Assembly: GCF_016863395.1 (NCBI RefSeq)
Contig: NZ_BOOU01000058.1
Location: 62,001 to 126,000 of the forward strand
Origin: Sphaerisporangium rufum
Lineage (GTDB): Bacteria; Actinomycetota; Actinomycetes; Streptosporangiales; Streptosporangiaceae
Reading direction: 5' to 3'
Length of the DNA stretch: 64,000 bases
The notes under the pieces were generated by a model. The model was given only the letters and a program-made list of their open reading frames with translations, was not told the DNA's origin and made no database searches. Shown one piece after another: positions 1 to 64,000 of this stretch. Position 1 is the first letter of the stretch, and the number at the start of each line of letters is the position of its first letter. A program made the translations under genes and the position numbers.

Positions 1-65
1 GGGTGACCTTCCGCGAGATGGACGACGAGTTCGTGCTGCCGGTGTGGTCGCCGGCGGAGTCCTGA
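1..65 (+). CDS. 3' end of ChsH2-like MaoC/OB-fold (DUF35) protein, partial
   Basis: Only the last 20 codons are in the window, reading VTFREMDDEFVLPVWSPAES and a TGA at 63-65. This is a typical end of a DUF35 OB-fold domain. The call rests on context: the next two genes look like ChsH1 and Ltp2, and in actinobacterial cholesterol side-chain operons ChsH2 (MaoC plus DUF35) directly precedes ChsH1. The stop overlaps the ATG of the next gene (TGATG), which indicates translational coupling. The DUF35 domain is the part of ChsH2 known to bind the Ltp2 aldolase. Confidence 0.55.
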   Translation, partial: VTFREMDDEFVLPVWSPAES

Positions 66-496
66 TGGGCACGCCGCCCGGTGCCGCCGGCTCCGGTGCC
101 GTACCGCCCACCCGGCCCGCGCAGGCGGAGTTGCCCGAGCTGCGGATCGAGCTGACCCCCACCACGGTGGTGTCCACCGCGCTCGCCACCATGGACTTCA
201 CCCCGGTGCACCACGACCCCGCCGCGGCGCGCGCGCAGGGCGCCCCGGAGATCTTCCTGAACATCCTTACCACCATGGGGCTGGTCGAGCGGTACGTCAC
301 CGACTGGGCCGGGCCGCGGGCGCGGATCCGCGGCATCGACGTGCGGCTCGGCGTGCCCGCCTACGCCGGCGACACCCTGGTGCTGCGCGGCACCGTCACC
401 GCCCGCGACGGCGGGGAGGTGACCGTGGCGGTGCACGGTGCGGTGAGCATCGGCGACCACGCCACCGGCACCGTCCGCCTCACGATGCCCGGCTGA
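65..496 (+). CDS. chsH1: MaoC-family enoyl-CoA hydratase, ChsH1-like
   Basis: A 143-residue single hotdog (MaoC-like) protein. The segment DFTPVHHDPAAARAQGAPEI is the usual MaoC hydratase signature with the catalytic Asp/His region, followed by FLNILTTMGLVERYVTDW. ChsH1 forms a heterotetramer with ChsH2 and hydrates the double bond of the three-carbon steroid side chain CoA thioester. I chose the ATG at 65, which overlaps the upstream stop, over an in-frame GTG at 44 that lies inside the upstream gene. The pairing with a DUF35 tail upstream and an Ltp2-like thiolase downstream supports the role; a generic MaoC hydratase cannot be excluded. Confidence 0.75.
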   Translation: MGTPPGAAGSGAVPPTRPAQAELPELRIELTPTTVVSTALATMDFTPVHHDPAAARAQGAPEIFLNILTTMGLVERYVTDWAGPRARIRGIDVRLGVPAYAGDTLVLRGTVTARDGGEVTVAVHGAVSIGDHATGTVRLTMPG

Positions 497-560
497 TCAC
501 CGGCCCGCCTCCCGGCCGCCCGTCTCCCAACCGACCGCCGTCCCCGATTACGCGAGCGCC

Positions 561-675
561 CGAGCGTTCCCCGACCGCCCCAGCGTCCCTCCGACCACCG
601 CAACTCCTCCGACCGCCCCAGCGTTCCCCGACCGCCGCAGAGTCCCCCGGCCGTCCGAGCACTCCCTGACCGCCC
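561..675. repeat. Six degenerate ~19-bp tandem repeats in the chsH1-ltp2 gap
   Basis: The 210-nt gap holds about six imperfect units of 18-20 bp with consensus near CAGCGTTCCCCGACCGCCC, starting at 561, 581, 601, 619, 638 and 657. The array stops about 15 nt before the ltp2 ribosome site (GAGAAAGG, 691-698). Function unknown; it resembles in style the array at 56491-56660. Confidence 0.6.
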
Positions 676-706
676 GCGTTCCCATCGCCAGAGAAAGGCC
701 CGTCAC

Positions 707-1879
707 GTGTACTCGCTCTCCGGCCGCACCGCCATCGCGGGCATCGGCGCCACCGAGTTCTCCAAGGACTCCGGCCGCTCGGAGCTGCGGCTCGCCGCCG
801 ACGCGGTGTTCGCCGCCCTGGACGACGCCGGCGTCGCGCCGGCCGAGGTGGACGGCCTGGTCACCTTCACCCAGGACGCCAACGACGAGATCGCCGTGGC
901 CCGGGAGACCGGCATCGGCGAGCTGACCTTCTTCTCCCGGGTGCCCTACGGTGGCGGAGCCGCGTGCGGCACCGTGCTGCAGGCGGCCATGGCGGTCGCG
1001 ACCGGTGCCGCCTCCACCGTGGTCTGCTACCGGGCCTTCAACGAGCGGTCCGGCAGCCGGTTCGGCCGGCCGAGCACCGGGCTGGGCGCCGAGCCGTCGT
1101 CACTGGGCGCCGAGATGAGCTGGCACGTGCCGCACGGCCTGGTGACGCCGGCCGCCTGGGTCGCCATGGTCGCCCGGCGGTACATGCACGCCTACGGCGC
1201 CACCTCCGAGGATTTCGGGCGCGTCGCGGTGGCCATGCGCCGGCACGCCGCCACCAACCCGGCCGCCTGGTTCCACGGCCGGCCGATCACGCTGGAGGAG
1301 CACCAGCGATCCCGGTGGATCGTGGAACCGCTGCACCTGCTGGACTGCTGCCAGGAGAGCGACGGGGCGGTCGCGCTGGTCGTCACCTCCGCCGAGCGCG
1401 CCCGCGACCTGCGGCACCGGCCGGCGGTCGTCACCGGCGCCGTGCAGGGCTCGGGAGCCGGGCAGATGATGATGACCGGCTTCTACCGCGGCGACATGAC
1501 CGGGCTGCCGGAGATGGGGGTGGTCGCGCGGGGCCTGTGGGAGATGTCCGGCCTGGCGCCCGCCGACGTGCAGACCGCCATCCTGTACGACCACTTCACC
1601 CCGTTCGTTCTACTGCAGCTGGAGGAGCTGGGTTTCTGCGCCCGTGGCGAGGCCAGGGACCTGGTCGCCGGTGGGGGCATCGAGCTTGACGGCGGCCTCC
1701 CGGTCAACCCGCACGGCGGCCAGCTCGGCGAGGCCTACATCCACGGCATGAACGGCATCGCCGAGGCGGTGCGCCAGATCCGCGGCACCGCCGCCAACCA
1801 GGTGACCGGCGTGCACAACGTCCTGGTCACCGCCGGCACCGGTGTCCCCACCAGCGCCCTGGTGCTGTCCACCCCCTGA
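707..1879 (+). CDS. ltp2: Thiolase-fold lipid-transfer protein / steroid side-chain aldolase (Ltp2-like)
   Basis: A 390-residue SCP-x/thiolase-superfamily protein. It starts with AIAGIGATEFSKDSGRSE, has the thiolase-like body and ends VLVTAGTGVPTSALVL, matching the length and ends of actinobacterial Ltp2 (about 386 aa). Ltp2 with the ChsH2 DUF35 domain performs the retro-aldol cleavage that removes the last side-chain carbons as propionyl-CoA. The GTG start at 707 has a GAGAAAGG site 8 nt upstream. It lies downstream of ChsH2/ChsH1-like genes, the order found in the igr operon. The exact steroid substrate is inferred from context. Confidence 0.75.
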   Translation: MYSLSGRTAIAGIGATEFSKDSGRSELRLAADAVFAALDDAGVAPAEVDGLVTFTQDANDEIAVARETGIGELTFFSRVPYGGGAACGTVLQAAMAVATGAASTVVCYRAFNERSGSRFGRPSTGLGAEPSSLGAEMSWHVPHGLVTPAAWVAMVARRYMHAYGATSEDFGRVAVAMRRHAATNPAAWFHGRPITLEEHQRSRWIVEPLHLLDCCQESDGAVALVVTSAERARDLRHRPAVVTGAVQGSGAGQMMMTGFYRGDMTGLPEMGVVARGLWEMSGLAPADVQTAILYDHFTPFVLLQLEELGFCARGEARDLVAGGGIELDGGLPVNPHGGQLGEAYIHGMNGIAEAVRQIRGTAANQVTGVHNVLVTAGTGVPTSALVLSTP

Positions 1880-1938
1880 ACAGGGCGCGCCGGGCCGCGG
1901 TGGAGCGGGCGGCACGGCGATGGTCCGGCGCGGGTGGT

Positions 1939-1956
1939 GGTTCCGGCGGCGGAACC
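1939..1956. terminator. Hairpin after ltp2
   Basis: GGTTCCG-GCGG-CGGAACC is a perfect 7-bp stem with a 4-nt loop, 60 nt after the ltp2 stop and upstream of the end of the convergent sigma-like gene. There is no T-tract, so it may act as a weak or bidirectional terminator. Confidence 0.45.
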
Positions 1957-2064
1957 CGTCACCGCTGCCGCTGCGCGGCTCCCGGCGGTGGTCCGGCGCG
2001 GGCGGTCAGGCCACCGAGGCGGTGAACCGGTCGCGGCGGCCCGGATGGTCGGGCCGCCGGACCG

Positions 2065-5000
2065 TCACGGGGTGACCAGGGTGGGCACCGCGAAGAAGAC
2101 CAGCAGCGCGATCACCACGCACAGCAGGAACCCGCCGACCTCCCAGAGCCAGTCGTAGTGGCGCTCGCCGCCCCGGAAGGGACGCGACCGCCGGGGCCGG
2201 CTGGGTTCGGCCGGTGCGGCGTCCTGGGGGACGGGCCTTCTGGCCGGCTTTGGCGCGGCCAGGGCCGGCACCGGGGCCAGCGGACCGGTCCGCTCGCCCG
2301 GCGCGTCCTCCCAGCCCGGATAGCCCGAGGCGTCGTTCCAGGCTCGGCCGTCCGCGTCGACGCCGTCCCTGCCGGTCCGCCCGCCAGGGCTGTCGTTCCG
2401 GTCCGACGCGTCCGGGGTGCCCGGCGGGTCGTTCCACGTCGGGGCCTTCGGGCCGGTGTCACCCCGGCCGGCCGGCTCGCCGCGAGCGTCGCCCTGGGCC
2501 GGGCCGTCGTGCTCGTCGTGGTGGACCGGCTCCGCGGGCGCGTCCTGGCCTGCGTCGATCTGGGGCGGGTCCGCGTCCCGGAACTCGCCGAAGCCTGGGG
2601 TGTCCTGGCCGGGACGCTCCTCGGACCGGGCCGGGCCGAGATCACCACCCGTCCGGCCGGTGTCCGGTCCGAGATCCGCACGCGTCCCGGCCGCATCCGC
2701 CCCGGGATCATCGTCCGGCAGTTCGGCCCGGGCGGTCCGCCCGGCCGGGTCCGGGCCCGGCCGGCCGGCCGCCGCGACGTCGTCCCAGGCCGGCGCACCG
2801 GGCGGGAACGGGTCCGGTTCCAGGGCGGTCGGGTCGGTCGGCGTGCCGTCGACCCATGCGGGCCGGCTCAGCGAGGAGAGATCGGTCCCGCCGCCGGTGG
2901 GCCGGCCGAACCCGTCGGTGTCGAACACGCCGGGTGCGGGCCGGCCGGCATCCACGCCGGGCGCGGGGCGGTCGGCGCCGGGCGCGGATCCCGCTCGCGG
3001 CCCGCCGGGGAAGGTCCGGCCCGGTTCCGGCTCGGGCACCGCGCCCGAGTCCGCGCCCCAGGCCCTGTCCGGCCGGCCGGCGGCGAGATCGGGCGCTCCA
3101 GCCGTCGACGCGGACGTCTCCGTTGACGCGGGCGCCCCCGGTGACGCGGGCGATCCGCCGCGGCGGGTCAGCGCTGCCTTCGCCGCCGAGAACACCTCGC
3201 GGAGCGGTCTGATCTTCTCCGGGAGTTCACCGGCCGTCGCGGGCGCCTCCCGTTCCGTCCCGGCCACCGGGGGCGGCGCGTCCGGTCCGGCCGGCGCCTG
3301 ATGCCGGACGCCCTGAACCGCCCCGGCGGCGTCCGAGGTTTCGTGGCGCGGGCGCGACCGCCGCTTCGCGACGTAGTGGGTCGTCTTCTCGGGCAGGTCG
3401 CGCCAGTCGGGCTCGGCCGTCCCGCGCGGCCCGGCCGGCGGCACCGGGGCCGCGCCGGCGGACCGGTCCGCCGTTCCGTCCGCGGCGGGCTGCGGCGCGG
3501 CCGGCGTCTCGTACGGGCCCGGCGACCCGGACGGGCCCGGTGTGTCATACCGGCCCGGTGTGTCGAATGCGGATGGGGTCTCCGACGTGGAGGGCGTCCC
3601 GTAGGGGGCCGGCGTGTCGTACGGGGCCGGCGTCCCGAGCGGGGATGCGGCCTCCGACGCGGTGGACGTCACGTAGGGGGCCGGCGTCCCGTACGGGGCC
3701 GGCGTGTCGAATGCGGATGGGTTCTCGGACGTGGAGGGCGTCACGTAGGGGGCCGGTGTGTTGAACGGGCCCGGCGTCTCGAACGGGGCCGGCGTCCCGA
3801 AACGGGACGACTTGTCGTACGGGGCCGGTGTCCCGAACGCGGACGGCGGCGTGGGCGGCCCGGTGAACGCGTCGGGCGGTGCCGGCCGGTCGAAGCCCGG
3901 GATGAACGGCGCGGCCGGCTCCGGAGCGGGCGGGTCGAGGGCCGGCGGTGCGGACTCGGGTCCGGCCGCATCTCCCGCCTGCCGGGTATGGCCGAGGCGG
4001 CGGCGCAGCGCCGACCAAGGCCCGGACGATTTAGCGCGGATGAAAAGCGACTCTCCGCCCGGTTCCGGCTCGGGTCCGGCCGCCACGCCGGGGTCACCGG
4101 CCCGGCCGCCGGAATCCGAAGTCCGGCCGGGGCCGAACGGGTGCGCCGGATCGTGGCCGTGTGCCGCGAAGGCGTCCCAGCCGCTGGCGGCACCACCGGA
4201 CGTGAACGCGTCCGGCTCCGGGGGGCGGAGCGAGCCGGGGAACCCCGTGGTGCGCAGCGGATCGGCCGACCCCGGTACCGGCGTGCCCGCCGGTCCTCGG
4301 GCGGCGTCGGGGAAGGCGGGCTCGCCGGACGTACGCGGCGAGTCGGTCTCCGCGGCGAACGGGTTCCAGGGCCCCGCCGGGGCGGCGGGCCGCTCGTGGT
4401 CGGTGCGCCCGCCGAACGGGTCGGGAAAACCGAGGTCCGTGCCGGACCGGTGGGCCGGGCCGGGCGGCAGGCCGAACATCGGGGCGCCGGGGGATGGCCG
4501 GCCGGGCGGGTCGAAGCCGGACGGACCGGGTGCGCCGGCCGGGTCGAAAGCGGAGGGCTGGTGGGCCGGTCGATCGTGCGCGGGCCGGCCGGGGGCGTGG
4601 AAGGCCGAGGGGTCGGGCGTGCCGGGCGCGAAGGCGCCGGCGCCGGGCACGCCTGGCCGATCGAAGGCGGGAGTGCCGGAGGGCGGGAAGCCGGACGAGC
4701 CGGGTATGCCCGGGGCGAAAGCGGAGGGCGGGAAGGCGGACGCGCCCGGCGGGTCGAACGCGGAACTGCCAGGAGGCGGGAAGCCGGACGGGCCGGGTCC
4801 GGGGAACGCGGGCGTGCCGGCGCCGGCGGGCGGCCCGTACGGTCCGGAATGACCGGCGGGCGGATTCCCGTCCGAGCCCGCATCGCCGGGACGGCGGCGG
4901 AAGAGCCCGCCCAGGGCGGACCGGGGGCCGTCCGGCTTTCCGACCTGCGGCATCGGCTCGGTACTGGTCTCGTGCCGCGAGCGGCGCCGGCCGGTCGGCC

Positions 5001-5835
5001 GCGGCGCGGCGGCCTCCGTGGCCGGGAACGTGCCGGTGCCGGTCACCGGATCGGGCTCGGTGAGCGGCAGCGGCCGGCGCGGCGTGGTGGGCCGGCGGCT
5101 CTCGGCGGGCTCGGCCGACCTCGTCGTCGGCCCGAAGGCCGGCCCCGTGGTCGGCCCAGTGGTCGGCCCAGTGGCAGGGTCGGCGGTCGGGCTTTCGCCC
5201 GGGCCGGCGGTCGGGCGGGGGGACGGTGGCGCCGCGGGGACCGCGGCGAGGACCCGGGCCCGCAACGCGCCGGGCGGGGCCCGCCACGGCAGGCGGGCCA
5301 GTGCCTCGGCCGGCGACATCGCGGCGAGCGCCCGGTACCCGTGTTGCACCGACGTGACGACGGGGGTACCGGAGCCGCCGGTCACGCCGGCGGCCGCGGC
5401 CAGCGAGCGCGCGAACCGGTCGCGCGCGATGATCAGGAGCTGCTCGGCGGTGTCGGCCGCGACGTCGAGCACCGTGGCCAGTTCACCGGTGTCCAGCCCG
5501 CACACCGTGGTGAGCAGCAGCACTTCACGCTGGTGCGGGCGCATCTCGCGGGCGATCCGCTCGATGAGCGCGGTCACCGGGTCGGCGGGGTCGGCGGCGG
5601 GCGGGGCATAGGCGACGTCGCGCCGGTAGATCTCCCGGCGGGCGAGCGCGTAGAGCGTGGCTCGCGGAGCGTCCTGGGCCGGCGCGCCGGCGAGGGCGGA
5701 CGCCAGGGCGTCGGCCGCCGCGGCGGTGTCGCCGAGCTGGTCGTGGCAGTACGCGAACAGCCCGGCGGCGTGACGGTCGTAGAGCTCGGCGATCAGCTCG
5801 TTCCGCGGACGCCGATCGATGAGCGGTGGGGTCAC
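2065..5835 (-). CDS. Membrane-anchored ECF-sigma-like protein with ~1000-residue disordered region
   Basis: About 1256 residues. The N-terminus resembles sigma region 2 (ELYDRHAAGLFAYCHDQLGD) and region 4 (MRPHQREVLLLTTVCGLDTG and the following helix-turn-helix). It is followed by a conserved-looking stretch ALARLPWRAPPGALRARVLA. From about residue 210 to 1220 it is low-complexity Pro/Gly/Ala/Asp, including tandem units such as TPAPYGTPAPYVT (coded about 3530-3850) and PGASAFPPSAFAPG. A basic patch (SRPRRSRPFRGGERHYDW) precedes one C-terminal membrane helix (GGFLLCVVIALLVFFAVPTL). The open frame reaches a TTG at 5904, but the GTG at 5833-5835 has GAGGA 7 nt upstream and I use it. Region 4 is atypical, so promoter binding is unproven; no anti-sigma gene is adjacent. 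Confidence 0.75.
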   Translation of the reverse strand: MTPPLIDRRPRNELIAELYDRHAAGLFAYCHDQLGDTAAAADALASALAGAPAQDAPRATLYALARREIYRRDVAYAPPAADPADPVTALIERIAREMRPHQREVLLLTTVCGLDTGELATVLDVAADTAEQLLIIARDRFARSLAAAAGVTGGSGTPVVTSVQHGYRALAAMSPAEALARLPWRAPPGALRARVLAAVPAAPPSPRPTAGPGESPTADPATGPTTGPTTGPAFGPTTRSAEPAESRRPTTPRRPLPLTEPDPVTGTGTFPATEAAAPRPTGRRRSRHETSTEPMPQVGKPDGPRSALGGLFRRRPGDAGSDGNPPAGHSGPYGPPAGAGTPAFPGPGPSGFPPPGSSAFDPPGASAFPPSAFAPGIPGSSGFPPSGTPAFDRPGVPGAGAFAPGTPDPSAFHAPGRPAHDRPAHQPSAFDPAGAPGPSGFDPPGRPSPGAPMFGLPPGPAHRSGTDLGFPDPFGGRTDHERPAAPAGPWNPFAAETDSPRTSGEPAFPDAARGPAGTPVPGSADPLRTTGFPGSLRPPEPDAFTSGGAASGWDAFAAHGHDPAHPFGPGRTSDSGGRAGDPGVAAGPEPEPGGESLFIRAKSSGPWSALRRRLGHTRQAGDAAGPESAPPALDPPAPEPAAPFIPGFDRPAPPDAFTGPPTPPSAFGTPAPYDKSSRFGTPAPFETPGPFNTPAPYVTPSTSENPSAFDTPAPYGTPAPYVTSTASEAASPLGTPAPYDTPAPYGTPSTSETPSAFDTPGRYDTPGPSGSPGPYETPAAPQPAADGTADRSAGAAPVPPAGPRGTAEPDWRDLPEKTTHYVAKRRSRPRHETSDAAGAVQGVRHQAPAGPDAPPPVAGTEREAPATAGELPEKIRPLREVFSAAKAALTRRGGSPASPGAPASTETSASTAGAPDLAAGRPDRAWGADSGAVPEPEPGRTFPGGPRAGSAPGADRPAPGVDAGRPAPGVFDTDGFGRPTGGGTDLSSLSRPAWVDGTPTDPTALEPDPFPPGAPAWDDVAAAGRPGPDPAGRTARAELPDDDPGADAAGTRADLGPDTGRTGGDLGPARSEERPGQDTPGFGEFRDADPPQIDAGQDAPAEPVHHDEHDGPAQGDARGEPAGRGDTGPKAPTWNDPPGTPDASDRNDSPGGRTGRDGVDADGRAWNDASGYPGWEDAPGERTGPLAPVPALAAPKPARRPVPQDAAPAEPSRPRRSRPFRGGERHYDWLWEVGGFLLCVVIALLVFFAVPTLVTP

Positions 5836-6031
5836 GGCCGGTTCCTCGGAATTCTTGGGCGGCTTGGCGGGTTTTGGCGTGACTGATGGGGATAGTGAGG
5901 TCAATCATGCCAACGATCGCGCAACGGTCGCCACCGATCGCTGCTACTTCGGCAAATAACGGGATATTCATCCCGGCCGGTCGCCGGGAACGCGTGAGCC
6001 TGCGCCCGCAGCGGGCACCTGGGATTCGGGG

Positions 6032-6060
6032 TTGCACCAGACCCGATAGATCCCCATAAG
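6032..6060 (+). promoter_or_regulatory. Candidate promoter of the osmoprotectant operon
   Basis: TTGCAC at 6032-6037 and CATAAG at 6055-6060 are separated by 17 nt. This is the best sigma-70-like pair in the 361-nt divergent gap (5836-6196) between the sigma-like gene and the ABC operon, which otherwise holds no gene. The start codon is at 6197, leaving a leader of roughly 130 nt. Confidence 0.4.
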
Positions 6061-6196
6061 GTGTGTAGGGAATTTGATTGGACCCGCGGTCGGGCCGTCA
6101 CCTACCGTGGAGGGCTGCCGGGCGGGGGGGTCGGCCGCGCAGCCGAAAGCCGGCGATCCGGGCCAGCAGGTCCGGCCGAGAAGCACGAGGTCGTGC

Positions 6197-7309
6197 GTGA
6201 TCACATTTGAGGGTGTCACCAAGCGCTACGGGGACGGGACCGTCGCCGTCGACAATCTGAGCCTGCAGGTGCCCACCGGAGCGGTCACCGTCTTCGTGGG
6301 CCCGTCCGGCTGCGGGAAGACCACGTCGCTGCGCATGATCAACAGGATGATCGACCCCAGCGAGGGCCGTATCCTGCTGGACGACCGCGACGTGCGGGCC
6401 ATCGACCCGCCGACGCTGCGCCGGGGCATCGGCTACGTGATCCAGCAGTCCGGGCTCTTCCCGCACCGCAAGATCGTGGACAACGTCGCCACCGTGCCGT
6501 ACCTGCTCGGCTGGGACAAGAAGAAGGCCCGCGCCCGGGCGATGGAGCTCCTGGAGCGCGTCGGCCTCGACCCGGCGCTCGCCGGTCGCTACCCCTTCCA
6601 GCTCTCCGGCGGCCAGCAGCAGCGCGTCGGCGTGGCACGTGCCCTGGCCGCCGACCCGCCGGTGCTGCTGATGGACGAGCCGTTCAGCGCCGTCGACCCG
6701 GTCGTCCGGGCCAGCCTGCAGGAAGAGCTGCTGCGGCTGCAGGCCGAGCTGCAGAAGACCATCGTGTTCGTCACCCACGACATCGACGAGGCGATCAAGC
6801 TCGGCGACACGGTCGCGGTGCTCCGGGTCGGCGGTCACCTGGCACAGATCGCCGACCCGGCGACCCTGCTCGCCGAGCCGGCCGACGACTTCGTGGCGGG
6901 CTTCCTCGGCAAGGACCGCGGCATCCGCCGCCTGTCGTTCATCCCCGCGAGCAAGCTGCGGCTGAGCACCGGGCGCGAGGTGCCCGGCTGGTCGGTGGCG
7001 CTGGACGAGGACGACCGGCCGATCGGCTGGCGGGCGTCCGGTGACGGAGACGGCCCGCTGCGGCCGTTCGGGGTGTTCGACCCCGCGCAGGATTCGCTGC
7101 GGGCCGCGCTGGACGCGGCGCTGCTCGCGCCGTCCGGCTGCGCGATCGCGGTGGACCCGGGCGGCCGGTTCGCCGGCGTCGTCACCCGCGAGACCCTGGA
7201 CGAGGCGCTCGGCCGCGCGTCCGGCGAGGCCCTCGACCCGGCGCGGAGCGCGGCCCACGCGCGGCCCGCCGCCGGCGGCGATCCGGACGCGGGGCAGGCG
7301 GCCGGATGA
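6197..7309 (+). CDS. opuCA: Osmoprotectant (glycine betaine/choline) ABC transporter ATP-binding protein
   Basis: A 370-residue ATPase with Walker [10 protein letters not shown], signature [15 protein letters not shown] and Walker [13 protein letters not shown], in the ProV/OpuCA subfamily (note the Q-loop [20 protein letters not shown]). The C-terminal tail has one degenerate CBS-like stretch ([20 protein letters not shown]) rather than a full CBS pair. I start at GTG 6197 (CACGAGG site 6 nt upstream), because the longer frame from 6074 adds non-homologous sequence. Its stop overlaps the next start as ATGA. It energises the two permeases and lipoprotein that follow. Substrate (betaine, choline, carnitine or proline) is not decided by sequence. 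Confidence 0.9.
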
Positions 7310-7971
7310 ACGACACCGAGCCGCTGGTCCGCTGGGACTGGATCGGCCGCCACATCCCCGACATCACCGAGCGCCTGCTGGACCACGTGATCATGGCGTT
7401 GGTCCCGGTGCTGCTCGGCCTGCTGATCGCGCTGCCGCTCGGCCTGGCCAGCGCGCGCTGGCGAGGGCTCTACCAGCCCACGGTCGGCGTGATGAACATC
7501 GTCTACTCGCTGCCCTCGCTGGCGGTCTTCATCGTGCTCATTCCGGTCACCGGGCTGGCCGAGCGGACCACTGTGATCATCCCGCTCACCTTCTACACGC
7601 TGGCCGTGCTGGTGCCCGCGGTGGTGGACGGCCTTGAGTCGGTGCCGGACCACGTCCGCCAGTCCGCCGTCGCGATGGGATTCGGCCCCACCCGCCGGCT
7701 GCTGCGCGTGGACATGCCGATCGCGGTTCCCGTCGTGCTGGCCGGATTGCGGGTCGCCACGGTGTCCAGCATCAGCCTGGTCAGCGTCGGCGCGCTGATC
7801 GGCCGCGGCGGCCTCGGCTACTACTTCATCGACGGCTGGCAGCGGCAGTTCTACACGCCCATCATCGTCGGCATCGTGCTCGTCATGGTCCTCGCCGTGC
7901 TGGCCGACGGGGTGCTCATCCTCGCCCAGCGCCTGCTCACGCCCTGGGCCAGGGCCAGGAGGACGTCGTGA
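7306..7971 (+). CDS. opuCB: Osmoprotectant ABC transporter permease 1
   Basis: A 221-residue BPD-type inner-membrane permease with about five or six membrane segments. The EAA-like loop is FGPTRRLLRVDMPIAVPVVL, followed by GGLGYYFIDGW, both typical of OpuCB/OpuCD and ProW-like subunits. It overlaps the ATPase gene by 4 bp and the next permease by 4 bp (GTGA), so the three are one translationally coupled unit. Two different permease subunits and a separate lipoprotein indicate the OpuC/OpuB architecture rather than the single-permease ProW type. Confidence 0.88.
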   Translation: MNDTEPLVRWDWIGRHIPDITERLLDHVIMALVPVLLGLLIALPLGLASARWRGLYQPTVGVMNIVYSLPSLAVFIVLIPVTGLAERTTVIIPLTFYTLAVLVPAVVDGLESVPDHVRQSAVAMGFGPTRRLLRVDMPIAVPVVLAGLRVATVSSISLVSVGALIGRGGLGYYFIDGWQRQFYTPIIVGIVLVMVLAVLADGVLILAQRLLTPWARARRTS

Positions 7972-8639
7972 ACTGGCTGATCGAGTTCTTCGGCACCGCG
8001 GCGAACTGGTCCGGGCCGTCCGGCATCCCGGCCCGGCTGCTGGAACACGTCGAGTTCTCCGCCGTCGCCCTGCTGCTTTCCATGATCATCGCGATCCCGC
8101 TCGGCCTGTTCATCGGGCACACCGGGCGCGGCGGCGTGGTGGTCGTGGTGGCCGCGAACGCCGCGCGCGCGCTGCCCACCCTCGGCCTGGTGGTGCTCAT
8201 CGTGCTGCTGGTCGGCGTGGGTTCGACCTGGCCGGTGCTCGCCCCGCTGATCGCGCTGGCGGTGCCGCCGATCCTGGTGAACACCTACGAGGGCATCCGC
8301 GGCGTGGAGCGGGACCTGCGCGACGCCGCGTACGGGATGGGGCTGCGCGGCGGCCAGGTGCTGCTCAAGGTGCTGGTGCCGGTGGCGCTGCCGCTCATCC
8401 TGCTCGGGCTGCGCATCGCGGCCATCCAGGTGGTGGCGACGGCGACCGTCGCCGCGTACGTCGGCCTCGGCGGGCTGGGCCGCTACATCATCGACGGCCT
8501 GGCGACCAAGGACTTCCCCAGCACGCTGGGCGGGGCCGTGCTGGTGGTGGCGCTCGCGCTGCTCGTCCAGCTCGGTTTCGCCGTGCTGCAGCGCGCCGTC
8601 GTCTCCCCAGGGGTGAGCCGGCGCGTCAAGTCCCGCTGA
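7968..8639 (+). CDS. opuCD: Osmoprotectant ABC transporter permease 2
   Basis: A 223-residue permease paralogous to the preceding gene. It shows the EAA-type loop (YGMGLRGGQVLLKVLVPVAL) and GLGGLGRYIIDGLATKDFP. It starts at GTG 7968, overlapping the upstream stop. It should pair with the first permease as a heterodimeric channel for a compatible solute. The binding-protein gene follows after 54 nt with its own ribosome site. The basic tail VSRRVKSR is consistent with positive-inside topology. Confidence 0.88.
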   Translation: MNWLIEFFGTAANWSGPSGIPARLLEHVEFSAVALLLSMIIAIPLGLFIGHTGRGGVVVVVAANAARALPTLGLVVLIVLLVGVGSTWPVLAPLIALAVPPILVNTYEGIRGVERDLRDAAYGMGLRGGQVLLKVLVPVALPLILLGLRIAAIQVVATATVAAYVGLGGLGRYIIDGLATKDFPSTLGGAVLVVALALLVQLGFAVLQRAVVSPGVSRRVKSR

Positions 8640-8693
8640 CCAAGATCTTCGAACCCCTGATCACAGATGTGGAAACCAGAAAGGGATAGCACG

Positions 8694-9614
8694 ATGCGGC
8701 GAATCTTCAGCACCGCGGCGGCGACCGTCGTCGCGGTGTTCACTCTTGGGGCGTGTGGCGGCGGCGGCGATCCGCTGAACGACAGCGCGAGCGTGGCGCC
8801 CAGCGCGTCCGGCTCGGCGGGCGGCGCCGGGAAGGTCGTGGTCGGCTCGGCCAACTTCCCGGAGAACGTGCTGCTGGCCTCCATCTACTCCCAGGCGCTG
8901 TCCGCCAAGGGCGTCCAGGTGGAGGAGAAGTTCAACATCGGCAGCCGCGAGGTCCTCTACGACCAGATCAAGAGCGGCGCGCTGACCGTGCTGCCGGAGT
9001 ACAACGGCGGCCTGCTCAGCTTCCTCGACCCCAAGAGCACCGCGGCGAGCAAGGAGGAGGTCGACGGCGAGCTCAAGTCCAAGCTGCCGGCCGAGCTGGA
9101 GTTGCTCGACTCGGCGGCGGCCGAGGACAACGACTCGCTGACCGTCTCCAAGGCGACCGCCGACAAGTACAAGCTCGCCACCATCGAGGACCTGGCCAAG
9201 GTCGCCAAGGACTTCGTCGTCGGCGGCCCGCCGGAGTTCAAGAAGCGCCGGGAGGCCCAGTTCAAGGACGTCTACGGCCTGACCTTCAAGGAGTGGAAGC
9301 CGACCGGTGACACCACGGCGGACGCCATCAAGAGCGACGCCGTCCAGGTCGGCAACGTCTTCACCACCGATCCCAAGATCCTGATCAACGGCCTGGTGCC
9401 GCTGCAGGACCCCAAGCACGTCTTCAGCGCCCAGAACGTCACGCCGCTGGTGAACAAGGCCGGGGTGACCGACGACGTGCGCACCACCCTCAACGGCATC
9501 TCCGCCAAGCTCACCACCGAAGGCCTGGTGGACATGATGAAGCGGGTGGCCGTCGACAAGGACGACCCGCCCATGGTCGCCAAGGACTGGCTGACCCAGA
9601 ACGGCCTGCTCTGA
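8694..9614 (+). CDS. opuCC: Glycine betaine/osmoprotectant-binding lipoprotein
   Basis: A 306-residue OpuAC-type (PF04069) binding protein. It begins MRRIFSTAAATVVAVFTLGA, with the lipobox LGAC putting the lipidated Cys at residue 21, followed by a Gly/Ser/Ala linker. The domain starts KVVVGSANFPENVLLASIYS and contains LPEYNGGLLSFLDP, hallmarks of the QAT-transporter binding proteins. ATG 8694 is used because an earlier GTG-frame start at 8667 would add residues ahead of the signal peptide; AAAGGGA precedes it. It is the last gene of the operon and is followed by a strong terminator. Confidence 0.9.
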   Translation: MRRIFSTAAATVVAVFTLGACGGGGDPLNDSASVAPSASGSAGGAGKVVVGSANFPENVLLASIYSQALSAKGVQVEEKFNIGSREVLYDQIKSGALTVLPEYNGGLLSFLDPKSTAASKEEVDGELKSKLPAELELLDSAAAEDNDSLTVSKATADKYKLATIEDLAKVAKDFVVGGPPEFKKRREAQFKDVYGLTFKEWKPTGDTTADAIKSDAVQVGNVFTTDPKILINGLVPLQDPKHVFSAQNVTPLVNKAGVTDDVRTTLNGISAKLTTEGLVDMMKRVAVDKDDPPMVAKDWLTQNGLL

Positions 9615-9727
9615 CCTGGTGCGGCGTCCGCATACCTTCGCCGGGTCGCCCGGGATGCGCCGGCCTCGGCATCGGTCGCTCGCCGACCCGGTGAACGTCA
9701 CCGGACGCCGCACCGGCATCACCCGAA

Positions 9728-9759
9728 GAACGGACCGCGCCCACCGGCGCGGTCCGTTC
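9728..9759. terminator. Strong bidirectional hairpin terminator
   Basis: GAACGGACCGCGCC, loop CACC, GGCGCGGTCCGTTC: a perfect 14-bp stem followed by CTTT. It lies between the convergent osmoprotectant operon and the CU044_5270-like gene and probably ends transcription from both sides. Confidence 0.85.
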
Positions 9760-9777
9760 CTTTCTCCAAGGCGTGCC

Positions 9778-11007
9778 TCAGTTCCGGCGCTCGGGCACCT
9801 CCGGCCGCTCGTCGGTCCAGCCGATCGCCTGGTAGGAGGTGGTGTTGCGCAGCTCCACCGGGCGGCCGTCCGCCAGCCTGCCGGTGTTCGTCCACACCTC
9901 GGCGAGCGGCAGGCCGGTGCCGGGATCGACCAGGAACCGGACATCGGTGAACCGGCCCGGCTCGAACTCCACCTGGTAGCCGACCGCCTGCCCGCGCCGG
10001 CCCAGCGGGTCAGTGGTCTCCCCCTCGGCTCGGATGCCGGGCAGTGACGCCAGGACGCGGTAGGCCGACGCCCGGACCTCGGGGGCCACTGGCAGAGAGC
10101 TGATGATCGCCAGGCAGTCCGCCCGAAGCCCGTGCACGATCTCCTTCTCCCGCTCCGCACCGGTCAGCTCGGCCATGTCCGGTGACGCCAGTTGCCGGAT
10201 GACGCGCTGCTTCAGGTACGCCCGGAGCTTGTCAGGATCGCTCGGGATCGCGCGCACTTGCCGCCAGGTCACCAGCTCCTGGGTCAGGTCGCCGGCCGCG
10301 CCGTTCCAGTGGCCGTGCAACCGCTCCACGCTGGGCTCGCCGGCCGCCGCCTTCAGCGGCCGCCGGTACGGGACGGAGTAGAGCTCATCGGTGTCGAAGT
10401 CCTCGGGATAGCGCCAGCTGGCGGGCGCGCCCGCCGCCCGCCAGGCCGCCTCGTCCTCCGGGGACGCGGGTTTCGCACCGAGGTACCGGCGGATGCGCCA
10501 GTTCTGCAACTCGGGTCTCTCCGCCAGCCACAGCTCGGTCGAGCTCTTCTGCGCGATCACATAGCCGCGGCTGGGATCGAGCATCATCGACTGGTGCACT
10601 GTGCCGACCCGCCAGTAGTCGCCGGTCGTGCGGGCCCGCTCCACGGTGGTGGCGGCGGCCAGCAGGATCTGCCGGGCGGTCGGCCCGGCCGTCGTGGCGA
10701 TCGACGTGCCGGGCCGGGCCGCGATGGGCGGCGTCCCGCCGGACATGACCGTGGGCACGAGGACGGCCGCCGCGGCCGCCGCGGCGAGGCTCAACCCGGC
10801 CCCGATCCGCCGATGCCGCCGCTTCCGGCCGGCAGGTGCCAGGTCGCGCACCGTGGCGGGCGCGGCCGCTTCGGCGAGCAGCCGGGCGCGGCCCGCCGCG
10901 ACCGTATCGGGTGAGGGTTCGTGAGACCCGAGCAGGTCGCGCACCGCGGTCAGGTGCCCAGGCTCGACCGAGTGACGGAGGTCCCGGTCGTCATGCGATT
11001 CATCCAT
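9778..11007 (-). CDS. CU044_5270-type membrane protein, putative partner of the adjacent ECF sigma factor
   Basis: A 409-residue protein. The first ~65 residues are cytoplasmic and charged. One membrane helix (IGAGLSLAAAAAAAVLVPTV) follows an RKRRHRR patch, and a large extracytoplasmic domain follows with WRVGTVHQSMMLD, GYQVEFEPGRFTDVRFLVDP and a Tyr/Trp-rich end. This layout and the 8-bp overlap with an upstream ECF sigma gene are characteristic of the CU044_5270 family, thought to act as sigma-linked sensors or anti-sigma factors. No ZAS zinc motif (HxxxCxxC) is visible, so an anti-sigma role is inference. I use ATG 11005-11007 because the longer frame to 11565 lies inside the sigma gene. 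Confidence 0.8.
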   Translation of the reverse strand: MDESHDDRDLRHSVEPGHLTAVRDLLGSHEPSPDTVAAGRARLLAEAAAPATVRDLAPAGRKRRHRRIGAGLSLAAAAAAAVLVPTVMSGGTPPIAARPGTSIATTAGPTARQILLAAATTVERARTTGDYWRVGTVHQSMMLDPSRGYVIAQKSSTELWLAERPELQNWRIRRYLGAKPASPEDEAAWRAAGAPASWRYPEDFDTDELYSVPYRRPLKAAAGEPSVERLHGHWNGAAGDLTQELVTWRQVRAIPSDPDKLRAYLKQRVIRQLASPDMAELTGAEREKEIVHGLRADCLAIISSLPVAPEVRASAYRVLASLPGIRAEGETTDPLGRRGQAVGYQVEFEPGRFTDVRFLVDPGTGLPLAEVWTNTGRLADGRPVELRNTTSYQAIGWTDERPEVPERRN

Positions 11008-11602
11008 CGGATCCTCCGGATTCAGCGGTGATGTCGTCCAGCGCGGCGCGCAGCTTCCGGCGCACCCGGTTGAGTCGCGAGCCCACGGTGCCGGTGGGGA
11101 TGTCCAGAGCCTGCGCGATCTCCTCGTAGCCCAGATCGCCGTACGCGACGAGCAGCAGCACGTCCCGGTCGCCGTCGGCCAGCCGGCCGAGCTCGGTGGC
11201 GAGCCGCCGCTTCGTGGCCGCCGCGGTGACCCGTGCCACCACCCGGTCGGCGTGCTCGCCCTCGGCGGGATGCTCGACCGGCACCCTGGCCAGGGCCTCC
11301 AGCCGCCGGGTCTCGCTGCGGCGATGGCCGGCGAGCAGGTTGGTGGCGATCCCGTACAGCCACCGGCGTACCTCGCCCCGAGCCGGGTCGAAGCCGTCGC
11401 GCTTACGGAACGCGACCAGGAAGGTCTCCGCGGCCAGATCGTCGGCGGCCTGCGGGCCGATCCGCGCGGCGATGTAGCGGTAGATGGCACCGAAGTGGCG
11501 GTCGTACAGCGTGGCGAAGGACTCGGGCCGGTGTCGCGACTGCTCGATGAGTACGGCGTCGTCAAGTCTCCCCGGCGAATCGGGGGGAGCGGTCATCCGC
11601 AT
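11000..11602 (-). CDS. ECF RNA polymerase sigma factor
   Basis: A 200-residue sigma-70 protein. Region 2 is SFATLYDRHFGAIYRYIAAR with the DDLAAETFLVAFRKR segment and the RRWLYGIATNLLAGHRR helix. Region 4 is LADGDRDVLLLVAYGDLGYE followed by the helix-turn-helix IAQALDIPTGTVGSRLNRVR. The start is ATG 11600-11602, preceded by GAAAGGA with 5-nt spacing; the longer frame to 11689 lacks a ribosome site. It overlaps the CU044_5270-like gene, forming a sigma/regulator pair. Its regulon cannot be read from the window. Confidence 0.92.
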   Translation of the reverse strand: MRMTAPPDSPGRLDDAVLIEQSRHRPESFATLYDRHFGAIYRYIAARIGPQAADDLAAETFLVAFRKRDGFDPARGEVRRWLYGIATNLLAGHRRSETRRLEALARVPVEHPAEGEHADRVVARVTAAATKRRLATELGRLADGDRDVLLLVAYGDLGYEEIAQALDIPTGTVGSRLNRVRRKLRAALDDITAESGGSDG

Positions 11603-11836
11603 GGTGTCCTTTCTTCCAGGTACACCATTAGTCCGTCGCATCCCCGGTTCGACTTCATGGCGAGCGAAGACGCCCGCTTTCCGGTTCATGCCGTTCTCCG
11701 GCCGGGGGCGACCGGACCCGGCCCGTCCATCGCGTCACCCCACCCGGGCGTCGTGATACGCGCCCGGCGCCTGGCGACGCCCCCGCGCCGGGCCGCTTGC
11801 GCGCGGGAGGTGCGGCCGGTGGTAGGAGTGGGGGTC

Positions 11837-12316
11837 ATGGATCAGTTCACCGAGGCGATGGGGCAGCTCGCCGGGGGAGTGGCCGTCGTCACCGTCCAGG
11901 ACGGGCGCGACGACATCGGCACGACGGTGACCACCTTCGCCTCGCTGTCGGCCGACCCGCCGATGGTGCTGCTCAGCCTGGCGTCGGGCGGCTACCTGGG
12001 CGAGGTGTTGCTACGCCGGGACCGGTGGGCGGCCACCCTGCTGTCCGGCGCCCAGTCGGTGGTGGCCAGCCGGTTCGCCACCCCGGGCCGGCCGAGTGCT
12101 CGGCTGCTGGTGGCCGGCACCCCGCACCACCGCGGCGAGCACACCGGCGCCCTGGTGCTCGACGGCGGCGTGGCGGCGCTGGAGGCCGAGACCACCCAGG
12201 TCGTGCCGGCCGGCGACCACACCCTCTTCCTCGCCCGGGTCCTCGCCGTCGCCTACGTCGACCCCACCCGCCCGCCCCTGATCCGCCTCCGCGCCCGCTA
12301 CCGCCCCCTCCCCTGA
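11837..12316 (+). CDS. Flavin reductase-like FMN-binding protein
   Basis: A 159-residue split-barrel flavin-reductase-like protein (PF01613). The N-terminal GGVAVVTVQDGRDDIGTTVT and ASLSADPPMVLLSLASGG segments bind FMN in the family, and the end (DHTLFLARVLAV) matches the family core. Such proteins supply reduced flavin to monooxygenases or act as small flavoenzymes. ATG 11837 with AGGAG 8 nt upstream is the start; the long frame from 11252 runs antisense through the sigma gene. No partner monooxygenase is next to it, so the physiological role is open. Confidence 0.85.
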   Translation: MDQFTEAMGQLAGGVAVVTVQDGRDDIGTTVTTFASLSADPPMVLLSLASGGYLGEVLLRRDRWAATLLSGAQSVVASRFATPGRPSARLLVAGTPHHRGEHTGALVLDGGVAALEAETTQVVPAGDHTLFLARVLAVAYVDPTRPPLIRLRARYRPLP

Positions 12317-12351
12317 CCCGCCGGGGATCCCGGACACGGCCACGGGGCCGT

Positions 12352-12594
12352 TCAGCCGGGGAAGCGGTCCACCCGCAGCACCGCGACCTCGTTTTGTGGG
12401 TCGAGCACGATATAGGTCACCGATAGGCCCTTGTAGTCCCAGACGTACATGTTGCCGGCACGGCGCAACTTGCGCCCGTTGCCCGGCGTCAGTTGGAGGA
12501 TGTCGTAGAGATCCAATAGGACGTTGATCTCGGAGCCGGACAAGTCGTCGATCTGGCTTTCGGCGATATCACTGCCCATTCGGATGGTGTACAC
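12352..12594 (-). CDS. RelE/ParE-like toxin candidate
   Basis: An 80-residue protein predicted to be RelE-like: an N-terminal helix region (SGSEINVLLDLYDILQLTPG), a basic turn (GRKLRRAG) and antiparallel strands (MYVWDYKGLSVTYIVLD, EVAVLRVDRF). It lies directly after a DUF6247-like gene: its GTG start (12594) immediately follows the TAG of that gene, so the two are coupled. This is the size and arrangement of a type II toxin-antitoxin pair with the antitoxin first. Catalytic residues are not conserved enough to assign, so activity is inference. An ATG five codons in is an alternative start. Confidence 0.6.
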   Translation of the reverse strand: MYTIRMGSDIAESQIDDLSGSEINVLLDLYDILQLTPGNGRKLRRAGNMYVWDYKGLSVTYIVLDPQNEVAVLRVDRFPG

Positions 12595-12906
12595 CTACCG
12601 CTGGACTCCGCGGCGGGCCAGCACTTCAGCCAGCGTCGGACCTGCCTTGCGTACACCGGACTGCAACTGATCAGCCTCTCGATGCATCCGCTGCCAGTCT
12701 GCCGGATCAGTGGTGGCCCGCGTCGCGATACGCCACCACGCGGAGAGGAAGTCGTCGAGTGCCGCCAGGTCGACGACAGGTGAGTGGGTGATCTTTTCAA
12801 GTTCGGCATCGAACGCGGCGACATTAGCCGAGGGCAGGGCTGCGCGTACGGCGGTGAAGGTCCGCTCTATCTGCGAATAGGAGCTGTCGTGCCGCTGGAC
12901 GGTCAT
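12595..12906 (-). CDS. DUF6247-like protein, putative antitoxin
   Basis: A 103-residue protein with helical segments and the pattern FDAELEKITHSPVVDLAALD followed by FLSAWWRIATRA, which I recognise as DUF6247-like, a family usually encoded beside small RelE-type proteins in actinobacteria. ATG 12904-12906 has AAGG 7 nt upstream. It is the first gene of a two-gene unit with the RelE-like ORF and no other gene is coupled. A role in neutralising the partner and repressing the unit would be typical but is not shown here. Confidence 0.6.
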   Translation of the reverse strand: MTVQRHDSSYSQIERTFTAVRAALPSANVAAFDAELEKITHSPVVDLAALDDFLSAWWRIATRATTDPADWQRMHREADQLQSGVRKAGPTLAEVLARRGVQR

Positions 12907-13040
12907 GAAGAAGCCTTACCTCTTATTCCGGTTCCGCCTGCGACCTCAGCTTATCGAGCCGCAGGGCCCTGGTGGCGACTCCGGGTGACGTCCATCCGAT
13001 CTGACAGGTGGCCGAACCAGCGTAGCCGGTGTCGAATGGA

Positions 13041-14108
13041 TCATTTCTGTTCGGCTCGGGCAGCCAGGGTGTCCGGCGGCCAGAAGGTGATGCCGTAGGG
13101 GGCGAGGGACTCAGGGAGGTCGGCCATGCCGGGCAGCCGCTCGATGTGGTGCACGCCGGGCGGGGCGGTCCCCTCCAGCAGGGCGGCGGTGACGTGCGCG
13201 GCGACCAGCGCGGTGGCGCGGCTCTGGCCGTGGCCGGTGAGCGCGAAGGCGGCGTGCCGCCGGCCGTTGACCGCGTCGGCGCGCACCGCGAAGGCGTCCC
13301 CGCCGATGTGCACCCGGGTCAGCGACGCCGTCACCAGCCGCCGCAGCGCCGGCCGGCGGACGGCCCGGCGCAGGCCGAACAGGAACGTGGTGAGCGCCGC
13401 GGAGTCCAGGCACAGCCGGGTGGTCACCTCCGGCACGCCGAGCGTGCGGCGCAGGGTGTGCTGGTCGGAGAACGGGAACGGCCGCGCGGTGCGGGTGCCA
13501 TGTCCGGGCAGGTAGGCGGCCCTGGGTCCGGCGGGCGGGCCGTCCGGAGCGGCGGGGCGGGCCAGTTGCTCGACCACCCAGCGGACCCCGTCGGCGCCGT
13601 GCCGCTCGCCGCCGCCGATCATCACCGTCAGGTCCACCCGCTCGGCGCCGCCGACCGCCTCGTGCGCGCGCAGCGCCAGCAGGTTGGTCAGGCCCGGCGC
13701 CACCCCGACGCTGAGCGCGGCCGTCGCGCCCGCCGCCACCGCGACGCCGGCCAGCGCCTCGACCTGGGCGAGCAGGTGGTGGGAGGCGCCGACGTCCACC
13801 AGGTGCACGCCGCGCGCCAGGCAGGCCCGCGCGATCCCGGCGTCCGGCGGCTCGACGCACAGCACGACCACCGCGGGACGGTGCTCGTCCAGCACCCGCT
13901 CGAACCCGGGCAGGTCGGTGACGTCGACCCGGGCGGCCCGGTCGGAGCCGAGCGTGCGGGCCAGCCGCCGGGCCCGGTCGGGGTCGCGGCCGGCCGGGAT
14001 GACGCGGCCGGGGAACCGGCGGGCGAGGGACGAGGTGAGCGGGGTGCCGACGGCGCCGTAGCCGCCGATCGCCAGGACATCGGACACGCCGACAGAATGC
14101 TGAAGCAT
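13041..14108 (-). CDS. Saccharopine dehydrogenase-like NAD(P)-binding protein
   Basis: A 355-residue protein with an N-terminal Rossmann fold (DVLAIGGYGAVGTPLTSSLA, a GxGxxG-type loop) and the saccharopine dehydrogenase/trans-acting enoyl reductase layout (VVVLCVEPPDAGIARACLAR, GVHLVDVGA, GATAALSVGVAPGLTNLLAL). These proteins act on small or lipid substrates; the substrate cannot be told here. It lies 32 nt after a TetR gene on the same strand, with a palindrome in between, which suggests it is the regulator's target. Confidence 0.8.
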   Translation of the reverse strand: MLQHSVGVSDVLAIGGYGAVGTPLTSSLARRFPGRVIPAGRDPDRARRLARTLGSDRAARVDVTDLPGFERVLDEHRPAVVVLCVEPPDAGIARACLARGVHLVDVGASHHLLAQVEALAGVAVAAGATAALSVGVAPGLTNLLALRAHEAVGGAERVDLTVMIGGGERHGADGVRWVVEQLARPAAPDGPPAGPRAAYLPGHGTRTARPFPFSDQHTLRRTLGVPEVTTRLCLDSAALTTFLFGLRRAVRRPALRRLVTASLTRVHIGGDAFAVRADAVNGRRHAAFALTGHGQSRATALVAAHVTAALLEGTAPPGVHHIERLPGMADLPESLAPYGITFWPPDTLAARAEQK

Positions 14109-14119
14109 GTCATCAGCGA

Positions 14120-14133
14120 ATCACTGTAGTGAT
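14120..14133. promoter_or_regulatory. Palindrome between tetR and the saccharopine dehydrogenase-like gene
   Basis: ATCACT-GT-AGTGAT is a perfect palindrome, flanked further out by AAGCAT (14103-14108) and ATGCTT (14132-14137). It lies in the 32-nt gap between the TetR stop and the next ATG and could be an operator or an RNA hairpin. A related imperfect pair (TTACTAG...CTAGTGA) lies upstream of the TetR start at about 14799-14825. Confidence 0.4.
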
Positions 14134-14140
14134 GCTTTAG

Positions 14141-14788
14141 TCAACTGCTTTCCGCCGGATCGGGAAGGAGCTGCCGGATCAGCGCGTCGGCGGCCCACTC
14201 CTCCCAGTCGCCGGCCGGCCAGCCGCGTTCGTGGACGAGCAGGTGATAGCTCTCCGGCGCGAGTACGGCCAGGACGGTGTCGGCCGCGCGGGCGGCGTTG
14301 AACCCCTCCCGTAGCGGCGTCTTGGCGGCCAGCGCGCCGGTCATGACGGTGAACACCGTGTGCCGCTGCTCCTGGTTGGTCCGCCAGAGCTCGGCGATCT
14401 CCGGGTCGGCGGCGGCCGCCGAGCGCACCACCTCCAGCAGCGGGCCGACCCGGCCGTAGATCTCCGCCGATCGCCGGGCCATCAGGCGGAGCTGCGCGGC
14501 GGGCGCCGCGGCGAAGGCCTCGCCGACCCAGGGGCGGTCCAGGCTGGCCATCGGCGTGGTGTCGCCCGCGACCTCCACGTCGAGCAGTTCCTTGAGGATC
14601 GCCCGCTTGGTGGTGAAGGTGAAGTAGAGGGTCTGCACCGCGACGCCGGCCCGGGCGGCGATGGCCTGCATGGCGGTGGCGGCGTAGCCGCGTTCCAGGA
14701 AGAGAGCCTTGGCGGCGTCGAGCATGCGGGCGCGGGTGGCGGCGGCCTTCGCGGCCCGCACGCCCGCCGCCGGTTTCGAGGTGGCCAT
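14141..14788 (-). CDS. TetR/AcrR-family transcriptional regulator
   Basis: A 215-residue repressor. The helix-turn-helix is in ALFLERGYAATAMQAIAARA and GVAVQTLYFTFTTKRAILKE (about residues 27-66). The C-terminal half is a ligand-binding domain of ordinary length. ATG 14788 has AAGG 7 nt upstream. It is divergent from the Rrf2 gene and heads a two-gene unit with the saccharopine dehydrogenase-like gene, its probable target. Ligand unknown. Confidence 0.88.
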   Translation of the reverse strand: MATSKPAAGVRAAKAAATRARMLDAAKALFLERGYAATAMQAIAARAGVAVQTLYFTFTTKRAILKELLDVEVAGDTTPMASLDRPWVGEAFAAAPAAQLRLMARRSAEIYGRVGPLLEVVRSAAAADPEIAELWRTNQEQRHTVFTVMTGALAAKTPLREGFNAARAADTVLAVLAPESYHLLVHERGWPAGDWEEWAADALIRQLLPDPAESS

Positions 14789-14866
14789 GTCCCGACCTTA
14801 CTAGCATGAAGTGCCGCTCTAGTGAGCGTGATCCGGGCAGCTTCGATGGGGTCGCTTTCGCCGGGC

Positions 14867-14891
14867 AACCTGGACGTGTAATATCCAGGTT
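14867..14891. promoter_or_regulatory. Rrf2 operator 1 overlapping -10, leaderless start
   Basis: AACCTGGA, 9-nt spacer, TCCAGGTT: a perfect 8-bp-arm inverted repeat ending at the base before the GTG start at 14892. A TAATAT -10 box (14879-14884) lies inside it, so transcription should begin at or next to the GTG. A regulator bound here would block its own promoter. The same motif recurs at 15419-15437. Confidence 0.65.
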
Positions 14892-15377
14892 GTGCGGATG
14901 AGTGAAGGCGTCGAGTGGGCGGTCCACTGCTGCCTGACCCTGGCGTGGCTGGGGGACGAGCGGCCGGTGCCGGCCGCGCGGCTGGCGGCGGGTTACGAGC
15001 TGCCCACGGCCTACCTCAACAAGCAGCTCCAGGCCCTGGTGCGGGCCGGCGTCCTGGAGTCCGTCGCCGGGGCCAAGGGCGGCTTCCGGCTGGCCCGGCC
15101 ACTGGAGAAGATCACCCTGATGGACGTGGTGGCCGCGGTCGAAGGGCCGGAGGACGCCTTCCAGTGCCAGGAGATCCGCCGGCGCGGGATGGGGGCCGGC
15201 GCGCCGGAGGGAAGGTACCGCGCGCCGTGCGCGGTGTCGACCGCGATGCGCCGGGCCGAGCTGGCCTGGCGACGCGCGCTCGCCGCCCAGACCCTCGCCG
15301 AGATTCAGGCCGCCGCCGAGCGCCAGGCGCCGGACCTGGGTCGCGGGGTGCGCCGCTGGTACGGCCAGGACGGCTGA
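14892..15377 (+). CDS. Rrf2-family transcriptional regulator
   Basis: A 161-residue regulator with the Rrf2 winged helix: VEWAVHCCLTLAWLG, then PTAYLNKQLQALVRAGVLES and the wing VAGAKGGFRLARPLEKITLM. It has only two Cys in the C-terminal half (FQCQEI and RAPCAVST), not the classical three-Cys cluster, so an Fe-S cofactor is doubtful and thiol-redox or ligand sensing is possible. GTG 14892 follows a -10 box by 7 nt with no ribosome site, so it is probably leaderless. Matching operators before it and before the AhpD-like gene indicate autoregulation and control of that gene. Confidence 0.85.
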   Translation: MRMSEGVEWAVHCCLTLAWLGDERPVPAARLAAGYELPTAYLNKQLQALVRAGVLESVAGAKGGFRLARPLEKITLMDVVAAVEGPEDAFQCQEIRRRGMGAGAPEGRYRAPCAVSTAMRRAELAWRRALAAQTLAEIQAAAERQAPDLGRGVRRWYGQDG

Positions 15378-15418
15378 CCGGGTGATGGTGGCGACTCGCG
15401 CCCGCGCGGCGACCGAAT

Positions 15419-15437
15419 CTGGACATTCAACATCCAG
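15419..15437. promoter_or_regulatory. Rrf2 operator 2 upstream of the AhpD-like gene
   Basis: CTGGA, 9-nt spacer, TCCAG, with the same arm and spacer length as the site at 14867. The spacer contains a -10-like CAACAT. It lies 92 nt before the AhpD-like start codon. Confidence 0.6.
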
Positions 15438-15528
15438 TTACCTGCAGACCGCCCCGCCGACCGGCGGGGGAGATGGGAACACCGCCACCGGCCGGCCGGC
15501 CGGTACGGAAACGTGAAGGAGAAGCACC

Positions 15529-15996
15529 ATGGAACCGCGTATCGCGAACTTCCCCAAGGTCGCTCAGGGTGGCTACCAGGCGATGCTGGGCGTCGAGGCG
15601 TTCGTCCGCCAGGGGCCGGTGCCGAAGCCCACCCTGGAGCTGGTGAAGATCCGGGCCAGCCAGATCAACGGCTGCGGATTCTGCCTCGACATGCACGCCA
15701 AGGACGCCCGGGCGGCCGGGGAGACCGACGAGCGGCTGTTCACGGTGGCCGGCTGGCGGGAGGCGCCGTACTACACGCCGGCCGAGCGGGCCGCGCTGGC
15801 GCTGACCGAGGCGGTCACCCGGCTCGCCGACGGGGACGGCGTGTCCGACAAGCTGTGGGCCGAGGTGAGCGAGCACTACGACGACGAGGCGCTGGCGGTG
15901 CTGCTGGTGGCCATCGCGCAGATCAACAGCTGGAACCGGATCAACGTCGCCAACCGCACCCCCGCCGGCCACTACCGCCCCCGCGCCACCACCTGA
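15529..15996 (+). CDS. Carboxymuconolactone decarboxylase-family (AhpD-like) protein
   Basis: A 155-residue alkylhydroperoxidase D-like protein with the redox CxxC motif and His in NGCGFCLDMHAKDARAAGE and the family tail VAIAQINSWNRINVAN. In AhpD the two Cys and a nearby His reduce peroxide or a partner disulfide. AAGGAG precedes the ATG. The Rrf2 gene upstream and the shared operator suggest a small oxidative or electrophile response unit. Exact substrate unknown. Confidence 0.88.
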   Translation: MEPRIANFPKVAQGGYQAMLGVEAFVRQGPVPKPTLELVKIRASQINGCGFCLDMHAKDARAAGETDERLFTVAGWREAPYYTPAERAALALTEAVTRLADGDGVSDKLWAEVSEHYDDEALAVLLVAIAQINSWNRINVANRTPAGHYRPRATT

Positions 15997-16038
15997 CCCC
16001 CGTCCGGTGATCACCCGGCCGGCCCTCGCCGGCCGGGG

Positions 16039-16518
16039 TCAGGGGGTGCCGAGCCAGCCGGGGACGTCGAGGCGGAAGGGGTCGGGCGGGGTGACCCGGC
16101 GCAGGTCGTCCTCCAGGGCGCGCAGCCGGTCGGCGCCGAGGGTCTCGGCCCAGCGGGCACGCAGCTCGTCGAAGATGCGGGCCGACCGGACCAGCGCGTC
16201 GGAGCCGCGCGCGGTCAGCTGGACGACCTTGCGCCGGGCGTCGGCGGGGTCGGTGCCGCGTTCCAGGTAGCCGGCCTTCATCAGGGTGTCGATGGTCTTG
16301 CCGGCCGCCTGCTTGGACACGCCGAGCCGCCGGCCCAGCTCGGCCGCGGTGGTGCCCCGGGTGCCGACGGCCTGCATGACGAAGCCGTGCATCGGGCGCA
16401 GCCCGGGATGGCCCTGGCGGGCCAGCTCGGCGTGCAGCTCCTCGATGATCACGCGGAAGCCCATCAGCAGCCGCAGCGGCAGCTCGAATCCGGGCGGGTC
16501 AGTTGACACGATGGACAA
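16039..16518 (-). CDS. MarR-family transcriptional regulator
   Basis: A 159-residue winged-helix regulator: TTAAELGRRLGVSKQAAGKT is the recognition helix region and LERGTDPADARRKVVQLT the wing with the typical DxRxxxV pattern. The frame opens at TTG 16518; the GTG at 16507-16509 three codons in is equally likely and neither has a clear ribosome site. It is divergent from a cupin gene, and two spaced palindromes lie between them and overlap its start, suggesting autorepression. Confidence 0.85.
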   Translation of the reverse strand: MSIVSTDPPGFELPLRLLMGFRVIIEELHAELARQGHPGLRPMHGFVMQAVGTRGTTAAELGRRLGVSKQAAGKTIDTLMKAGYLERGTDPADARRKVVQLTARGSDALVRSARIFDELRARWAETLGADRLRALEDDLRRVTPPDPFRLDVPGWLGTP

Positions 16519-16549
16519 CCTGGTTCACCATTTCGACAACCACGTTGTC
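16514..16549. promoter_or_regulatory. Twin MarR-type operators between marR and cupin genes
   Basis: GACAACCACGTTGTC (16535-16549) is a perfect 6-bp-arm palindrome. GACAACCTGGTTCAC (16514-16528) is a weaker copy. Their centres are 21 bp apart, two helical turns, so two dimers would sit on one face. TATCTT (16550-16555) next to the first site is a possible -10 for the cupin gene. Confidence 0.6.
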
Positions 16550-16568
16550 TATCTTAGGAGATGCCGCC

Positions 16569-16985
16569 ATGCCGGTCATCCGCCATGCCGAGAGCCGCCG
16601 CACCGAGACCCCGAACGCCGTCATGACCACCTTCGCCTCGCCCACCCAGGGCGGCTCCGGCCTGTCGGTGTGGCGGGTGGACATGCCCGCCGGCCGGTCC
16701 GGCCCGCCGCACGCGTTCGACACCGAGCAGGTGTGGACGATCCTCGCCGGCCAGGCGACCGTCGAGCTGGGCGGGGAGGAGCTCGCCGTCGGGCCGGGCG
16801 ACACCGTCGTCATGCCCGCGGGCGTGTACCGCCGGATCACCTCCGGCAACGGGGCGGACCTGGCCGCAGTGGTCGCCGCGCCGGCCGGCGGGCACGCCTA
16901 CCCCGCCGACCCCGCGCTGAAGGTGTCTCCCGACTGCGCACTCCCGGCGGACGGCGGCCGGCTGCTGCCCGCCTGGACCGCCTGA
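16569..16985 (+). CDS. Single-domain cupin protein
   Basis: A 138-residue cupin_2 protein. Motif 1 (GPPHAFDTEQVWTILAGQAT) has a His and Glu/Gln pattern with only one clear metal-type His, and motif 2 is PGDTVVMPAGVYRRITSGNG, lacking the usual His. Metal binding may therefore be weak or lost. ATG 16569 has AGGAG 8 nt upstream. It is divergent from a MarR gene and is its likely target. Function not assignable beyond small-molecule binding or enzymatic cupin. Confidence 0.75.
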   Translation: MPVIRHAESRRTETPNAVMTTFASPTQGGSGLSVWRVDMPAGRSGPPHAFDTEQVWTILAGQATVELGGEELAVGPGDTVVMPAGVYRRITSGNGADLAAVVAAPAGGHAYPADPALKVSPDCALPADGGRLLPAWTA

Positions 16986-17005
16986 CCGCCCGCCGGTAGG
17001 CCGGC

Positions 17006-18697
17006 TCAGCGGATGGCCCACCAGCCGGGGAGCATGAGCGGGCCGTGGGCCGGTAGGCCGAGCTCGGCGGTGAGCCGGTTCAGCGGGCCCCAGGCCTCCA
17101 GCCGGACCTGGCTCAGCGACGCGGCCTTGTCCTCGCTGGACTCCGGCGGGCGCAGCCGGTCCAGCGGGTGCATCCGCGGATATGTCCGGATGTGGGCCTC
17201 GGCGGGCAGCCCGGCGCGGTCCCGGGCCAGCGCCAGCGCGTCCTCCAGGCCGCCCAGCTCGTCCACCAGGCCGCCGTCCCGGGCGTCCGCGCCGGTCCAC
17301 ACCCGGCCGCGGGCCAGCTCGTGCGCCCGGTCGCGGTCCAGCCGCCGGCCCTCGGCGACCTTGGTCACGAAGTCGTCGTACACCCGGTCCAGCCAGGCGT
17401 TCACCCGGGCCCACTGCTGCTCGGAGTAGGTGCGGCTGGTCGAGAACATGCCGGAGTTGGCGCCCACGTCGATCGACTCGGAGTTGATGCCCACCCGGTC
17501 GAGCAGCTCGCCGATCGCCGGCTTGCCGCCGAACACGCCGATCGAACCGGTCAGCGTGCCCGGCTGGGCCACGATCACGTCGGCGGCCATCGCGACGAAG
17601 TACCCGCCGGAGGCGGCCAGGTCGCCCATCGAGATGATGACCGGCTTGCCGGCCCGGCGGGTCAGCACGACCTCCCGCCAGACCGCGTCGGAGGCGACGT
17701 AGGAGCCGCCGGGGCTGTTCACCCGGAAGACGACCGCCTTGACCGAGTCGTCGCGCCGGGCGGCGCGGAACGCGGCGCAGATGGTGTCCGAGCCCATCGC
17801 CCCGCCGCCGCCGAGCGGGCCGCGCCCGCTGCGGCCCAGCCGGATGGCGCCCTGGCCGTGCACGAGCGCGACGACCCGCTCGCCGGGCCGCGGCAGCTTC
17901 TTCACCATCGCGCCCTTGGCGTACCGCCCGACGAACAGCAGCAGATCACCCTCGCCGCGGATCTCGTCGTACACCTCGTCGCGGTAGGCCAGCCGGTCGA
18001 CCAGGCCCGCCTCCACCGCCTCGGGGCCGATGAACGGGCCCTGGTCGATGAGCTCGCGCACCCGCTCCGGCGCCAGCTTGCGCCCCTCGGCGACGCCCGC
18101 CACGACCTGCTCGATGATCGACTCGGCGATCCGCGCCATCGACTCGCGGTGCGGATCGGTCATGTGGTCCTTGGTGAAGGTGTTGGCCGCGGTCTTGTAC
18201 TCGTGCCGCTGGCCGATCTGGTACTCGACGCCGAGCTTGCCGAGCGCGTTCTTCAGGAAGCGCTGCTCCAGCGAGATGCCGGTCAGCCCCACGTCCCCCG
18301 ACGGTTGCAGGTAGATCCGGTCGAAGGCGCTGGCCAGGTAGTAGGGGACGGTGCCGGCGCCGAACTCGCCGAAGGTCTCGGAGAACGCGACCGTCAGCTT
18401 GCCCGCGGCGCGCAGCTCGCCGACGGCCGCCCGCAGCTCCTGCACCACCGCGAACCCCAGCGGCCGGCCGCCGATCTTGACGATCAGCGCCTTGACCCGG
18501 GCGTCCTTGCGCGCGCGGCGCAGGCCCTCCAGCACGTCCGACAGCCGCGGCCGGCGCATGGAGAGCAGCGCGCTCAGCGGGTCGGACGGCGGCCCTTCGG
18601 TGAGCCCTTCGGTGAGGTCGAGTTCGAGCACCAGGGGAGCCGTGCGCCGCTGCCGGAGCCGGTCCACCGTTTCCAAGATCGGCTTTGTCGCGTCCAT
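17006..18697 (-). CDS. sppA: Signal peptide peptidase SppA, 67 kDa-type (S49)
   Basis: A 563-residue tandem S49 protease. The N-terminal half holds the probable general-base Lys in RHEYKTAANTFTKDH, and the C-terminal half holds the nucleophile Ser in DLAASGGYFVAMAADVIVAQ. This split dyad is that of E. coli SppA, which cleaves leftover signal peptides. Unlike E. coli SppA it has no N-terminal membrane helix, so it may be cytoplasmic or peripheral. A TAGGGT -10 box (18704-18709 on the minus strand) lies 6 nt before the ATG and there is no ribosome site, so it is probably leaderless. Confidence 0.88.
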   Translation of the reverse strand: MDATKPILETVDRLRQRRTAPLVLELDLTEGLTEGPPSDPLSALLSMRRPRLSDVLEGLRRARKDARVKALIVKIGGRPLGFAVVQELRAAVGELRAAGKLTVAFSETFGEFGAGTVPYYLASAFDRIYLQPSGDVGLTGISLEQRFLKNALGKLGVEYQIGQRHEYKTAANTFTKDHMTDPHRESMARIAESIIEQVVAGVAEGRKLAPERVRELIDQGPFIGPEAVEAGLVDRLAYRDEVYDEIRGEGDLLLFVGRYAKGAMVKKLPRPGERVVALVHGQGAIRLGRSGRGPLGGGGAMGSDTICAAFRAARRDDSVKAVVFRVNSPGGSYVASDAVWREVVLTRRAGKPVIISMGDLAASGGYFVAMAADVIVAQPGTLTGSIGVFGGKPAIGELLDRVGINSESIDVGANSGMFSTSRTYSEQQWARVNAWLDRVYDDFVTKVAEGRRLDRDRAHELARGRVWTGADARDGGLVDELGGLEDALALARDRAGLPAEAHIRTYPRMHPLDRLRPPESSEDKAASLSQVRLEAWGPLNRLTAELGLPAHGPLMLPGWWAIR

Positions 18698-18749
18698 GCC
18701 GTTACCCTAGGCGACGCGCGGCCCGGGGTGGTGTCCCCGGGCCGTGCTG

Positions 18750-21152
18750 TCAGGGGGCGGCCGGTCCGCCGGCCGCCGGCGACGGCCGGCCACGATCACC
18801 GTCCGGACCGCCGGCGTCCGGGGTGGCGTCGCCGGAACGGGGGGCACCGGTCGGGGCCGGGCCGACGCGCGGTGCGGCGGACTCGGCGGCCACGGCCGGC
18901 GCGTCGGTGCGGATCTCCTCCGCCGGTGAGTCCTGCGCCGCGCCGGAGGTGGCGACGACGCCGGTGGTCGCCGGCTCCTCTTCCGGGTCGGGGACACGGC
19001 GCAGCCACAGCGCGCCGAGCGGCGGCACCCGCAGCCGGGCGGAGAACGGCTGGCCGTGCCAGGGGTCGGGGGTGGCGTCCACCCCGCCGAAGTTGCCCAC
19101 CCCGCTGCCCTGGTACTCGTAGGCGTCGGTGTTGATCACCTCGTCCCACCGGCCGCCGGCCGGCAGGCCGATCATGTAGTCGTCGTGCGGGGCGCCGGAG
19201 AAGTTCGCCACGCAGGCCACCATCGAGCCGTCGTCGCCGTGCCGGGCGAAGGAGAAGACGTTGCCCTGGGCGTCGTCGGCGTCGATCCACTGGAAGCCCT
19301 GCGGGGCGTGGTCCTGTGAGAACAGCGCCCGGGTCTCGGTGTAGACGCGGTTGAGGTCGCGGACCAGCCGCTGCACGCCGCGGTGCGGCTCGAAGTCCAG
19401 CACCCACCAGTCCAGGCCGCGCTCCTCCGACCACTCCGAGCCCTGGCCGAACTCCGAGCCCATGAACAGCAGCTGCTTGCCCGGGTGCGCCCACATGAAC
19501 GCGAACAGCGCCCGCAGGTTGGAGAAGCGCTGCCACTCGTCGCCCGGCATCTTGCCGAGCAGCGACCCCTTGCCGTGCACCACCTCGTCGTGCGACAGCG
19601 GCAGCACGAAGTTCTCCGAGTAGGCGTACATCAGCGAGAACGTCATCTGGTGGTGGTGGTACTGCCGGAAGACCGGCTCGTGGGCGAGGTAGGCCAGCGT
19701 GTCGTGCATCCAGCCCATGTTCCACTTGAAGCCGAAGCCGAGCCCGCCCAGGTGCACCGGGCGGGAGACCCCCGGCCAGGCGGTGGACTCCTCGGCGATG
19801 GTGACGATGCCGGGCGCCTCCCGGTAGACCACCGCGTTCATCTCCTTGAGGAACTCCACCGCGTCCAGGTTCTCCCGGCCGCCGTACTCGTTGGGCGTCC
19901 ACTCGCCGGCCCGCCGGGAGTAGTCGAGGTAGAGCATCGAGGCGACCGCGTCCACCCGCAGCCCGTCGATGTGGAACTCCTTGAGCCAGTACAGCGCGTT
20001 GGCCACCAGGAAGTTGCGGACCTCGCGCCGGCCGAAGTCGAAGATGTAGGTGCCCCACTCGGGGTGGGTGCCGCGGCTGGGGTCGGCGTGCTCGTACAGC
20101 GGGGTGCCGTCGAAGCGGCCGAGCGCCCACTCGTCCATCGGGAAGTGCGCGGGCACCCAGTCCAGCAGCACGCCGATGCCCGCCTCGTGCAGCCGGTCGA
20201 CCAGGTGGCGGAACTCGTCGGGGGTGCCGAACCGGGAGGTGGGGGCGTAGTAGGAGGTGACCTGGTAGCCCCAGGAGCCGCCGAACGGGTGCTCGGCCAC
20301 CGGCAGCAGCTCCACGTGGGTGAAGCCCATCTCCAGCACGTACTCGACCAGCTGGTCGGCCAGCTCGCGGTAGGACAGGCCGGGACGCCAGGAGCCCAGG
20401 TGCACCTCGTAGGCGCTCATCGGCGACGCCAGGGCGTCACGCCCGGCCCGGGCGGCCAGCCAGGCCTCGTCGTTCCAGGTGTAGGCGGAGTCGTCCACGA
20501 TGGACGCGGTGGCCGGGGGCTGCTCGGTGCGGCGGGCCATCGGGTCGGCCTTGGACCGCCAGATCGAGTCGGCGCCGAGGATGGAGAACTTGTAGGCCTC
20601 GCCGGCGCCCACGCCGGGGACGAACAGCTCCCACACCCCGGACCGGCCGAGCGAGCGCATCGGATGCGCCGAGCCGTTCCAGTGGTTGAACGCGCCCTCC
20701 ACCCGGACGCCGCGCGCGTTCGGCGCCCAGACGGCGAACGCGGTGCCGTCCTCGTCGTCGTGCCGGATCACCCGGGCGCCGAGCACCTCCCACAGGCGCT
20801 CGTGGCGGCCCTCGCCGATCAGGTGCAGGTCGACCTCGCCCAGGGTGGGCCAGTGCCGGTAGGGGTCGCCGGCCTCGTGCACGCCACCGCCGGCGTAGCC
20901 GGCGCGCAGCCGGTAGGGCGGCGCCTTGTCCACCGCCGGCAGGGTCACCGAGAACACGCCGTAGGCCTCGTGGGTCATCTCGTGCGCGGTGCCGTCCTCC
21001 AGCACCAGCTCGACCCGCTCCGCCAGCGGCTTCAGGGCCCGCACCACCAGGCCCTCCGGTGACGGATGGGTACCCAGGATCGAGTGCGGATCATGATGCG
21101 CGCCGCCGGCCAGCCGGTTCAGATCCAGGTCCGCGTTCATCTGGTCGCTCAC
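18750..21152 (-). CDS. glgB: 1,4-alpha-glucan branching enzyme (GH13)
   Basis: An 800-residue branching enzyme. N-terminal CBM48-like modules begin [13 protein letters not shown]. The GH13 barrel carries the nucleophile region [17 protein letters not shown], acid/base [13 protein letters not shown] and [12 protein letters not shown]. It makes alpha-1,6 branches on glucan built by GlgE. After the usual end (LGALWLRR) there is a roughly 90-residue Pro/Ala/Glu-rich disordered tail not found in standard GlgB. I use GTG 21152 (GAGG just upstream); ATG 21140 four codons in is possible. It lies downstream of mak, treS and glgE on the same strand but is separated from them by two other genes. Confidence 0.93.
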
Positions 21153-21280
21153 CGCTCCTCGGCACCGTGATGATTTCTGCCGTGCTAACCCTGCCCCAGA
21201 TCGGGGCGGCAACCCATGTTGTTGCCCGGATCACATGTGGAAAGCGAAGAATGTGCGGTTGGCCGGCCGGCGGCCGGCGC

Positions 21281-21832
21281 TCACCAGGGCAGCACGCGTA
21301 CCGTGCCGCCGGTCAGGTCGACGATCACCCGGCCGACGTCCAGCCAGGCGCCGCCGGGGAAGCGGACGAACAGCTGCAGGCAGCGGCGCACCTCGCAGCC
21401 GTGCCGCCGGAAGATCAGGGCGTGTACCCGCAGCTCGCGGGCGGAGCCGGGCGGGTGCCCGGTGGCGCCTTCGTACATCGCGCGCACGATCGGCCCGAGG
21501 CGCGGGTCGGCGAGCAGCAGCCGGGTGGCCCGGGCCTCCTCGTCCCGGGACGGGGCGGGCCGGGCCATCGCCGAGCGCGCCGGGCCGGCCGGCGGGAGCG
21601 GCGGCGGTGCGGTGGCCGGGACGGCGCCGGCGGCGGTGGCCACGCCGGGCGTGGCGGCCAGGGCCGGGGGTGCGGCCGGGGGCGCGGCCGGGCGGTCGCC
21701 GGCCACCGGGCCGGCCGGCCCGCCCGGCCGGAGCAGCACCGCGATCAGCACGCCGCCGGCCGCGACCGCCATGGTCGCCGCCACTGCCGGCATGACCGCC
21801 ATGGGTCGCCGCAGCACCGCTCGCCGCCTCAC
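21281..21832 (-). CDS. Small membrane-anchored protein with Pro/Ala linker, unknown function
   Basis: A 183-residue protein not assigned to a family. A basic N-terminus (MRRRAVLRRP) precedes one membrane helix or uncleaved signal (VAATMAVAAGGVLIAVLL). Residues about 36-90 are Pro/Ala/Gly-rich. A folded-looking domain follows with LLLADPRLGPIVRAMYEGAT, HALIFRRHGCEVRRCLQLFV (two Cys) and GGAWLDVGRVIVDLTGGTVR. The domain should be outside the cell. It is divergent from the antiporter gene and follows glgB's start by 128 nt. GTG 21832 is the assumed start. Coding is supported by the domain structure, not by homology. Confidence 0.55.
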   Translation of the reverse strand: MRRRAVLRRPMAVMPAVAATMAVAAGGVLIAVLLRPGGPAGPVAGDRPAAPPAAPPALAATPGVATAAGAVPATAPPPLPPAGPARSAMARPAPSRDEEARATRLLLADPRLGPIVRAMYEGATGHPPGSARELRVHALIFRRHGCEVRRCLQLFVRFPGGAWLDVGRVIVDLTGGTVRVLPW

Positions 21833-22074
21833 TCATCGTGACAGTGTCGCTGCTCATGGTAGTCGAGCCGGGCCGGCGAAGCGCCGGGCGGGCGCGTCGT
21901 GGTGAATGCCGAAAATAGTGAACTACCAAGCCAGGGTGGACGGCAAACTTCCGGTCGGCGCGGTATATCTCACAAACTTCTTGAGCTGCGCCAACGGTCG
22001 CAAAAACCCGGCATCTCCGGCGAATAGCCTTGTGGGTGCTAAAAACACCCGGACCGGTAAGGCAGCATAGGGGC

Positions 22075-23169
22075 ATGCGACGATTGACGGCGCCGCACTG
22101 GAGCGCCATTCTTCCGGTGCTCGCCATCGTGTTGCTCGCGATCACCTGGGGCCGCGGCGGCCTGCCGCTCGCCATGGTGATGATCGTGGCGGCGTTTCTC
22201 GGCGGCGCGGTGCTGGCGGCCGTGCACCACGCCGAGGTGGTCGCCCACCGGGTCGGCGAGCCGTTCGGCTCGCTGGTGCTGGCGGTGGCGGTGACCGTCA
22301 TCGAGGTCGCGCTGATCGTCAGCCTGATGATCTCCGGCGGCCCGGAGACCGCCACCCTGGCCCGCGACACCGTGTTCGCGGCCATCATGATCACGCTGAA
22401 CGGCATCATCGGCCTGTCGCTACTGGTCGGCACGTCCCGGGGCCGGGTGACCGCCTTCAACGCCGAGGGGGCCGGCGGCATGCTGGCCACCGTGGCCACC
22501 CTCGCGACCCTGAGCCTGGTGCTGCCCACCTTCACCACCAGCCGCTCCGGGCCCGCCTTCACCCCGGCGCAGCTCGTCTTCGCCGCGGTGGCGTCGCTGG
22601 CGCTCTACGCGCTGTTCGTCGTCACCCAGACGATCCGGCACCGCGACTACTTCCTCCCGGTGACCGCGGAGGGCAAGGTCCTGCCCGAGGAGGAGCACGC
22701 CAACCCGCCCACCGGCCGGCGCGCCGCGGGCAGCCTGGCCCTGCTGCTGGTCGCGCTGGTCGCGGTGGTCGGCCTGGCCAAGGTCGAATCGCCGGCGATC
22801 GAGGAGGCGGTGCGCGGCGCGGGGCTGCCCCAGTCGGTGGTCGGCGTGGTGATCGCGCTGCTGGTGCTTGCGCCGGAGACGCTGGCCGCCGTGCGCGCCG
22901 CGCGCCGCGAGCGGATGCAGACCAGCCTCAACCTGGCGCTCGGCTCGGCCATGGCGAGCATCGGGCTGACCATCCCGACCCTCGCGGTGGCGTCGATCTG
23001 GCTGACCGGCCCGCTGTCGCTCGGCCTCGGCGCCACCCACATGGTGCTGCTCGCGCTGACGGTGGTCGTCGCCGGTCTGACCGTGGTCCACGGCCGGGCG
23101 ACCTCGCTGCAGGGCGGGGTGCACCTGGCGCTGCTGGCCTGCTTCCTGTTCCTCGCCGTCAGCCCGTGA
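22075..23169 (+). CDS. chaA: Calcium/proton antiporter, ChaA type
   Basis: A 364-residue membrane protein of the CaCA superfamily with about ten to eleven helices in two halves. The acidic repeats are SLVLAVAVTVIEVALIVSLM with VFAAIMITLNGIIGLSLLVG in the first half and VIALLVLAPETLAAVRAARR with SLNLALGSAMASIGLTIPTL in the second, the Glu residues being ion ligands in the family. It should expel Ca2+, Na+ or K+ in exchange for protons. ATG 22075 is used over a TTG at 22030. A small GGGTG/CACCC inverted repeat (22034-22050) lies just upstream. Confidence 0.88.
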   Translation: MRRLTAPHWSAILPVLAIVLLAITWGRGGLPLAMVMIVAAFLGGAVLAAVHHAEVVAHRVGEPFGSLVLAVAVTVIEVALIVSLMISGGPETATLARDTVFAAIMITLNGIIGLSLLVGTSRGRVTAFNAEGAGGMLATVATLATLSLVLPTFTTSRSGPAFTPAQLVFAAVASLALYALFVVTQTIRHRDYFLPVTAEGKVLPEEEHANPPTGRRAAGSLALLLVALVAVVGLAKVESPAIEEAVRGAGLPQSVVGVVIALLVLAPETLAAVRAARRERMQTSLNLALGSAMASIGLTIPTLAVASIWLTGPLSLGLGATHMVLLALTVVVAGLTVVHGRATSLQGGVHLALLACFLFLAVSP

Positions 23170-23212
23170 CCCGCGCCGCCGGGCCGCGCAGGCCGGCGGG
23201 GCGCGGCCGGAC

Positions 23213-23237
23213 CCGGAACTCCGGACGGCCGTTCCGG
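23213..23237. terminator. Hairpin between convergent antiporter and maltokinase genes
   Basis: CCGGAAC...GTTCCGG, 7-bp arms around an 11-nt GC-rich loop that can itself pair in part, in the 96-nt convergent gap. A second imperfect GC hairpin lies at about 23171-23204. No T-tract. Confidence 0.4.
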
Positions 23238-23265
23238 ACCGGTAGATGATCCGCTGCCGGGACGG

Positions 23266-24680
23266 TCAGCCGGCCGGCCCGGGTTCCGCGGGCTCGTCCT
23301 GGAACGCGGCGAGCGGGATGGGCAGCCAGTTCGGCCGGTTGCGGGCCTCGTAGACGACTTCGTAGGCGGCCTTGCTCAGCTCCAGCGCGCGCAGCAGCAC
23401 CGCGTCGTCGCCGTGGATCCGCCCGCCGCCCGCCGAGTAGCCGGCGATGAACGCGGCCCGGTTGCGCTCGGCCCACTCGGCGGCGCGCGGCGCCAGCGTC
23501 CCGGCCTCCGGGTGCCCGGCCAGCAGGTGCCGGGCCGCGTAGTCGAACGACCGCAGCATGCCCGCCACGTCCCGCAGCGGCGAGTCCAGCGCGCGCCGCT
23601 CGTTCAGCGGCTGGCCGGGCTCGCCCTCGAAGTCGAGCACCACCCACTCGCTGGGCGTGCGCATGACCTGGCCCAGGTGGTAGTCGCCGTGCACCCGCTG
23701 GACGGTCACCGGCCGGTCCAGGGCGGCCAGCCGGTCGAACGCCGCGTGCGCCGCGGCCGCGTGCCCGCCCAGCTCCGGCACCTCGGAGATGGCCGAGTCC
23801 AGCCGGCGGCGGAACCCCTCGACCATCCGCTTGACCTCGTGCGGGTCGATCGTGGCGGTGGGGAAGGCCGCCGCCATCTCCTGGTGCAGCCGGGCGGTGG
23901 CGGCGCCCAGCCGGTGCGCCTCGGCGGCGAAGTCGCCGCCCACGTCGGAGGCCGGGGTGCCGGGCAGCGAGCCGTACAGGTCGCGGACGCTGGTCAGCGC
24001 CAGCGCCCAGCCGTCGCTGGCGGTGGCCAGGAACTCCTGGGTGAAGGCGAGCGTGGTGTTCTCTCCGGCGACGTCGGCCTCCATCCAGCCGTACGGGCGG
24101 GCGATGTTCGGCGCGCCCCGCTCGGCCAGCGCCGACACCACCTCCAGCTCCGGGTTCACCCCGGGGACGATTTTGCGGAACAGCTTGCAGATGTAGGCGT
24201 CGCCGAAGACCAGCGAGGTGTTGGACTGCTCGGCGCCGAGCACCAGGCTGCGCGGCGAGGTGTCGATCTCCACCCCCGGCATGTGCCGGAAGCGCAACGG
24301 GCCCACGTCGGCGCCGGCGGCGATGGCCGCCAGCAGCACCCCGGTGACCTCCTGGTCGTGCGCCGCGTCGTAGGCGAACCCCTCGGGGGTCTCGCCGATC
24401 TGGACGTGCCGCAGCCGGTGCGGCAGCTCGCGGCGGAACCCGACGAGCATCTGATAGCGGTCGGTGCGCCCGTCCTGGCGGACGGTGATGATGAGATGGC
24501 GCACCTCGGCGTCCGTGGCCCCGCAGGACCCCGCCACCTGTTGGTGGAAGGATTCTGCCGGACCACGAAGCGGCAGCGGCGTGGCGGACTCGACGGCCAG
24601 TTCGGTGATCGCGCGGCCCTTGCCGGCGAACCACCGCTGATGGGTGATCCAGCCGGCAAGCAGCTCTTCGAGATGCTGTG

Positions 24681-24684
<4 letters not shown>
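23266..24684 (-). CDS. mak: Maltokinase (Mak/Pep2)
   Basis: A 472-residue kinase that makes maltose-1-phosphate, the GlgE substrate. Visible features are the N-terminal cap segment [16 protein letters not shown], the catalytic [15 protein letters not shown] motif of the APH-like fold and [17 protein letters not shown], which carries the Mg-binding Asp. It begins at GTG 24684, overlapping the treS stop (GTGA). In many actinobacteria TreS and Mak are fused or form a hetero-octamer; here they are separate but coupled, which would keep their levels equal. Confidence 0.92.
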
Positions 24685-26393
<1,709 letters not shown>

Positions 26394-26445
26394 CGGTGGA
26401 CTCCCCGTTGTGCTGGTGCTCGCTGCCGCCGCGGGCGGCCGGACG

Positions 26446-28473
26446 TCAGGTCCGGCCGCCGGGCGTCGCTCGCAGTGTGAGGACGTGGGCTGGGTTGATG
26501 TGCGGGTCGAGACGGACGTAATTGGCCTGGCGCCAGTGGTACGACTCGCCGGAGAGCTCGTCGTCCACGATGAAGTCCGCGTTCCAGTCGAGGCCCAGGG
26601 CGGGCAGGTCGAGCCGGACCGTCGCCTCGTGCGTGTTGTGCGGATCGAGATTGACGACGACCAGGACCACATCGCCAGGGCCGGACCTTCGTGTGGCCGG
26701 ATCGTAGGCGCCGGGCAGCCGCTTGGAGAAGCAGATCATGTCCGGGTGGTCGACATCGTGGAACCGTAGATTACGCAGTTCCTGTACCGCGGGGTGGGCT
26801 CTTCTGAACAAATTGAGACGAGTGAGGAAGGGGGCCAGGCTGCGGCCCTCCTGCTCGGCCGCCGCCCAGTCGCGCGGCCGGTACTCGTACTTCTCGCTGT
26901 TCAGATACTCCTCGCTGCCCGGGCGGACCGCGACGTTCTCGCCGAGCTCGTAGCCGGCGTAGACCCCCCAGCTGGGCGAGGTCAGCGCGGCCAGCACCGC
27001 CCGGATCTTGAACGCCGGGAGCCCGCCGTGCTGGAGGTACTCGTGCAGGATGTCCGGGGTGTTCACGAAGAAGTTCGGCCGCACGTAGTGCGCGGTCTCC
27101 GCCGACAGCTCCCCGAGGAAGTCCACCAGGTCCGGCTTGGAGGTCTTCCAGGTGAAGTAGGTGTACGACTGGTGGAACCCGATCTTCGCCAGGCCGCGCA
27201 GCATCGCCGGGCGGGTGAACGCCTCGGACAGGAAGATCACGTCCGGGTCGGTGGCGTGGATCGCGCCGAGCAGCCGCTCCCAGAACACCACCGGCTTGGT
27301 GTGCGGGTTGTCCACCCGGAACACCCGCACCCCGTGGTCCATCCAGTGCCGGACCACCCGCTCCACCTCGGCCAGGATGCCCTCGGGGTCCTTGTCGAAG
27401 TTCAGCGGGTAGATGTCCTGGTACTTCTTCGGCGGGTTCTCCGCGTAGGCGATCGTGCCGTCCGCCCGCACGGTGAACCACTCCGGATGCTCCTTGACCC
27501 ACGGGTGGTCGGGGGAGCACTGCAGCGCCAGGTCGATCGCGATCTCCAGCCCCAGCTCGCGCGCCCGGCGGACGAACGCGTCGAAGTCCTCGATGGTGCC
27601 GAGGTCGGGGTGGATCGCGTCGTGCCCGCCGTCGGCCGAGCCGATCGCCCAGGGCGAGCCCGGGTCGTCCGGCTCGGGGTGCAGGGTGTTGTTGCGTCCC
27701 TTGCGGAACGTGTCGCCGATGGGGTGGATCGGCGGCAGGTACACGATGTCGAAGCCCATGCCGGCCACCGCGGGCAGCCGCTCGGCCGCGGTGCGGAAGG
27801 TGCCGGACCGCGGCGGCGCGCCCTCCTGCAGGACCGCGCCCTCCGAGCGGGGGAAGAACTCGTACCACGACCCGAACAGCGCGCGGCGGCGGTGCACCCG
27901 GACCGGGTAGCGCGGCGCCCGGGTGACCAGCTCGCGCAGCGGGTGGGCGGCCAGCGCGGCGGCGGTCTCCGGGAGCTGGGCCACCGCCAGCCGGGCCCGC
28001 GGGTCCAGCTCCTCGTCGCGCAGCCGGTCGGCGACGCGCTGCAGCTCGGCCCGGTGCGCGCAGCCGGGGCAGCCGTTCGGGCGGACCGCCTTCGCGGCTC
28101 GCTCGAAGATCCGCGCGCCCTCCTCGCACATCAGATCGGTGTCGATGTCCCGGGGGATCTTGATTCCGGCGTCGTGCAGCCAGGTGGCCACCGGGTCGCT
28201 CCACGCCTCCACCCGGAAGTGCCAGGTGCCCTCGCTGGGCAGCGTCACCGTGACGCCGAAGCGGTCGGTGCCCGGCTCCAGCGGGCGCATGGGCAGCAGG
28301 CGCCCGCGCGCGCCGGCCGGGTCGGTGAGCACGACACCGGCCGCCACCGCGTCGTGTCCTTCCCGGAACACGGTGGCGCTTATCTCGAAGGTCTCGCCCG
28401 CCGCCGCCTTGGCGGGCCACCGCCCGCAGTCGACGACAGGCTGGATGTCCTGTACTGGGATTCGTCCGATCAT
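26446..28473 (-). CDS. glgE: Alpha-1,4-glucan:maltose-1-phosphate maltosyltransferase (GlgE)
   Basis: A 675-residue GH13_3 enzyme. The N-terminal domain (residues 1-120) precedes the barrel, with the nucleophile in [18 protein letters not shown] and acid/base Glu in [20 protein letters not shown], the residues known as Asp394 and Glu423 in the S. coelicolor enzyme. It extends glucans with maltosyl units from maltose-1-phosphate. It heads the glgE-treS-mak unit. A TACCTT box lies 8 nt before the ATG with no strong ribosome site, so the transcript may have a very short leader. Confidence 0.95.
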
Positions 28474-28744
28474 CGCGTCTCAAGGTAGCGGCGACGCACC
28501 GGGCGCCGCCGGGAGTTGTGAGGGCAAGGAGTGATCTTTGCTTTCGGGTGTTTCCGGCACGGAGCCGAAGTATGCGCGGGCACGATGGATTTAACGCCGA
28601 GGACGGTGATCGCCGTCTCGGCACCGGAGGGTACGGCATGACGTACTTCCAGGGAACTGCCCCCTTGCTCCGGCTTCAAGCCTCTCATCGGCAAGTAGGC
28701 GGTAGATCCCCGGCCCCCACCCTCGGTCGCGTGCACACCCGAGT

Positions 28745-28760
28745 TGTGATCACTGTCACG
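28745..28760. promoter_or_regulatory. CRP-like binding site in the glgE-glgP divergent promoter
   Basis: TGTGATCACTGTCACG matches the mycobacterial/E. coli CRP pattern TGTGA-N6-TCACA at nine of ten fixed positions. It lies inside the 410-nt gap (28474-28883) between divergent glgE and glgP, which holds no gene. A second palindrome, GTGACGTCAC, is at 28823-28832, nearer glgP. Confidence 0.5.
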
Positions 28761-28822
28761 TGTTGGCTTTAGTGAGGTTTGAGCCGGTCAGCTAGGGGTG
28801 AGAGCGAATCGCATGAGATCTG

Positions 28823-28832
28823 GTGACGTCAC
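28823..28832. promoter_or_regulatory. 10-bp palindrome upstream of glgP
   Basis: GTGACGTCAC, perfectly self-complementary, 52 nt before the glgP start. It shares the GTGA/TCAC half-sites of the CRP-like site at 28745 without the 6-nt spacer, so it may be a second regulator site or a coincidence. Confidence 0.35.
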
Positions 28833-28883
28833 AAGAGTGTTCCGGTCGCGCGTCGTGGCGCTGAGTTATTAGGGTCTGGCCCC

Positions 28884-31490
28884 GTGAGAGCAATCCGCAG
28901 GTTCACCGTCCGAACCGTCCTTCCCGTGGAGCTGGCCGCCCTGGGCGAGCTGGTGCACAATCTGCGCTGGTCCTGGCACCCCGAGACCCTGGACCTGTTC
29001 GCGGAGGTCGACCCCGCCACCTGGGAACGCGTCGGGCACGACCCGGTCGCGCTGCTCGGCGCGGTCGAGGCCGACCGGCTCGCCGAGCTGGCCCGCGACC
29101 GCAGGTTCCTGCGCCGGCTGGCCGACGCCGCCGACGATCTCCGGGAGTACATGACCGCCCCCCGGTGGTACCAGACCCTCCCGGACGCCCCGGCCGCGAT
29201 CGGCTACTTCTCGCCCGAGTACGGCATCGCCGCCGCCCTGCCGCAGTACTCCGGCGGCCTCGGCATCCTGGCCGGCGACCATCTCAAGGCGGCCAGCGAC
29301 CTCGGCGTGCCCATCCTCGGCGTCGGCCTGCTCTACCGGCACGGCTACTTCACCCAGTCGCTGTCGGCCGAGGGCTGGCAGCAGGAGCACTATCCGAGCC
29401 TCGACCCCGGCGGCCTGCCGCTGACCCTGCTCAAGGAGCCGGACGGCGCCCCCTGCCGGGTCGCCATCCCGCTGCCCGGCGGGCGCGCCCTGCACGCCCA
29501 GATCTGGGTCGCCCAGGTGGGCCGGGTCCCGCTGCTGCTGCTCGACTCCGACGTGGCCGACAACGACAACGCCGCCCGCGACGTCACCGACCGGCTGTAC
29601 GGCGGCGGCACCGACCACCGCCTGATGCAGGAGCTGCTGCTCGGCATCGGCGGCGTCCGCGCGCTGCGCGCGTACTGCCGGGTGACCGGCCACGCCGAGC
29701 CCGAGGTCTTCCACACCAACGAGGGCCACGCCGGCTTCCTCGGCCTGGAGCGCATCCGCGAGCTCACCGAGCACCGGCTCACCTTCGACGAGGCCCTGGA
29801 GGCCGTCCGGGCCGGCACCGTCTTCACCACCCACACCCCGGTGCCCGCCGGCATCGACCGCTTCCCGGCCGAGATGATCGAGAAGCAGTTCGGCGGCGAC
29901 AACGCCTGGCCCACCGTGCCGGTCGACCGCATCCTGGCCCTGGGCGCCGAGCCCGAGGGCGCCGAGCCGGACGCCGCCGGCGGGCCGGTCTTCAACATGG
30001 CCGTGATGGGCATGCGGCTGGCCCAGCGGGTCAACGGCGTGTCCGAGCTGCACGGCGACGTCAGCCGCGGGATGTTCCAGGGGCTGTGGCCGGGCTTCGA
30101 CCTGGACGACGTGCCGATCGGCTCGATCACCAACGGCGTGCACGCCCCCACCTGGGTGGCCCGCGAGGTGATGGAGCTGGCCGGCAAGGAGCTGCCCTCG
30201 CTGATCGAGAAGGCCCAGGGCTGGGAGGGCGTGCAGAAGCTCTCCGACGAGGAGATCTGGGCCATCCGCGGCCGGCTGCGCGGCCGGCTGGTCGAGGCCG
30301 CCCGCGAGCGGCTGCGCGCCTCCTGGCGGGCCCGGGGCGCGTCCCCGGCCGAGCTGGGCTGGATCGACGAGGCGCTGGACCCGGACGCGCTCACCTTCGG
30401 CTTCGCCCGCCGCGTCCCGTCGTACAAGCGGCTCACCCTCATGCTCAAGGACCCCGCGCGGCTGCGGCGCCTGCTGCTGGACCCGGAGCGGCCGGTGCAG
30501 ATCGTCATCGCCGGCAAGGCGCACCCGGCCGACGAGGGCGGCAAGCGGCTCATCCAGCAGATCGTGAAGTTCGCCGACCAGGAGGACGTGCGGCACCGCA
30601 TCGTCTTCCTGCCGGACTACGACATGAACCTCGGCCAGCTCATGGTCCAGGGCTGCGACGTGTGGATGAACAACCCGCTGCGCCCGCTGGAGGCGTGCGG
30701 CACCTCCGGCATGAAGGCCGCCCTCAACGGCGGCCTCAACCTGTCCATCCTGGACGGCTGGTGGGACGAGTGGTACGACGGCGGCAACGGCTGGGCCATC
30801 CCCACCGCCGACGGCGTCACCGACACCGACCGGCGGGACGACATCGAGGCGACCGCGCTGTACGACCTGATCGAGCGGGAGGTCGCCGACCGCTTCTACG
30901 ACCGGCCCGGCGACGGCATGCCGCGGCGCTGGCTGGAGATGGTCAAGCACACCCTCACCTCGCTCGGCCCGAAGGTGCTGGCCGGGCGGATGCTGCGCGA
31001 CTACGTCGTCGACCTCTACACCCCGGCGGCCGGCTCGGCGCGCGAGCTGTCCAAGGGCGACCACGGCAAGGCCCGCGAGTTCGCCTCCTGGAAGCTGCGG
31101 GTCACCCGGGCCTGGCCCGGGGTGCGGGTGGAGCACATCGAGGCCTCCGGCATCGGCGACACCCCCGAGCTGGGCGCGTCGATGGAGGTGCGCGCCACGG
31201 TGGCGCTCGGCGAGCTGTCCCCCGACGACGTGCGGGTGCAGGTGGCGTACGGCAAGGTGGGCGTACACGACCAGCTGCTGCGGCCCTCCTACGCCACGCT
31301 CACCGTCGACTCGGTGGGCGACGACTGCCGGGCGGTGTGCACCGGGGTGGTCCCGCTGGACCGCACCGGGGCCTTCGGTTACACCGTGCGCGTGGTGCCC
31401 AGCCACCCGCTGATGGACTCCGCGGCCGAGCTGGGCCTGGTCGCCCTCCCCGAGGAGCCGGCCGGCATGACCAACGGCACCCTCCGCTAG
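28884..31490 (+). CDS. glgP: Alpha-glucan phosphorylase (GlgP, GT35)
   Basis: An 868-residue actinobacterial-type glucan phosphorylase with the N-terminal DUF3417 domain (LGELVHNLRWSWHPETLDLF) and the GT35 core: YFSPEYGIAAALPQYSGGLG, NGVHAPTW, and the PLP-lysine segment CGTSGMKAALNGGLNLSILD. It releases glucose-1-phosphate from glycogen. GTG 28884 is the start. It is divergent from glgE, so synthesis and breakdown of the glucan share one intergenic control region. A GC-rich hairpin follows the gene. Confidence 0.95.
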   Translation: MRAIRRFTVRTVLPVELAALGELVHNLRWSWHPETLDLFAEVDPATWERVGHDPVALLGAVEADRLAELARDRRFLRRLADAADDLREYMTAPRWYQTLPDAPAAIGYFSPEYGIAAALPQYSGGLGILAGDHLKAASDLGVPILGVGLLYRHGYFTQSLSAEGWQQEHYPSLDPGGLPLTLLKEPDGAPCRVAIPLPGGRALHAQIWVAQVGRVPLLLLDSDVADNDNAARDVTDRLYGGGTDHRLMQELLLGIGGVRALRAYCRVTGHAEPEVFHTNEGHAGFLGLERIRELTEHRLTFDEALEAVRAGTVFTTHTPVPAGIDRFPAEMIEKQFGGDNAWPTVPVDRILALGAEPEGAEPDAAGGPVFNMAVMGMRLAQRVNGVSELHGDVSRGMFQGLWPGFDLDDVPIGSITNGVHAPTWVAREVMELAGKELPSLIEKAQGWEGVQKLSDEEIWAIRGRLRGRLVEAARERLRASWRARGASPAELGWIDEALDPDALTFGFARRVPSYKRLTLMLKDPARLRRLLLDPERPVQIVIAGKAHPADEGGKRLIQQIVKFADQEDVRHRIVFLPDYDMNLGQLMVQGCDVWMNNPLRPLEACGTSGMKAALNGGLNLSILDGWWDEWYDGGNGWAIPTADGVTDTDRRDDIEATALYDLIEREVADRFYDRPGDGMPRRWLEMVKHTLTSLGPKVLAGRMLRDYVVDLYTPAAGSARELSKGDHGKAREFASWKLRVTRAWPGVRVEHIEASGIGDTPELGASMEVRATVALGELSPDDVRVQVAYGKVGVHDQLLRPSYATLTVDSVGDDCRAVCTGVVPLDRTGAFGYTVRVVPSHPLMDSAAELGLVALPEEPAGMTNGTLR

Positions 31491-31503
31491 CCGGTACGGA
31501 CCT

Positions 31504-31540
31504 GGCGGGCGGCGGGGCGACCACTGCTCCGCCGCCCGCC
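31504..31540. terminator. GC-rich hairpin after glgP
   Basis: GGCGGGCGGCGGGG and CTCCGCCGCCCGCC form a 14-bp stem with one mismatch, 13 nt after the glgP stop. A second perfect hairpin, CCCCGCCG-TC-CGGCGGGG, is at 31605-31622 in the same 249-nt gap before the lipoprotein gene. Confidence 0.6.
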
Positions 31541-31739
31541 GGGCGCGCCGGCGAACCGTGCGCCCGGGGGCGCCGGTCGGGGGCCGACGACCCGCTACGT
31601 GCCTCCCCGCCGTCCGGCGGGGCGGACGGCCGGGGCGGAAACGGCCGCCGGGGGCGGAAACGCGGCGGCCGCTGCCGGACACGTAAGGCAGGGAAGCGGA
31701 AGGCCCGCTTCGCGCTCCACGGAAGCGAGAGCACCTGCC

Positions 31740-32198
31740 ATGAAATCCTGCCGACTCCTGCTCGCCGTGCCGCTGCTGGCGCTGGCGACCGCCTGCGGCG
31801 GCACCGCGACGGCCGGCCCGGGCGACGCCGCCGGCCCGGTGGGCACCTCCGCCGCGGCGCCGGACGACGCCCGGGTGAAGTGGGCCCGCTGCCTGCGCGA
31901 GAACGGCGTCCCGGACTTCCCGGATAATCCGGACGATGTGCCGAGCAGCGGCGTGGCGATCTCCGATGAGGCCTTCAAGGCCTGCGAGAAGTACCACCCG
32001 GGCAAGCGGATCGATACCAAGGACCCCGCCTACCTCGACCGGATGACCAAGCTGGCCCGCTGCCTGCGCGGGAAGGGCATCGACTTCCCCGACCCCGGGC
32101 CCAACGGCGAGCTGCCGCCGCCCGACTTCGACGGCGGGAACAAGGAGAAGTTCGCCGCGGCCCTGAAGGCCTGCGACTTCACCGGCCTGAACAAGTGA
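31740..32198 (+). CDS. Lipoprotein with two RCLR...FPDP/KAC motifs
   Basis: A 152-residue predicted lipoprotein: MKSCRLLLAVPLLALATACG gives a signal with lipobox ATAC. After a short Ala/Gly linker two similar units occur: ARCLRENGVPDFPDNPDD ending FKACEKY, and ARCLRGKGIDFPDPGPNG ending LKACDF. Each contributes two Cys, so two internal disulfides, or pairing between units, are possible outside the membrane. It overlaps the HlyD-like gene by 4 bp (GTGA) and so belongs to the export operon, perhaps as its binding or substrate protein. I do not know a described function. Confidence 0.75.
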   Translation: MKSCRLLLAVPLLALATACGGTATAGPGDAAGPVGTSAAAPDDARVKWARCLRENGVPDFPDNPDDVPSSGVAISDEAFKACEKYHPGKRIDTKDPAYLDRMTKLARCLRGKGIDFPDPGPNGELPPPDFDGGNKEKFAAALKACDFTGLNK

Positions 32199-33259
32199 GG
32201 CGCGGTGTCCTGGCCGCGGTCACCCTGGGGGCGGTGCTGGCCGGGGCCGGCGCCGTCGGCGCGGCCACGCTCGGCGGCGCGGAGCGGTCCGCCGCGCCGG
32301 CCCGCCCGCCCGCGCCGACCGCCGGCGTCGAGCGCGGCGACCTGGTCGACACCGTGTCGGTGAGCGGGCGGCTGACCTACTCCGGCGAGCGGAAGATCGC
32401 GACCGGCGGCTCGGGCACGGTCACCTGGGTGCCCCGGGCCGGCGCGACGATCAGGCAGGGCGGCGCGCTGATCAGGCTGGACCGCCGCCCGGTCGTGCTG
32501 CTGTACGGCGCCGTCCCGCTGTACCGGACGCTCCGGCAGGGCGTCACCGACGGACCGGACGTCCGGCAGCTGGAGAAGGCGCTGAAGGCCCTGGGGTTCG
32601 GCCGCGGCGTCACGGTGGACCGGCACTTCTCCTGGGCCACCCGGCAGGCCGTGCTGCGCTGGCAGAAGCACCACGGCATGGCCAGGACCGGGGAGGTGGA
32701 CGCCGCCCAAGCGGTCTTCCTGCCCGGCCCGGCCCGGGTCGCCGAGGCCAGGGCCGCGGTCGGCGACACCGCGCGGGCCGGCGGGCAGGCACTGACCGTC
32801 ACCGGCACCCGGCAGGTGGCCCGGGTCGATCTCGACGTCGCCCGGCGGCACCTGGTGCGCGGGGGCGGCCGGGTGACGGTTGAGCTGCCCGGCGGGAAGA
32901 CCGTCAAGGGGAAGATCACCGCCATCGGGGGCGCGGTGAAGGTCGAGGACGCCGGCGGCCAGGAGGGCAAGAGCACCGTCGAGGTGGAGATCTCGCTGCC
33001 CGCCGGAAAGGCCCGGGGGCTGCCGGACCAGGCGCCCGTGGCGGTGACGCTGGTGAGCGAGCGCCGCCGCGACGTGCTCAGCGTGCCGGTCGAGGCGCTG
33101 CTGGCGCTGCGCGACGGCGGGTACGGCGTGACGGTCGTGGACCCCGGCGGCGCCCGGCGGACGGTGAGCGTGCGGACCGGCGGGTACGGCGGCGGCCGGG
33201 TGGAGGTCGCCGGCCCGGGGCTGGCGGCCGGGACGAAGGTCGAGGTGCCCGCCGAATGA
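32195..33259 (+). CDS. Periplasmic-adaptor (HlyD/MacA-like) protein with peptidoglycan-binding domain
   Basis: A 354-residue protein with an N-terminal membrane helix ([20 protein letters not shown]). A biotinyl-lipoyl-like half follows ([20 protein letters not shown]). A PG_binding_1 domain comes next ([40 protein letters not shown]), then MacA-type beta-barrel strands ([20 protein letters not shown]). In monoderm bacteria such proteins partner MacB-like transporters and may anchor to the wall. It overlaps both neighbours (GTGA upstream, ATGA downstream), so the four genes 31740-35315 are a single coupled operon. Confidence 0.85.
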
Positions 33260-34122
33260 CCCCCGACCACCAGACCCCCCGGTCCGACCGGCGGACCGGC
33301 CTCCAGACCGGCCCCGGGTCCGACCACCGGGCCGATCACCAGGCAGGTCCGCGCTCCGACCGGCAGGCCGCCCCCGCGCCCGGGCACGAGCGGATCATCG
33401 ATGCCACCGGGGTCACCAAGCGTTACGGGCAGGTGGACGCGCTGCGCGGCGTCGACCTGGCCGTCGAGGCCGGTGAGCTGGTCGCCATCGCCGGCCCGTC
33501 CGGGTCGGGCAAGTCGACCCTGCTCCAGGTGCTCGGCACCCTCGACCGGCCCACGTCGGGCACCGTGAAGATCGCCGGCCACGATGTGGCGGGCCTGCCG
33601 GACCGGCGGCTGTCGGCGCTGCGCGCCAGGAGCATCGGGTTCGTCTTCCAGCGGTTCCACCTGGACCCCGGCCTGCCCGCCCTGGACAACGTGGCCGACG
33701 GCCTGCTGTACGCCGGCCCGCCGCTCCGGGTCCGCCGCGAGCGTGCCCGGGCCGCGCTGGAACGGGTCGGCCTCGGCCACCGGCTGGGGCACCGGCCGCA
33801 CCAGCTGTCCGGCGGCGAGCAGCAGCGGGTCGCCATCGCCCGCGCGGTGGCCGGCGAGCCCGCGCTGCTGCTGGCCGACGAGCCGACCGGCAACCTGGAC
33901 TCGGCGGCCGGCACCGAGGTGCTCGCCCTGCTGCGCGACCTGCACGCCGGCGGCGCCACGGTCGTCGTCATCACCCACGACCCGGAGATCGCCGAGTGGA
34001 GCCCGCGGCGGGTGCGCATGCGGGACGGCCGCGTGGTGTCCGACGGCGGGCCGGGCACCGGCCGCCGTTCGGTGGCCGCCCTGGTGAAGAGCGATCGCGC
34101 CGCCGGGGCGGGATCGCGGTGA
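33256..34122 (+). CDS. MacB/LolD-type ABC transporter ATP-binding protein
   Basis: A 288-residue ATPase: Walker [14 protein letters not shown], signature [15 protein letters not shown] and Walker [14 protein letters not shown], of the LolD/MacB subfamily (the FVFQRFHL Q-loop and PTGNLD are typical). The first ~50 residues are an extra, charged, low-complexity leader ([16 protein letters not shown]) ahead of the normal start of the fold; the ATG at 33256 overlaps the adaptor stop, and an internal start is possible. It should energise the FtsX-like permease that follows. Confidence 0.88.
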
Positions 34123-35315
34123 CGGCCCGCGAACTCACCCCGGCCCGGCTGCGGCCGCAGGACGTCGTCCGGGTCGGTGCCGCCGGCATGCGGGCCCGGC
34201 CTGGCCGGCTGGTGCTGTCCGCCCTCGGTATCGCGCTCGGCATCGCCACCATGGTCGCGGTGATCGGCATCTCCGCGTCGGGGCAGGAGCGGCTGCTGCG
34301 GGAGCTGGACCGGCTCGGCACCAACCTGCTACGGGTGACGCCCGGCGACTCCTTCCTCGGCGAGAAGGTCGAACTGCCGGCGGCCGCGGTCGGAATGGTG
34401 CGCCGGATCGACTCGGTCACCTCGGCCGCCGCCACCGGCGACGTCGAGGTCTCGGTCCGCCGCACCGACCGCATCCCCAAGGAGCAGACCGGCGGGCTCG
34501 CGGTGCTGGCGGCCACGCCCGGCCTGCTCGGCACCCTGGACGGGAAGGTGCGGAGCGGCACCTGGCTGAACGACGCGATCGCCGGCCGCCCCGCGGTGGT
34601 GCTCGGCTCGGTGGCCGCCGGCCGGCTCGGCGTCCACCGGGCCGGCACCCCGGTCTGGATCGGCGACCGGTGGTGCACCGTGGTCGGGGTCCTGGACCCG
34701 ATGCCGCTGGCCCCGGAGGTCGAACGCGCCGCGCTCATCGGCTTCCCGGCCGCGCGGAAGTACTTCGGCTTCGACGGCCATCCGACGACGATCTACGAGC
34801 GGTCGGCGGAGGATGCGGTGGACGCCGTCCGGGCACTGCTGCCCCGCACCGTCGATCCGGAGCATCCCGAACAGGTCGCCGTGTCCCGCCCGTCCGACGC
34901 GCTGGCCGCCCGGGCGGCCGCCACCGACACCTTCACCGGCCTGCTGCTCGGCCTGGGCGCGGTCGCGCTACTGGTCGGCGGGGTCGGCGTGGCGAACACC
35001 ATGGTGATCTCGGTGCTGGAACGCCGCCGGGAGATCGGGCTGCGCCGGTCGCTCGGCGCCACCCGCGGACAGATCCGGCTGCAGTTCCTCGCCGAGTCCC
35101 TGCTGCTGTCGGCGGCCGGCTCGGGCGCCGGGCTGCTGATCGGCGCGCTGGTCACCACCGGCTACGCCCTGTCCCGGGACTGGCCGCCGGTGGTGCCGCC
35201 CTGGGTGCTCGGCGGCACGCTGGCGGCCACCCTGGCCGTCAGCGTGCTCGCCGGCCTGTACCCGGCGGTCCGCGCCGCCCGGGTGCCGCCCAGCGTCGCA
35301 CTCACCTCCGGCTGA
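34119..35315 (+). CDS. MacB-type ABC transporter permease (FtsX-like)
   Basis: A 398-residue permease: one N-terminal helix ([20 protein letters not shown]), a large extracytoplasmic MacB_PCD domain, then three C-terminal helices with the FtsX signature [20 protein letters not shown] and [20 protein letters not shown]. It overlaps the ATPase by 4 bp at GTG 34119; the longer frame from 33996 is inside that gene. The complex probably exports a peptide, lipid or antibiotic using mechanotransmission. Its last 54 bases are repeated at 36687-36742. Confidence 0.9.
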
Positions 35316-35326
35316 CCCCCTACGGG

Positions 35327-35386
35327 CGGGCTGTCGTCCATCCCGGTGGCGAGCGGGTGTTCGCCGCCGGGGTGGACGTCAAGGAG
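35327..35386 (+). pseudogene. 60-bp enoyl-CoA hydratase fragment (relic)
   Basis: Twenty codons (VVHPGGERVFAAGVDVKE in the core) align without gaps to codons 48-67 of the intact hydratase at 36875, sharing 52 of 60 bases with 37016-37075. It has no start or flanking coding sequence and lies 12 nt after the permease stop. It is one half of a reciprocal duplication around the tetR/DHFR-like cassette. Confidence 0.75.
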
Positions 35387-35422
35387 GGTGTTTCCCCTTG
35401 GACCTCGGACCGCTCCCTGGGG

Positions 35423-35998
35423 TCAGGTGACGGTGAGGCTGCGTTCGACCGCCTTGACCACCAGCTCGTCCACCTCCTCGGGGGCGAACAGCTCCGGGAG
35501 CGTCAGCGTTTCCACGATCAGCCAGTTGAGCGCCAGCATGAGGAGCCTGACCGAGGTCGCGTCACCGGGCAGGCCCTGCTTCAGGTGGTAGGAGACGTTC
35601 GCGTCCATGTCCGCGCGCACCCTCCCGGTGAGCACGACACGCAGGGCGGGCCGTCGGGTCGCCTCCAGCCGCAGCTCCAGCATGGCGAGATAGCCGCTGC
35701 GGAACCCGGCGACCCGGCCGACCGTCTCCCGCATCAGCTCGGTCACCTTGGCGGTGTCCCGCGGCCCGGTCTCCGCGGCGGCCCAGGTGGCCTCGTCGGG
35801 CATCCACCGCTGGTAGACCCGATCGGCGATCTGCATGAGCAGGTCGTCGCGGTTGGCGAAGTAGTTGGTGGCCGTGCCGGTCGGGGTGCCCGCCTCGGCG
35901 TCGACCGCCCTGAAGGTCAGGCCGCGGGCGCCTTCCCCGGCCAGCACCTCGATGGCCGCGTCGAGGAGCGCGTTCCTGCGCTGGTCGTTCTTTCGCAT
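35423..35998 (-). CDS. TetR-family transcriptional regulator
   Basis: A 191-residue repressor: ALLDAAIEVLAGEGARGLTF with helix-turn-helix VDAEAGTPTGTATNYFANRD, and an ordinary C-terminal domain. It is divergent from a DHFR-like gene. A TAGAGT -10 box on the minus strand 6 nt before the ATG and absence of a ribosome site suggest a leaderless transcript. The palindrome at 36016-36025 between the two is its likely operator. The cassette is bounded by duplicated flanks, so it may have been acquired. Confidence 0.88.
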   Translation of the reverse strand: MRKNDQRRNALLDAAIEVLAGEGARGLTFRAVDAEAGTPTGTATNYFANRDDLLMQIADRVYQRWMPDEATWAAAETGPRDTAKVTELMRETVGRVAGFRSGYLAMLELRLEATRRPALRVVLTGRVRADMDANVSYHLKQGLPGDATSVRLLMLALNWLIVETLTLPELFAPEEVDELVVKAVERSLTVT

Positions 35999-36015
35999 GT
36001 TGACACTCTAGCGGT

Positions 36016-36025
36016 GTAGTACTAC
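36016..36025. promoter_or_regulatory. Candidate TetR operator
   Basis: GTAGTACTAC, a perfect 10-bp palindrome, 18 nt from the TetR start and 46 nt from the DHFR-like start. A related half-site CACTAC follows at about 36049-36054. Confidence 0.45.
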
Positions 36026-36070
36026 GTTTGCACCACTTCAAGTAAAGCACTACGACAGGAGTGGTCAGGT

Positions 36071-36649
36071 ATGCGAAAGCTCGTCTACTACGTCGGAGTC
36101 TCCATCGACGGCTACATCGCCGGCCCCGGCGGCGAGGTCGACTTCTACCCGGTGAGCGACGACATGGCCGCGTGGATGAACGAGCGGCACCCCGAGGTGA
36201 TCGCCACGCACATCCGCGCGCAGGTCGGACTGGCCGACGCGCCCGCCAGGCGGTTCGACACGGTGGTGATGGGCCTCGGCACCTACCGGCCCGCCCTGGA
36301 CGCCGGCGTCACCAGCCCTTACTCCCACCTGCGCCAGTACGTGGTGTCCTCGACGCTGGAGAAGATCGACGACCCGTCGGTCGAACTCGTCCCCAGCGAC
36401 CCCGTCGGGCTGGTCCGCCGGCTCAAGGCCGAGTCCTCCGACAAGGACGTCTACCTCGCCGGCGGCGGCGAACTGGCCGGGGCGCTGCTGCCGGAGATCG
36501 ACGCACTGATCATCAAGTCGTATCCGGTGGTCGCCGGCGCGGGCGTCCCGGCCTTCCGGGGCGGGTTCGACCCCACGCTCTTCACCCCCACCGAGCGGCA
36601 GTCGTTCGATAACGGGGCGCAGGTGACCTGGTTCCAGCGCGCCGCGTAG
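36071..36649 (+). CDS. Dihydrofolate reductase-family (RibD C-terminal-like) protein
   Basis: A 192-residue protein of the YwjB/RibD_C group: MRKLVYYVGVSIDGYIAGPG at the start, TVVMGLGTYRPALDAG in the middle and DVYLAGGGELAGALLPEIDA near the NADP-binding site. Such proteins bind NADPH; most have no known substrate, and it is not a housekeeping FolA. AGGAG precedes the ATG by 9 nt. It is divergent from, and probably repressed by, the adjacent TetR. Confidence 0.88.
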   Translation: MRKLVYYVGVSIDGYIAGPGGEVDFYPVSDDMAAWMNERHPEVIATHIRAQVGLADAPARRFDTVVMGLGTYRPALDAGVTSPYSHLRQYVVSSTLEKIDDPSVELVPSDPVGLVRRLKAESSDKDVYLAGGGELAGALLPEIDALIIKSYPVVAGAGVPAFRGGFDPTLFTPTERQSFDNGAQVTWFQRAA

Positions 36650-36686
36650 CCGCGAGGAGGCGAACTCCGCTATAGGCATGGCGGGC

Positions 36687-36780
36687 GTCAGCGTGCTCGC
36701 CGGGCCTGTACCCGGCGGTCCGCGCCGCCCGGGTGCCGCCCGGGTGCCGCCCGGGTGCCGCCCTCACCGCGGGCTGACCC
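36687..36780 (+). pseudogene. Duplicated 3' end of the MacB-like permease (relic)
   Basis: 36687-36742 matches the permease end (35238-35291) apart from one inserted G and the start of an expanded run. The unit CGGGTGCCGCC is repeated three times (36730, 36741, 36752), followed by CTCACCGCGGGCTGACCC, resembling the permease stop region. It lies between the DHFR-like gene and the intact hydratase and is not translated as part of any gene. Confidence 0.75.
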
Positions 36781-36874
36781 GCCGGGCGGGCCCCCGCGTC
36801 CGCGGGGCCCGCCCGGCCGTAGGGTGGGTGGCCGTGCCGCGGCGTGGCGGCCGAGCAGCGTAGGGAGATATCTC

Positions 36875-37648
36875 ATGGCGGAGTTCGTGCGCGTCGAGGT
36901 GGCCGGCGGGGTCGCGACGATCCGGCTGGACCGGCCCAAGATGAACGCCCTGAACATCCAGACCCAGCGCGAGCTGGCCGCGGCGGCGCGCGAGGTGGAC
37001 GCCGACCCCGGCGTGCGGGCCGTGGTCCTGTACGGCGGCGAGCGGGTCTTCGCCGCCGGGGTGGACGTCAAGGAGATGGCCGGCATGTCGTACGCCGACA
37101 TGGCGAGCCACTCGGCGGCCCTGCAGGACTGCTTCACCGCCGTCGCCGAGATCGGCAAGCCGGTGGTGGCCGCGGTCACCGGGTACGCCCTGGGCGGCGG
37201 CTGCGAGCTGGCCCTGTGCGCCGACCTGCGGATCGCCGGGGAGGGCGCCAGGCTGGGCCAGCCGGAGATCGCGCTCGGCATCATCCCGGGGGCCGGCGGC
37301 ACCCAGCGGCTGCCCCGCCTGGTCGGGCCGGCCCGCGCCAAGGACCTGATCTTCACCGGCCGGCACGTGGACGCCGCCGAGGCGCTGGCCATCGGCCTGG
37401 TCGACCAGGTCGTCCCGGACACCGAGGTGTACCCGGCGGCGGTCACCTACGCCGAGCGGTTCGCCGCCGGCCCGGCGGTCGCGCTGCGCGCCGCCAAGCA
37501 GGCCGTCGACCAGGGCCTGTCCACCGACCTGGCCACCGGCCTTGAGATCGAGCGCCTGCACTTCTCCGGCCTGTTCGCCACCGAGGACGCCCGGACCGGG
37601 CTGCGCGCCTTCACCGACAAGACCAAGCCCACCTTCACCGGCCGCTGA
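36875..37648 (+). CDS. Enoyl-CoA hydratase/isomerase-family protein
   Basis: A 257-residue crotonase. The oxyanion-hole segments are ERVFAAGVDVKEMAGMSYAD and GYALGGGCELALCADLRIAG, and the catalytic Glu positions are in GQPEIALGIIPGAGGTQRLP, including both Glu expected of a true hydratase. It probably hydrates short or medium enoyl-CoAs in beta-oxidation. ATG 36875 has AGGGAG 7 nt upstream; the frame from 36755 is rejected as it runs through duplicated sequence. A 60-bp relic of it lies at 35327. Confidence 0.9.
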   Translation: MAEFVRVEVAGGVATIRLDRPKMNALNIQTQRELAAAAREVDADPGVRAVVLYGGERVFAAGVDVKEMAGMSYADMASHSAALQDCFTAVAEIGKPVVAAVTGYALGGGCELALCADLRIAGEGARLGQPEIALGIIPGAGGTQRLPRLVGPARAKDLIFTGRHVDAAEALAIGLVDQVVPDTEVYPAAVTYAERFAAGPAVALRAAKQAVDQGLSTDLATGLEIERLHFSGLFATEDARTGLRAFTDKTKPTFTGR

Positions 37649-37841
37649 GTTCCGGTCTGTCGCCGGCCCGGGAATCCGTCCGGATCTTGACCGGCCGGCC
37701 CGGTCGGCCGGACAATCCGGCGAGGTGCGAGATCGCGTGCCGGGGTGACCGGTGGGGAGCAGGAACGCCGCGGCGCCGCGCACCGGCTGCCGCCTGCCTG
37801 CCCGGCAGGCGTTCACCTCACCGGAACAGGAGCCGCGAGCC

Positions 37842-39383
37842 ATGCACGACAGTGCGAAACCCGCATTAGACGGGACGGCCGCCAGCAGAGACCCGAGCCC
37901 GCGCCTGATCGCGCCGATGGCGTGGCGGCCGGTACTGGCCGTCGCGCTGGCCGCCGGGGTGGTGCACCTGGCGGTGGCCACCCGGTTCGGCTGGCACCGG
38001 GACGAGTTCTACCAGGTCACCACCGGCCGGCACCTGGACTGGGGGTTCCCGGACCAGCCGCCGGTGACCCCGCTGCTCGCCCGCCTGGTCGACGGCCTGC
38101 CCGGCGGGCTGCTGCCGCTGCGGCTGCTCGCGATCGCCGCCCAGCTGGGCTGCGTCCTGCTGGCCGCCCGGCTGGCCGCCGAGTTCGGCGGCCGGGCCCG
38201 CGCCCAGACCATCGCGGCGGCGGCCATCGCGGCCTGCCCGGCGTTCGTCGGCGGCGCGATGATGTTCAGCACCACGGTGACCGACCAGCTGGCCTGGGCC
38301 GCGGTGTTCGTCACGGTGGCCGCGGCGCTGCGGTCCGGCACGGTGCGGTCGTGGCTGGCGGCCGGGGCGGTGGCCGGGCTCGGGCTGGAGAACAAGCACA
38401 CCATCGGGGTGCTGCTGCTCGGCGTCACCGCCGGGCTGGTGCTCTTCCACCGGCCGGTGCTGCGCACGCCCGGTCCCTGGCTGGCGGGGGCGCTGGCGTT
38501 GCTGCTCGCCCTGCCCAACGTGCTGTGGAACGTGCGCCACGGCTGGCCGCAGCTGCGCATGGCCGGCGTGCTGTCGGCCGACCAGGGCGGCCCGCTGGGC
38601 TCGCTGGCGAACCTGCCGCTGCTGGTGCTGATCGCCGGCCTGCCGCTGGTGATGCTCTGGGTGTTCGGCGTGCGCCGGCTGGCCTCCGCGGCCGGTCGCG
38701 GCCACCGGTGGGCCCTGGTCGCGGCGGCCACCGCGCTGGTGGTGTTCACGGCCGGCGGCGGCAAGCTCTACTATCCGGCACCCGGCCTGCTCGCGCTGTT
38801 CGCGGCGGGGGCGGTGCTGGTGGAGGACCGGGCCGCCCGGGCCGGTGCCGCCGCCCGCCCGGGCCGGTCCCGCTGGACCTGGCCGGTCCTGCTGGCCACC
38901 TCCGGGCTGATCGCCGTGCTGACCGGACTGCCGGTGCTGCCGGTGGGCGCGGCCACCGCGCTGCGGCCGGTGAATCCCGAACCGGTGGAGACCTACGGCT
39001 GGCCCGAGTTCGTCGGCCAGGTCGCGGCGGCGGCCCGGTCCCTGCCGGCCGGCACGCCCATCTTCACCGCCAACTACGGCGAGGCCGGCGCGCTGACCCT
39101 CCTCGGCCCGGACGCGGGCCTGCGGTCGCCGGTGGTCAGCGCGCACAACGCCTACGGCCTGTGGGGCCCGCCGCCGGGAACGCCGGATCCGGTGCTCTGC
39201 GTGGGCCAGTGGAGCGCCGAATACCTCCGCCGGTTCTGGTCGGACGTCCGGCCGGTGGCGTCCATCACCCTGCCCGGCGGGATCATCACCCAGGAGGTCG
39301 ACGAGAACGCCGCGATCTTCACCTGCCGGGGCCCGCGCGGCGACTGGGCACGCCTGTGGCCGGCCCTGCGGCACCTCGACTGA
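37842..39383 (+). CDS. Glycosyltransferase family 39 (PMT/ArnT-like) membrane protein
   Basis: A 513-residue polytopic protein with about ten to twelve helices. The first loop has FGWHRDEFYQVTTGRHLDWG, the Asp-Glu motif of GT39 enzymes that bind a polyprenyl-phosphate sugar, then FPDQPPVTPLLARLV. The C-terminal ~110 residues are an extracytoplasmic domain (AGTPIFTANYGEAGALTLLG). It should transfer a sugar to a lipid, protein or wall polymer on the outer face. ATG 37842 has AGGAG 9 nt upstream. No acceptor gene is adjacent. Confidence 0.85.
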   Translation: MHDSAKPALDGTAASRDPSPRLIAPMAWRPVLAVALAAGVVHLAVATRFGWHRDEFYQVTTGRHLDWGFPDQPPVTPLLARLVDGLPGGLLPLRLLAIAAQLGCVLLAARLAAEFGGRARAQTIAAAAIAACPAFVGGAMMFSTTVTDQLAWAAVFVTVAAALRSGTVRSWLAAGAVAGLGLENKHTIGVLLLGVTAGLVLFHRPVLRTPGPWLAGALALLLALPNVLWNVRHGWPQLRMAGVLSADQGGPLGSLANLPLLVLIAGLPLVMLWVFGVRRLASAAGRGHRWALVAAATALVVFTAGGGKLYYPAPGLLALFAAGAVLVEDRAARAGAAARPGRSRWTWPVLLATSGLIAVLTGLPVLPVGAATALRPVNPEPVETYGWPEFVGQVAAAARSLPAGTPIFTANYGEAGALTLLGPDAGLRSPVVSAHNAYGLWGPPPGTPDPVLCVGQWSAEYLRRFWSDVRPVASITLPGGIITQEVDENAAIFTCRGPRGDWARLWPALRHLD

Positions 39384-39413
39384 GAGCCCGCGCCGGGCCG
39401 GCCGGAGCCGGTC

Positions 39414-40400
39414 TCAGACGGTGATGACGACCTTGCCGGGGGCGTGGCCCTGCTCCTGGTAGGCGATCGCCGCCGGGATCTCGGCGAAGCAGTAGCTCCG
39501 GCCGATCACCGGGGTCACCTGGCCGGCCTCGATGAACTCGGTCAGAGCGAGCAGGGTGCGCCGGGTGTCCGGGGAGTTGATCACATCCACCGAGGTCATC
39601 TTCTGGGAGACGAACGGCGACATGGCGAGCGCCGCGAAGACGTGTCCGGCCGGCTGCAGCCACCGGCCGGCCGGCCCGCCGACCGCGACGTAGGTCCCCC
39701 GGCGGGCCAGCACCCGCCGGCCCGCCGACACCGGGCGGCCGCCCGCCACGTCCAGCAGGACGTCGTAGTGCCGCCCGGCCCGGGTGAAGTCCTGCACGCT
39801 GTAGTCGACGACCTCGTCCGCGCCGATCGAGCGCACCAGGTCGACGTTGCGCGGCCCGCACACCGCGGTGACCCGCGCGCCGAGCGCCCGGGCGATCTGC
39901 ACGGCGAACGTGCCCACCCCGCCGGAGGCCCCGTTGACCAGGACCTGCTGGCCGGGCCGGACGTCCGCCTGGTCGCGCAGGCCCAGCAGCGCGGTGCCGG
40001 CCGCCAGCGGGACCGCCGCCGCCTGCTCGAACGACAGGCTCGGCGGCTTGGGCGCCAGCTCGCCTTCCGGGACGCACACGTACTCGGCGAAGCCGCCGCC
40101 CTTGGGCATCCCGTACACCTCGTCGCCGGGGCGGAACGCCGTCACCGCCCTGCCGACCGCCTCGACCTCGCCGGCCACGTCGGCGCCGAGGATGGCGACC
40201 TTCGGCCGGCGCAGGCCGAGGCCGCCGGGCATCAGCCGGGCGACGCGGGGCTCGCCGCGCATGAGATGCCAGTCGAAGGGCTGCACCGAGGTGGCGCGCA
40301 CCCGGACCAGCACCTCGTGGTCGGCGGGCGCCGGCCGGTCCACGTCGGTGAGTTCCAGCATGTCGGGGGCGCCGTACGAGCGCAGGACGAAGGCCTTCAT
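39414..40400 (-). CDS. Zinc-independent MDR-family NAD(P)H oxidoreductase
   Basis: A 328-residue medium-chain dehydrogenase/reductase of the quinone-oxidoreductase kind: MKAFVLRSYGAPDMLEL at the start, GADVAGEVEAVGRAVTAFRP without the zinc-ligand Cys/His set, and the nucleotide loop NGASGGVGTFAVQIARALGA. It likely reduces quinones or enones with NADPH. GAGGAG lies 6 nt before the ATG. It is convergent with the GT39 gene and divergent from DUF2306, with a 238-nt gap. Confidence 0.88.
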   Translation of the reverse strand: MKAFVLRSYGAPDMLELTDVDRPAPADHEVLVRVRATSVQPFDWHLMRGEPRVARLMPGGLGLRRPKVAILGADVAGEVEAVGRAVTAFRPGDEVYGMPKGGGFAEYVCVPEGELAPKPPSLSFEQAAAVPLAAGTALLGLRDQADVRPGQQVLVNGASGGVGTFAVQIARALGARVTAVCGPRNVDLVRSIGADEVVDYSVQDFTRAGRHYDVLLDVAGGRPVSAGRRVLARRGTYVAVGGPAGRWLQPAGHVFAALAMSPFVSQKMTSVDVINSPDTRRTLLALTEFIEAGQVTPVIGRSYCFAEIPAAIAYQEQGHAPGKVVITV

Positions 40401-40545
40401 CGCGTTCTCCTCAGGGGGCGGGTGGCCGGTGCGCGTTCCTCGGGTGCGCGGTGGCGCGGTTCACCGGGGTCACCGGTCGCGGCCGGTGCGGCGCGTTCCC
40501 GTGCCGTGGCATCAGTGTGCGCGGACCCGCCCGGTGGCTCTACGG

Positions 40546-40555
40546 CCGAAAGTAC
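40546..40555. promoter_or_regulatory. CCGAAAGTAC motif upstream of the DUF2306 gene
   Basis: This exact 10-mer also lies at 43199-43208, upstream of the sensor kinase start on the other strand. Its presence before both the membrane-protein gene and the two-component operon makes it a candidate response-regulator site. Confidence 0.35.
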
Positions 40556-40638
40556 GAACGTGCCGGTGGCCGATCGGCCGCCCCGGATCGGACCGTTGTG
40601 CCGATGAACGGCCAGGTCCCGGCCGTCACGATCGGGTC

Positions 40639-41586
40639 ATGAGCGACGAGAGCACGACGACGGGACGCCGTTCCCGCGACACCCACCGGCCCGGGCGCGA
40701 CCGGTCCGTCACCACCTGGCGGGAACGGCTGCCGATCACGGGGCTGATCCTGCTCGGCGCCGTACCGGTGATCGCCGGCGCCGCCCGGCTGACCGAGCTG
40801 ACCGCCGGCGCCGAGATCACGCCGGGCAACGCCCGGTTCTTCGCGATGCCGCTGCCGGTGGTGCTGCACATCCTCACCGCCACCGTGTACACCATCGCGG
40901 GCGCCTTCCAGTTCGCCCCCGGCCTCCGCCGCCGCCGGCTCGGCCGGCACCGCGCCCTCGGGTGGCTGCTGATCCCGTGCGGGCTCGCCGCGGCGCTCAC
41001 CGGGCTGTGGATGACCCTGTACTACCCGCGTCCCGCGGGGGACGGCGAGCTGCTGGCCGGCTTCCGGCTCGCCTTCGGGGCGGCCATGCTGCTGTCCATC
41101 GTCCTCGGCCTGGCGGCGGTCCGGCGCCGCGACATCGCCCGGCACCGGTCCTGGATGATCCGCGGGTACGCCATCGGCCTCGGCGCGGGCACCCAGGCGC
41201 TGACCCACGCGTTGTGGTTCCTGCTCCCCGGCAACGGCAGCGGCCTGGCCGACCTCGACGAGCTCACCAGGGCGCTGCTGGTGGCCGCCGGCTGGGTGAT
41301 CAACCTGGCCGTGGCCGAATGGATCATCCGCCGGCGTCCGGCCCGCCGCCGCGCCGCCGCGGCGCGGTCACTGCCGGAGGCGGCCGGTCTCGTAGGCCCA
41401 CATCGCGATCTCCACCCGGTTGCGGACGCCGAGCTTGGTCATCAGCCGGGCGATGTGGCTCTTGACGGTGCTGAGCGAGATGTGCAGATCGCCGGCGATC
41501 TCGCTGTTGGTGCGCCCGCGGGCCACGGCGAGGAGGATCTCCTCCTCCCGGCCGGTGAGCGCCTCGACGGGCTGCGCCGGCGGTGA
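40639..41586 (+). CDS. DUF2306 membrane protein with antisense-overlapping 3' end
   Basis: A 315-residue protein whose first ~245 residues form a DUF2306-type membrane protein with about six helices (LPITGLILLGAVPVIAGAAR, LPVVLHILTATVYTIAGAFQ, HRALGWLLIPCGLAAALTGL) and the RHRSWMIRGYAIGLGAGTQA segment. No stop occurs at the natural end, so the last ~73 codons run antisense over the 3' end of the response-regulator gene (219-bp overlap), and that tail looks non-structural. Beside a two-component system, it may be its target. Function unknown. Confidence 0.75.
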   Translation: MSDESTTTGRRSRDTHRPGRDRSVTTWRERLPITGLILLGAVPVIAGAARLTELTAGAEITPGNARFFAMPLPVVLHILTATVYTIAGAFQFAPGLRRRRLGRHRALGWLLIPCGLAAALTGLWMTLYYPRPAGDGELLAGFRLAFGAAMLLSIVLGLAAVRRRDIARHRSWMIRGYAIGLGAGTQALTHALWFLLPGNGSGLADLDELTRALLVAAGWVINLAVAEWIIRRRPARRRAAAARSLPEAAGLVGPHRDLHPVADAELGHQPGDVALDGAERDVQIAGDLAVGAPAGHGEEDLLLPAGERLDGLRRR

Positions 41587-42024
41587 GCCGCGCCCGGCGC
41601 CGGCGAAGGTCGCCAGCAGCCGCGCGGTGACGCTCGGCGCGATGAGGGCGTCACCCGCGGCGGCGGCCCGGACGGCCTGGGCGAGCAGGTCGGGCCCGGC
41701 GTCCTTCAGCAGGAAGCCGCGGGCGCCGGCCCGCAGCGCGGCGTGCACGTACTCGTCGAGATCGAACGTGGTGATGACCACCACGGCCAGCGGGTCCGGC
41801 ACATCCGGCCCGGCGACGGCCCGGGTGGCCGCGATGCCGTCCAGGCCGGGCATCCGGATGTCGAACAGGCACACGTCGGGGCGCAGCCGCCGGGCGAGCT
41901 CGACGGCCCGCCGCCCGTCGCCGGCCTCGCCGATGACCTCGATGCCCGGCTGGGCGTCCAGGATCATCCGCAGGCCGGTGCGGGCGATCTCCTGGTCGTC
42001 GGCGACGATCACCTGGATGTTCAT
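41368..42024 (-). CDS. NarL/FixJ-family response regulator
   Basis: A 218-residue regulator. The receiver domain has VIVADDQEIARTGLRMILDA (acidic pair), the phospho-Asp in CLFDIRMPGLDG and the Lys in RGFLLKDAGPD. A LuxR-type helix-turn-helix follows: LTGREEEILLAVARGRTNSE and STVKSHIARLMTKLGVRNRV. ATG 42022-42024 overlaps the kinase stop as ATGA. Expected to dimerise on phosphorylation and activate or repress promoters, perhaps through the CCGAAAGTAC motif. Confidence 0.93.
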   Translation of the reverse strand: MNIQVIVADDQEIARTGLRMILDAQPGIEVIGEAGDGRRAVELARRLRPDVCLFDIRMPGLDGIAATRAVAGPDVPDPLAVVVITTFDLDEYVHAALRAGARGFLLKDAGPDLLAQAVRAAAAGDALIAPSVTARLLATFAGAGRGSPPAQPVEALTGREEEILLAVARGRTNSEIAGDLHISLSTVKSHIARLMTKLGVRNRVEIAMWAYETGRLRQ

Positions 42025-43160
42025 GTCCCGGCTCCGGTCCGTGGCAGCACGGCGGTCACCGTCCAGCCGCCGTCGGGGCCGGGACCGGCCTGGCAACGGC
42101 CGCCGAGCAGTTCGGCGCGTTCGATCATTCCGATCAGACCGTACCCGGGCGAGCCGGCCGGGCGGATCAGGCCGCCGTCGCCGTCGTCGCCCACCCGTAG
42201 CCGGACCGCCGCGTCGTCGATGGCGACGTGGACCTCGACCCGGGTGGCGTGCCGGGCGTGCCGGAGCGCGTTCGTGATCGACTCCTGGGCGATGCGGTAG
42301 ATCGCGGCACCGACCCGCGGCGGTACGTCCGCCACCTCGCCGGTGATCTCCACCTCGACGGCCGGCCCGGACCGGCCGCGGCCGGCCAGCTTCGCCAGGT
42401 CGGTGATGTCCCGGCCGGGCGCCAGCTCCGCCGGTTCGTTCCGGCGCAGCACCCGGACCATGGCCCGCATCTCGGCCAGGGCCCGGGACGCCTCGGCTTC
42501 GATCAGCTGGAGCGCCTCGGCCGCGGCGTCCGGCCGCGACGCCGAGGTGGCCAGGCCCGCCTGCGCCCGGATCGCCATCGCCGAGACGTGATGGGCGACC
42601 GTGTCGTGCAGGTCTCGGGCGAGCTGTTCGCGTTCGAGCAGCTTGACCTGGTCCAGCTCGCGCATCCGCGCCCCGGCCCGGTACCGGAACGCCACGCCCA
42701 GCGCGACCGCCGCGAACGTGACGGTGAACGCGGCGACGGCGTCCGGGAGGACCAGGTCGTAGAAGGCCATGGAGAGCCCGACCGCCGCCAGCATGATCGC
42801 CAGCCCCAGCACCACCTCGCGGCCGGATCCCCAGCGGGCCAGGGCGTACACCAGGATCAGCACGTACGCCATCGTGTACGTCTGCACCCGCTCGCCACCG
42901 GTCAGCAGCGGAGCCGCGCTGGTGGTGGCGAAGGCGATCGCGATCATCCGCAGCGGCCTGGTCCGGCGCCACAGCAGCGCCGGCACCAGCCCGACGGTCA
43001 CGATCAGCGAGACGACCCGCCCCGGCAGATCCGGTCGCAGCACCCCTTCGAGCAGCGCCAGGGCGATCAGCACCCCGGCGAGGACCCGGTCCCGCCACAC
43101 CCGCGACGGCGCGCCGGCCGGGCGCGGCTCGTCCCACACGGAGCGCAGTAAGCCGGGCAC
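42021..43160 (-). CDS. Sensor histidine kinase (HisKA_3, DesK/NarX-like)
   Basis: A 379-residue kinase: about five or six N-terminal helices (VLAGVLIALALLEGVL, MAYVLILVYALARWG, VVLGLAIMLAAVGLSM), the phospho-His in EREQLARDLHDTVAHHVSAM, and the HATPase end (AQESITNALRHARHATRVEV, GLIGMIERAELLGGRC). No large extracellular loop, so it probably senses a membrane signal. GTG 43160 is the assumed start; upstream in-frame sequence to 43220 lacks support. Coupled to the response regulator by ATGA overlap. Confidence 0.9.
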   Translation of the reverse strand: MPGLLRSVWDEPRPAGAPSRVWRDRVLAGVLIALALLEGVLRPDLPGRVVSLIVTVGLVPALLWRRTRPLRMIAIAFATTSAAPLLTGGERVQTYTMAYVLILVYALARWGSGREVVLGLAIMLAAVGLSMAFYDLVLPDAVAAFTVTFAAVALGVAFRYRAGARMRELDQVKLLEREQLARDLHDTVAHHVSAMAIRAQAGLATSASRPDAAAEALQLIEAEASRALAEMRAMVRVLRRNEPAELAPGRDITDLAKLAGRGRSGPAVEVEITGEVADVPPRVGAAIYRIAQESITNALRHARHATRVEVHVAIDDAAVRLRVGDDGDGGLIRPAGSPGYGLIGMIERAELLGGRCQAGPGPDGGWTVTAVLPRTGAGT

Positions 43161-43198
43161 GCGAACATCGTACGAGACCGCCCGCCGCCAGGGACCGC

Positions 43199-43208
43199 CC
43201 GAAAGTAC
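43199..43208. promoter_or_regulatory. CCGAAAGTAC motif upstream of the sensor kinase gene
   Basis: Same 10-mer as at 40546-40555, here 39-48 nt before the kinase start codon. Its position fits autoregulation by the response regulator. Confidence 0.35.
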
Positions 43209-43273
43209 ACATCCCCGCAATCGCGTGAGAGCCCCTCGTCGAATGACGGGGTGGTGCCGCGCCGACGAAACGC

Positions 43274-43741
43274 TCAGAAGGTGTCCAACCGTGGCATCAC
43301 CCGGCTGCTGAACTCGACGATGGCGGTGGTCCAGGTGAGTGCCTCATCCAACTCGTCCAGCGTCACCGTCTCACCCGGCTGGCCTCCGTACTCAAGCACG
43401 TTTCTCCGCCTGCGCAGGTGGTCGAGCCTGCGCAGCGCGCGTCCCTCTGGAGCACCGCCGAACTGCGCGATCACCGCGTCTCTCAAGGCTATGTGGCCGC
43501 CGCGTGAGGTAGCACGTAACCCTTGCGCCTGCAGGAGGGCGGCACACGCCTTGCGGGCGGCGTCGTAGCACAGCGCGTAGGCCCCCTCGGGATCCTCGTC
43601 CTGGATCTTCGTGACCGATGCCAGGTGGCTGCGGGCCGCCTCCAACATCGATGTGGCCAGGTCGCCGGCCTGTGGCACACGTTGGATCTCGCGCTCCGAG
43701 ATGAGCCGGGAAACGACCTCCTCACCGAGTGTCCACCGCAC
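43274..43741 (-). CDS. HEPN-domain protein, putative toxin or partner of MNT
   Basis: A 155-residue all-helical protein with HEPN features: an N-terminal helix (ATSMLEAARSHLASVTKIQD), the YDAARKACAALLQAQG segment and a C-terminal RRRRNVLEYGG. The usual RNase motif of toxic HEPNs is Arg-x4-6-His; here the His position is Tyr, as in several HEPN subfamilies thought to be inactive or non-canonical. GAGGAG lies 4 nt before its GTG. It begins 9 nt after the MNT gene, the order typical of MNT/HEPN modules. Confidence 0.75.
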   Translation of the reverse strand: MRWTLGEEVVSRLISEREIQRVPQAGDLATSMLEAARSHLASVTKIQDEDPEGAYALCYDAARKACAALLQAQGLRATSRGGHIALRDAVIAQFGGAPEGRALRRLDHLRRRRNVLEYGGQPGETVTLDELDEALTWTTAIVEFSSRVMPRLDTF

Positions 43742-43750
43742 GCTGCTCCT

Positions 43751-44335
43751 CTAGTGCCGGGGATGTTCGATCTCGACGACCGGCGATCCCTTGATCTGGC
43801 GGATCAGCCCGTCCGCGCCAGACTCCCACACCGTAACGCTGCGTATCACTGCATTCACTGAAATCCCTAGGCGCTGTTCGGCGCGACCCGCGGCGTCATA
43901 GACGTCTCCGCGCCGTGGAGAGCCCAGGACCAGCAGATCGATGTCGTTCGGTTGCGGGCCCGGCTCCCCGTGGTGGCGGGCGGCCCAGGAACCGAAGATC
44001 ATGATCTGGTGGACGTCCCGAACTCCGGCGAACTCCTCGGCGATGATCGCTGGTGCACCGAACGCAACGGCCAGCAGGCCGGCGAGCGGGCGGAAGGCGG
44101 CGGTTTCGGTTTCGGCCCGGATCAGCCGGGCGCGCCCGACCTTGCGTTCTCGTAGCAGCCCGGCCCCGATCAGTCGATCGACCTCGCGCTGCGCCGAACT
44201 CACCGGATGCCCGCACATCGCGGCCAGTTCGCTGATCGAGAACTCCTCTTCGGGCACCAGGTACAGGCGGGCGAGCAGGTCGGCCTGCAGCCGGGACCGG
44301 AAGATCGGCATGAGGTCAGGCGCTGACGTTCCCAC
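43751..44335 (-). CDS. Winged-helix/MNT nucleotidyltransferase fusion
   Basis: About 194 residues from the chosen start. The N-terminal half is a winged helix (EEFSISELAAMCGHPVSSAQ, REVDRLIGAGLLRERKVGRA). The C-terminal half is a minimal nucleotidyltransferase with GSWAARHHGEPGPQPNDIDL, the GS-x10-DxD motif. MNT antitoxins AMPylate HEPN toxins; the winged helix could add autorepression. I choose GTG 44335 because TATCAT lies 7 nt upstream (leaderless); the open frame extends to 44416. The Ser and both Asp are present, so it may be active. Confidence 0.75.
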   Translation of the reverse strand: MGTSAPDLMPIFRSRLQADLLARLYLVPEEEFSISELAAMCGHPVSSAQREVDRLIGAGLLRERKVGRARLIRAETETAAFRPLAGLLAVAFGAPAIIAEEFAGVRDVHQIMIFGSWAARHHGEPGPQPNDIDLLVLGSPRRGDVYDAAGRAEQRLGISVNAVIRSVTVWESGADGLIRQIKGSPVVEIEHPRH

Positions 44336-44504
44336 ATTCCTGATGATAACTTGCGAAACCTGGGAATGAGAGGAGAGCGCGTCCGAGTCCGCCGGCTGCG
44401 GATCGGCGCGCGTCACCGGGCGGGAACGACTGATGCCGCATGCCCACCTGTCACCCTTGTACGCGGCTCGGCTGCCGAGCGAATAAGGGAGGGCGTTCCA
44501 CGGA

Positions 44505-45743
44505 TCAGCCGGCGGTCCCGGTGCGGGCGATCAGGTCGAGGAGGAGATGGGTGGCCACCTCGGCCCCGTCGGTGCGGACCTTGCCGGCGACCTCGGCCGC
44601 GCGGGTGCGGGTGCCGGGGTCCAGGGCGACCTTGAGGGCGGACGCCAGGGATTCGGCGGTGGGCGTCGGGCCGTCGTGGCCGGTTCCGATGCCCAGCTCG
44701 GCGACCCGGTCCGCCCAGTACGGCTGGTCGGCGACCTGGGGGACGATGACCTGCGGCGCCCCGGCCCGGGCCGCCGTCGTGGTGGTGCCCGCGCCGCCGT
44801 GGTGCACCACCGCGGCCACCCGGCGAAACAGCTCCTGGTGGTTGACGTCACCGACCACCAGGCAGTCGTCCCGGTCGTCGATCATGGTCAGGTCGGCCCA
44901 GCCGCTGCCGAGCACGACGCGGTGTCCGTGCGACCGGACCGCTTCGACGACGGCGCGGGAGATCTCCGGTGCGCTCGCGCCCCGCATGGGCATGCTGCCG
45001 AACCCCACGTACACCGGCTCCGCTCCGGCGGCCAGGAACGCCTGCAACTCGGCGGGGAGCGGGCGCCCGTCGGGGCGGATCCACGCGCCGGTCTGGGCCA
45101 CCGCCAGATCGGACGTCTCCTGCCACGGGCCGAGGACCGGGTCGGCCGCCAGGAAGGGGTGGCCGGTGAAGACATGGTCGCGGAGGCGGTCCACCGGCGG
45201 CAGGCCCACCGATTCCCGGTGGGTGTTGATCGTCTCGCCGAACATCGCGTTCATGTGCTCGGCGTTGAGGTCCCACAGTGCCCGGTTGCCGGTCACCCCG
45301 GCGGGCACCTGCTGGCCTGGCCACGGCCGGGGCGCCTGGTGCGGCGAGGGCAGGTAGCTCGGCGAGAACGAGGTGAAGACGTACGGCACCCCGAGCTTCT
45401 CCGCCGCCCCGCGGGCCCCGGCCGCGGCCGGGAAGGATCCGGTGGCCACCACCGCGGCGCACCCGTCGCCCGCCCCGGTCACCGCCTCGTAGGCCATCGA
45501 GGTCAGCTCGGCCGCGATGCCGGCCAGGCCGGCACGCTCCTTGCCGGCGACCGTCCCGGTCGCCAGCGCGCGGATCGGCCAGCCGAGCGGTATCAGCGGC
45601 ACGCCGATGGCGTCCAGCGATTCCGCGAAGTCCGGCGGCGCGCACACCCGTACGTCGGCGCCGTGCGCCTGCAGCCGCGTCGCCAGCCCGGTCACCGGCT
45701 CGACGTCCCCGCGCGACCCGTAGGTCACCAGCACAACGCGCAT
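44505..45743 (-). CDS. MGT-type UDP-sugar glycosyltransferase (GT1)
   Basis: A 412-residue GT-B enzyme: the acceptor half starts MRVVLVTYGSRGDVEPVTGL, with the SRGDVEP motif of sterol and natural-product glycosyltransferases. The donor half has VYVGFGSMPMRG and the UDP-binding HHGGAGTTTTAARAGAPQVI with VADQPYWADRVAELGIG. Typical of glycosylation or inactivation of macrolides, flavonoids or glycopeptides. ATG 45743 follows a G-rich site; the longer frame to 45920 is rejected. It stands alone, not in a biosynthetic cluster, so self-resistance or detoxification is plausible. Confidence 0.88.
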   Translation of the reverse strand: MRVVLVTYGSRGDVEPVTGLATRLQAHGADVRVCAPPDFAESLDAIGVPLIPLGWPIRALATGTVAGKERAGLAGIAAELTSMAYEAVTGAGDGCAAVVATGSFPAAAGARGAAEKLGVPYVFTSFSPSYLPSPHQAPRPWPGQQVPAGVTGNRALWDLNAEHMNAMFGETINTHRESVGLPPVDRLRDHVFTGHPFLAADPVLGPWQETSDLAVAQTGAWIRPDGRPLPAELQAFLAAGAEPVYVGFGSMPMRGASAPEISRAVVEAVRSHGHRVVLGSGWADLTMIDDRDDCLVVGDVNHQELFRRVAAVVHHGGAGTTTTAARAGAPQVIVPQVADQPYWADRVAELGIGTGHDGPTPTAESLASALKVALDPGTRTRAAEVAGKVRTDGAEVATHLLLDLIARTGTAG

Positions 45744-45981
45744 TCCACGTCCCCCGTCTTGCGTCCGTTCCGATGTCGAGCGGCGATTCTGCGGCATGAC
45801 GGGGGTCTTGTGGCAAGCCCCCCCGTCCGCTATAGCTTGATAGTGGCGGGGAGTGACCGTTCCTCCTCGCATCACCCCGGCCCTCCGCGCCGCCGCCCGC
45901 TCCCATGACACCGGGGACACCCGCGAGGCCTGCCGTCCCGCCGCCCACCAGGGTCGATGTCGGTCGCCTGAGGGTGAGCAC

Positions 45982-46018
45982 TTATAGGAGTACAGTTATT
46001 AGAACTGTACTCCTATAA
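45982..46018. promoter_or_regulatory. Large AT-rich palindrome with 16-bp arms
   Basis: TTATAGGAGTACAGTT, loop ATTAG, AACTGTACTCCTATAA: perfect 16-bp arms, ending 12 nt before the ATG of the DUF234 ATPase. It is far more AT-rich than its surroundings. It could be an operator for a dimeric regulator, or an RNA hairpin over the ribosome site. Confidence 0.75.
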
Positions 46019-46030
46019 ACTGAGGGTGAA

Positions 46031-47503
46031 ATGTCGCTGCCACGGCCGCCGGACATGTTCGACCGCGACTGGGAGTGGGGGCAGCTGGCGCGGTTCGTCA
46101 CCAACGACTCCCCGGGCGCCACGCTCGGCGTGGTCTCCGGGCGGCGCCGGCAGGGCAAGACGTTCCTGATGGAAGCCGTCTGCGAGGCGACCGGCGGCTT
46201 CTACTACGCCGCCACCGAGGCCGTGCCCCGGGCCGAGGCGCTACGCCAACTGGGGGAGGCCGTCTCGGCCTTCACCGGGACCCCGGGCCAGGTGAGGTTC
46301 GCGAGCTGGGCGGAGGCGATCGACGGCCTGCTCTCCCTCGGAGCCGAGCGGGCCGTCCCGGTGGTGCTGGACGAGTTCCCCTACCTGGTCCGCGACGCCA
46401 AGGACCTGCCGTCGGTCATCCAGAAGGCGCTGTCACCACGTCGCGAGCAGCGCACGGCGTCCCGGTCGCGGCTGCTGCTGTGCGGGTCGTCGATCTCCTT
46501 CATGGGCGGCCTGCTCTCGGGCCAGGCGCCGCTGCGCGGGCGGGCGGGGCTGGAACTGGTCGTGCCCACCTTCGACTTCCGGCTGGCCGCCGACTTCTGG
46601 GGGCTGGCCGCCGAGCCCCGGCTGGCCGCGCTGGTCTACTTCGTCGTCGGTGGCACGCCCGCCTATCGCACCGAATATCTCGCCGGGGCGACCCCGGCGA
46701 GCCTGGCCGGCTTCGACCCCTGGGTGGTGGAGCACGTGCTCAATCCGGCCAGCCCGCTCTTTCGCGAGGTGCGGTTCCTGCTGGCGGAGGATCCGGCGCT
46801 GCGCGACACCGGGCTGTATCACACCGTCCTGGCCGCGGTCGCCGAGGGCAACGCGACCCGCAGCGGCATCGCGAGCCGGATCGAGCGCAGGGCCGTCGAC
46901 ATCTCCCACCACCTGACCGTCCTGGAGGACGCCGGGCTGCTGGTGGCCGACCCGGACGCCTTCCGCCGGAACCGTCCGGAATACCGGATCACCGAGCCGC
47001 TGGTCCGCTTCTATCACACGATCATGCGCCCACACTGGGCGCAGCTGGAACGGGTACGGCCGGGACGTGCCGAGCGAATCTGGCGGACCGCCCGGCCGCG
47101 CTTCCTGAGCAACGTGGCCGGACCGGTGTACGAGCGGATGTGCCGGGTGTGGTGCGCGGACTTCGCCGCCGAGGAGACGCTGGGTGATATGCCGGGAAGC
47201 GTGGAGTCCGGCGTCGTGCACGACCCCGCCACCCGTACCGGTCACGAGGTGGACGTCGCGGTCCGGGGGGCGGGCGGCGCGTTGCTGGCCATCGGCGAGG
47301 CCAAGTGGGGGGACGTCGTCGGGCTCGGGCACCTGGCGCGCCTGGAGCGGGTGGCGGCGCTGCTCTTGGCGAAGGGCGAGGCGCCGGGGCGGCTGCTGCT
47401 GTTCAGCGGTACGGGGTTCATGCCGGCCCTGCGGGAGGCGGCGGCCCGGAGCGACGGCCGGGTCCAGCTGGTGGACCTCGATCGGCTCTACACCGGCTCG
47501 TGA
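46031..47503 (+). CDS. Archaeal-type ATPase with winged helix and DUF234 nuclease-like domain
   Basis: A 490-residue protein. The AAA ATPase (PF01637-like) has Walker A SGRRRQGKTFLMEA and Walker B VPVVLDEFPYLVRD. A winged helix follows at about 280-325 (SGIASRIERRAVDISHHLTV, LEDAGLLVADPDAFR). The C-terminal DUF234 domain has a PD-(D/E)xK-like core (HEVDVAVRG and LAIGEAKWGD). The role of this family in bacteria is unclear; it is often linked to mobile or defence loci. The palindrome directly upstream suggests self-regulation through its own winged helix, which is inference. Confidence 0.82.
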   Translation: MSLPRPPDMFDRDWEWGQLARFVTNDSPGATLGVVSGRRRQGKTFLMEAVCEATGGFYYAATEAVPRAEALRQLGEAVSAFTGTPGQVRFASWAEAIDGLLSLGAERAVPVVLDEFPYLVRDAKDLPSVIQKALSPRREQRTASRSRLLLCGSSISFMGGLLSGQAPLRGRAGLELVVPTFDFRLAADFWGLAAEPRLAALVYFVVGGTPAYRTEYLAGATPASLAGFDPWVVEHVLNPASPLFREVRFLLAEDPALRDTGLYHTVLAAVAEGNATRSGIASRIERRAVDISHHLTVLEDAGLLVADPDAFRRNRPEYRITEPLVRFYHTIMRPHWAQLERVRPGRAERIWRTARPRFLSNVAGPVYERMCRVWCADFAAEETLGDMPGSVESGVVHDPATRTGHEVDVAVRGAGGALLAIGEAKWGDVVGLGHLARLERVAALLLAKGEAPGRLLLFSGTGFMPALREAAARSDGRVQLVDLDRLYTGS

Positions 47504-47599
47504 CCGGCGTCGGCCACCATGATCACCTGGCGGTCGTGTCGTTCCGGACTCGTCGCCGGAAATCGTGAGATGCCCTGAGATCACTGGAAAGGGGAGGGA

Positions 47600-48274
47600 A
47601 TGCAGGTCCGACGGCTCCATGACTGGCCCGCCACCGTCGCCGAGGCGGAGGCGATCCAGCAGCGATTCCGGCCGCTCGTCGAGCTGGACGAGCCGGGGCC
47701 GGACCAGGTCGAACTGGTCGCGGGCCTGGACGTGGCGTACTCGGCGGGGGACGAGCGGGTCACCGCCGCGGTGGTCGTGCTGCGCGTTCCGGCGCTGGAG
47801 GTCGTGGAGCGGGTGGTCGTCTCCCGGCCGGTGCGGTTCCCGTACGTGCCCGGCCTGTTCGCCTTCCGCGAGCTCCCGGCGCTGGTCGAAGCACTGGAGA
47901 AGCTGAGCACGACGCCGGAACTGCTGATCTGCGACGGATACGGGCTGGCCCACCCGCGCCGGTTCGGCCTGGCCTGCCACCTGGGCGTCCTGGCCGGCCT
48001 GCCCACGATCGGCGTGGCGAAGACCGCGTTCATCGGCACCTACCAGACGCCCGCGCCCGAGCGGGGCTCCTGGTCGCCCATCATGGACGGCGACGAGGTC
48101 GTCGGCCGAAGCCTGCGAACCCGGTCCGATGTCAAACCGGTGTTCGTCTCCCAGGGACACCGCGTCGGCCTGGACAACGCCTGCCGCCACGTCCTCCGGC
48201 TCACTCCCGCCTACCGCCTCCCCGAACCCATCCGCCAGGCCGACCACCTGTCCCGCACCGGGCAGGACGCCTGA
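47600..48274 (+). CDS. nfi: Endonuclease V (deoxyinosine 3'-endonuclease)
   Basis: A 224-residue repair nuclease that nicks next to deoxyinosine. Active-site segments are GLDVAYS (first Asp), FRELPALVEAL (Glu), LICDGYGLAHPRRFGLACHL (second Asp and His) and the Lys in GVAKTAF. The wedge motif is SRPVRFPYVPGLFAFRE. Length is normal for the family. GGGGAGGGA directly precedes the ATG at 47600. It is single, with its own probable promoter in the 96-nt gap after the ATPase. Confidence 0.95.
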   Translation: MQVRRLHDWPATVAEAEAIQQRFRPLVELDEPGPDQVELVAGLDVAYSAGDERVTAAVVVLRVPALEVVERVVVSRPVRFPYVPGLFAFRELPALVEALEKLSTTPELLICDGYGLAHPRRFGLACHLGVLAGLPTIGVAKTAFIGTYQTPAPERGSWSPIMDGDEVVGRSLRTRSDVKPVFVSQGHRVGLDNACRHVLRLTPAYRLPEPIRQADHLSRTGQDA

Positions 48275-48394
48275 CATCTCGGTGCGCCCCGGCCGGGTGC
48301 GACCGGCGGCTCCGGCCCGGCCCTGTGCGGGGCACCCGGCTCCGCTTGCCCGGCCTCGTGCGTGAGTCACCGGTGATCGGGTAGCCGGTGCGGT

Positions 48395-48729
48395 ATGGCG
48401 ATGACACGGTTGCTCGCGCAGATGACGATCGCCGACCTCGAACCGGCCATCAAGTGGTACGCGACGCTGTTCGGCCGGGATCCCGACGCCCGGCCCATGG
48501 ACGGCCTGGCCGAGTGGCATCTGGCGCCCACCTTCGGCTTCCAGGTGTGGGCGGACGCCGAACGCGCCGGCCGCTCCACGATGGTCGTGGACGAGTCCGA
48601 CTGGACGACCTCGCCGCCAGGTTGACCGGTGACGGCATCGATCATTCCGGCGTCCAGCAGGTCACCGCCGGGCGGGTGCTCACCGTGACCGACCCGGACG
48701 GCAACAGCATCGTGTTCTCGGGGACGTGA
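48395..48729 (+). pseudogene. Glyoxalase/bleomycin-resistance-like gene with frameshift
   Basis: The start reads MTRLLAQMTIADLEPAIKWY and GFQVWADAERAGRSTMVVDE, a glyoxalase/VOC half-domain, but frame 1 stops at 48623-48625. The missing second half (LDDLAARLTGDGIDHSGVQQ, TVTDPDGNSIVFSGT) continues in another frame after about 48598-48603, consistent with loss of one base. Either a pseudogene or an assembly error; the intact protein would be about 111 residues, a usual VOC length. Confidence 0.75.
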
Positions 48730-48744
48730 CCTTGGCGACACAGA

Positions 48745-50142
48745 TCAGGGAATCGGGTCGGTGAGGTGGCGATCGTAGAGGTGGCCGAATTCGGATGAGG
48801 CGCCGGCGGCTTGGCGGAGTGGTGCCAGCTCTTGGAGGGTCCGGCGGGAGCCGCCGATGTGCGGCAGCAGGGCCAGGCCCTCGGTCAGGGCTTCGCTCTT
48901 GGCGCCGCTCGCCAGCAGGGCGGTCGCCAGGCAGGCGTGGTAGTACGTCCGGTTGCGCGGGCCGATGGCCGGCTCTCCGAGCAGGCGCTGGAAGCGGTCG
49001 GCGGCGCGCACGGGGCTGCCGAGGGTCATCGTGGTCAGACCCTCGAAGTAGGTGAGCGTCGGCTCGGTGATGAACGCGGTCCAATCCGGGTCGTCATCGT
49101 GCGGACCGCGTTCCACCTCACGCCAGGCGGCGGCAAGGGCGGCCCGGCAGGCGGTCCGGTCGCCGAGAACGGCGTGCGCGGTGGCCTCGCGTACCGCGAG
49201 CACAGCGTGCACCCGGGGCGTCGCCCAGCGGCGCGCGGCCTCCCTGCCTATCAAGACCGCCCGCAGCGCCTCCCGGGCCCGGCCGGGGCGTGAACGGGCC
49301 AGCCGGACCGCGTGCATCGCCCGATAGGAGGCGACGTTGACCCGGAGTTCGTCGTCGCCGGCCTGCTCGGCGTACATCGCGGCCTCGCCGTACAGCCGCC
49401 GGGCAAGCTCGTGGTCGCCGGAGTCGTAGGCGAGCCAGCCCGCACATAGGTGGAGGGCCCCGGCCGCCGACACCAACCGGCGGCCGATCGCCTCGGTGTA
49501 GTCGGCCTCGTCCAGCATGCGGCGCACCCGGGTCACCTGGTGCAGCGCGAGCGGTAGCAGCAGGCGTCCCCCCATTCGTTGGTCATCGGCGTACAGCCGC
49601 CGGACGACGGCATCGAGCTGCCGCAACTGGACCGGGGTGATGCGGCGGGGGATGCTCGAAGAGCCCCAGGACACTCCGGTGGCGAGACCACCGGCCAGGA
49701 CGGCGGCGAAGTGACGGCGGTCCATCTCCATATCCCCATATACGCCCTCGATGTCCTTGACCGCCAGGGGTGAGCCCAGCAGCAGCGGGGTCAGGGCGTG
49801 GCGGGGCATGTCGATGGCGTCGGCGAACCGGAGCAACTCGCGGATGTCGTACAGGGTGTGCCGGGTGCCGTTCTCGACGCGGTTGACGGTGCTCTGTGAC
49901 CAGCCGACCAGACTCGCGAACTGGAGCTGGCTGAGGCCCATGGCGGTGCGGACCAGGGCGGTGAATCCGGCCAGATCGCCGGCGGCGAGCGCCTGGCGCA
50001 CCGGCATACTGTCCCACGACCATGACGGGGCGGCCGGGTGCTCTCCACGGGCCGCCCGCAGGCAGGGCGCGCACACCGGATCGTGGTTGTATCGGCTCAG
50101 CCGAGTCGCTCGGCACCCAGGGCACAGCCGGTCAGCACTCAC
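48745..50142 (-). CDS. XRE-family regulator with N-terminal zinc ribbon and TPR-like region
   Basis: A 465-residue protein. Residues 1-30 hold two CxxC pairs (CPGCRATRLSRYNHD and CAPCLR), a likely zinc ribbon. The helix-turn-helix is at about 65-110 (MGLSQLQFASLVGWSQSTVN). A MEMDRRHFAAVLAGGLATGV segment follows, then a helical repeat region (ELARRLYGEAAMYAEQAGDD). This layout is common in actinobacterial regulators paired with small HATPase proteins, such as the divergent gene at 50323. GTG 50142 has GGAGAG 5 nt upstream. Confidence 0.85.
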   Translation of the reverse strand: MSADRLCPGCRATRLSRYNHDPVCAPCLRAARGEHPAAPSWSWDSMPVRQALAAGDLAGFTALVRTAMGLSQLQFASLVGWSQSTVNRVENGTRHTLYDIRELLRFADAIDMPRHALTPLLLGSPLAVKDIEGVYGDMEMDRRHFAAVLAGGLATGVSWGSSSIPRRITPVQLRQLDAVVRRLYADDQRMGGRLLLPLALHQVTRVRRMLDEADYTEAIGRRLVSAAGALHLCAGWLAYDSGDHELARRLYGEAAMYAEQAGDDELRVNVASYRAMHAVRLARSRPGRAREALRAVLIGREAARRWATPRVHAVLAVREATAHAVLGDRTACRAALAAAWREVERGPHDDDPDWTAFITEPTLTYFEGLTTMTLGSPVRAADRFQRLLGEPAIGPRNRTYYHACLATALLASGAKSEALTEGLALLPHIGGSRRTLQELAPLRQAAGASSEFGHLYDRHLTDPIP

Positions 50143-50322
50143 CCGATCTCTCCTCCACCCCCGCCGCCGGGCGCGTCACCCTACGGACGGCGCCTGCGGG
50201 CGGGCGATGCCAGTCTGGCATCACTCCTTGTGATCGATCGATGACGTTCGGGCGTTTCGGCGGAAGCTCCCCGGCTGGATGCTGAAAGCCGTCGAAGAAG
50301 CGGTTACCTGAGGAGGGGTTCG

Positions 50323-50763
50323 ATGCCGTCCGGCCCGCGTATGACTCATGCCTTCACCGTGGCGTCCACCGTGGACCAGGTGCCGGTCGCCCGGCGTGCG
50401 GCGCGGCGGGTGCTCGCCTCCTGGGGTGTCGGTGGCGATCTCGCGTACACGGCCGCCCTGATCGTCACCGAGCTGGTGGCCAACGTGGCCGAGCATGCCG
50501 CCGATGCGTCACCGGCCGCGACGGTTCTGCTCGCCGCGGACGACTGGTGGCTGACCGTGTCGGTGCACGATGCCAGCCCGCGCCTGCCTCGAGCGTTGAC
50601 CGTCCCCTACGGCGACGGCGGCCGGGGGCTGCGCATGGTCATGCTGCTGGCCGAGGATGCCGGCGGCCGGCACACGGTCGAGCCGACCCTCGAGGGAGGC
50701 AAGCACATCGTGGTGCACCTCCCGCTCGGCAAGCACACGGTCGTCGCGCGCCGCTGCGGCTAG
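50323..50763 (+). CDS. HATPase_c (RsbW/SpoIIAB-like) ATP-binding protein
   Basis: A 146-residue GHKL ATPase: the N box is LIVTELVANVAEHAADASPA, and the G boxes are SVHDASPRLPRALTV and YGDGGRGLRMVMLLAEDAGG. Actinobacteria carry many of these single-domain proteins, in part anti-sigma kinases and in part regulators working with XRE partners; the divergent XRE gene fits. AGGAGG lies 6 nt before ATG 50323. Its TAG stop overlaps the stop of the convergent DUF4143 gene within a CTAG. Confidence 0.88.
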   Translation: MPSGPRMTHAFTVASTVDQVPVARRAARRVLASWGVGGDLAYTAALIVTELVANVAEHAADASPAATVLLAADDWWLTVSVHDASPRLPRALTVPYGDGGRGLRMVMLLAEDAGGRHTVEPTLEGGKHIVVHLPLGKHTVVARRCG

Positions 50764-52025
50764 CGCGGGTCTTCGCCGGCTTCCGGCGCTGTCGTCCACA
50801 GCGTGGAGATGGGCAGGCAGGTCAGGCCATCACCGAAGCTCAGCGACTCCTCGCCGCAGTACAGGACGAAGCCCGCGCGGAACCGAGGTCCGAGGCGTCG
50901 TTGCAGGAGTTTCAGGCCGCGAAAATCGTCCGCACGTACGGTCTCGGCCGCCTTGACCTCGATGCCGATTATCCGACCGGCGTTGTCCTCCAGAAGCCCG
51001 TCCACCTCGTACTGATCGCGATCTCGGTAGTGGTAGAGCCGTGCCGAGGTTCGAGACCAGGTGAGCTGCCGGGCGAGCTCGCCGAGCACGAAGTTCTCCA
51101 GCAGCCCGCCGAGCGCGGTATCAGAGGTCGCCTCGCCGGTCAGGTGGTCCGCGAGCCCGGAGTCGACGAAGATGACCTTCGGAGTGGCCACCGCCCGGGT
51201 CGTCAGGTTCGACGACCAGCCCGGTATGCGGCGAATCAGGTAAATCGTTTCCAGGATCTCCACGTAGTGCCGGGTGGTGCTGGCAGGGATGCCCAGCTCG
51301 CCGGCCAGCCGGTTGACGCTGAGCAGCCCGCCGGTCTGGGCCGCGAGCAATGAGACCAGCCGCCGCATGTCGCCGGCCTTGGTGATGTCGGCGACCTGCT
51401 TGACGTCCCTGCTGAGCAGGTCGGCGACGTACGCCTCGTAGAAGCGCTGCCGCCGCCGCGGCGTCGCGCGGCGCAACGCTTCCGGATAGCCGCCGCGGGT
51501 GGCCCTGGCGAGGTAGTCCTTGCGTCGCAGCGTCCATGGTTCGCCGCGCAGGTCGGCGCCGGCGGCGAACGCGGCGTCCACGAAGCCGTCCGGAGTGCCG
51601 TCGATCTCACCTTGGGACAGCGGCCACAGCTCGACGGTCTCGGATCGACCCGGCAGCGTGTCGGGAAGGCTGTTCAGGGCGAGGAACCTCGCCGATCCGG
51701 TGAGCAGAAATCGCCCAGGACGCGGATCGCGATCGACGAGATGCTTGACCGCCAGCCACAGGTCCGGCACGCGCTGCACCTCGTCGATGAGCATCAGCCC
51801 GTCATGGCGGACGAAGCGGATGGGATCCTCCCCGGCCGCGGTCCGCGTGACGGGGTCGTCGAGAAACCTGGCGACGCCGTTCTGTCCCTGGCGCAGCACG
51901 ACCTCCGCGAGCGTGCTCTTCCCGACCTGGCGAGCCCCGTTGATCACAACCACCCGGGTGTCCGCCAGCGCTTCGACGACCAGCTCAGCCGCCCGCCGAG
52001 GTACGTAATCCGTGGCCGCTCGCAC
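50760..52025 (-). CDS. AAA ATPase with DUF4143 domain
   Basis: A 421-residue protein: Walker A INGARQVGKSTLAEVV, Walker B GLMLIDEVQRVPDLW and sensor TGSARFLAL in an AAA_14 domain. A winged-helix-like part is at about 235-280 (LAGELGIPASTTRHYVEILE), and the C-terminal DUF4143 domain is nuclease-like (LLENFVLGEL, YEVDGLLED, IIGIEVKAAE). Family role is unknown. The frame opens at 52097 inside 23-bp repeats; I use GTG 52025, which lies 6 nt after a TACGCT -10-like box, so probably leaderless. Confidence 0.85.
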   Translation of the reverse strand: MRAATDYVPRRAAELVVEALADTRVVVINGARQVGKSTLAEVVLRQGQNGVARFLDDPVTRTAAGEDPIRFVRHDGLMLIDEVQRVPDLWLAVKHLVDRDPRPGRFLLTGSARFLALNSLPDTLPGRSETVELWPLSQGEIDGTPDGFVDAAFAAGADLRGEPWTLRRKDYLARATRGGYPEALRRATPRRRQRFYEAYVADLLSRDVKQVADITKAGDMRRLVSLLAAQTGGLLSVNRLAGELGIPASTTRHYVEILETIYLIRRIPGWSSNLTTRAVATPKVIFVDSGLADHLTGEATSDTALGGLLENFVLGELARQLTWSRTSARLYHYRDRDQYEVDGLLEDNAGRIIGIEVKAAETVRADDFRGLKLLQRRLGPRFRAGFVLYCGEESLSFGDGLTCLPISTLWTTAPEAGEDPR

Positions 52026-52045
52026 CAGCGAAGCGTAGCATGCAT

Positions 52046-52160
52046 TGACAGTCTGCCGAGGTTCCGACCGACAATCTGCCGAAGGGCCAGCCGGCAATCT
52101 GCCGAAGGAGTGGCTGACAATCTGCCGAAGTGCCGACCGACGATCTGCCGGTGTGGCCGG
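52046..52160. repeat. Five 23-bp direct repeats upstream of the DUF4143 ATPase
   Basis: Units start at 52046, 52069, 52092, 52115 and 52138, all exactly 23 bp apart, with core ACAATCTGCCGAAG and variable ends; the first and last are most diverged. They end 20 nt before the chosen ATPase start. This is an iteron-like array, a candidate binding site for a regulator or for the ATPase itself. The rest of the 280-nt gap to 52305 shows no gene. Confidence 0.8.
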
Positions 52161-52305
52161 GACCGCGCGCAGGTCGCCGGGACGGGAGGTTGATCAGGGC
52201 GGGCGGTCGGGCGGATTCGGCGCCGGGTCCGGTAGGCGGGCGCGGGTATCGCGATCTGGGCGGATGGGCGGGGGAGATCCGGAATTGGCGCTAGGGTGGC
52301 CGGCT

Positions 52306-52746
52306 ATGGCGCGTTTTGTCATGCGCGTGCTGGCGCCGTCCCGGCTCCGGCGCGCCGTTCTCGGGCGGTTCGACACGCGGTACGTCACCCGGGCCGATCA
52401 CCGGCAGGACGTGCGGGACGCGCTGTGGGAGGTGCAGGCGCTCAAGCGGGAGCTCACCGCGCTGCGGCGCGAGATGGAGCGGCTCGGGCGTGACGTGAAA
52501 CGGGCGGCGCCGGCCGGCCCGGATCCGGCGGTCAAGGCCAGGGCCGAGGAGGCGCACCGGCTGGCCACCGAGACCGCCGCCGCGGTCGACCACCTGCTGC
52601 AGGCCGAGGTGCTCCTCTGGCAGGCCGTGGACGGCGTCCGCGACCAGGCCGCCGGGTTTGGTCAGGTCACGGGGTCCGGCGAGGGGCAAGGGGCGGACGA
52701 TGGGCGGGCGGCGGGGACGCCGGCCGGCGGGGTTCCGGCGCCGTGA
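52306..52746 (+). CDS. Small coiled-coil protein, first gene of the PP-loop operon
   Basis: A 146-residue protein without a recognised family. A basic N-terminus (RVLAPSRLRRAVLGRFD) precedes a long coiled coil at about 45-75 (EVQALKRELTALRREMERLG) and a second helical stretch (RAEEAHRLATETAAAVDHLL). The last ~30 residues are Gly/Ala-rich. A TAGGGT box lies 8 nt before the ATG and there is no clear ribosome site, so it may be leaderless. It overlaps the PP-loop gene by 4 bp (GTGA), so it belongs functionally with it. Confidence 0.65.
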   Translation: MARFVMRVLAPSRLRRAVLGRFDTRYVTRADHRQDVRDALWEVQALKRELTALRREMERLGRDVKRAAPAGPDPAVKARAEEAHRLATETAAAVDHLLQAEVLLWQAVDGVRDQAAGFGQVTGSGEGQGADDGRAAGTPAGGVPAP

Positions 52747-54032
52747 GGGTCGGCTGGACGGTCGAGGACGGGCGGTGGCGGCTGCGGTTGCGGCTGGACC
52801 CGGCCGAAGGGCTCACCGGCACGGTCACCGACGGGCAGCGGGTGGTGCTGGCCACCGACACCTGCCATATCCGGCTGCCCGACGCGGCGGCCGGCGGCTC
52901 CGGCGCGGGCCTGCCGGTGACGGCTTCCGGGCCGGCCCCGGCCGAGCCGGCGGAGCCGCATGGTGATCTGCGGGCGCTGGCCGCCTGGACGGTCGCGGCG
53001 CCGTGGACGGCCGGGCGGATCGTGTTCGACCGGCCGATCTCGCCCGCGCTGGCCGAGGCCTTCCGCGAAGGATGGGGCATCGACGCCGGCCCGGTCGGCG
53101 AGGATCCGCGCCCGGCCGGCTCCCGCCTGGCGATCTCCTACAGCGGCGGCGCCGACTCGGCGGCGGTGGCGGCGATCCTGCCGGACGCGCCGCTGGTGCA
53201 CTTCCGCCGGGTGCCGCACCCCCGGGTGCCGAACCGCTGGACGCACTACCGGTCCGACGTGCTGGCCGGCCTGGCCCGGGAGACCGGCCGGGACGTCACC
53301 GTCGTCGAGTCGGACCTGGAGTTCCTGCTGCGCGAGCCCCGGCCCGGCTACCCCGAGCATCATGCGGTGCTCGCCGGGGCGGTCCTGCTGGCCGGCCGGA
53401 TGGACCTGGGCGGGCTGGCGCTCGGGTACGAGATCGGCTCGCGCTGGCTGGGCGGCGGCCGGTACGTGCACCGTTTCACCCCCGACAACCCCATGTGGTC
53501 GCCGCACGGCCGGTGGGGACGGCTGTTCGCCGCCGCCGGGCTGCCGCTGGTGCTGCCGGCCGGTGGCATCAGCGAGGCGATGACGATGCGGCTGGCGCTG
53601 AACTCCAAGCTGCGCGACCAGGTGCGCTGGTGCCTGCGCGGCGACGGCGCCGGCCCGTGCGGCCGGTGCGGCAAGTGCCTGTACAAGGAGCTCATCCAGG
53701 CGGCGGTGGAACGGCGCCCGCTGAACACCACGATCACCGCCGACCGGCCCGTCGCGCGCAAGTGGCAGCAGCCGCCGCCGTACGGTGGACAGGAGATGAT
53801 CGAGTACGGCTGCGCCCGGGTCCCGGGCATCGAGCACACCCCGTTCGCGGTGGCCGCCGGGCACCTGAAGGCGACCGTGGAGTCCACCCGCTGGCTGGAG
53901 CGGTGCTACCCTCCCGCCGTCGCGGAGATCCCGCGGCCGTGGCGGGCCGCGGTCGAGAAGGTCATGGCGGACGAGTTCGGGTTCATGGACGAGCAGGACG
54001 TGCGGCGGGTGGAGAGCTGGGGCCGGCGATGA
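52743..54032 (+). CDS. PP-loop ATPase with Cys cluster (DUF6395-like)
   Basis: A 429-residue protein. Residues 1-100 form a beta-rich N-terminal domain. The PP-loop is ISYSGGADSAAVAAILPDAP (SGGxDS), followed by a Rossmann-like ATP pyrophosphatase core. A Cys cluster, GPCGRCGKCLYKELIQAA (CxxCxxC), recalls QueC-type zinc sites, and further Cys are at EYGCARVPG and LERCYPP. PP-loop enzymes adenylate a carboxylate or carbonyl for attack by nitrogen or sulfur. I believe it belongs to DUF6395; function undetermined. It overlaps both neighbours by 4 bp. Confidence 0.78.
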   Translation: MRVGWTVEDGRWRLRLRLDPAEGLTGTVTDGQRVVLATDTCHIRLPDAAAGGSGAGLPVTASGPAPAEPAEPHGDLRALAAWTVAAPWTAGRIVFDRPISPALAEAFREGWGIDAGPVGEDPRPAGSRLAISYSGGADSAAVAAILPDAPLVHFRRVPHPRVPNRWTHYRSDVLAGLARETGRDVTVVESDLEFLLREPRPGYPEHHAVLAGAVLLAGRMDLGGLALGYEIGSRWLGGGRYVHRFTPDNPMWSPHGRWGRLFAAAGLPLVLPAGGISEAMTMRLALNSKLRDQVRWCLRGDGAGPCGRCGKCLYKELIQAAVERRPLNTTITADRPVARKWQQPPPYGGQEMIEYGCARVPGIEHTPFAVAAGHLKATVESTRWLERCYPPAVAEIPRPWRAAVEKVMADEFGFMDEQDVRRVESWGRR

Positions 54033-54871
54033 AGGTGTACGTGTCGATCGACATGGAGGGCGTGACCGGGCTGACCGACCCGGAGGAGATGCACGCCGGC
54101 GGCCGCGGCTACGAGCGCGGCTGCGAGCTGATGACCGCGGACGCCAACGCGGTGGTCGCGGGTGCCTTCGAGGCCGGTGCGACCGCGGTGGCCGTCAACG
54201 ACGCGCACGGCTCCACCAAGAACGTCCGGGTGGATCTGCTGGACGAGCGGGCCACCCTGATCCGCGGGCCGGGCAAGCCGATGCGGATGGCCCAGGGCCT
54301 GACCGGGGAGTTCGACGCGGCCTGCTTCGCCGGCTACCACGCCCGGGCCGGCGTCCGGCACGGGGTGCTCAACCACACCTGGATGGGCAAGGAGATCCAG
54401 AACGTCTACCTGAACGGTGAGGTGTGCGGGGAGACCCGGCTGGTCGCCGCGTGCGCCGGCTCCCTCGGCGTGCCGGTGGCCCTGGTGACCGGCGACGAGG
54501 CGGTCTGCGAGGAGGCGCGCGAGCTGCTCGGCGACGTGGAGACGGTCGCGGTGAAGACCGGCGTGGACCGGTTCGCCGCCGAGCTGCTGCCGCCCGCCGT
54601 CGCGCAGGCCCGCATCCGCGAGGGCGCCGCCCGGGCGCTGAACCGGCTGGCCGACTTCCGGCCGTACGAGCTGGCGGCGCCGTTCACCCTCGGGGTGGAG
54701 TGGAACTCCACCGCCATCGCGGCCGGCTGCGCGCTCATCCCGGGCACCCGGCTGGCCGGGCCGCGGCACACCGAGTTCACCGGCGAGGACTACCGCGACA
54801 TCATGGCCCTGCTCGGCATCTACGCGATGATCGCCGGCCAGGTGGCCTGCGGCAGCGGCGTCTACGGCTGA
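54029..54871 (+). CDS. M55-family D-aminopeptidase-like metalloprotease (DppA-like)
   Basis: A 280-residue protein starting MKVYVSIDMEGVTGLTD. Asp8, Glu10, His60 (NDAHGS) and His104 (FAGYHARAG) fall at the same numbers as the zinc ligands of B. subtilis DppA, and NHTWMGKEIQ with NGEVCGE supplies the next His and Glu. DppA cleaves D-Ala-containing dipeptides. It has no signal peptide, so it acts in the cytoplasm. ATG 54029 overlaps the PP-loop stop as ATGA. Its place between a PP-loop enzyme and an amine oxidase suggests handling of unusual amino-acid conjugates. Confidence 0.9.
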   Translation: MKVYVSIDMEGVTGLTDPEEMHAGGRGYERGCELMTADANAVVAGAFEAGATAVAVNDAHGSTKNVRVDLLDERATLIRGPGKPMRMAQGLTGEFDAACFAGYHARAGVRHGVLNHTWMGKEIQNVYLNGEVCGETRLVAACAGSLGVPVALVTGDEAVCEEARELLGDVETVAVKTGVDRFAAELLPPAVAQARIREGAARALNRLADFRPYELAAPFTLGVEWNSTAIAAGCALIPGTRLAGPRHTEFTGEDYRDIMALLGIYAMIAGQVACGSGVYG

Positions 54872-54876
54872 CCCGG

Positions 54877-56505
54877 ATGCAGGCAGACAGGCCGCCGCGG
54901 CCGGCGGGCGCGCTCACGCGCCGCTCGCTGCTCGTCGGAATCGGTGCCGCGGGCGGGGCCGGGGCGATGTACGCGGCGATGGGCGTGCTCGGGCTGGCCC
55001 CGACCGAGCGGACCGCGCCGGTGCCGCCTGCGAGCGGCGCGGCGCCGACGCCGTTCGTGCCGCCCCGGCGCTCGGACTTCACGCTGCGCGGCGACGGCGC
55101 CCCGGCGTCGGTGCTGGTGCTCGGCGCCGGCGTGGCCGGGCTGGCGGTCGCCTACGAGCTCGGCAAGGCCGGGTACCACTGCACGGTGCTGGAGGCCCGC
55201 GACCGGGTCGGCGGGCGCAGCCTGACCCTGCGCGGCGGCGACGTGCTCGAGGAGACCGCGGCGCCGGGCGGCGGTGCCGGCGCGCGGCAGCGGGTGACGT
55301 TCGGGGAGGGCACCTATTTCAACGCCGGCCCGGCCCGGATCGCGCAGTGGATGGTGACGCTGGACTACTGCCGCGAGCTGGGCGTGCCGCTGGAGGTGTT
55401 CGTCAACGCCAACTCCTCGGCGTACGTCCTCACCGAGGGCATGAAGGGGCCGGTCCGGGTGCGCACCGCGCGCGCCGACGCCTACGGGTACATCTCCGAG
55501 CTGCTGGCCAAGGCGACCGACGAGGGGGCGCTGGACGCCCGGCTCACCGCCGCCGACAAGGAGCGGCTGCTGGACTTCCTGACCCATTTCGGGGACATCG
55601 GCGGGTCGCTGGCCTACACCGGCGGCGAGCGGCGCGGCTTCCGGGTCGATCCGGGGGTCGGGGCCGGCACCGGGCTGGGCCGGGTCCCGTCGCTGACCGA
55701 GGTGCTGAGCCAGGGGCTCGGCCGCATGCTGACCATGGACGCCGGCTACGAGCAGGCGATGCCGATGTTCCAGCCGGTCGGCGGCATGGACGCCATCGTC
55801 CGGGCGCTGGCCGCCCGGGTGGGCGCCGATCGGATCCGGACCGGCGTCCAGGTCACCGGGATCACCGGCCGGCCGGACGGGGTCGAGGTGACCGTGGCGG
55901 GCGGCGCGCCGGTGCGGGCGGACTACTGCGTGGCGACGCTGCCGCCGCACGTGCTGGCGAAGATCCCCGGCAACCTGGACGCCGGGGTACGGGCGGCGCT
56001 GGCCACGCCGATCCCGATGTCGGCCGGCAAGATCGGCCTGGAGTACGGCCGCCGCTGGTGGGAGATCGAGGACCAGGTGTACGGCGGGGCCACCGAGACC
56101 GACCTGGACATCGGGCACATCTGGTACCCGTCCTACGGCTACCACGCCGAGCGCGGCCTGGTCGTCGGCTACTACAACACCGGCCCGGCGGCCGAGGCGT
56201 ACGACGGGCTGGCCCACCGCGAGCGGCTGCGCCGGGCGCTGGCCGCCGGGCGGCGGGTGCACGGCGCGAAGTACGGGCGGGACATTCTGGCCGCCACCTC
56301 GATAGCCTGGCGGCGGCAGCCGCACATCGAGGGCGCCTGGGTTCGGTGGCCGTCCACCGGCGGGCTGTCGCTGCTCCAGCGGCCCGCCGGCCGGGTGTAC
56401 TTCGCCGGTGACTGGCTGACCCACCTGATCGCCTGGCAGGCCGGCGCCCTGGAGTCCGCCCGTAAGGTGGTGACCGACCTCCATCACCGCGTCCTGAAGT
56501 CCTGA
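54877..56505 (+). CDS. Tat-exported FAD-dependent amine oxidase
   Basis: A 542-residue flavoenzyme. A Tat signal is visible: LTRRSLLVGIGAAGGAGAMY (RR at 15-16). FAD binding begins VLVLGAGVAGLAVAYELGKA and EARDRVGGRS; the C-terminal motif GRVYFAGDWLTHLIAWQAGA is that of L-amino-acid and amine oxidases. It should work outside the membrane, folded with FAD, releasing peroxide and ammonia. ATG 54877 is 5 nt after the M55 stop; the longer frame from 54424 is inside that gene. Substrate unknown. Confidence 0.9.
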   Translation: MQADRPPRPAGALTRRSLLVGIGAAGGAGAMYAAMGVLGLAPTERTAPVPPASGAAPTPFVPPRRSDFTLRGDGAPASVLVLGAGVAGLAVAYELGKAGYHCTVLEARDRVGGRSLTLRGGDVLEETAAPGGGAGARQRVTFGEGTYFNAGPARIAQWMVTLDYCRELGVPLEVFVNANSSAYVLTEGMKGPVRVRTARADAYGYISELLAKATDEGALDARLTAADKERLLDFLTHFGDIGGSLAYTGGERRGFRVDPGVGAGTGLGRVPSLTEVLSQGLGRMLTMDAGYEQAMPMFQPVGGMDAIVRALAARVGADRIRTGVQVTGITGRPDGVEVTVAGGAPVRADYCVATLPPHVLAKIPGNLDAGVRAALATPIPMSAGKIGLEYGRRWWEIEDQVYGGATETDLDIGHIWYPSYGYHAERGLVVGYYNTGPAAEAYDGLAHRERLRRALAAGRRVHGAKYGRDILAATSIAWRRQPHIEGAWVRWPSTGGLSLLQRPAGRVYFAGDWLTHLIAWQAGALESARKVVTDLHHRVLKS

Positions 56506-56660
56506 AGCACCGGTGGTCCTGAAGCACCGGTGGTCCCGAAGGCCGGTGGTCCCGAAGGCCCGGCGGTCCGGACGCCCCGAAGGCCCGTGGTCCGGACCCT
56601 CCGAAGCTCAGCGGTCCGAACCCCCGAAGCCCGACAGTCCCGAAGTCCCGAAGTCCCGAA
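56491..56660. repeat. GC-rich degenerate tandem repeats after the amine oxidase
   Basis: About ten units starting TCCYGAAG, 8-24 bp long, many of the form TCCCGAAGGCCCGGCGG. They begin in the last codons of the amine-oxidase gene and run to the ribosome site of the YbaK-like gene. Function unknown; the array may affect mRNA structure or be a mutational expansion. Confidence 0.6.
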
Positions 56661-56671
56661 GGAGATGCCCC

Positions 56672-57205
56672 ATGAGGATCGGCACCCTCGACTGGGTCCC
56701 CGCCGCGGACCGGCCCGAGCTGCTCGCCGCGCCGGTCGCCCGCGCCCTGGGCGGCCTGGGCGAGCCGGCGGGCGAGGTCGCCGTGGCGGCGATCGACCCG
56801 GCGCTGGCCGACACCGCCGCCTTCTGCGAGCGGTACGGCGTGGCGCTGGAGGACTCCGCCAACTGCGTGATCGTGGCGGCCCGGCGCGGCGCCGAGACCC
56901 GGTACGCCGCCGTCATGGTGCTCGCGACCATGCGCGCCGACGTCAACGGGGTGATCCGCCGGCAGCTGGACGCCCGGAAGGCGTCCTTCGCCCCGCAGGC
57001 GGACGCGGTGGCGATGACGGGCATGGAGTACGGCGGCATCACCCCGGTCGGGCTGCCCGAGGAATGGCCGGTGCTGGTGGACGCGGCGGTGGCCGCCCGG
57101 CCGCACGTGGTGATCGGTAGCGGGGTCCGCGGATCCAAGCTGGCGCTGCCCGGGGCGGCGCTGGCCCGGCTCAAGACGGCCGAGGTGCTGAGCCTGGCGC
57201 AGTGA
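56672..57205 (+). CDS. YbaK/aminoacyl-tRNA deacylase-like protein
   Basis: A 177-residue YbaK/ProX-fold protein: ADTAAFCERYGVALEDSANC followed by VIVAARRGAETRYAAVMVLA and GMEYGGITPVGLPEEWPVLV, with the conserved GG-x-PxG-type loop and GSGVRGSKLAL near the end. Such domains hydrolyse mischarged aminoacyl-tRNAs in trans; the specificity here is unknown. AAGGAG lies 7 nt before ATG 56672. It may be the last gene of the PP-loop/M55/oxidase operon, though a 166-nt repeat-filled gap separates it. Confidence 0.82.
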   Translation: MRIGTLDWVPAADRPELLAAPVARALGGLGEPAGEVAVAAIDPALADTAAFCERYGVALEDSANCVIVAARRGAETRYAAVMVLATMRADVNGVIRRQLDARKASFAPQADAVAMTGMEYGGITPVGLPEEWPVLVDAAVAARPHVVIGSGVRGSKLALPGAALARLKTAEVLSLAQ

Positions 57206-57761
57206 CCGCCGGCCCCGGTCCGGGATCGCGCGCGGTCCGACCGGTGGCCCGCCGGGCCCCGCGCCGTGGTTGCCGGGGTGGTGACCAGGGAGGAGTCCGG
57301 CGGGTCGCCCGTCCGTCCACGGCGGCCGGGTGAATGAAGGGCGGCGTGCGGAAGAGACTTTCCCGATATGGGAAACCCTTGGGGCCGGTTGGGCCGTTGT
57401 ACAACCGGGAATGTGGCCTCAGGGTTCATCTCATGGGCGGGGTTTAAGCCGGTATGGTGCTACGTGCCGTCGACGGCCGCGGGCGAGCGGGCGACCAGCG
57501 CTCCCGTGGCCGTGCCGGAGAGCGAGAACGCCGTCGCGGGAGTCGGGGAGGGGAGCGGGGCCGGCCGGGGGGGCTCGGCCACGCGCCCGCCGGTGTGGGT
57601 GCCCGCCAGCCGGGAGGGCATCCGGTCGTGTCGGTGCGGCGTGCCATCATTTGGCGGCCGGTGTTTTCCGTGACGGCCGTTGTGCACGGTCCGCAAAATG
57701 TGACAATTAGAGCATGGTGCTGCATTCCGGGCAGCAGTCCCGGGGCATCGCCGGAGATCAG
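57206..57761. other. 556-nt gap without a convincing gene; kinase promoter
   Basis: Short frames here lack ribosome sites and protein-like composition. Visible elements are an inverted repeat CCGGTTG...CAACCGG at about 57387-57411 and a promoter-like pair TTGTGC (57680-57685) and ACAATT (57703-57708) with 17-nt spacing. The pair would start transcription near 57714, upstream of the first kinase gene. Confidence 0.5.
57680..57708 (+). promoter_or_regulatory. Candidate promoter of the kinase array
   Basis: TTGTGC and ACAATT with 17-nt spacing. Predicted start near 57714 coincides with an in-frame ATG, so a leaderless product 16 residues longer than the annotated kinase is possible. Confidence 0.4.
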
Positions 57762-60695
57762 ATGAATCAGCACGACCGATTGGGCCCCTACCGGCTGCTG
57801 CGGCGGCTCGGGGAGGGCGGCATGGGTGTGGTCCATCTCGCGCTCGACCCGCGCGACCGCCAGGTCGCGGTCAAGGTCCTGCGCTCGGAGGTCGCCGGAG
57901 ACGACCTGGCGCGGCGCAGGCTCGCCCGCGAGGTGGAGACCATGCGGCGGGTGCGCAGCAGGCACATCGCCGAGGTGCTCGACGCCGACGTCACCGGCAG
58001 CCGCCCCTACATCGTCACCCGCTATGTCGCCGGCATGCCGCTGGACGACGCCGTCAAGCAGGACGGCCCGCTGGACACGCCCTCGCTGCTGCGCGTCGCG
58101 CACGGGGTGGCCGAGGCGCTCGCCGCCGTGCACGCCGCCGGCGTCATCCACCGCGACCTCAAACCGGCCAACGTGCTGATCCTCGACGGCGAGCCGGTGC
58201 TCATCGACTTCGGCATCGCGCAGGCGGTGGACGCCACCCGGCTCACCCAGACCGGCATGTTCATCGGGACGCCCGGCTACCTGGCCCCGGAGATCATCGA
58301 GGGGCACGAGGCCGGGCCCGAGGTGGACGTGCACGCCTGGGCCGGCACCATGCTGTACGCCGCCACCGGCCGCCCGCCGTTCGGCAAGGGCACGCTGGAG
58401 ATGGTCTTCTACAACATCACCGCCGGACGGGCGAACGTCGACGCCGCCCCGGCCGTGCTGCGTCCCGTGCTGCGCGAGGCGTTCCGGCGTGACCCGGCCC
58501 GGCGGCCCACCGCGGCCGAGCTGGCGGCGCGGCTGGCCCGGATGGTGCCCGGGCCGGGCCAGACCCGGCCGCCGGTTCCGGACGAGATCATCACGGTGCC
58601 GGACACCTCCGCGGTGACCGGCGCACCGGTCACCGGCACCTCGCTGCGCCCTGGCGAGCCCGCCGTCCCGGCCGCCTCCGGTGCCGCGGCGCCGGGAGGC
58701 GGCCCGTCCAGTGCCGTTCCCGACGGCGCGGCGTCCGGATCGTCCGGCGGTGCCCCGGCCGGGGGCGTTCCACCGGGTGCCGTCCGGGCCGGTGCCGGCC
58801 TGGCCGCCTTCGGGCCGGCCGCCGGTGCGGCCGCCGGGGTCGCGTCCGGCCCTGCCGCCGGGGTCGCCGGTTCCGCCGCCGCGGGCTCGGTCGCCGCCCC
58901 GTCCGGCGCCGGACCTGGCACGCCCACCGGCGCCGCCGCGGGTGTCGGCGCCGCCGGCCCGGGCGCCGCGTCCGGTGACGCGGCCGGCGAGTTCGTCTCC
59001 CTGCTCGACGGGCCGCCCGCCCCCGGCGGCGATCCGTTCCCCACCGTCCGGGTGACCGGTGACGAGCTGCGCCGCGCGGGCATCCCCCGCGACCTGGCCG
59101 GCCCGCCCGTTCCCCCCGGTCGCACCGGCCCGGCCGGTCCGCCGGGTTCCTCCGGATCCGCCCGCCCGGCCGGCCGGGCCGGTTCCGGTCCGGCCACCGG
59201 CGAGAAGGGCGCCGCGCCCGGCCCGGCCCGGTCCGGTGGCGCGCCGCCGGGCGGGTCCAGGGCGGGCGACACCGAGGGTGACGTGCCCACCTGGAACGCG
59301 CCGCCCGGGGCGTCCCGGCCGTGGCCGGCCGACCCCGGGCCGCAGGACCAGGGCGAGGTGCCGACCCGCCGGGTGCGCTCCGGGGAACTGGACGAGCTGG
59401 CCGCCCGGCTCAAGGCGGGCCACCCCGCGCCGGGTGTCACGCCGCAACCCGGGACCACCGGCCCGGCCGGGCCGGGCACGCCGGGCGGCGGCGCCACGCC
59501 GGGTACGCCGGGCCGGCCCGCCACGTCCGGCACGCCGCGTGCCGGCGCGGCGGGCGGGCCGTCCGGGGCACGCACGCCCGGTGGCGTCGCCGGCCCCGGC
59601 ACGCCGAAGTCGCCGGCGACCGGGCCGTCGGGTGGCGTGGCGGGGGTGGCGCCCGCGCCCGCCGATGGCGACGAGGAGCCGGAGACCAGGCGGGCCCGCC
59701 CGGCGGCCGGCGGCCGTTCGGGCACGTCGCCGGCGGGTGGTGCGCGAGGCACGTCCCCGGCGGGTGGTCCGCACGGTAGGTCCCCGGCCGGTGCCTCCGG
59801 TGGGTCCGCGGCGGGTGGTGCCCGCGATGCGCCCCCGGCCGGTTCGTCCCGGGCGCCGGAGCCGGGGCGGGCCCGGCCCGACGAGGCGGAGGCACGGCCC
59901 TACCATCAGGCGCTGTTCGAGCAGGCCCTCGACGTCTTCGAGCGGACGCCGCACGTGCGGCACGCCGAGCCGGCGGAGCGCGAACCGCTCGAGCACGCGC
60001 CCACCGTCCACCTGCCGCCGGGGCAGGCGGCCCTCGGCCAGGCGTCGACCGTCCACCTGCCGCCGGAGGCGACCCCGCTGGGCGCCGCCGCGCTGCTGCG
60101 CCGCCCGCCGGTGTACGGCCTGGCGGCCTGGCTGGCGCTGTCCACCGTCGCGTTCGCCGCGGTGATGGCGCCGGTGCTGGTCGGGGTGGTGGTCCTGCTG
60201 GTCGTGGTGCTGCTCCGCGCTGCGCACCTCGCCCAGCCGGAGCTGGCGGCCGTCCGGCCGGCCGGCGCGGCCGCGGGCGACGTGGTGCGGGTGCTCGGCC
60301 ACCCGGCCGCGCTGGTGAAGTCGCTCGGGGTGACGCTCGCGCTGGTGCCGGTGTCGCTGTTCCTCGCCGTGCCGGTGATGATGGCGGCGTCCCTGCTGCC
60401 CGCGTCGCTGCCCACCGTGCTGGGCCTGGGGGTCGCCGTCGTGCTGTGGGTGGCGGCCACCGGGCCGGGGGTGACCGGGCCGCGCCGCCAGCTCACGTTG
60501 ATGCTCGCCGCCGCGTTCCCGTCCCGGAGCACGGCCACCGCGCTCGCCGGCGGGCTCGGCGTGCTGGCCGCCCTGGTGCTGGTGCTGGTGGTGGCGATGC
60601 TCGCCGGGGCGTTCGGTGAGGCAGTCTGGAGTCCGATGAACGTAGACGGCTGGCTGGATCAGCTCAGACATCTCGGCGTGCGGAGGCCGCGGTGA
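57762..60695 (+). CDS. Ser/Thr protein kinase 1 with disordered linker and multi-pass membrane tail
   Basis: A 977-residue kinase. The domain is residues 1-270: glycine loop LGEGGMGVVHLALD, Lys in VAVKVL, catalytic HRDLKPANVL, DFGIAQ and GTPGYLAPEI. About 500 residues of Gly/Ala/Pro/Ser-rich linker follow, then a C-terminal region of about five helices (WLALSTVAFAAVMAPVLVGV, VVVLLVVVLLRAAHL). No PASTA or other sensor domain is visible. ATG 57762 has GGAG 5 nt upstream and fits its paralogs; ATG 57714 is the alternative. First of three tandem paralogs. Confidence 0.9.
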   Translation: MNQHDRLGPYRLLRRLGEGGMGVVHLALDPRDRQVAVKVLRSEVAGDDLARRRLAREVETMRRVRSRHIAEVLDADVTGSRPYIVTRYVAGMPLDDAVKQDGPLDTPSLLRVAHGVAEALAAVHAAGVIHRDLKPANVLILDGEPVLIDFGIAQAVDATRLTQTGMFIGTPGYLAPEIIEGHEAGPEVDVHAWAGTMLYAATGRPPFGKGTLEMVFYNITAGRANVDAAPAVLRPVLREAFRRDPARRPTAAELAARLARMVPGPGQTRPPVPDEIITVPDTSAVTGAPVTGTSLRPGEPAVPAASGAAAPGGGPSSAVPDGAASGSSGGAPAGGVPPGAVRAGAGLAAFGPAAGAAAGVASGPAAGVAGSAAAGSVAAPSGAGPGTPTGAAAGVGAAGPGAASGDAAGEFVSLLDGPPAPGGDPFPTVRVTGDELRRAGIPRDLAGPPVPPGRTGPAGPPGSSGSARPAGRAGSGPATGEKGAAPGPARSGGAPPGGSRAGDTEGDVPTWNAPPGASRPWPADPGPQDQGEVPTRRVRSGELDELAARLKAGHPAPGVTPQPGTTGPAGPGTPGGGATPGTPGRPATSGTPRAGAAGGPSGARTPGGVAGPGTPKSPATGPSGGVAGVAPAPADGDEEPETRRARPAAGGRSGTSPAGGARGTSPAGGPHGRSPAGASGGSAAGGARDAPPAGSSRAPEPGRARPDEAEARPYHQALFEQALDVFERTPHVRHAEPAEREPLEHAPTVHLPPGQAALGQASTVHLPPEATPLGAAALLRRPPVYGLAAWLALSTVAFAAVMAPVLVGVVVLLVVVLLRAAHLAQPELAAVRPAGAAAGDVVRVLGHPAALVKSLGVTLALVPVSLFLAVPVMMAASLLPASLPTVLGLGVAVVLWVAATGPGVTGPRRQLTLMLAAAFPSRSTATALAGGLGVLAALVLVLVVAMLAGAFGEAVWSPMNVDGWLDQLRHLGVRRPR

Positions 60696-62689
60696 AGGCG
60701 GGAGAGACGATGCCGGAGACGCTGGACAGGCTCGGGCCGTACCGGCTGCTGCGCCGGCTCGGCGAGGGCGGGATGGGCGTGGTCCATCTCGGCCTGGACG
60801 AGCAGGGCCGCGAGGTCGCGGTCAAGGTGCTGCACCCGCACGTGGCGGCCGATCTCAAGGCCCGCGACCGCCTCACCCGTGAGGTGGAGACCATGCGCCG
60901 GGTGCGCAGCCCGCGGGTCGCCGAAGTGCTGGACGCCAGGCTCACCGGGTCGGCGCCCTACATCGTGACCAGGTTCGTGCCGGGCCGCACGCTGGAGGAG
61001 ACCGTCCTGTCGGACGGCCCGCTGCCGGACCAGGAGGTGGTGAAGCTCGCCCGCGGGCTGGCGGAGGCGCTGGTCGCCATCCACGCCGCGGACGTGATCC
61101 ACCGCGACTTCAAGCCGGCCAACGTGATGCTGGTGAACGGCGAGCCGCTGGTGATCGACTTCGGCATCGCCCATCTGGTGAACGCTACCCGGCTGACCCA
61201 GACCGGCATGTTCGTCGGCACCCCGGGCTACCTGGCGCCCGAGATCATCCGGGACGAGGAGATCACCCAGCAGGCCGACGTGCACGCCCTGGCCGCCACG
61301 GTGTTCTTCGGCGCCACCGGCAAGCCGCCGTTCGGCACCGGCACCTTCGAGTCGGTCTGCTACAACATCATGGAGGGCCGGGCCAACATCGACCAGGCGC
61401 CGGCGTGGCTGCGCGGCTGGCTGCGCGCCGCGTTCGACGTCGACGCCGCGGCCCGGCCGGACGCCCGGCGGCTGCTGTCCATGGCCAAGACCCTGGACCC
61501 GAACGTGACGGTGCTGCGGGAGACGGCCGCGGACGGCCGCACCCGCCGGCTGGACCCGGGCACCCGGGTGCTGGACGCCGACCCGGGCCGCACCCACGTG
61601 CTGGGCGGCGCGGTGCCCGACGGCACCGCGATGCTCGACGAGCCGGCGCCGACCAGGCGCACCGCGCCGGCCCGCGAGGACAGCTACTCCGACCTGCTGC
61701 CGCCGGTGAACTACGCCGAGCCGGAGCGCCGGCGGGCCCGGCAGGAGGCCCCGCCGCCCGCCCCGCCGGCCGCGCCCGCCGGGTACGCCGCGCCGCCGCC
61801 GGCCCCCGGGCAGGGCCCGGCGCCCTACCCGCCGCCCCGCCCGCACGCGGGCATGCCGTACGCCGACCAGCGGGTCGCCGGGCCGCCGCCGCCCGCCTAC
61901 CGCGAGCCCCCGCCTGCCTACCGCGAGCCCCCGCCCGCCTACCGCGAGCCGGTGCCCAAGGCCCCGCCGCCCGCGCCGTACCGGCCGGAGCGGCGGCCCG
62001 AGCCGGAGCCGCGCCCGGACCGTCCCCGGTACCGGGGGAGCCACCCGCTGGTGTCCGCCGGGCTGCTGGCCATCGCGGTGGCCGGCGCCCGGATGCTGCC
62101 GGTGCTGTTCAGCGTGCTGATGGTGGTCGTGGTGCTGTGCCTGCGCGTCGGCGAGTACCTGTTCGGCGACCTGGCCGAGCGCCGCTCGGTGCGGGGCAGC
62201 AGTGCCGGCGACCCGTTGATGGCCGTGCTCGGCACGCCGTGGGCGCTGATCAGGGCCGCGCTGGTGACGCTGGTCGCGACCCCGCTGGCCCTGATGCTCG
62301 GCATGTGCGTGTGGGGCGCGCTGCGATTCGCCGGCGGCATGACGACCGACACCGCGGCCGCCTGGGGCGCCGCCGCGTTCGTCGGCGGCCTGTTCCTGCT
62401 GCCCGGCGGCAAGAAGCCGCGCCGGGCGGTGGCCCGCGGGCTCAGCGCGGCCATCCGCAGCCCGGGCGCGGGCATGGTCGTCGTGCTGATCGTGGGCACG
62501 CTGGCCTTCTTCGCGGTGATCAGCGCGCTCACCGCCGTGCCGTCCTGGACGCCCTGGGAGCCGCCCTCCCAGGCGATCAGCGACCTCGGCGCCCAGGCGC
62601 GCAGCAGCGCGATGGGCATCATCGGCGGCCTGATCCAGGACCTGCTGAAGGACCTGGGTCTCGGCTTCCTGGCCTTCTGGGGCAGGTGA
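60692..62689 (+). CDS. Ser/Thr protein kinase 2 with membrane tail
   Basis: A 665-residue paralog of the preceding kinase. The kinase domain has LGEGGMGVVHLGLD, VAVKVL, HRDFKPANVM (Leu of HRDLK replaced by Phe), DFGIAH and GTPGYLAPEI. The Pro-rich linker contains three 21-bp-coded PPAYREP repeats (about 61889-61951). Five or so membrane helices follow (LVSAGLLAIAVAGARMLPVL, LMVVVVLCLRVGEYLF). GTG 60692 overlaps the upstream stop (GTGA); ATG 60710 is the alternative. Coupled to kinase 1, so both are made together. Confidence 0.9.
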   Translation: MKAGETMPETLDRLGPYRLLRRLGEGGMGVVHLGLDEQGREVAVKVLHPHVAADLKARDRLTREVETMRRVRSPRVAEVLDARLTGSAPYIVTRFVPGRTLEETVLSDGPLPDQEVVKLARGLAEALVAIHAADVIHRDFKPANVMLVNGEPLVIDFGIAHLVNATRLTQTGMFVGTPGYLAPEIIRDEEITQQADVHALAATVFFGATGKPPFGTGTFESVCYNIMEGRANIDQAPAWLRGWLRAAFDVDAAARPDARRLLSMAKTLDPNVTVLRETAADGRTRRLDPGTRVLDADPGRTHVLGGAVPDGTAMLDEPAPTRRTAPAREDSYSDLLPPVNYAEPERRRARQEAPPPAPPAAPAGYAAPPPAPGQGPAPYPPPRPHAGMPYADQRVAGPPPPAYREPPPAYREPPPAYREPVPKAPPPAPYRPERRPEPEPRPDRPRYRGSHPLVSAGLLAIAVAGARMLPVLFSVLMVVVVLCLRVGEYLFGDLAERRSVRGSSAGDPLMAVLGTPWALIRAALVTLVATPLALMLGMCVWGALRFAGGMTTDTAAAWGAAAFVGGLFLLPGGKKPRRAVARGLSAAIRSPGAGMVVVLIVGTLAFFAVISALTAVPSWTPWEPPSQAISDLGAQARSSAMGIIGGLIQDLLKDLGLGFLAFWGR

Positions 62690-62882
62690 CGACGGCCCGG
62701 ACACCGTTTCCCAAGGCCGCGCGCGTGGAAAAAGCTCAGCCGAGAGCCTTCGGCCGGGCCGCGGGACCGGCGCACCTGGCGGCGAGCCGCCGGCGCGCCG
62801 CAGCGCCGTGATGGCGGTCCACGCCGGCGGCGGGTGACGTGCGCGTCCTCGGCGCGCGGAGCGGTGATCCGGAAGGAGTCGC

Positions 62883-64000
62883 ATGGGCGTGCCGACGGCG
62901 GGGCGGCTCGGCCCCTACCGCCTGCTGTCCCGGCTGGGCGCGGGCGGGTTCGGGGAGGTCCACCTCGCGCTGGACCCCGAGGGGCGCACCGTGGCGGTGA
63001 AGGTGCTGCACCCGCACGTGGCGGCGGACGAGGTGGCGCTGGCCCGGCTGGCCCGCGAGGTGGACACGATGCGCCGGGTACGCGGGCCGCACGTGGCCGA
63101 GGTGCTGGACGCCGAGCTGACCGGCGCCCGGCCGTACATCGTGACCAGGTACGTGCAGGGCCGGTCGCTGGCCGCGCTGGTGGCCACCGGCGACCCGCTG
63201 CGCGGCGAGGAGCTGACCCGGCTGGTGCGCGGGCTGGCCGAGGCGCTGGCGGCGATCCACGCGGCGGGCATCGTGCACCGCGACCTGAAACCGGCGAACG
63301 TCATCCTGGCCGACGGCGAGCCGCACGTGATCGACTTCGGCATCGCCTACGCCCTGGACTCGGCGTCGGTGACCGCGTCCGGCGCGGTGCTCGGCACCCC
63401 GGGCTACCTGGCGCCGGAGGTGCTGGAGGGCCGGGACGCCGGGCCGCCGGCGGACGTGTTCTCCTTCGCCGCCACGGTGGCCTACGCGGCGACCGGGCGC
63501 CCGCCGTACGGCACCGGGCCGGCGCCGGCGGTGGCCTACCGGGTGGTCCACCACGGCCCGGACCTGACGGACGCGCCGGCCTGGCTGGCTCCGCTGCTGG
63601 AGCAGTGCATGAGCACCGACCCGGCGGTCCGGCCGCCGGCGGCCGAGCTGTGCGAGCGGGTGGGCGCCGCGGTGCCGCCGCCGGGGCCGGTGGCGGCACC
63701 GGTGCGGCGGCCGGCGGTGGACCGGGGGGAGGAGCCGCCCACCGAGCACATGCGGCCGGACCGCCGCGCGCCGGGGCCGGCCGAGACCTACGCGCGGCAC
63801 CGGGAGCGGGTGCACCGCCGCTGGGTGGTGGCGACCGGGGTGGTGGCCGGGCTGACCGCCGCCGCGGTCCGCGACTATCTCCCGGAGCTGTCGGTACTGG
63901 TGCTGGCCGCCTACGGCACCGGGGTGCTGATCGACGCGGGGTTTGCGCTGGCGGCCCGGGCCCGGGGGCGGATCACGTTCGACGTGGCGGGCGGGCTGGG
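62883..64000 (+). CDS. Ser/Thr protein kinase 3, partial (runs off the window end)
   Basis: Third paralog, open to the window end (372 codons seen). ATG 62883 with GGAAGGAG 4 nt upstream begins MGVPTAGRLGPYRLLSRLGA. Kinase motifs are LGAGGFGEVHLALD, VAVKVL, HRDLKPANVI, DFGIAY and GTPGYLAPEV. The linker is much shorter than in its two neighbours, and membrane-like segments start at about residue 310 (RRWVVATGVVAGLTAAAV, LVLAAYGTGVLIDAGFAL). A 193-nt gap separates it from kinase 2, so it may have its own promoter. Confidence 0.88.
   Translation, partial: MGVPTAGRLGPYRLLSRLGAGGFGEVHLALDPEGRTVAVKVLHPHVAADEVALARLAREVDTMRRVRGPHVAEVLDAELTGARPYIVTRYVQGRSLAALVATGDPLRGEELTRLVRGLAEALAAIHAAGIVHRDLKPANVILADGEPHVIDFGIAYALDSASVTASGAVLGTPGYLAPEVLEGRDAGPPADVFSFAATVAYAATGRPPYGTGPAPAVAYRVVHHGPDLTDAPAWLAPLLEQCMSTDPAVRPPAAELCERVGAAVPPPGPVAAPVRRPAVDRGEEPPTEHMRPDRRAPGPAETYARHRERVHRRWVVATGVVAGLTAAAVRDYLPELSVLVLAAYGTGVLIDAGFALAARARGRITFDVAGGL

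Follow-up and report, generated by a model that had tools for sequence, protein, structure and literature searches.

Introduction

Protein modification in phage defense has recently been demonstrated for one enzyme of the QueC fold, Cap9, and proposed for another, QatC (PMC13279940). For QueC itself PMC13329287 states the cysteine pattern C-x8-CxxCxxC. Here we report on a PP-loop enzyme of the family DUF6395 (PF19932) and on the genes around it, located in a window of 64,000 nucleotides from Sphaerisporangium rufum. In the literature searched we found neither a paper on DUF6395 or PF19932 nor a description of the operon.

Locus organization and conservation

The cluster begins with the gene of a small protein with two long predicted helices, here called cc (52306-52746, plus strand). 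It is followed on the same strand by the genes of the DUF6395 PP-loop enzyme (52743-54032; Pfam DUF6395, 5.3e-67), an M55 D-aminopeptidase-like protein with metal-ligand residues present (54029-54871; Pfam Peptidase_M55, 2.2e-95) and a Tat-type flavin L-amino-acid-oxidase-like protein (54877-56505; Pfam Amino_oxidase, 1.2e-37). Two further plus-strand genes lie outside this cassette, one encoding a YbaK/INS-domain protein (56672-57205; Pfam tRNA_edit, 1.6e-20) and one a Ser/Thr protein kinase (57714-60695), a conserved downstream neighbor. In the window sequence the genes of cc and the PP-loop enzyme overlap in a GTGA and those of the PP-loop enzyme and M55 in an ATGA, while 5 nt separate M55 from the amine oxidase and 166 nt the amine oxidase from the YbaK-like gene. 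Coordinates and junctions were verified on the sequence, and the initial annotation was correct in describing four overlapping or abutting genes with a YbaK-like gene next door.

All five genes in the same order on one strand were found in 63 out of 80 loci of relatives, and by this count the arrangement is more than chance. The co-occurrence is real and is kept within one bacterial family. With start codons estimated by script, stop/start overlaps were counted between the genes of cc and the PP-loop enzyme in 54 out of 79 loci and between those of the PP-loop enzyme and M55 in 45 out of 71.

We further counted gene combinations in 150 genomes of the family, 52 with and 98 without DUF6395, as raw genome counts uncorrected for phylogeny. 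DUF6395 occurs together with a close M55 and an in-cluster oxidase in 44 genomes (in one of these, G567, DUF6395 sits at another locus), M55 and oxidase without DUF6395 in 9, DUF6395 and oxidase without M55 in 5, DUF6395 and M55 without oxidase in 3, and M55 alone in 8; 81 genomes contain none of the three genes. The in-cluster oxidase is present in 49 out of 52 genomes with DUF6395 compared to 9 out of 98 without. In the loci seen outside the family the genes are found only apart, whereas inside the family they are not. The loci L029 and L049 do not amount to losses of M55 and oxidase: in G005 both genes lie approximately 14 kb away.

A strong match to the YbaK-like gene (E below 1e-20) was found in 48 out of 52 genomes with DUF6395 and in 86 out of 98 without, and is thus about equally common in both, which argues against its membership in a pathway with the PP-loop enzyme. 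At the aligned position of the YbaK lysine, which we take to be the catalytic one, the window protein carries Asn, as do 66 out of 71 relatives by pattern, the other five falling outside the pattern. This makes the earlier label "deacylase" a weak one. The protein scores 45.9 bits against the YbaK equivalog (Cys-tRNA(Pro) deacylase), below its cut-off of 153.25. Presence with or without DUF6395, together with the replacement of Lys by Asn, makes the YbaK-like gene look like ancestral neighborhood; the kinase gene would likewise be an ancestral neighbor of the cluster.

The PP-loop enzyme

The DUF6395 protein is composed of an N-terminal beta-rich domain, a QueC-like Rossmann core and C-terminal helices, with SGGADS at residues 134-139 and cysteines at 297, 306, 309 and 312. 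When PDB sequences were searched with the PP-loop profile, no credible match emerged (best E 0.039). The AlphaFold2 model of the protein (mean pLDDT 82.4) led to two Foldseek matches at E<=0.001, both of them QatC chains, with low TM-scores (0.34). By VIA the model aligned to QatC with Z 11.2 (276 aligned residues, rmsd 4.8, 12% identity), to QueC with Z 9.7 and 9.4 and to Cap9 with Z 9.0, and among the families listed these make up the top five rows (Z 9.0-11.2). Both the N- and the C-terminal extension are contained in the model, of which the QatC alignment spans residues 1-370 only.

The ATP loop [S/G]GGxDS is present in 38 out of 40 DUF6395 sequences. The spacing C-x8-CxxCxxC is exact in 24 out of 40, while the remaining 16 have x7 or x9 at the first gap. 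The "Cys cluster" of the initial annotation is this four-cysteine site, invariant in 9 out of 9 aligned sequences (C297, C306, C309, C312), and it is predicted to be a zinc site of the QueC type. The suggestion that the enzyme can make an amide-type bond was a fair reading in view of the fold of QatC, QueC and Cap9. Judging by fold and motifs, DUF6395 is very probably an ATP-dependent ligase of the QueC/QatC type.

The QueC substrate motifs YxQxHxxE, VPxRN and YPDC were each found in 0 out of 40 DUF6395 sequences, and 42 out of 52 genomes with intact DUF6395, including the window genome, gave no match to the one QueE query used. Both observations make 7-deazaguanine unlikely as a substrate, and we are fairly sure that DUF6395 is not a deazaguanine enzyme. 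PF06508 had no match at the DUF6395 locus at E 0.1; in the window genome its one short match lies away from the locus, on contig C14 (E 3.8e-6).

The helical protein

In cc, helices are predicted at residues 29-67 and 74-123. No Pfam family matched above its cut-off, and a match to Herpes_UL51 (E 1.1e-4; 22.4 bits, where the cut-off is 25) was rejected as coiled-coil bias. The C-terminal helix with the pattern EAHRLA..ETA..LQ.EVLLWQ accompanies DUF6395: cc was found in 79 out of 80 loci, and both of its halves are retained in L129 and in L028, the latter a locus from a different family within the phylum. In all ten M55-oxidase loci without an adjoining DUF6395 (L124, L125, L145-L152) cc is truncated to approximately 65 residues, the C-terminal helix being absent. 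The occurrence in 79 loci, the retention of both halves in L028 and L129 and the absence of the helix where no DUF6395 adjoins are arguments for cc being a direct partner of DUF6395, which we regard as likely. No cc was detected beside the Priestia copy of DUF6395 or in L128, L158-L163 and L083. A further argument for the partnership is that selection on the short form is purifying, with dN/dS between 0 and 0.22 across 16 pairs. The shortening may stem from one or two deletions.

DUF6395 away from the main locus

In the windows seen, off-locus DUF6395 copies have no M55 or oxidase alongside and often lie among glycosyltransferase genes. In L028 four copies lie in tandem amid genes of glycosyltransferases and exporters. 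One GT2 subfamily occurs in 5 out of 11 off-locus windows compared to 0 out of 80 main-locus windows, with the GT2 queries drawn from the same five loci in which it is counted. It is absent from the other six (L123, L159, L160, L162, L163, L083), some of which are clipped by contig ends. The DUF6395 copies in L158 and L163 are fragments. A UDP-glucose dehydrogenase is encoded in L158 and also on the Priestia plasmid, approximately 15 kb from DUF6395.

Nearby glycosyltransferases are as such not rare, since a different family is found in 35 out of 80 main-locus windows. An ortholog of the GT2 protein was found in 49 out of 52 genomes with DUF6395, the window genome carrying it on another contig (L164). 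It is also kept in 11 out of 98 without DUF6395, 9 of which are genomes with the short cc, and it therefore tracks the clade and not DUF6395. The neighborhoods of the off-locus copies suggest a surface glycan, and we see it as an even question whether the substrate of DUF6395 is a glycan or envelope component.

M55 and the amine oxidase

The M55 protein belongs to PF04951. Residues D8, E10, H60, H104, H116 and E135, which by comparison with DppA we take to be metal ligands or part of the active site, are present in 72 out of 72 aligned sequences; the ligands noted earlier in this protein are thus there, their role in metal binding being taken over from DppA. In the oxidase the twin arginine was found in 71 out of 75 sequences, the remaining four being gapped at the site, and R154, presumably the carboxylate-binding arginine, in 75 out of 75. 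By homology the two proteins would be a D-aminopeptidase and an exported L-amino-acid oxidase.

Proposed function and alternatives

We propose that the cluster consists of two modules, cc with DUF6395 and M55 with the exported L-amino-acid oxidase. The modules are translationally coupled in most examined loci, but either can persist without the other. The most likely activity of DUF6395 is to use ATP at the SGGxDS loop for activating a carboxylate and then to couple this to an amine, most likely working with cc by means of the C-terminal helix of the latter. Its substrate is probably other than 7-carboxy-7-deazaguanine, and a candidate reaction on a surface glycan would be to amidate a sugar carboxylate or to couple an amino acid to it. 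In the second module M55 may trim D-amino-acid peptides inside the cell, and the oxidase may oxidize L-amino acids outside. Our preferred reading, to which we give even odds, is that cc and DUF6395 form a QatC-like, ATP-dependent ligase pair that probably works on an envelope glycan and has M55 and the oxidase as separable partners. That the second module acts in the same pathway as the first is slightly doubtful. A bolder and rather unlikely version would make cc and DUF6395 a QueC-superfamily conjugation system outside nucleoside synthesis and phage defense. Its ATP-dependent ligase would join a carboxylate other than 7-carboxy-7-deazaguanine to an amine, carried either by an envelope glycan or by cc itself, with the C-terminal helix of cc docking the enzyme. 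If so, the four tandem copies in L028 would be ligases of differing specificity.

The conservation may also reflect synteny only, i.e. co-transcribed genes with unrelated tasks in one family. The genes part in all pairwise ways, and echA (63 out of 80 windows), ETF beta (61 out of 80) and the YbaK-like gene are conserved in the flanks without an obvious functional link. However, the overlap survives the absence of a gene, the PP-loop gene overlapping that of the oxidase in 5 out of 7 M55-less loci (start codons estimated by script), and half of cc is gone where DUF6395 is gone, so we hold this explanation to be unlikely, if not by far. The initial annotation had instead suggested one pathway, taken here as one in which the PP-loop enzyme makes an amino-acid conjugate that is trimmed by M55, oxidized outside and policed by the YbaK-like protein. 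Its co-occurrence and its bond-making fold have stood up, with DUF6395, M55 and oxidase found jointly in those 44 genomes. The single five-gene pathway has not: every gene pair separates among the 150 genomes, the YbaK-like gene does not track DUF6395 and lacks the presumed catalytic lysine, and the off-locus DUF6395 copies do without M55 and oxidase in the windows seen. We regard such a pathway as improbable.

QatC being the top structural match, and likewise working with a helical partner (PMC13279940), one may think of protein deazaguanylation or an anti-phage system comparable to Cap9 with its CD-NTase or, as proposed, QatBC. Against this, a Met-Gly start was found in 0 out of 79 cc sequences (start codons estimated), three DUF6395 proteins gave no PADLOC match at E 1, QueE was not found in most hosts, no relatives turned up in the phage collection, and pattern scans of viral contigs confirmed none. 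The missing QueC substrate motifs count here too, but QatC also lacks them. We consider this reading very improbable, and without a PADLOC match to the PP-loop protein an anti-phage function was rejected; the sole PADLOC match in the gene set links the oxidase to a desaturase-type model (E 2.4e-27). A mobile origin of the cluster was likewise rejected on the phage and viral results. In PHROGs the PP-loop protein had a weak match of the QueC kind (E 0.015, residues 281-313), and in the plasmid collection two entries came up, a Priestia plasmid and an 11.85 Mb replicon from Nonomuraea. Hardly probable at all is that the cysteine cluster serves thiolation or sulfur transfer as in TtuA or LarE: TtuA, TilS and LarE chains do appear at VIA Z 5.7-8.1, but they are outscored by QatC, QueC and Cap9, and the cysteines are arranged as in the zinc site of QueC (PMC13329287).

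Comparison with known systems

N-acetyl sugar amidotransferases (WbpG; LpNASAT, PMC10607449) resemble DUF6395 in being PP-loop enzymes with a zinc-type tetracysteine site, and they are used in surface-glycan synthesis, as proposed here for DUF6395. NCBIfam includes a model for this family, and the PP-loop protein had no NCBIfam match at E 0.1. In the second module, M55 is homologous to the D-aminopeptidase DppA (1hi9) over 258 of 280 residues with the ligand residues present, but scores 207.5 bits against the NCBIfam DppA equivalog, below the cut-off of 430. The nearest solved relative of the oxidase is the Rhodococcus opacus L-amino acid oxidase (2JAE), to which it is homologous across the catalytic domain (E 9.1e-133), Arg and Trp being conserved.

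QueC (PF06508) resembles DUF6395 in core fold, ATP loop and zinc-type cysteines; it differs in its three substrate motifs and in lacking the additional N- and C-terminal parts, and most DUF6395 hosts have no detected QueE. Cap9 of type IV CBASS (9nto) has the same core fold, ATP loop and cysteines, but is shorter (median approximately 185 residues), keeps the QueC-type substrate motifs and has a CD-NTase partner (PMC13329287). QatC of qatABCD (PDB 9y01, 9y02) is similar in length, carries SGGxDS and a four-cysteine site, is encoded with a helical partner and aligns over the N-terminal domain in addition to the core. The two differ in sequence (12% identity) and in cysteine spacing, which is mostly C-x8-CxxCxxC in DUF6395 and of the C-x19 form in QatC. 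Genes of the qatA and qatD type (KAP NTPase, TatD nuclease) are absent among the nine window genes scanned, and the QatC partner has an N-terminal glycine motif (MGTS) that has no counterpart at the start of cc. DUF6395 is closest in shape to QatC, yet located in a conserved operon and, in other places, in glycan loci, and offers a tractable comparison beyond defense, by which the family gains a likely class of chemistry and, in cc, a testable partner.

Conservation and separability of the gene cluster

The initial annotation described the four genes at 52306-56505 as overlapping or abutting, and this layout was confirmed on the sequence; the YbaK-like gene (56672-57205) begins 166 nt past this cluster. 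The Pfam labels in cluster order are DUF6395 (the PP-loop protein), M55, flavin amine oxidase and a tRNA-editing domain, while cc, the small first gene, reached no Pfam family above the cut-off. For locus counts we used the best 80 of 106 relatives of the PP-loop protein detected in named genomes. By their titles these comprise 79 loci from Streptosporangiaceae and one from an "Actinobacteria bacterium" (L050), with two loci (L073 and L083) stemming from a single genome. The named genomes nearest to the window genome belong to Sphaerisporangium, a genus of Streptosporangiaceae.

The joint occurrence of all five families expected from the initial annotation holds in part: the genes follow the same order, all on one strand, in 63 of these best 80 of 106 loci, but DUF6395, M55 and the oxidase are separable in every pairing within a sample of 150 genomes of the family. 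Around the 80 loci cc was not found at one, M55 at nine, the oxidase at five and the YbaK-like gene at nine, in some cases owing to a contig end or an intervening insertion. With start codons estimated, stop and start overlap between cc and the PP-loop gene in 54 of 79 loci, between the PP-loop gene and M55 in 45 of 71, and between the PP-loop gene and the oxidase in 5 of 7 loci without M55. The conserved gene order does not by itself establish a pathway, because the wider flanks are conserved as well among the best 80 of 106 (enoyl-CoA hydratase 63/80, ETF beta 61/80, protein kinases 76/80).

An echA reading frame lies upstream in 63 of these 80 relatives, mostly near cc; in the window approximately 14.6 kb of additional genes (37646-52305) separate echA (36875-37645) from cc, and glgE and glgP are located still farther upstream. 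The kinases, downstream of the cluster in 76 of the 80, are represented in the window by three consecutive Ser/Thr kinase genes (57714-63998), of which the first two contain long linkers of low complexity. In Sphaerisporangium album (L049) an insertion at 11330-18547 splits cc-DUF6395 from the M55, oxidase and YbaK-like genes; inspected by eye, it encodes a BTAD-type regulator and an RHS-repeat-like protein of great length.

Among the 150 family genomes, counted by genome without phylogenetic correction, 52 carry an intact DUF6395, 64 a close M55 (at least 67% identity) and 58 an in-cluster oxidase. The oxidase occurs in 49 of 52 genomes with DUF6395 compared to 9 of 98 without, and M55 in 47 of 52 compared to 17 of 98 (same uncorrected counts); each pairwise split of the three was observed. 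In one genome (G567) the DUF6395 gene sits at a different locus. Another (G458) retains M55 and the YbaK-like gene, but its DUF6395 is a 66-residue remnant (L127, 7418-7612) and no oxidase was found in it. The YbaK-like gene, initially listed with the operon, is not specific to the cassette, since strong matches occur in 48 of 52 genomes with and 86 of 98 without DUF6395; at E 0.001 it is matched in 148 of 150. Its protein aligns an Asn to the presumably catalytic Lys of APE2540, and a pattern search places the same Asn in 66 of 71 relatives.

The two halves of cc

The predicted model of cc consists of two long helices, 29-67 and 74-123 (mean pLDDT 77.6, pTM 0.45). In a profile search both halves were found adjoining DUF6395 at two other loci, L028 (E 1e-18), which belongs to a different family of the same phylum, and L129 (E 8e-10). 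Where M55 and the oxidase occur without an adjoining DUF6395, cc is shortened to approximately 65 residues and lacks its C-terminal helix in 10 of 10 loci (L124, L125, L145-L152; five in each of two genera). The short gene lies directly 5' of M55 and evolves under purifying selection (dN/dS 0 to 0.22, 16 pairs). In five loci with M55 but without oxidase or DUF6395 (L153-L157, of which two lie on short contigs) cc was not found. This pattern links the C-terminal helix with DUF6395, and the N-terminal half with the lineage that carries M55 and the oxidase. The shortened state may stem from one or two deletions. From this pattern, cc probably binds DUF6395.

DUF6395 copies outside the main locus

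DUF6395 is rare, occurring in 1 of 395 other genomes of a phylum sample and, within the class of that genome, in 9 of 247 (7 above the cut-off). Eleven windows outside the main arrangement were compared, and glycan-type neighbourhoods surround several of these copies. L028 holds four tandem copies (6066-11690), a cc homologue encoded on the other strand, and methyltransferase-glycosyltransferase, GT2 and epimerase genes, with an ABC exporter by eye. On a Priestia plasmid (L123), GalU, a glycosyltransferase, a pyruvyl transferase and UDP-glucose dehydrogenase are annotated 5-16 kb off on the opposite strand. In L128 and L129 DUF6395 lies amid glycosyltransferase genes flanked by hom-like and thrC-like genes, and a DUF6395 fragment in L158 is accompanied by GT2, UDP-glucose dehydrogenase and a sugar transferase. 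Further copies are found in L159-L162, from one genus, with aldehyde dehydrogenase, aminotransferase and hydantoinase-like genes by eye and an adjoining GT2 in one of the four; L163 carries a fragment. The second copy of Streptosporangiaceae bacterium NEAU-GS5 (L083, 9911-11233) has no cc, M55 or oxidase nearby, and cc was likewise not detected near the Priestia copy, L128 or L158-L163.

A single GT2 subfamily is common to L028, L128, L129, L158 and L161, i.e. 5 of 11 off-locus windows compared to 0 of the 80 windows (best 80 of 106), where L083 belongs to both sets and the queries were taken from the same five loci, with mutual matches across them. Of the genomes with DUF6395, 49 of 52 have an ortholog of this GT2, as do 11 of the 98 without; as 9 of these 11 are short-cc genomes, the ortholog tracks the clade. 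The window genome carries its ortholog on another contig (L164), within a cluster bordered by thrC-like and hom-like genes (GT2-type genes at 8643-13525); the matching region of L128/L129 additionally contains a DUF6395 copy. These neighbourhoods suggest that a glycan might be the substrate of DUF6395.

Potential function and comparison with known systems

In most hosts DUF6395 is unlikely to act on 7-carboxy-7-deazaguanine (CDG), because QueE, searched with a single query, had no match in 42 of the 52 genomes that carry an intact DUF6395, among them the window genome, and a strong QueC (E < 1e-40) occurs in 7 of 52. QueE is not commoner with DUF6395 (10/52 compared to 17/98 without, p 0.82). 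A divergent QueE or salvage is a possible source of CDG in these hosts.

M55 resembles the D-aminopeptidase DppA (1hi9, E 1.1e-45) and retains its ligand residues, but scores below the DppA equivalog cut-off. The oxidase matches the Rhodococcus L-amino acid oxidase 2JAE (E 9.1e-133); Arg and Trp are conserved in 75 of 75 sequences and the twin arginine in 71 of 75. The gene neighbourhood is consistent with DUF6395 being functionally linked to these amino-acid enzymes.

An AlphaFold2 model of DUF6395 was built from 32 sequences (mean pLDDT 82.4), and both of its significant Foldseek matches are chains of the phage-defence protein QatC. With VIA-align QatC reached Z 11.2 (276 residues, range 1 to 370), followed by QueC (9.7 and 9.4), the CBASS protein Cap9 (9.0) and other PP-loop enzymes (at most 8.1). 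As TM-scores are low (0.34), this indicates a shared shape and not close kinship. Both hallmarks of QueC given in PMC13329287 are present: the ATP loop was seen in 38 of 40 DUF6395 sequences, and the four-Cys site is spaced by x8 in 24 of 40 and by x7 or x9 in the remaining 16. By its fold and motifs DUF6395 is most likely an adenylating ligase.

QatB, the helical partner of QatC, starts with Met-Gly, whereas 0 of 79 cc proteins do (start codons estimated). The three substrate motifs of QueC occur in 0 of 40 DUF6395 sequences, and QatC, whose reaction is unsettled, likewise lacks them (PMC13279940). The enzyme families of this conserved operon are mostly known ones, grouped around one uncharacterised QatC-like enzyme.
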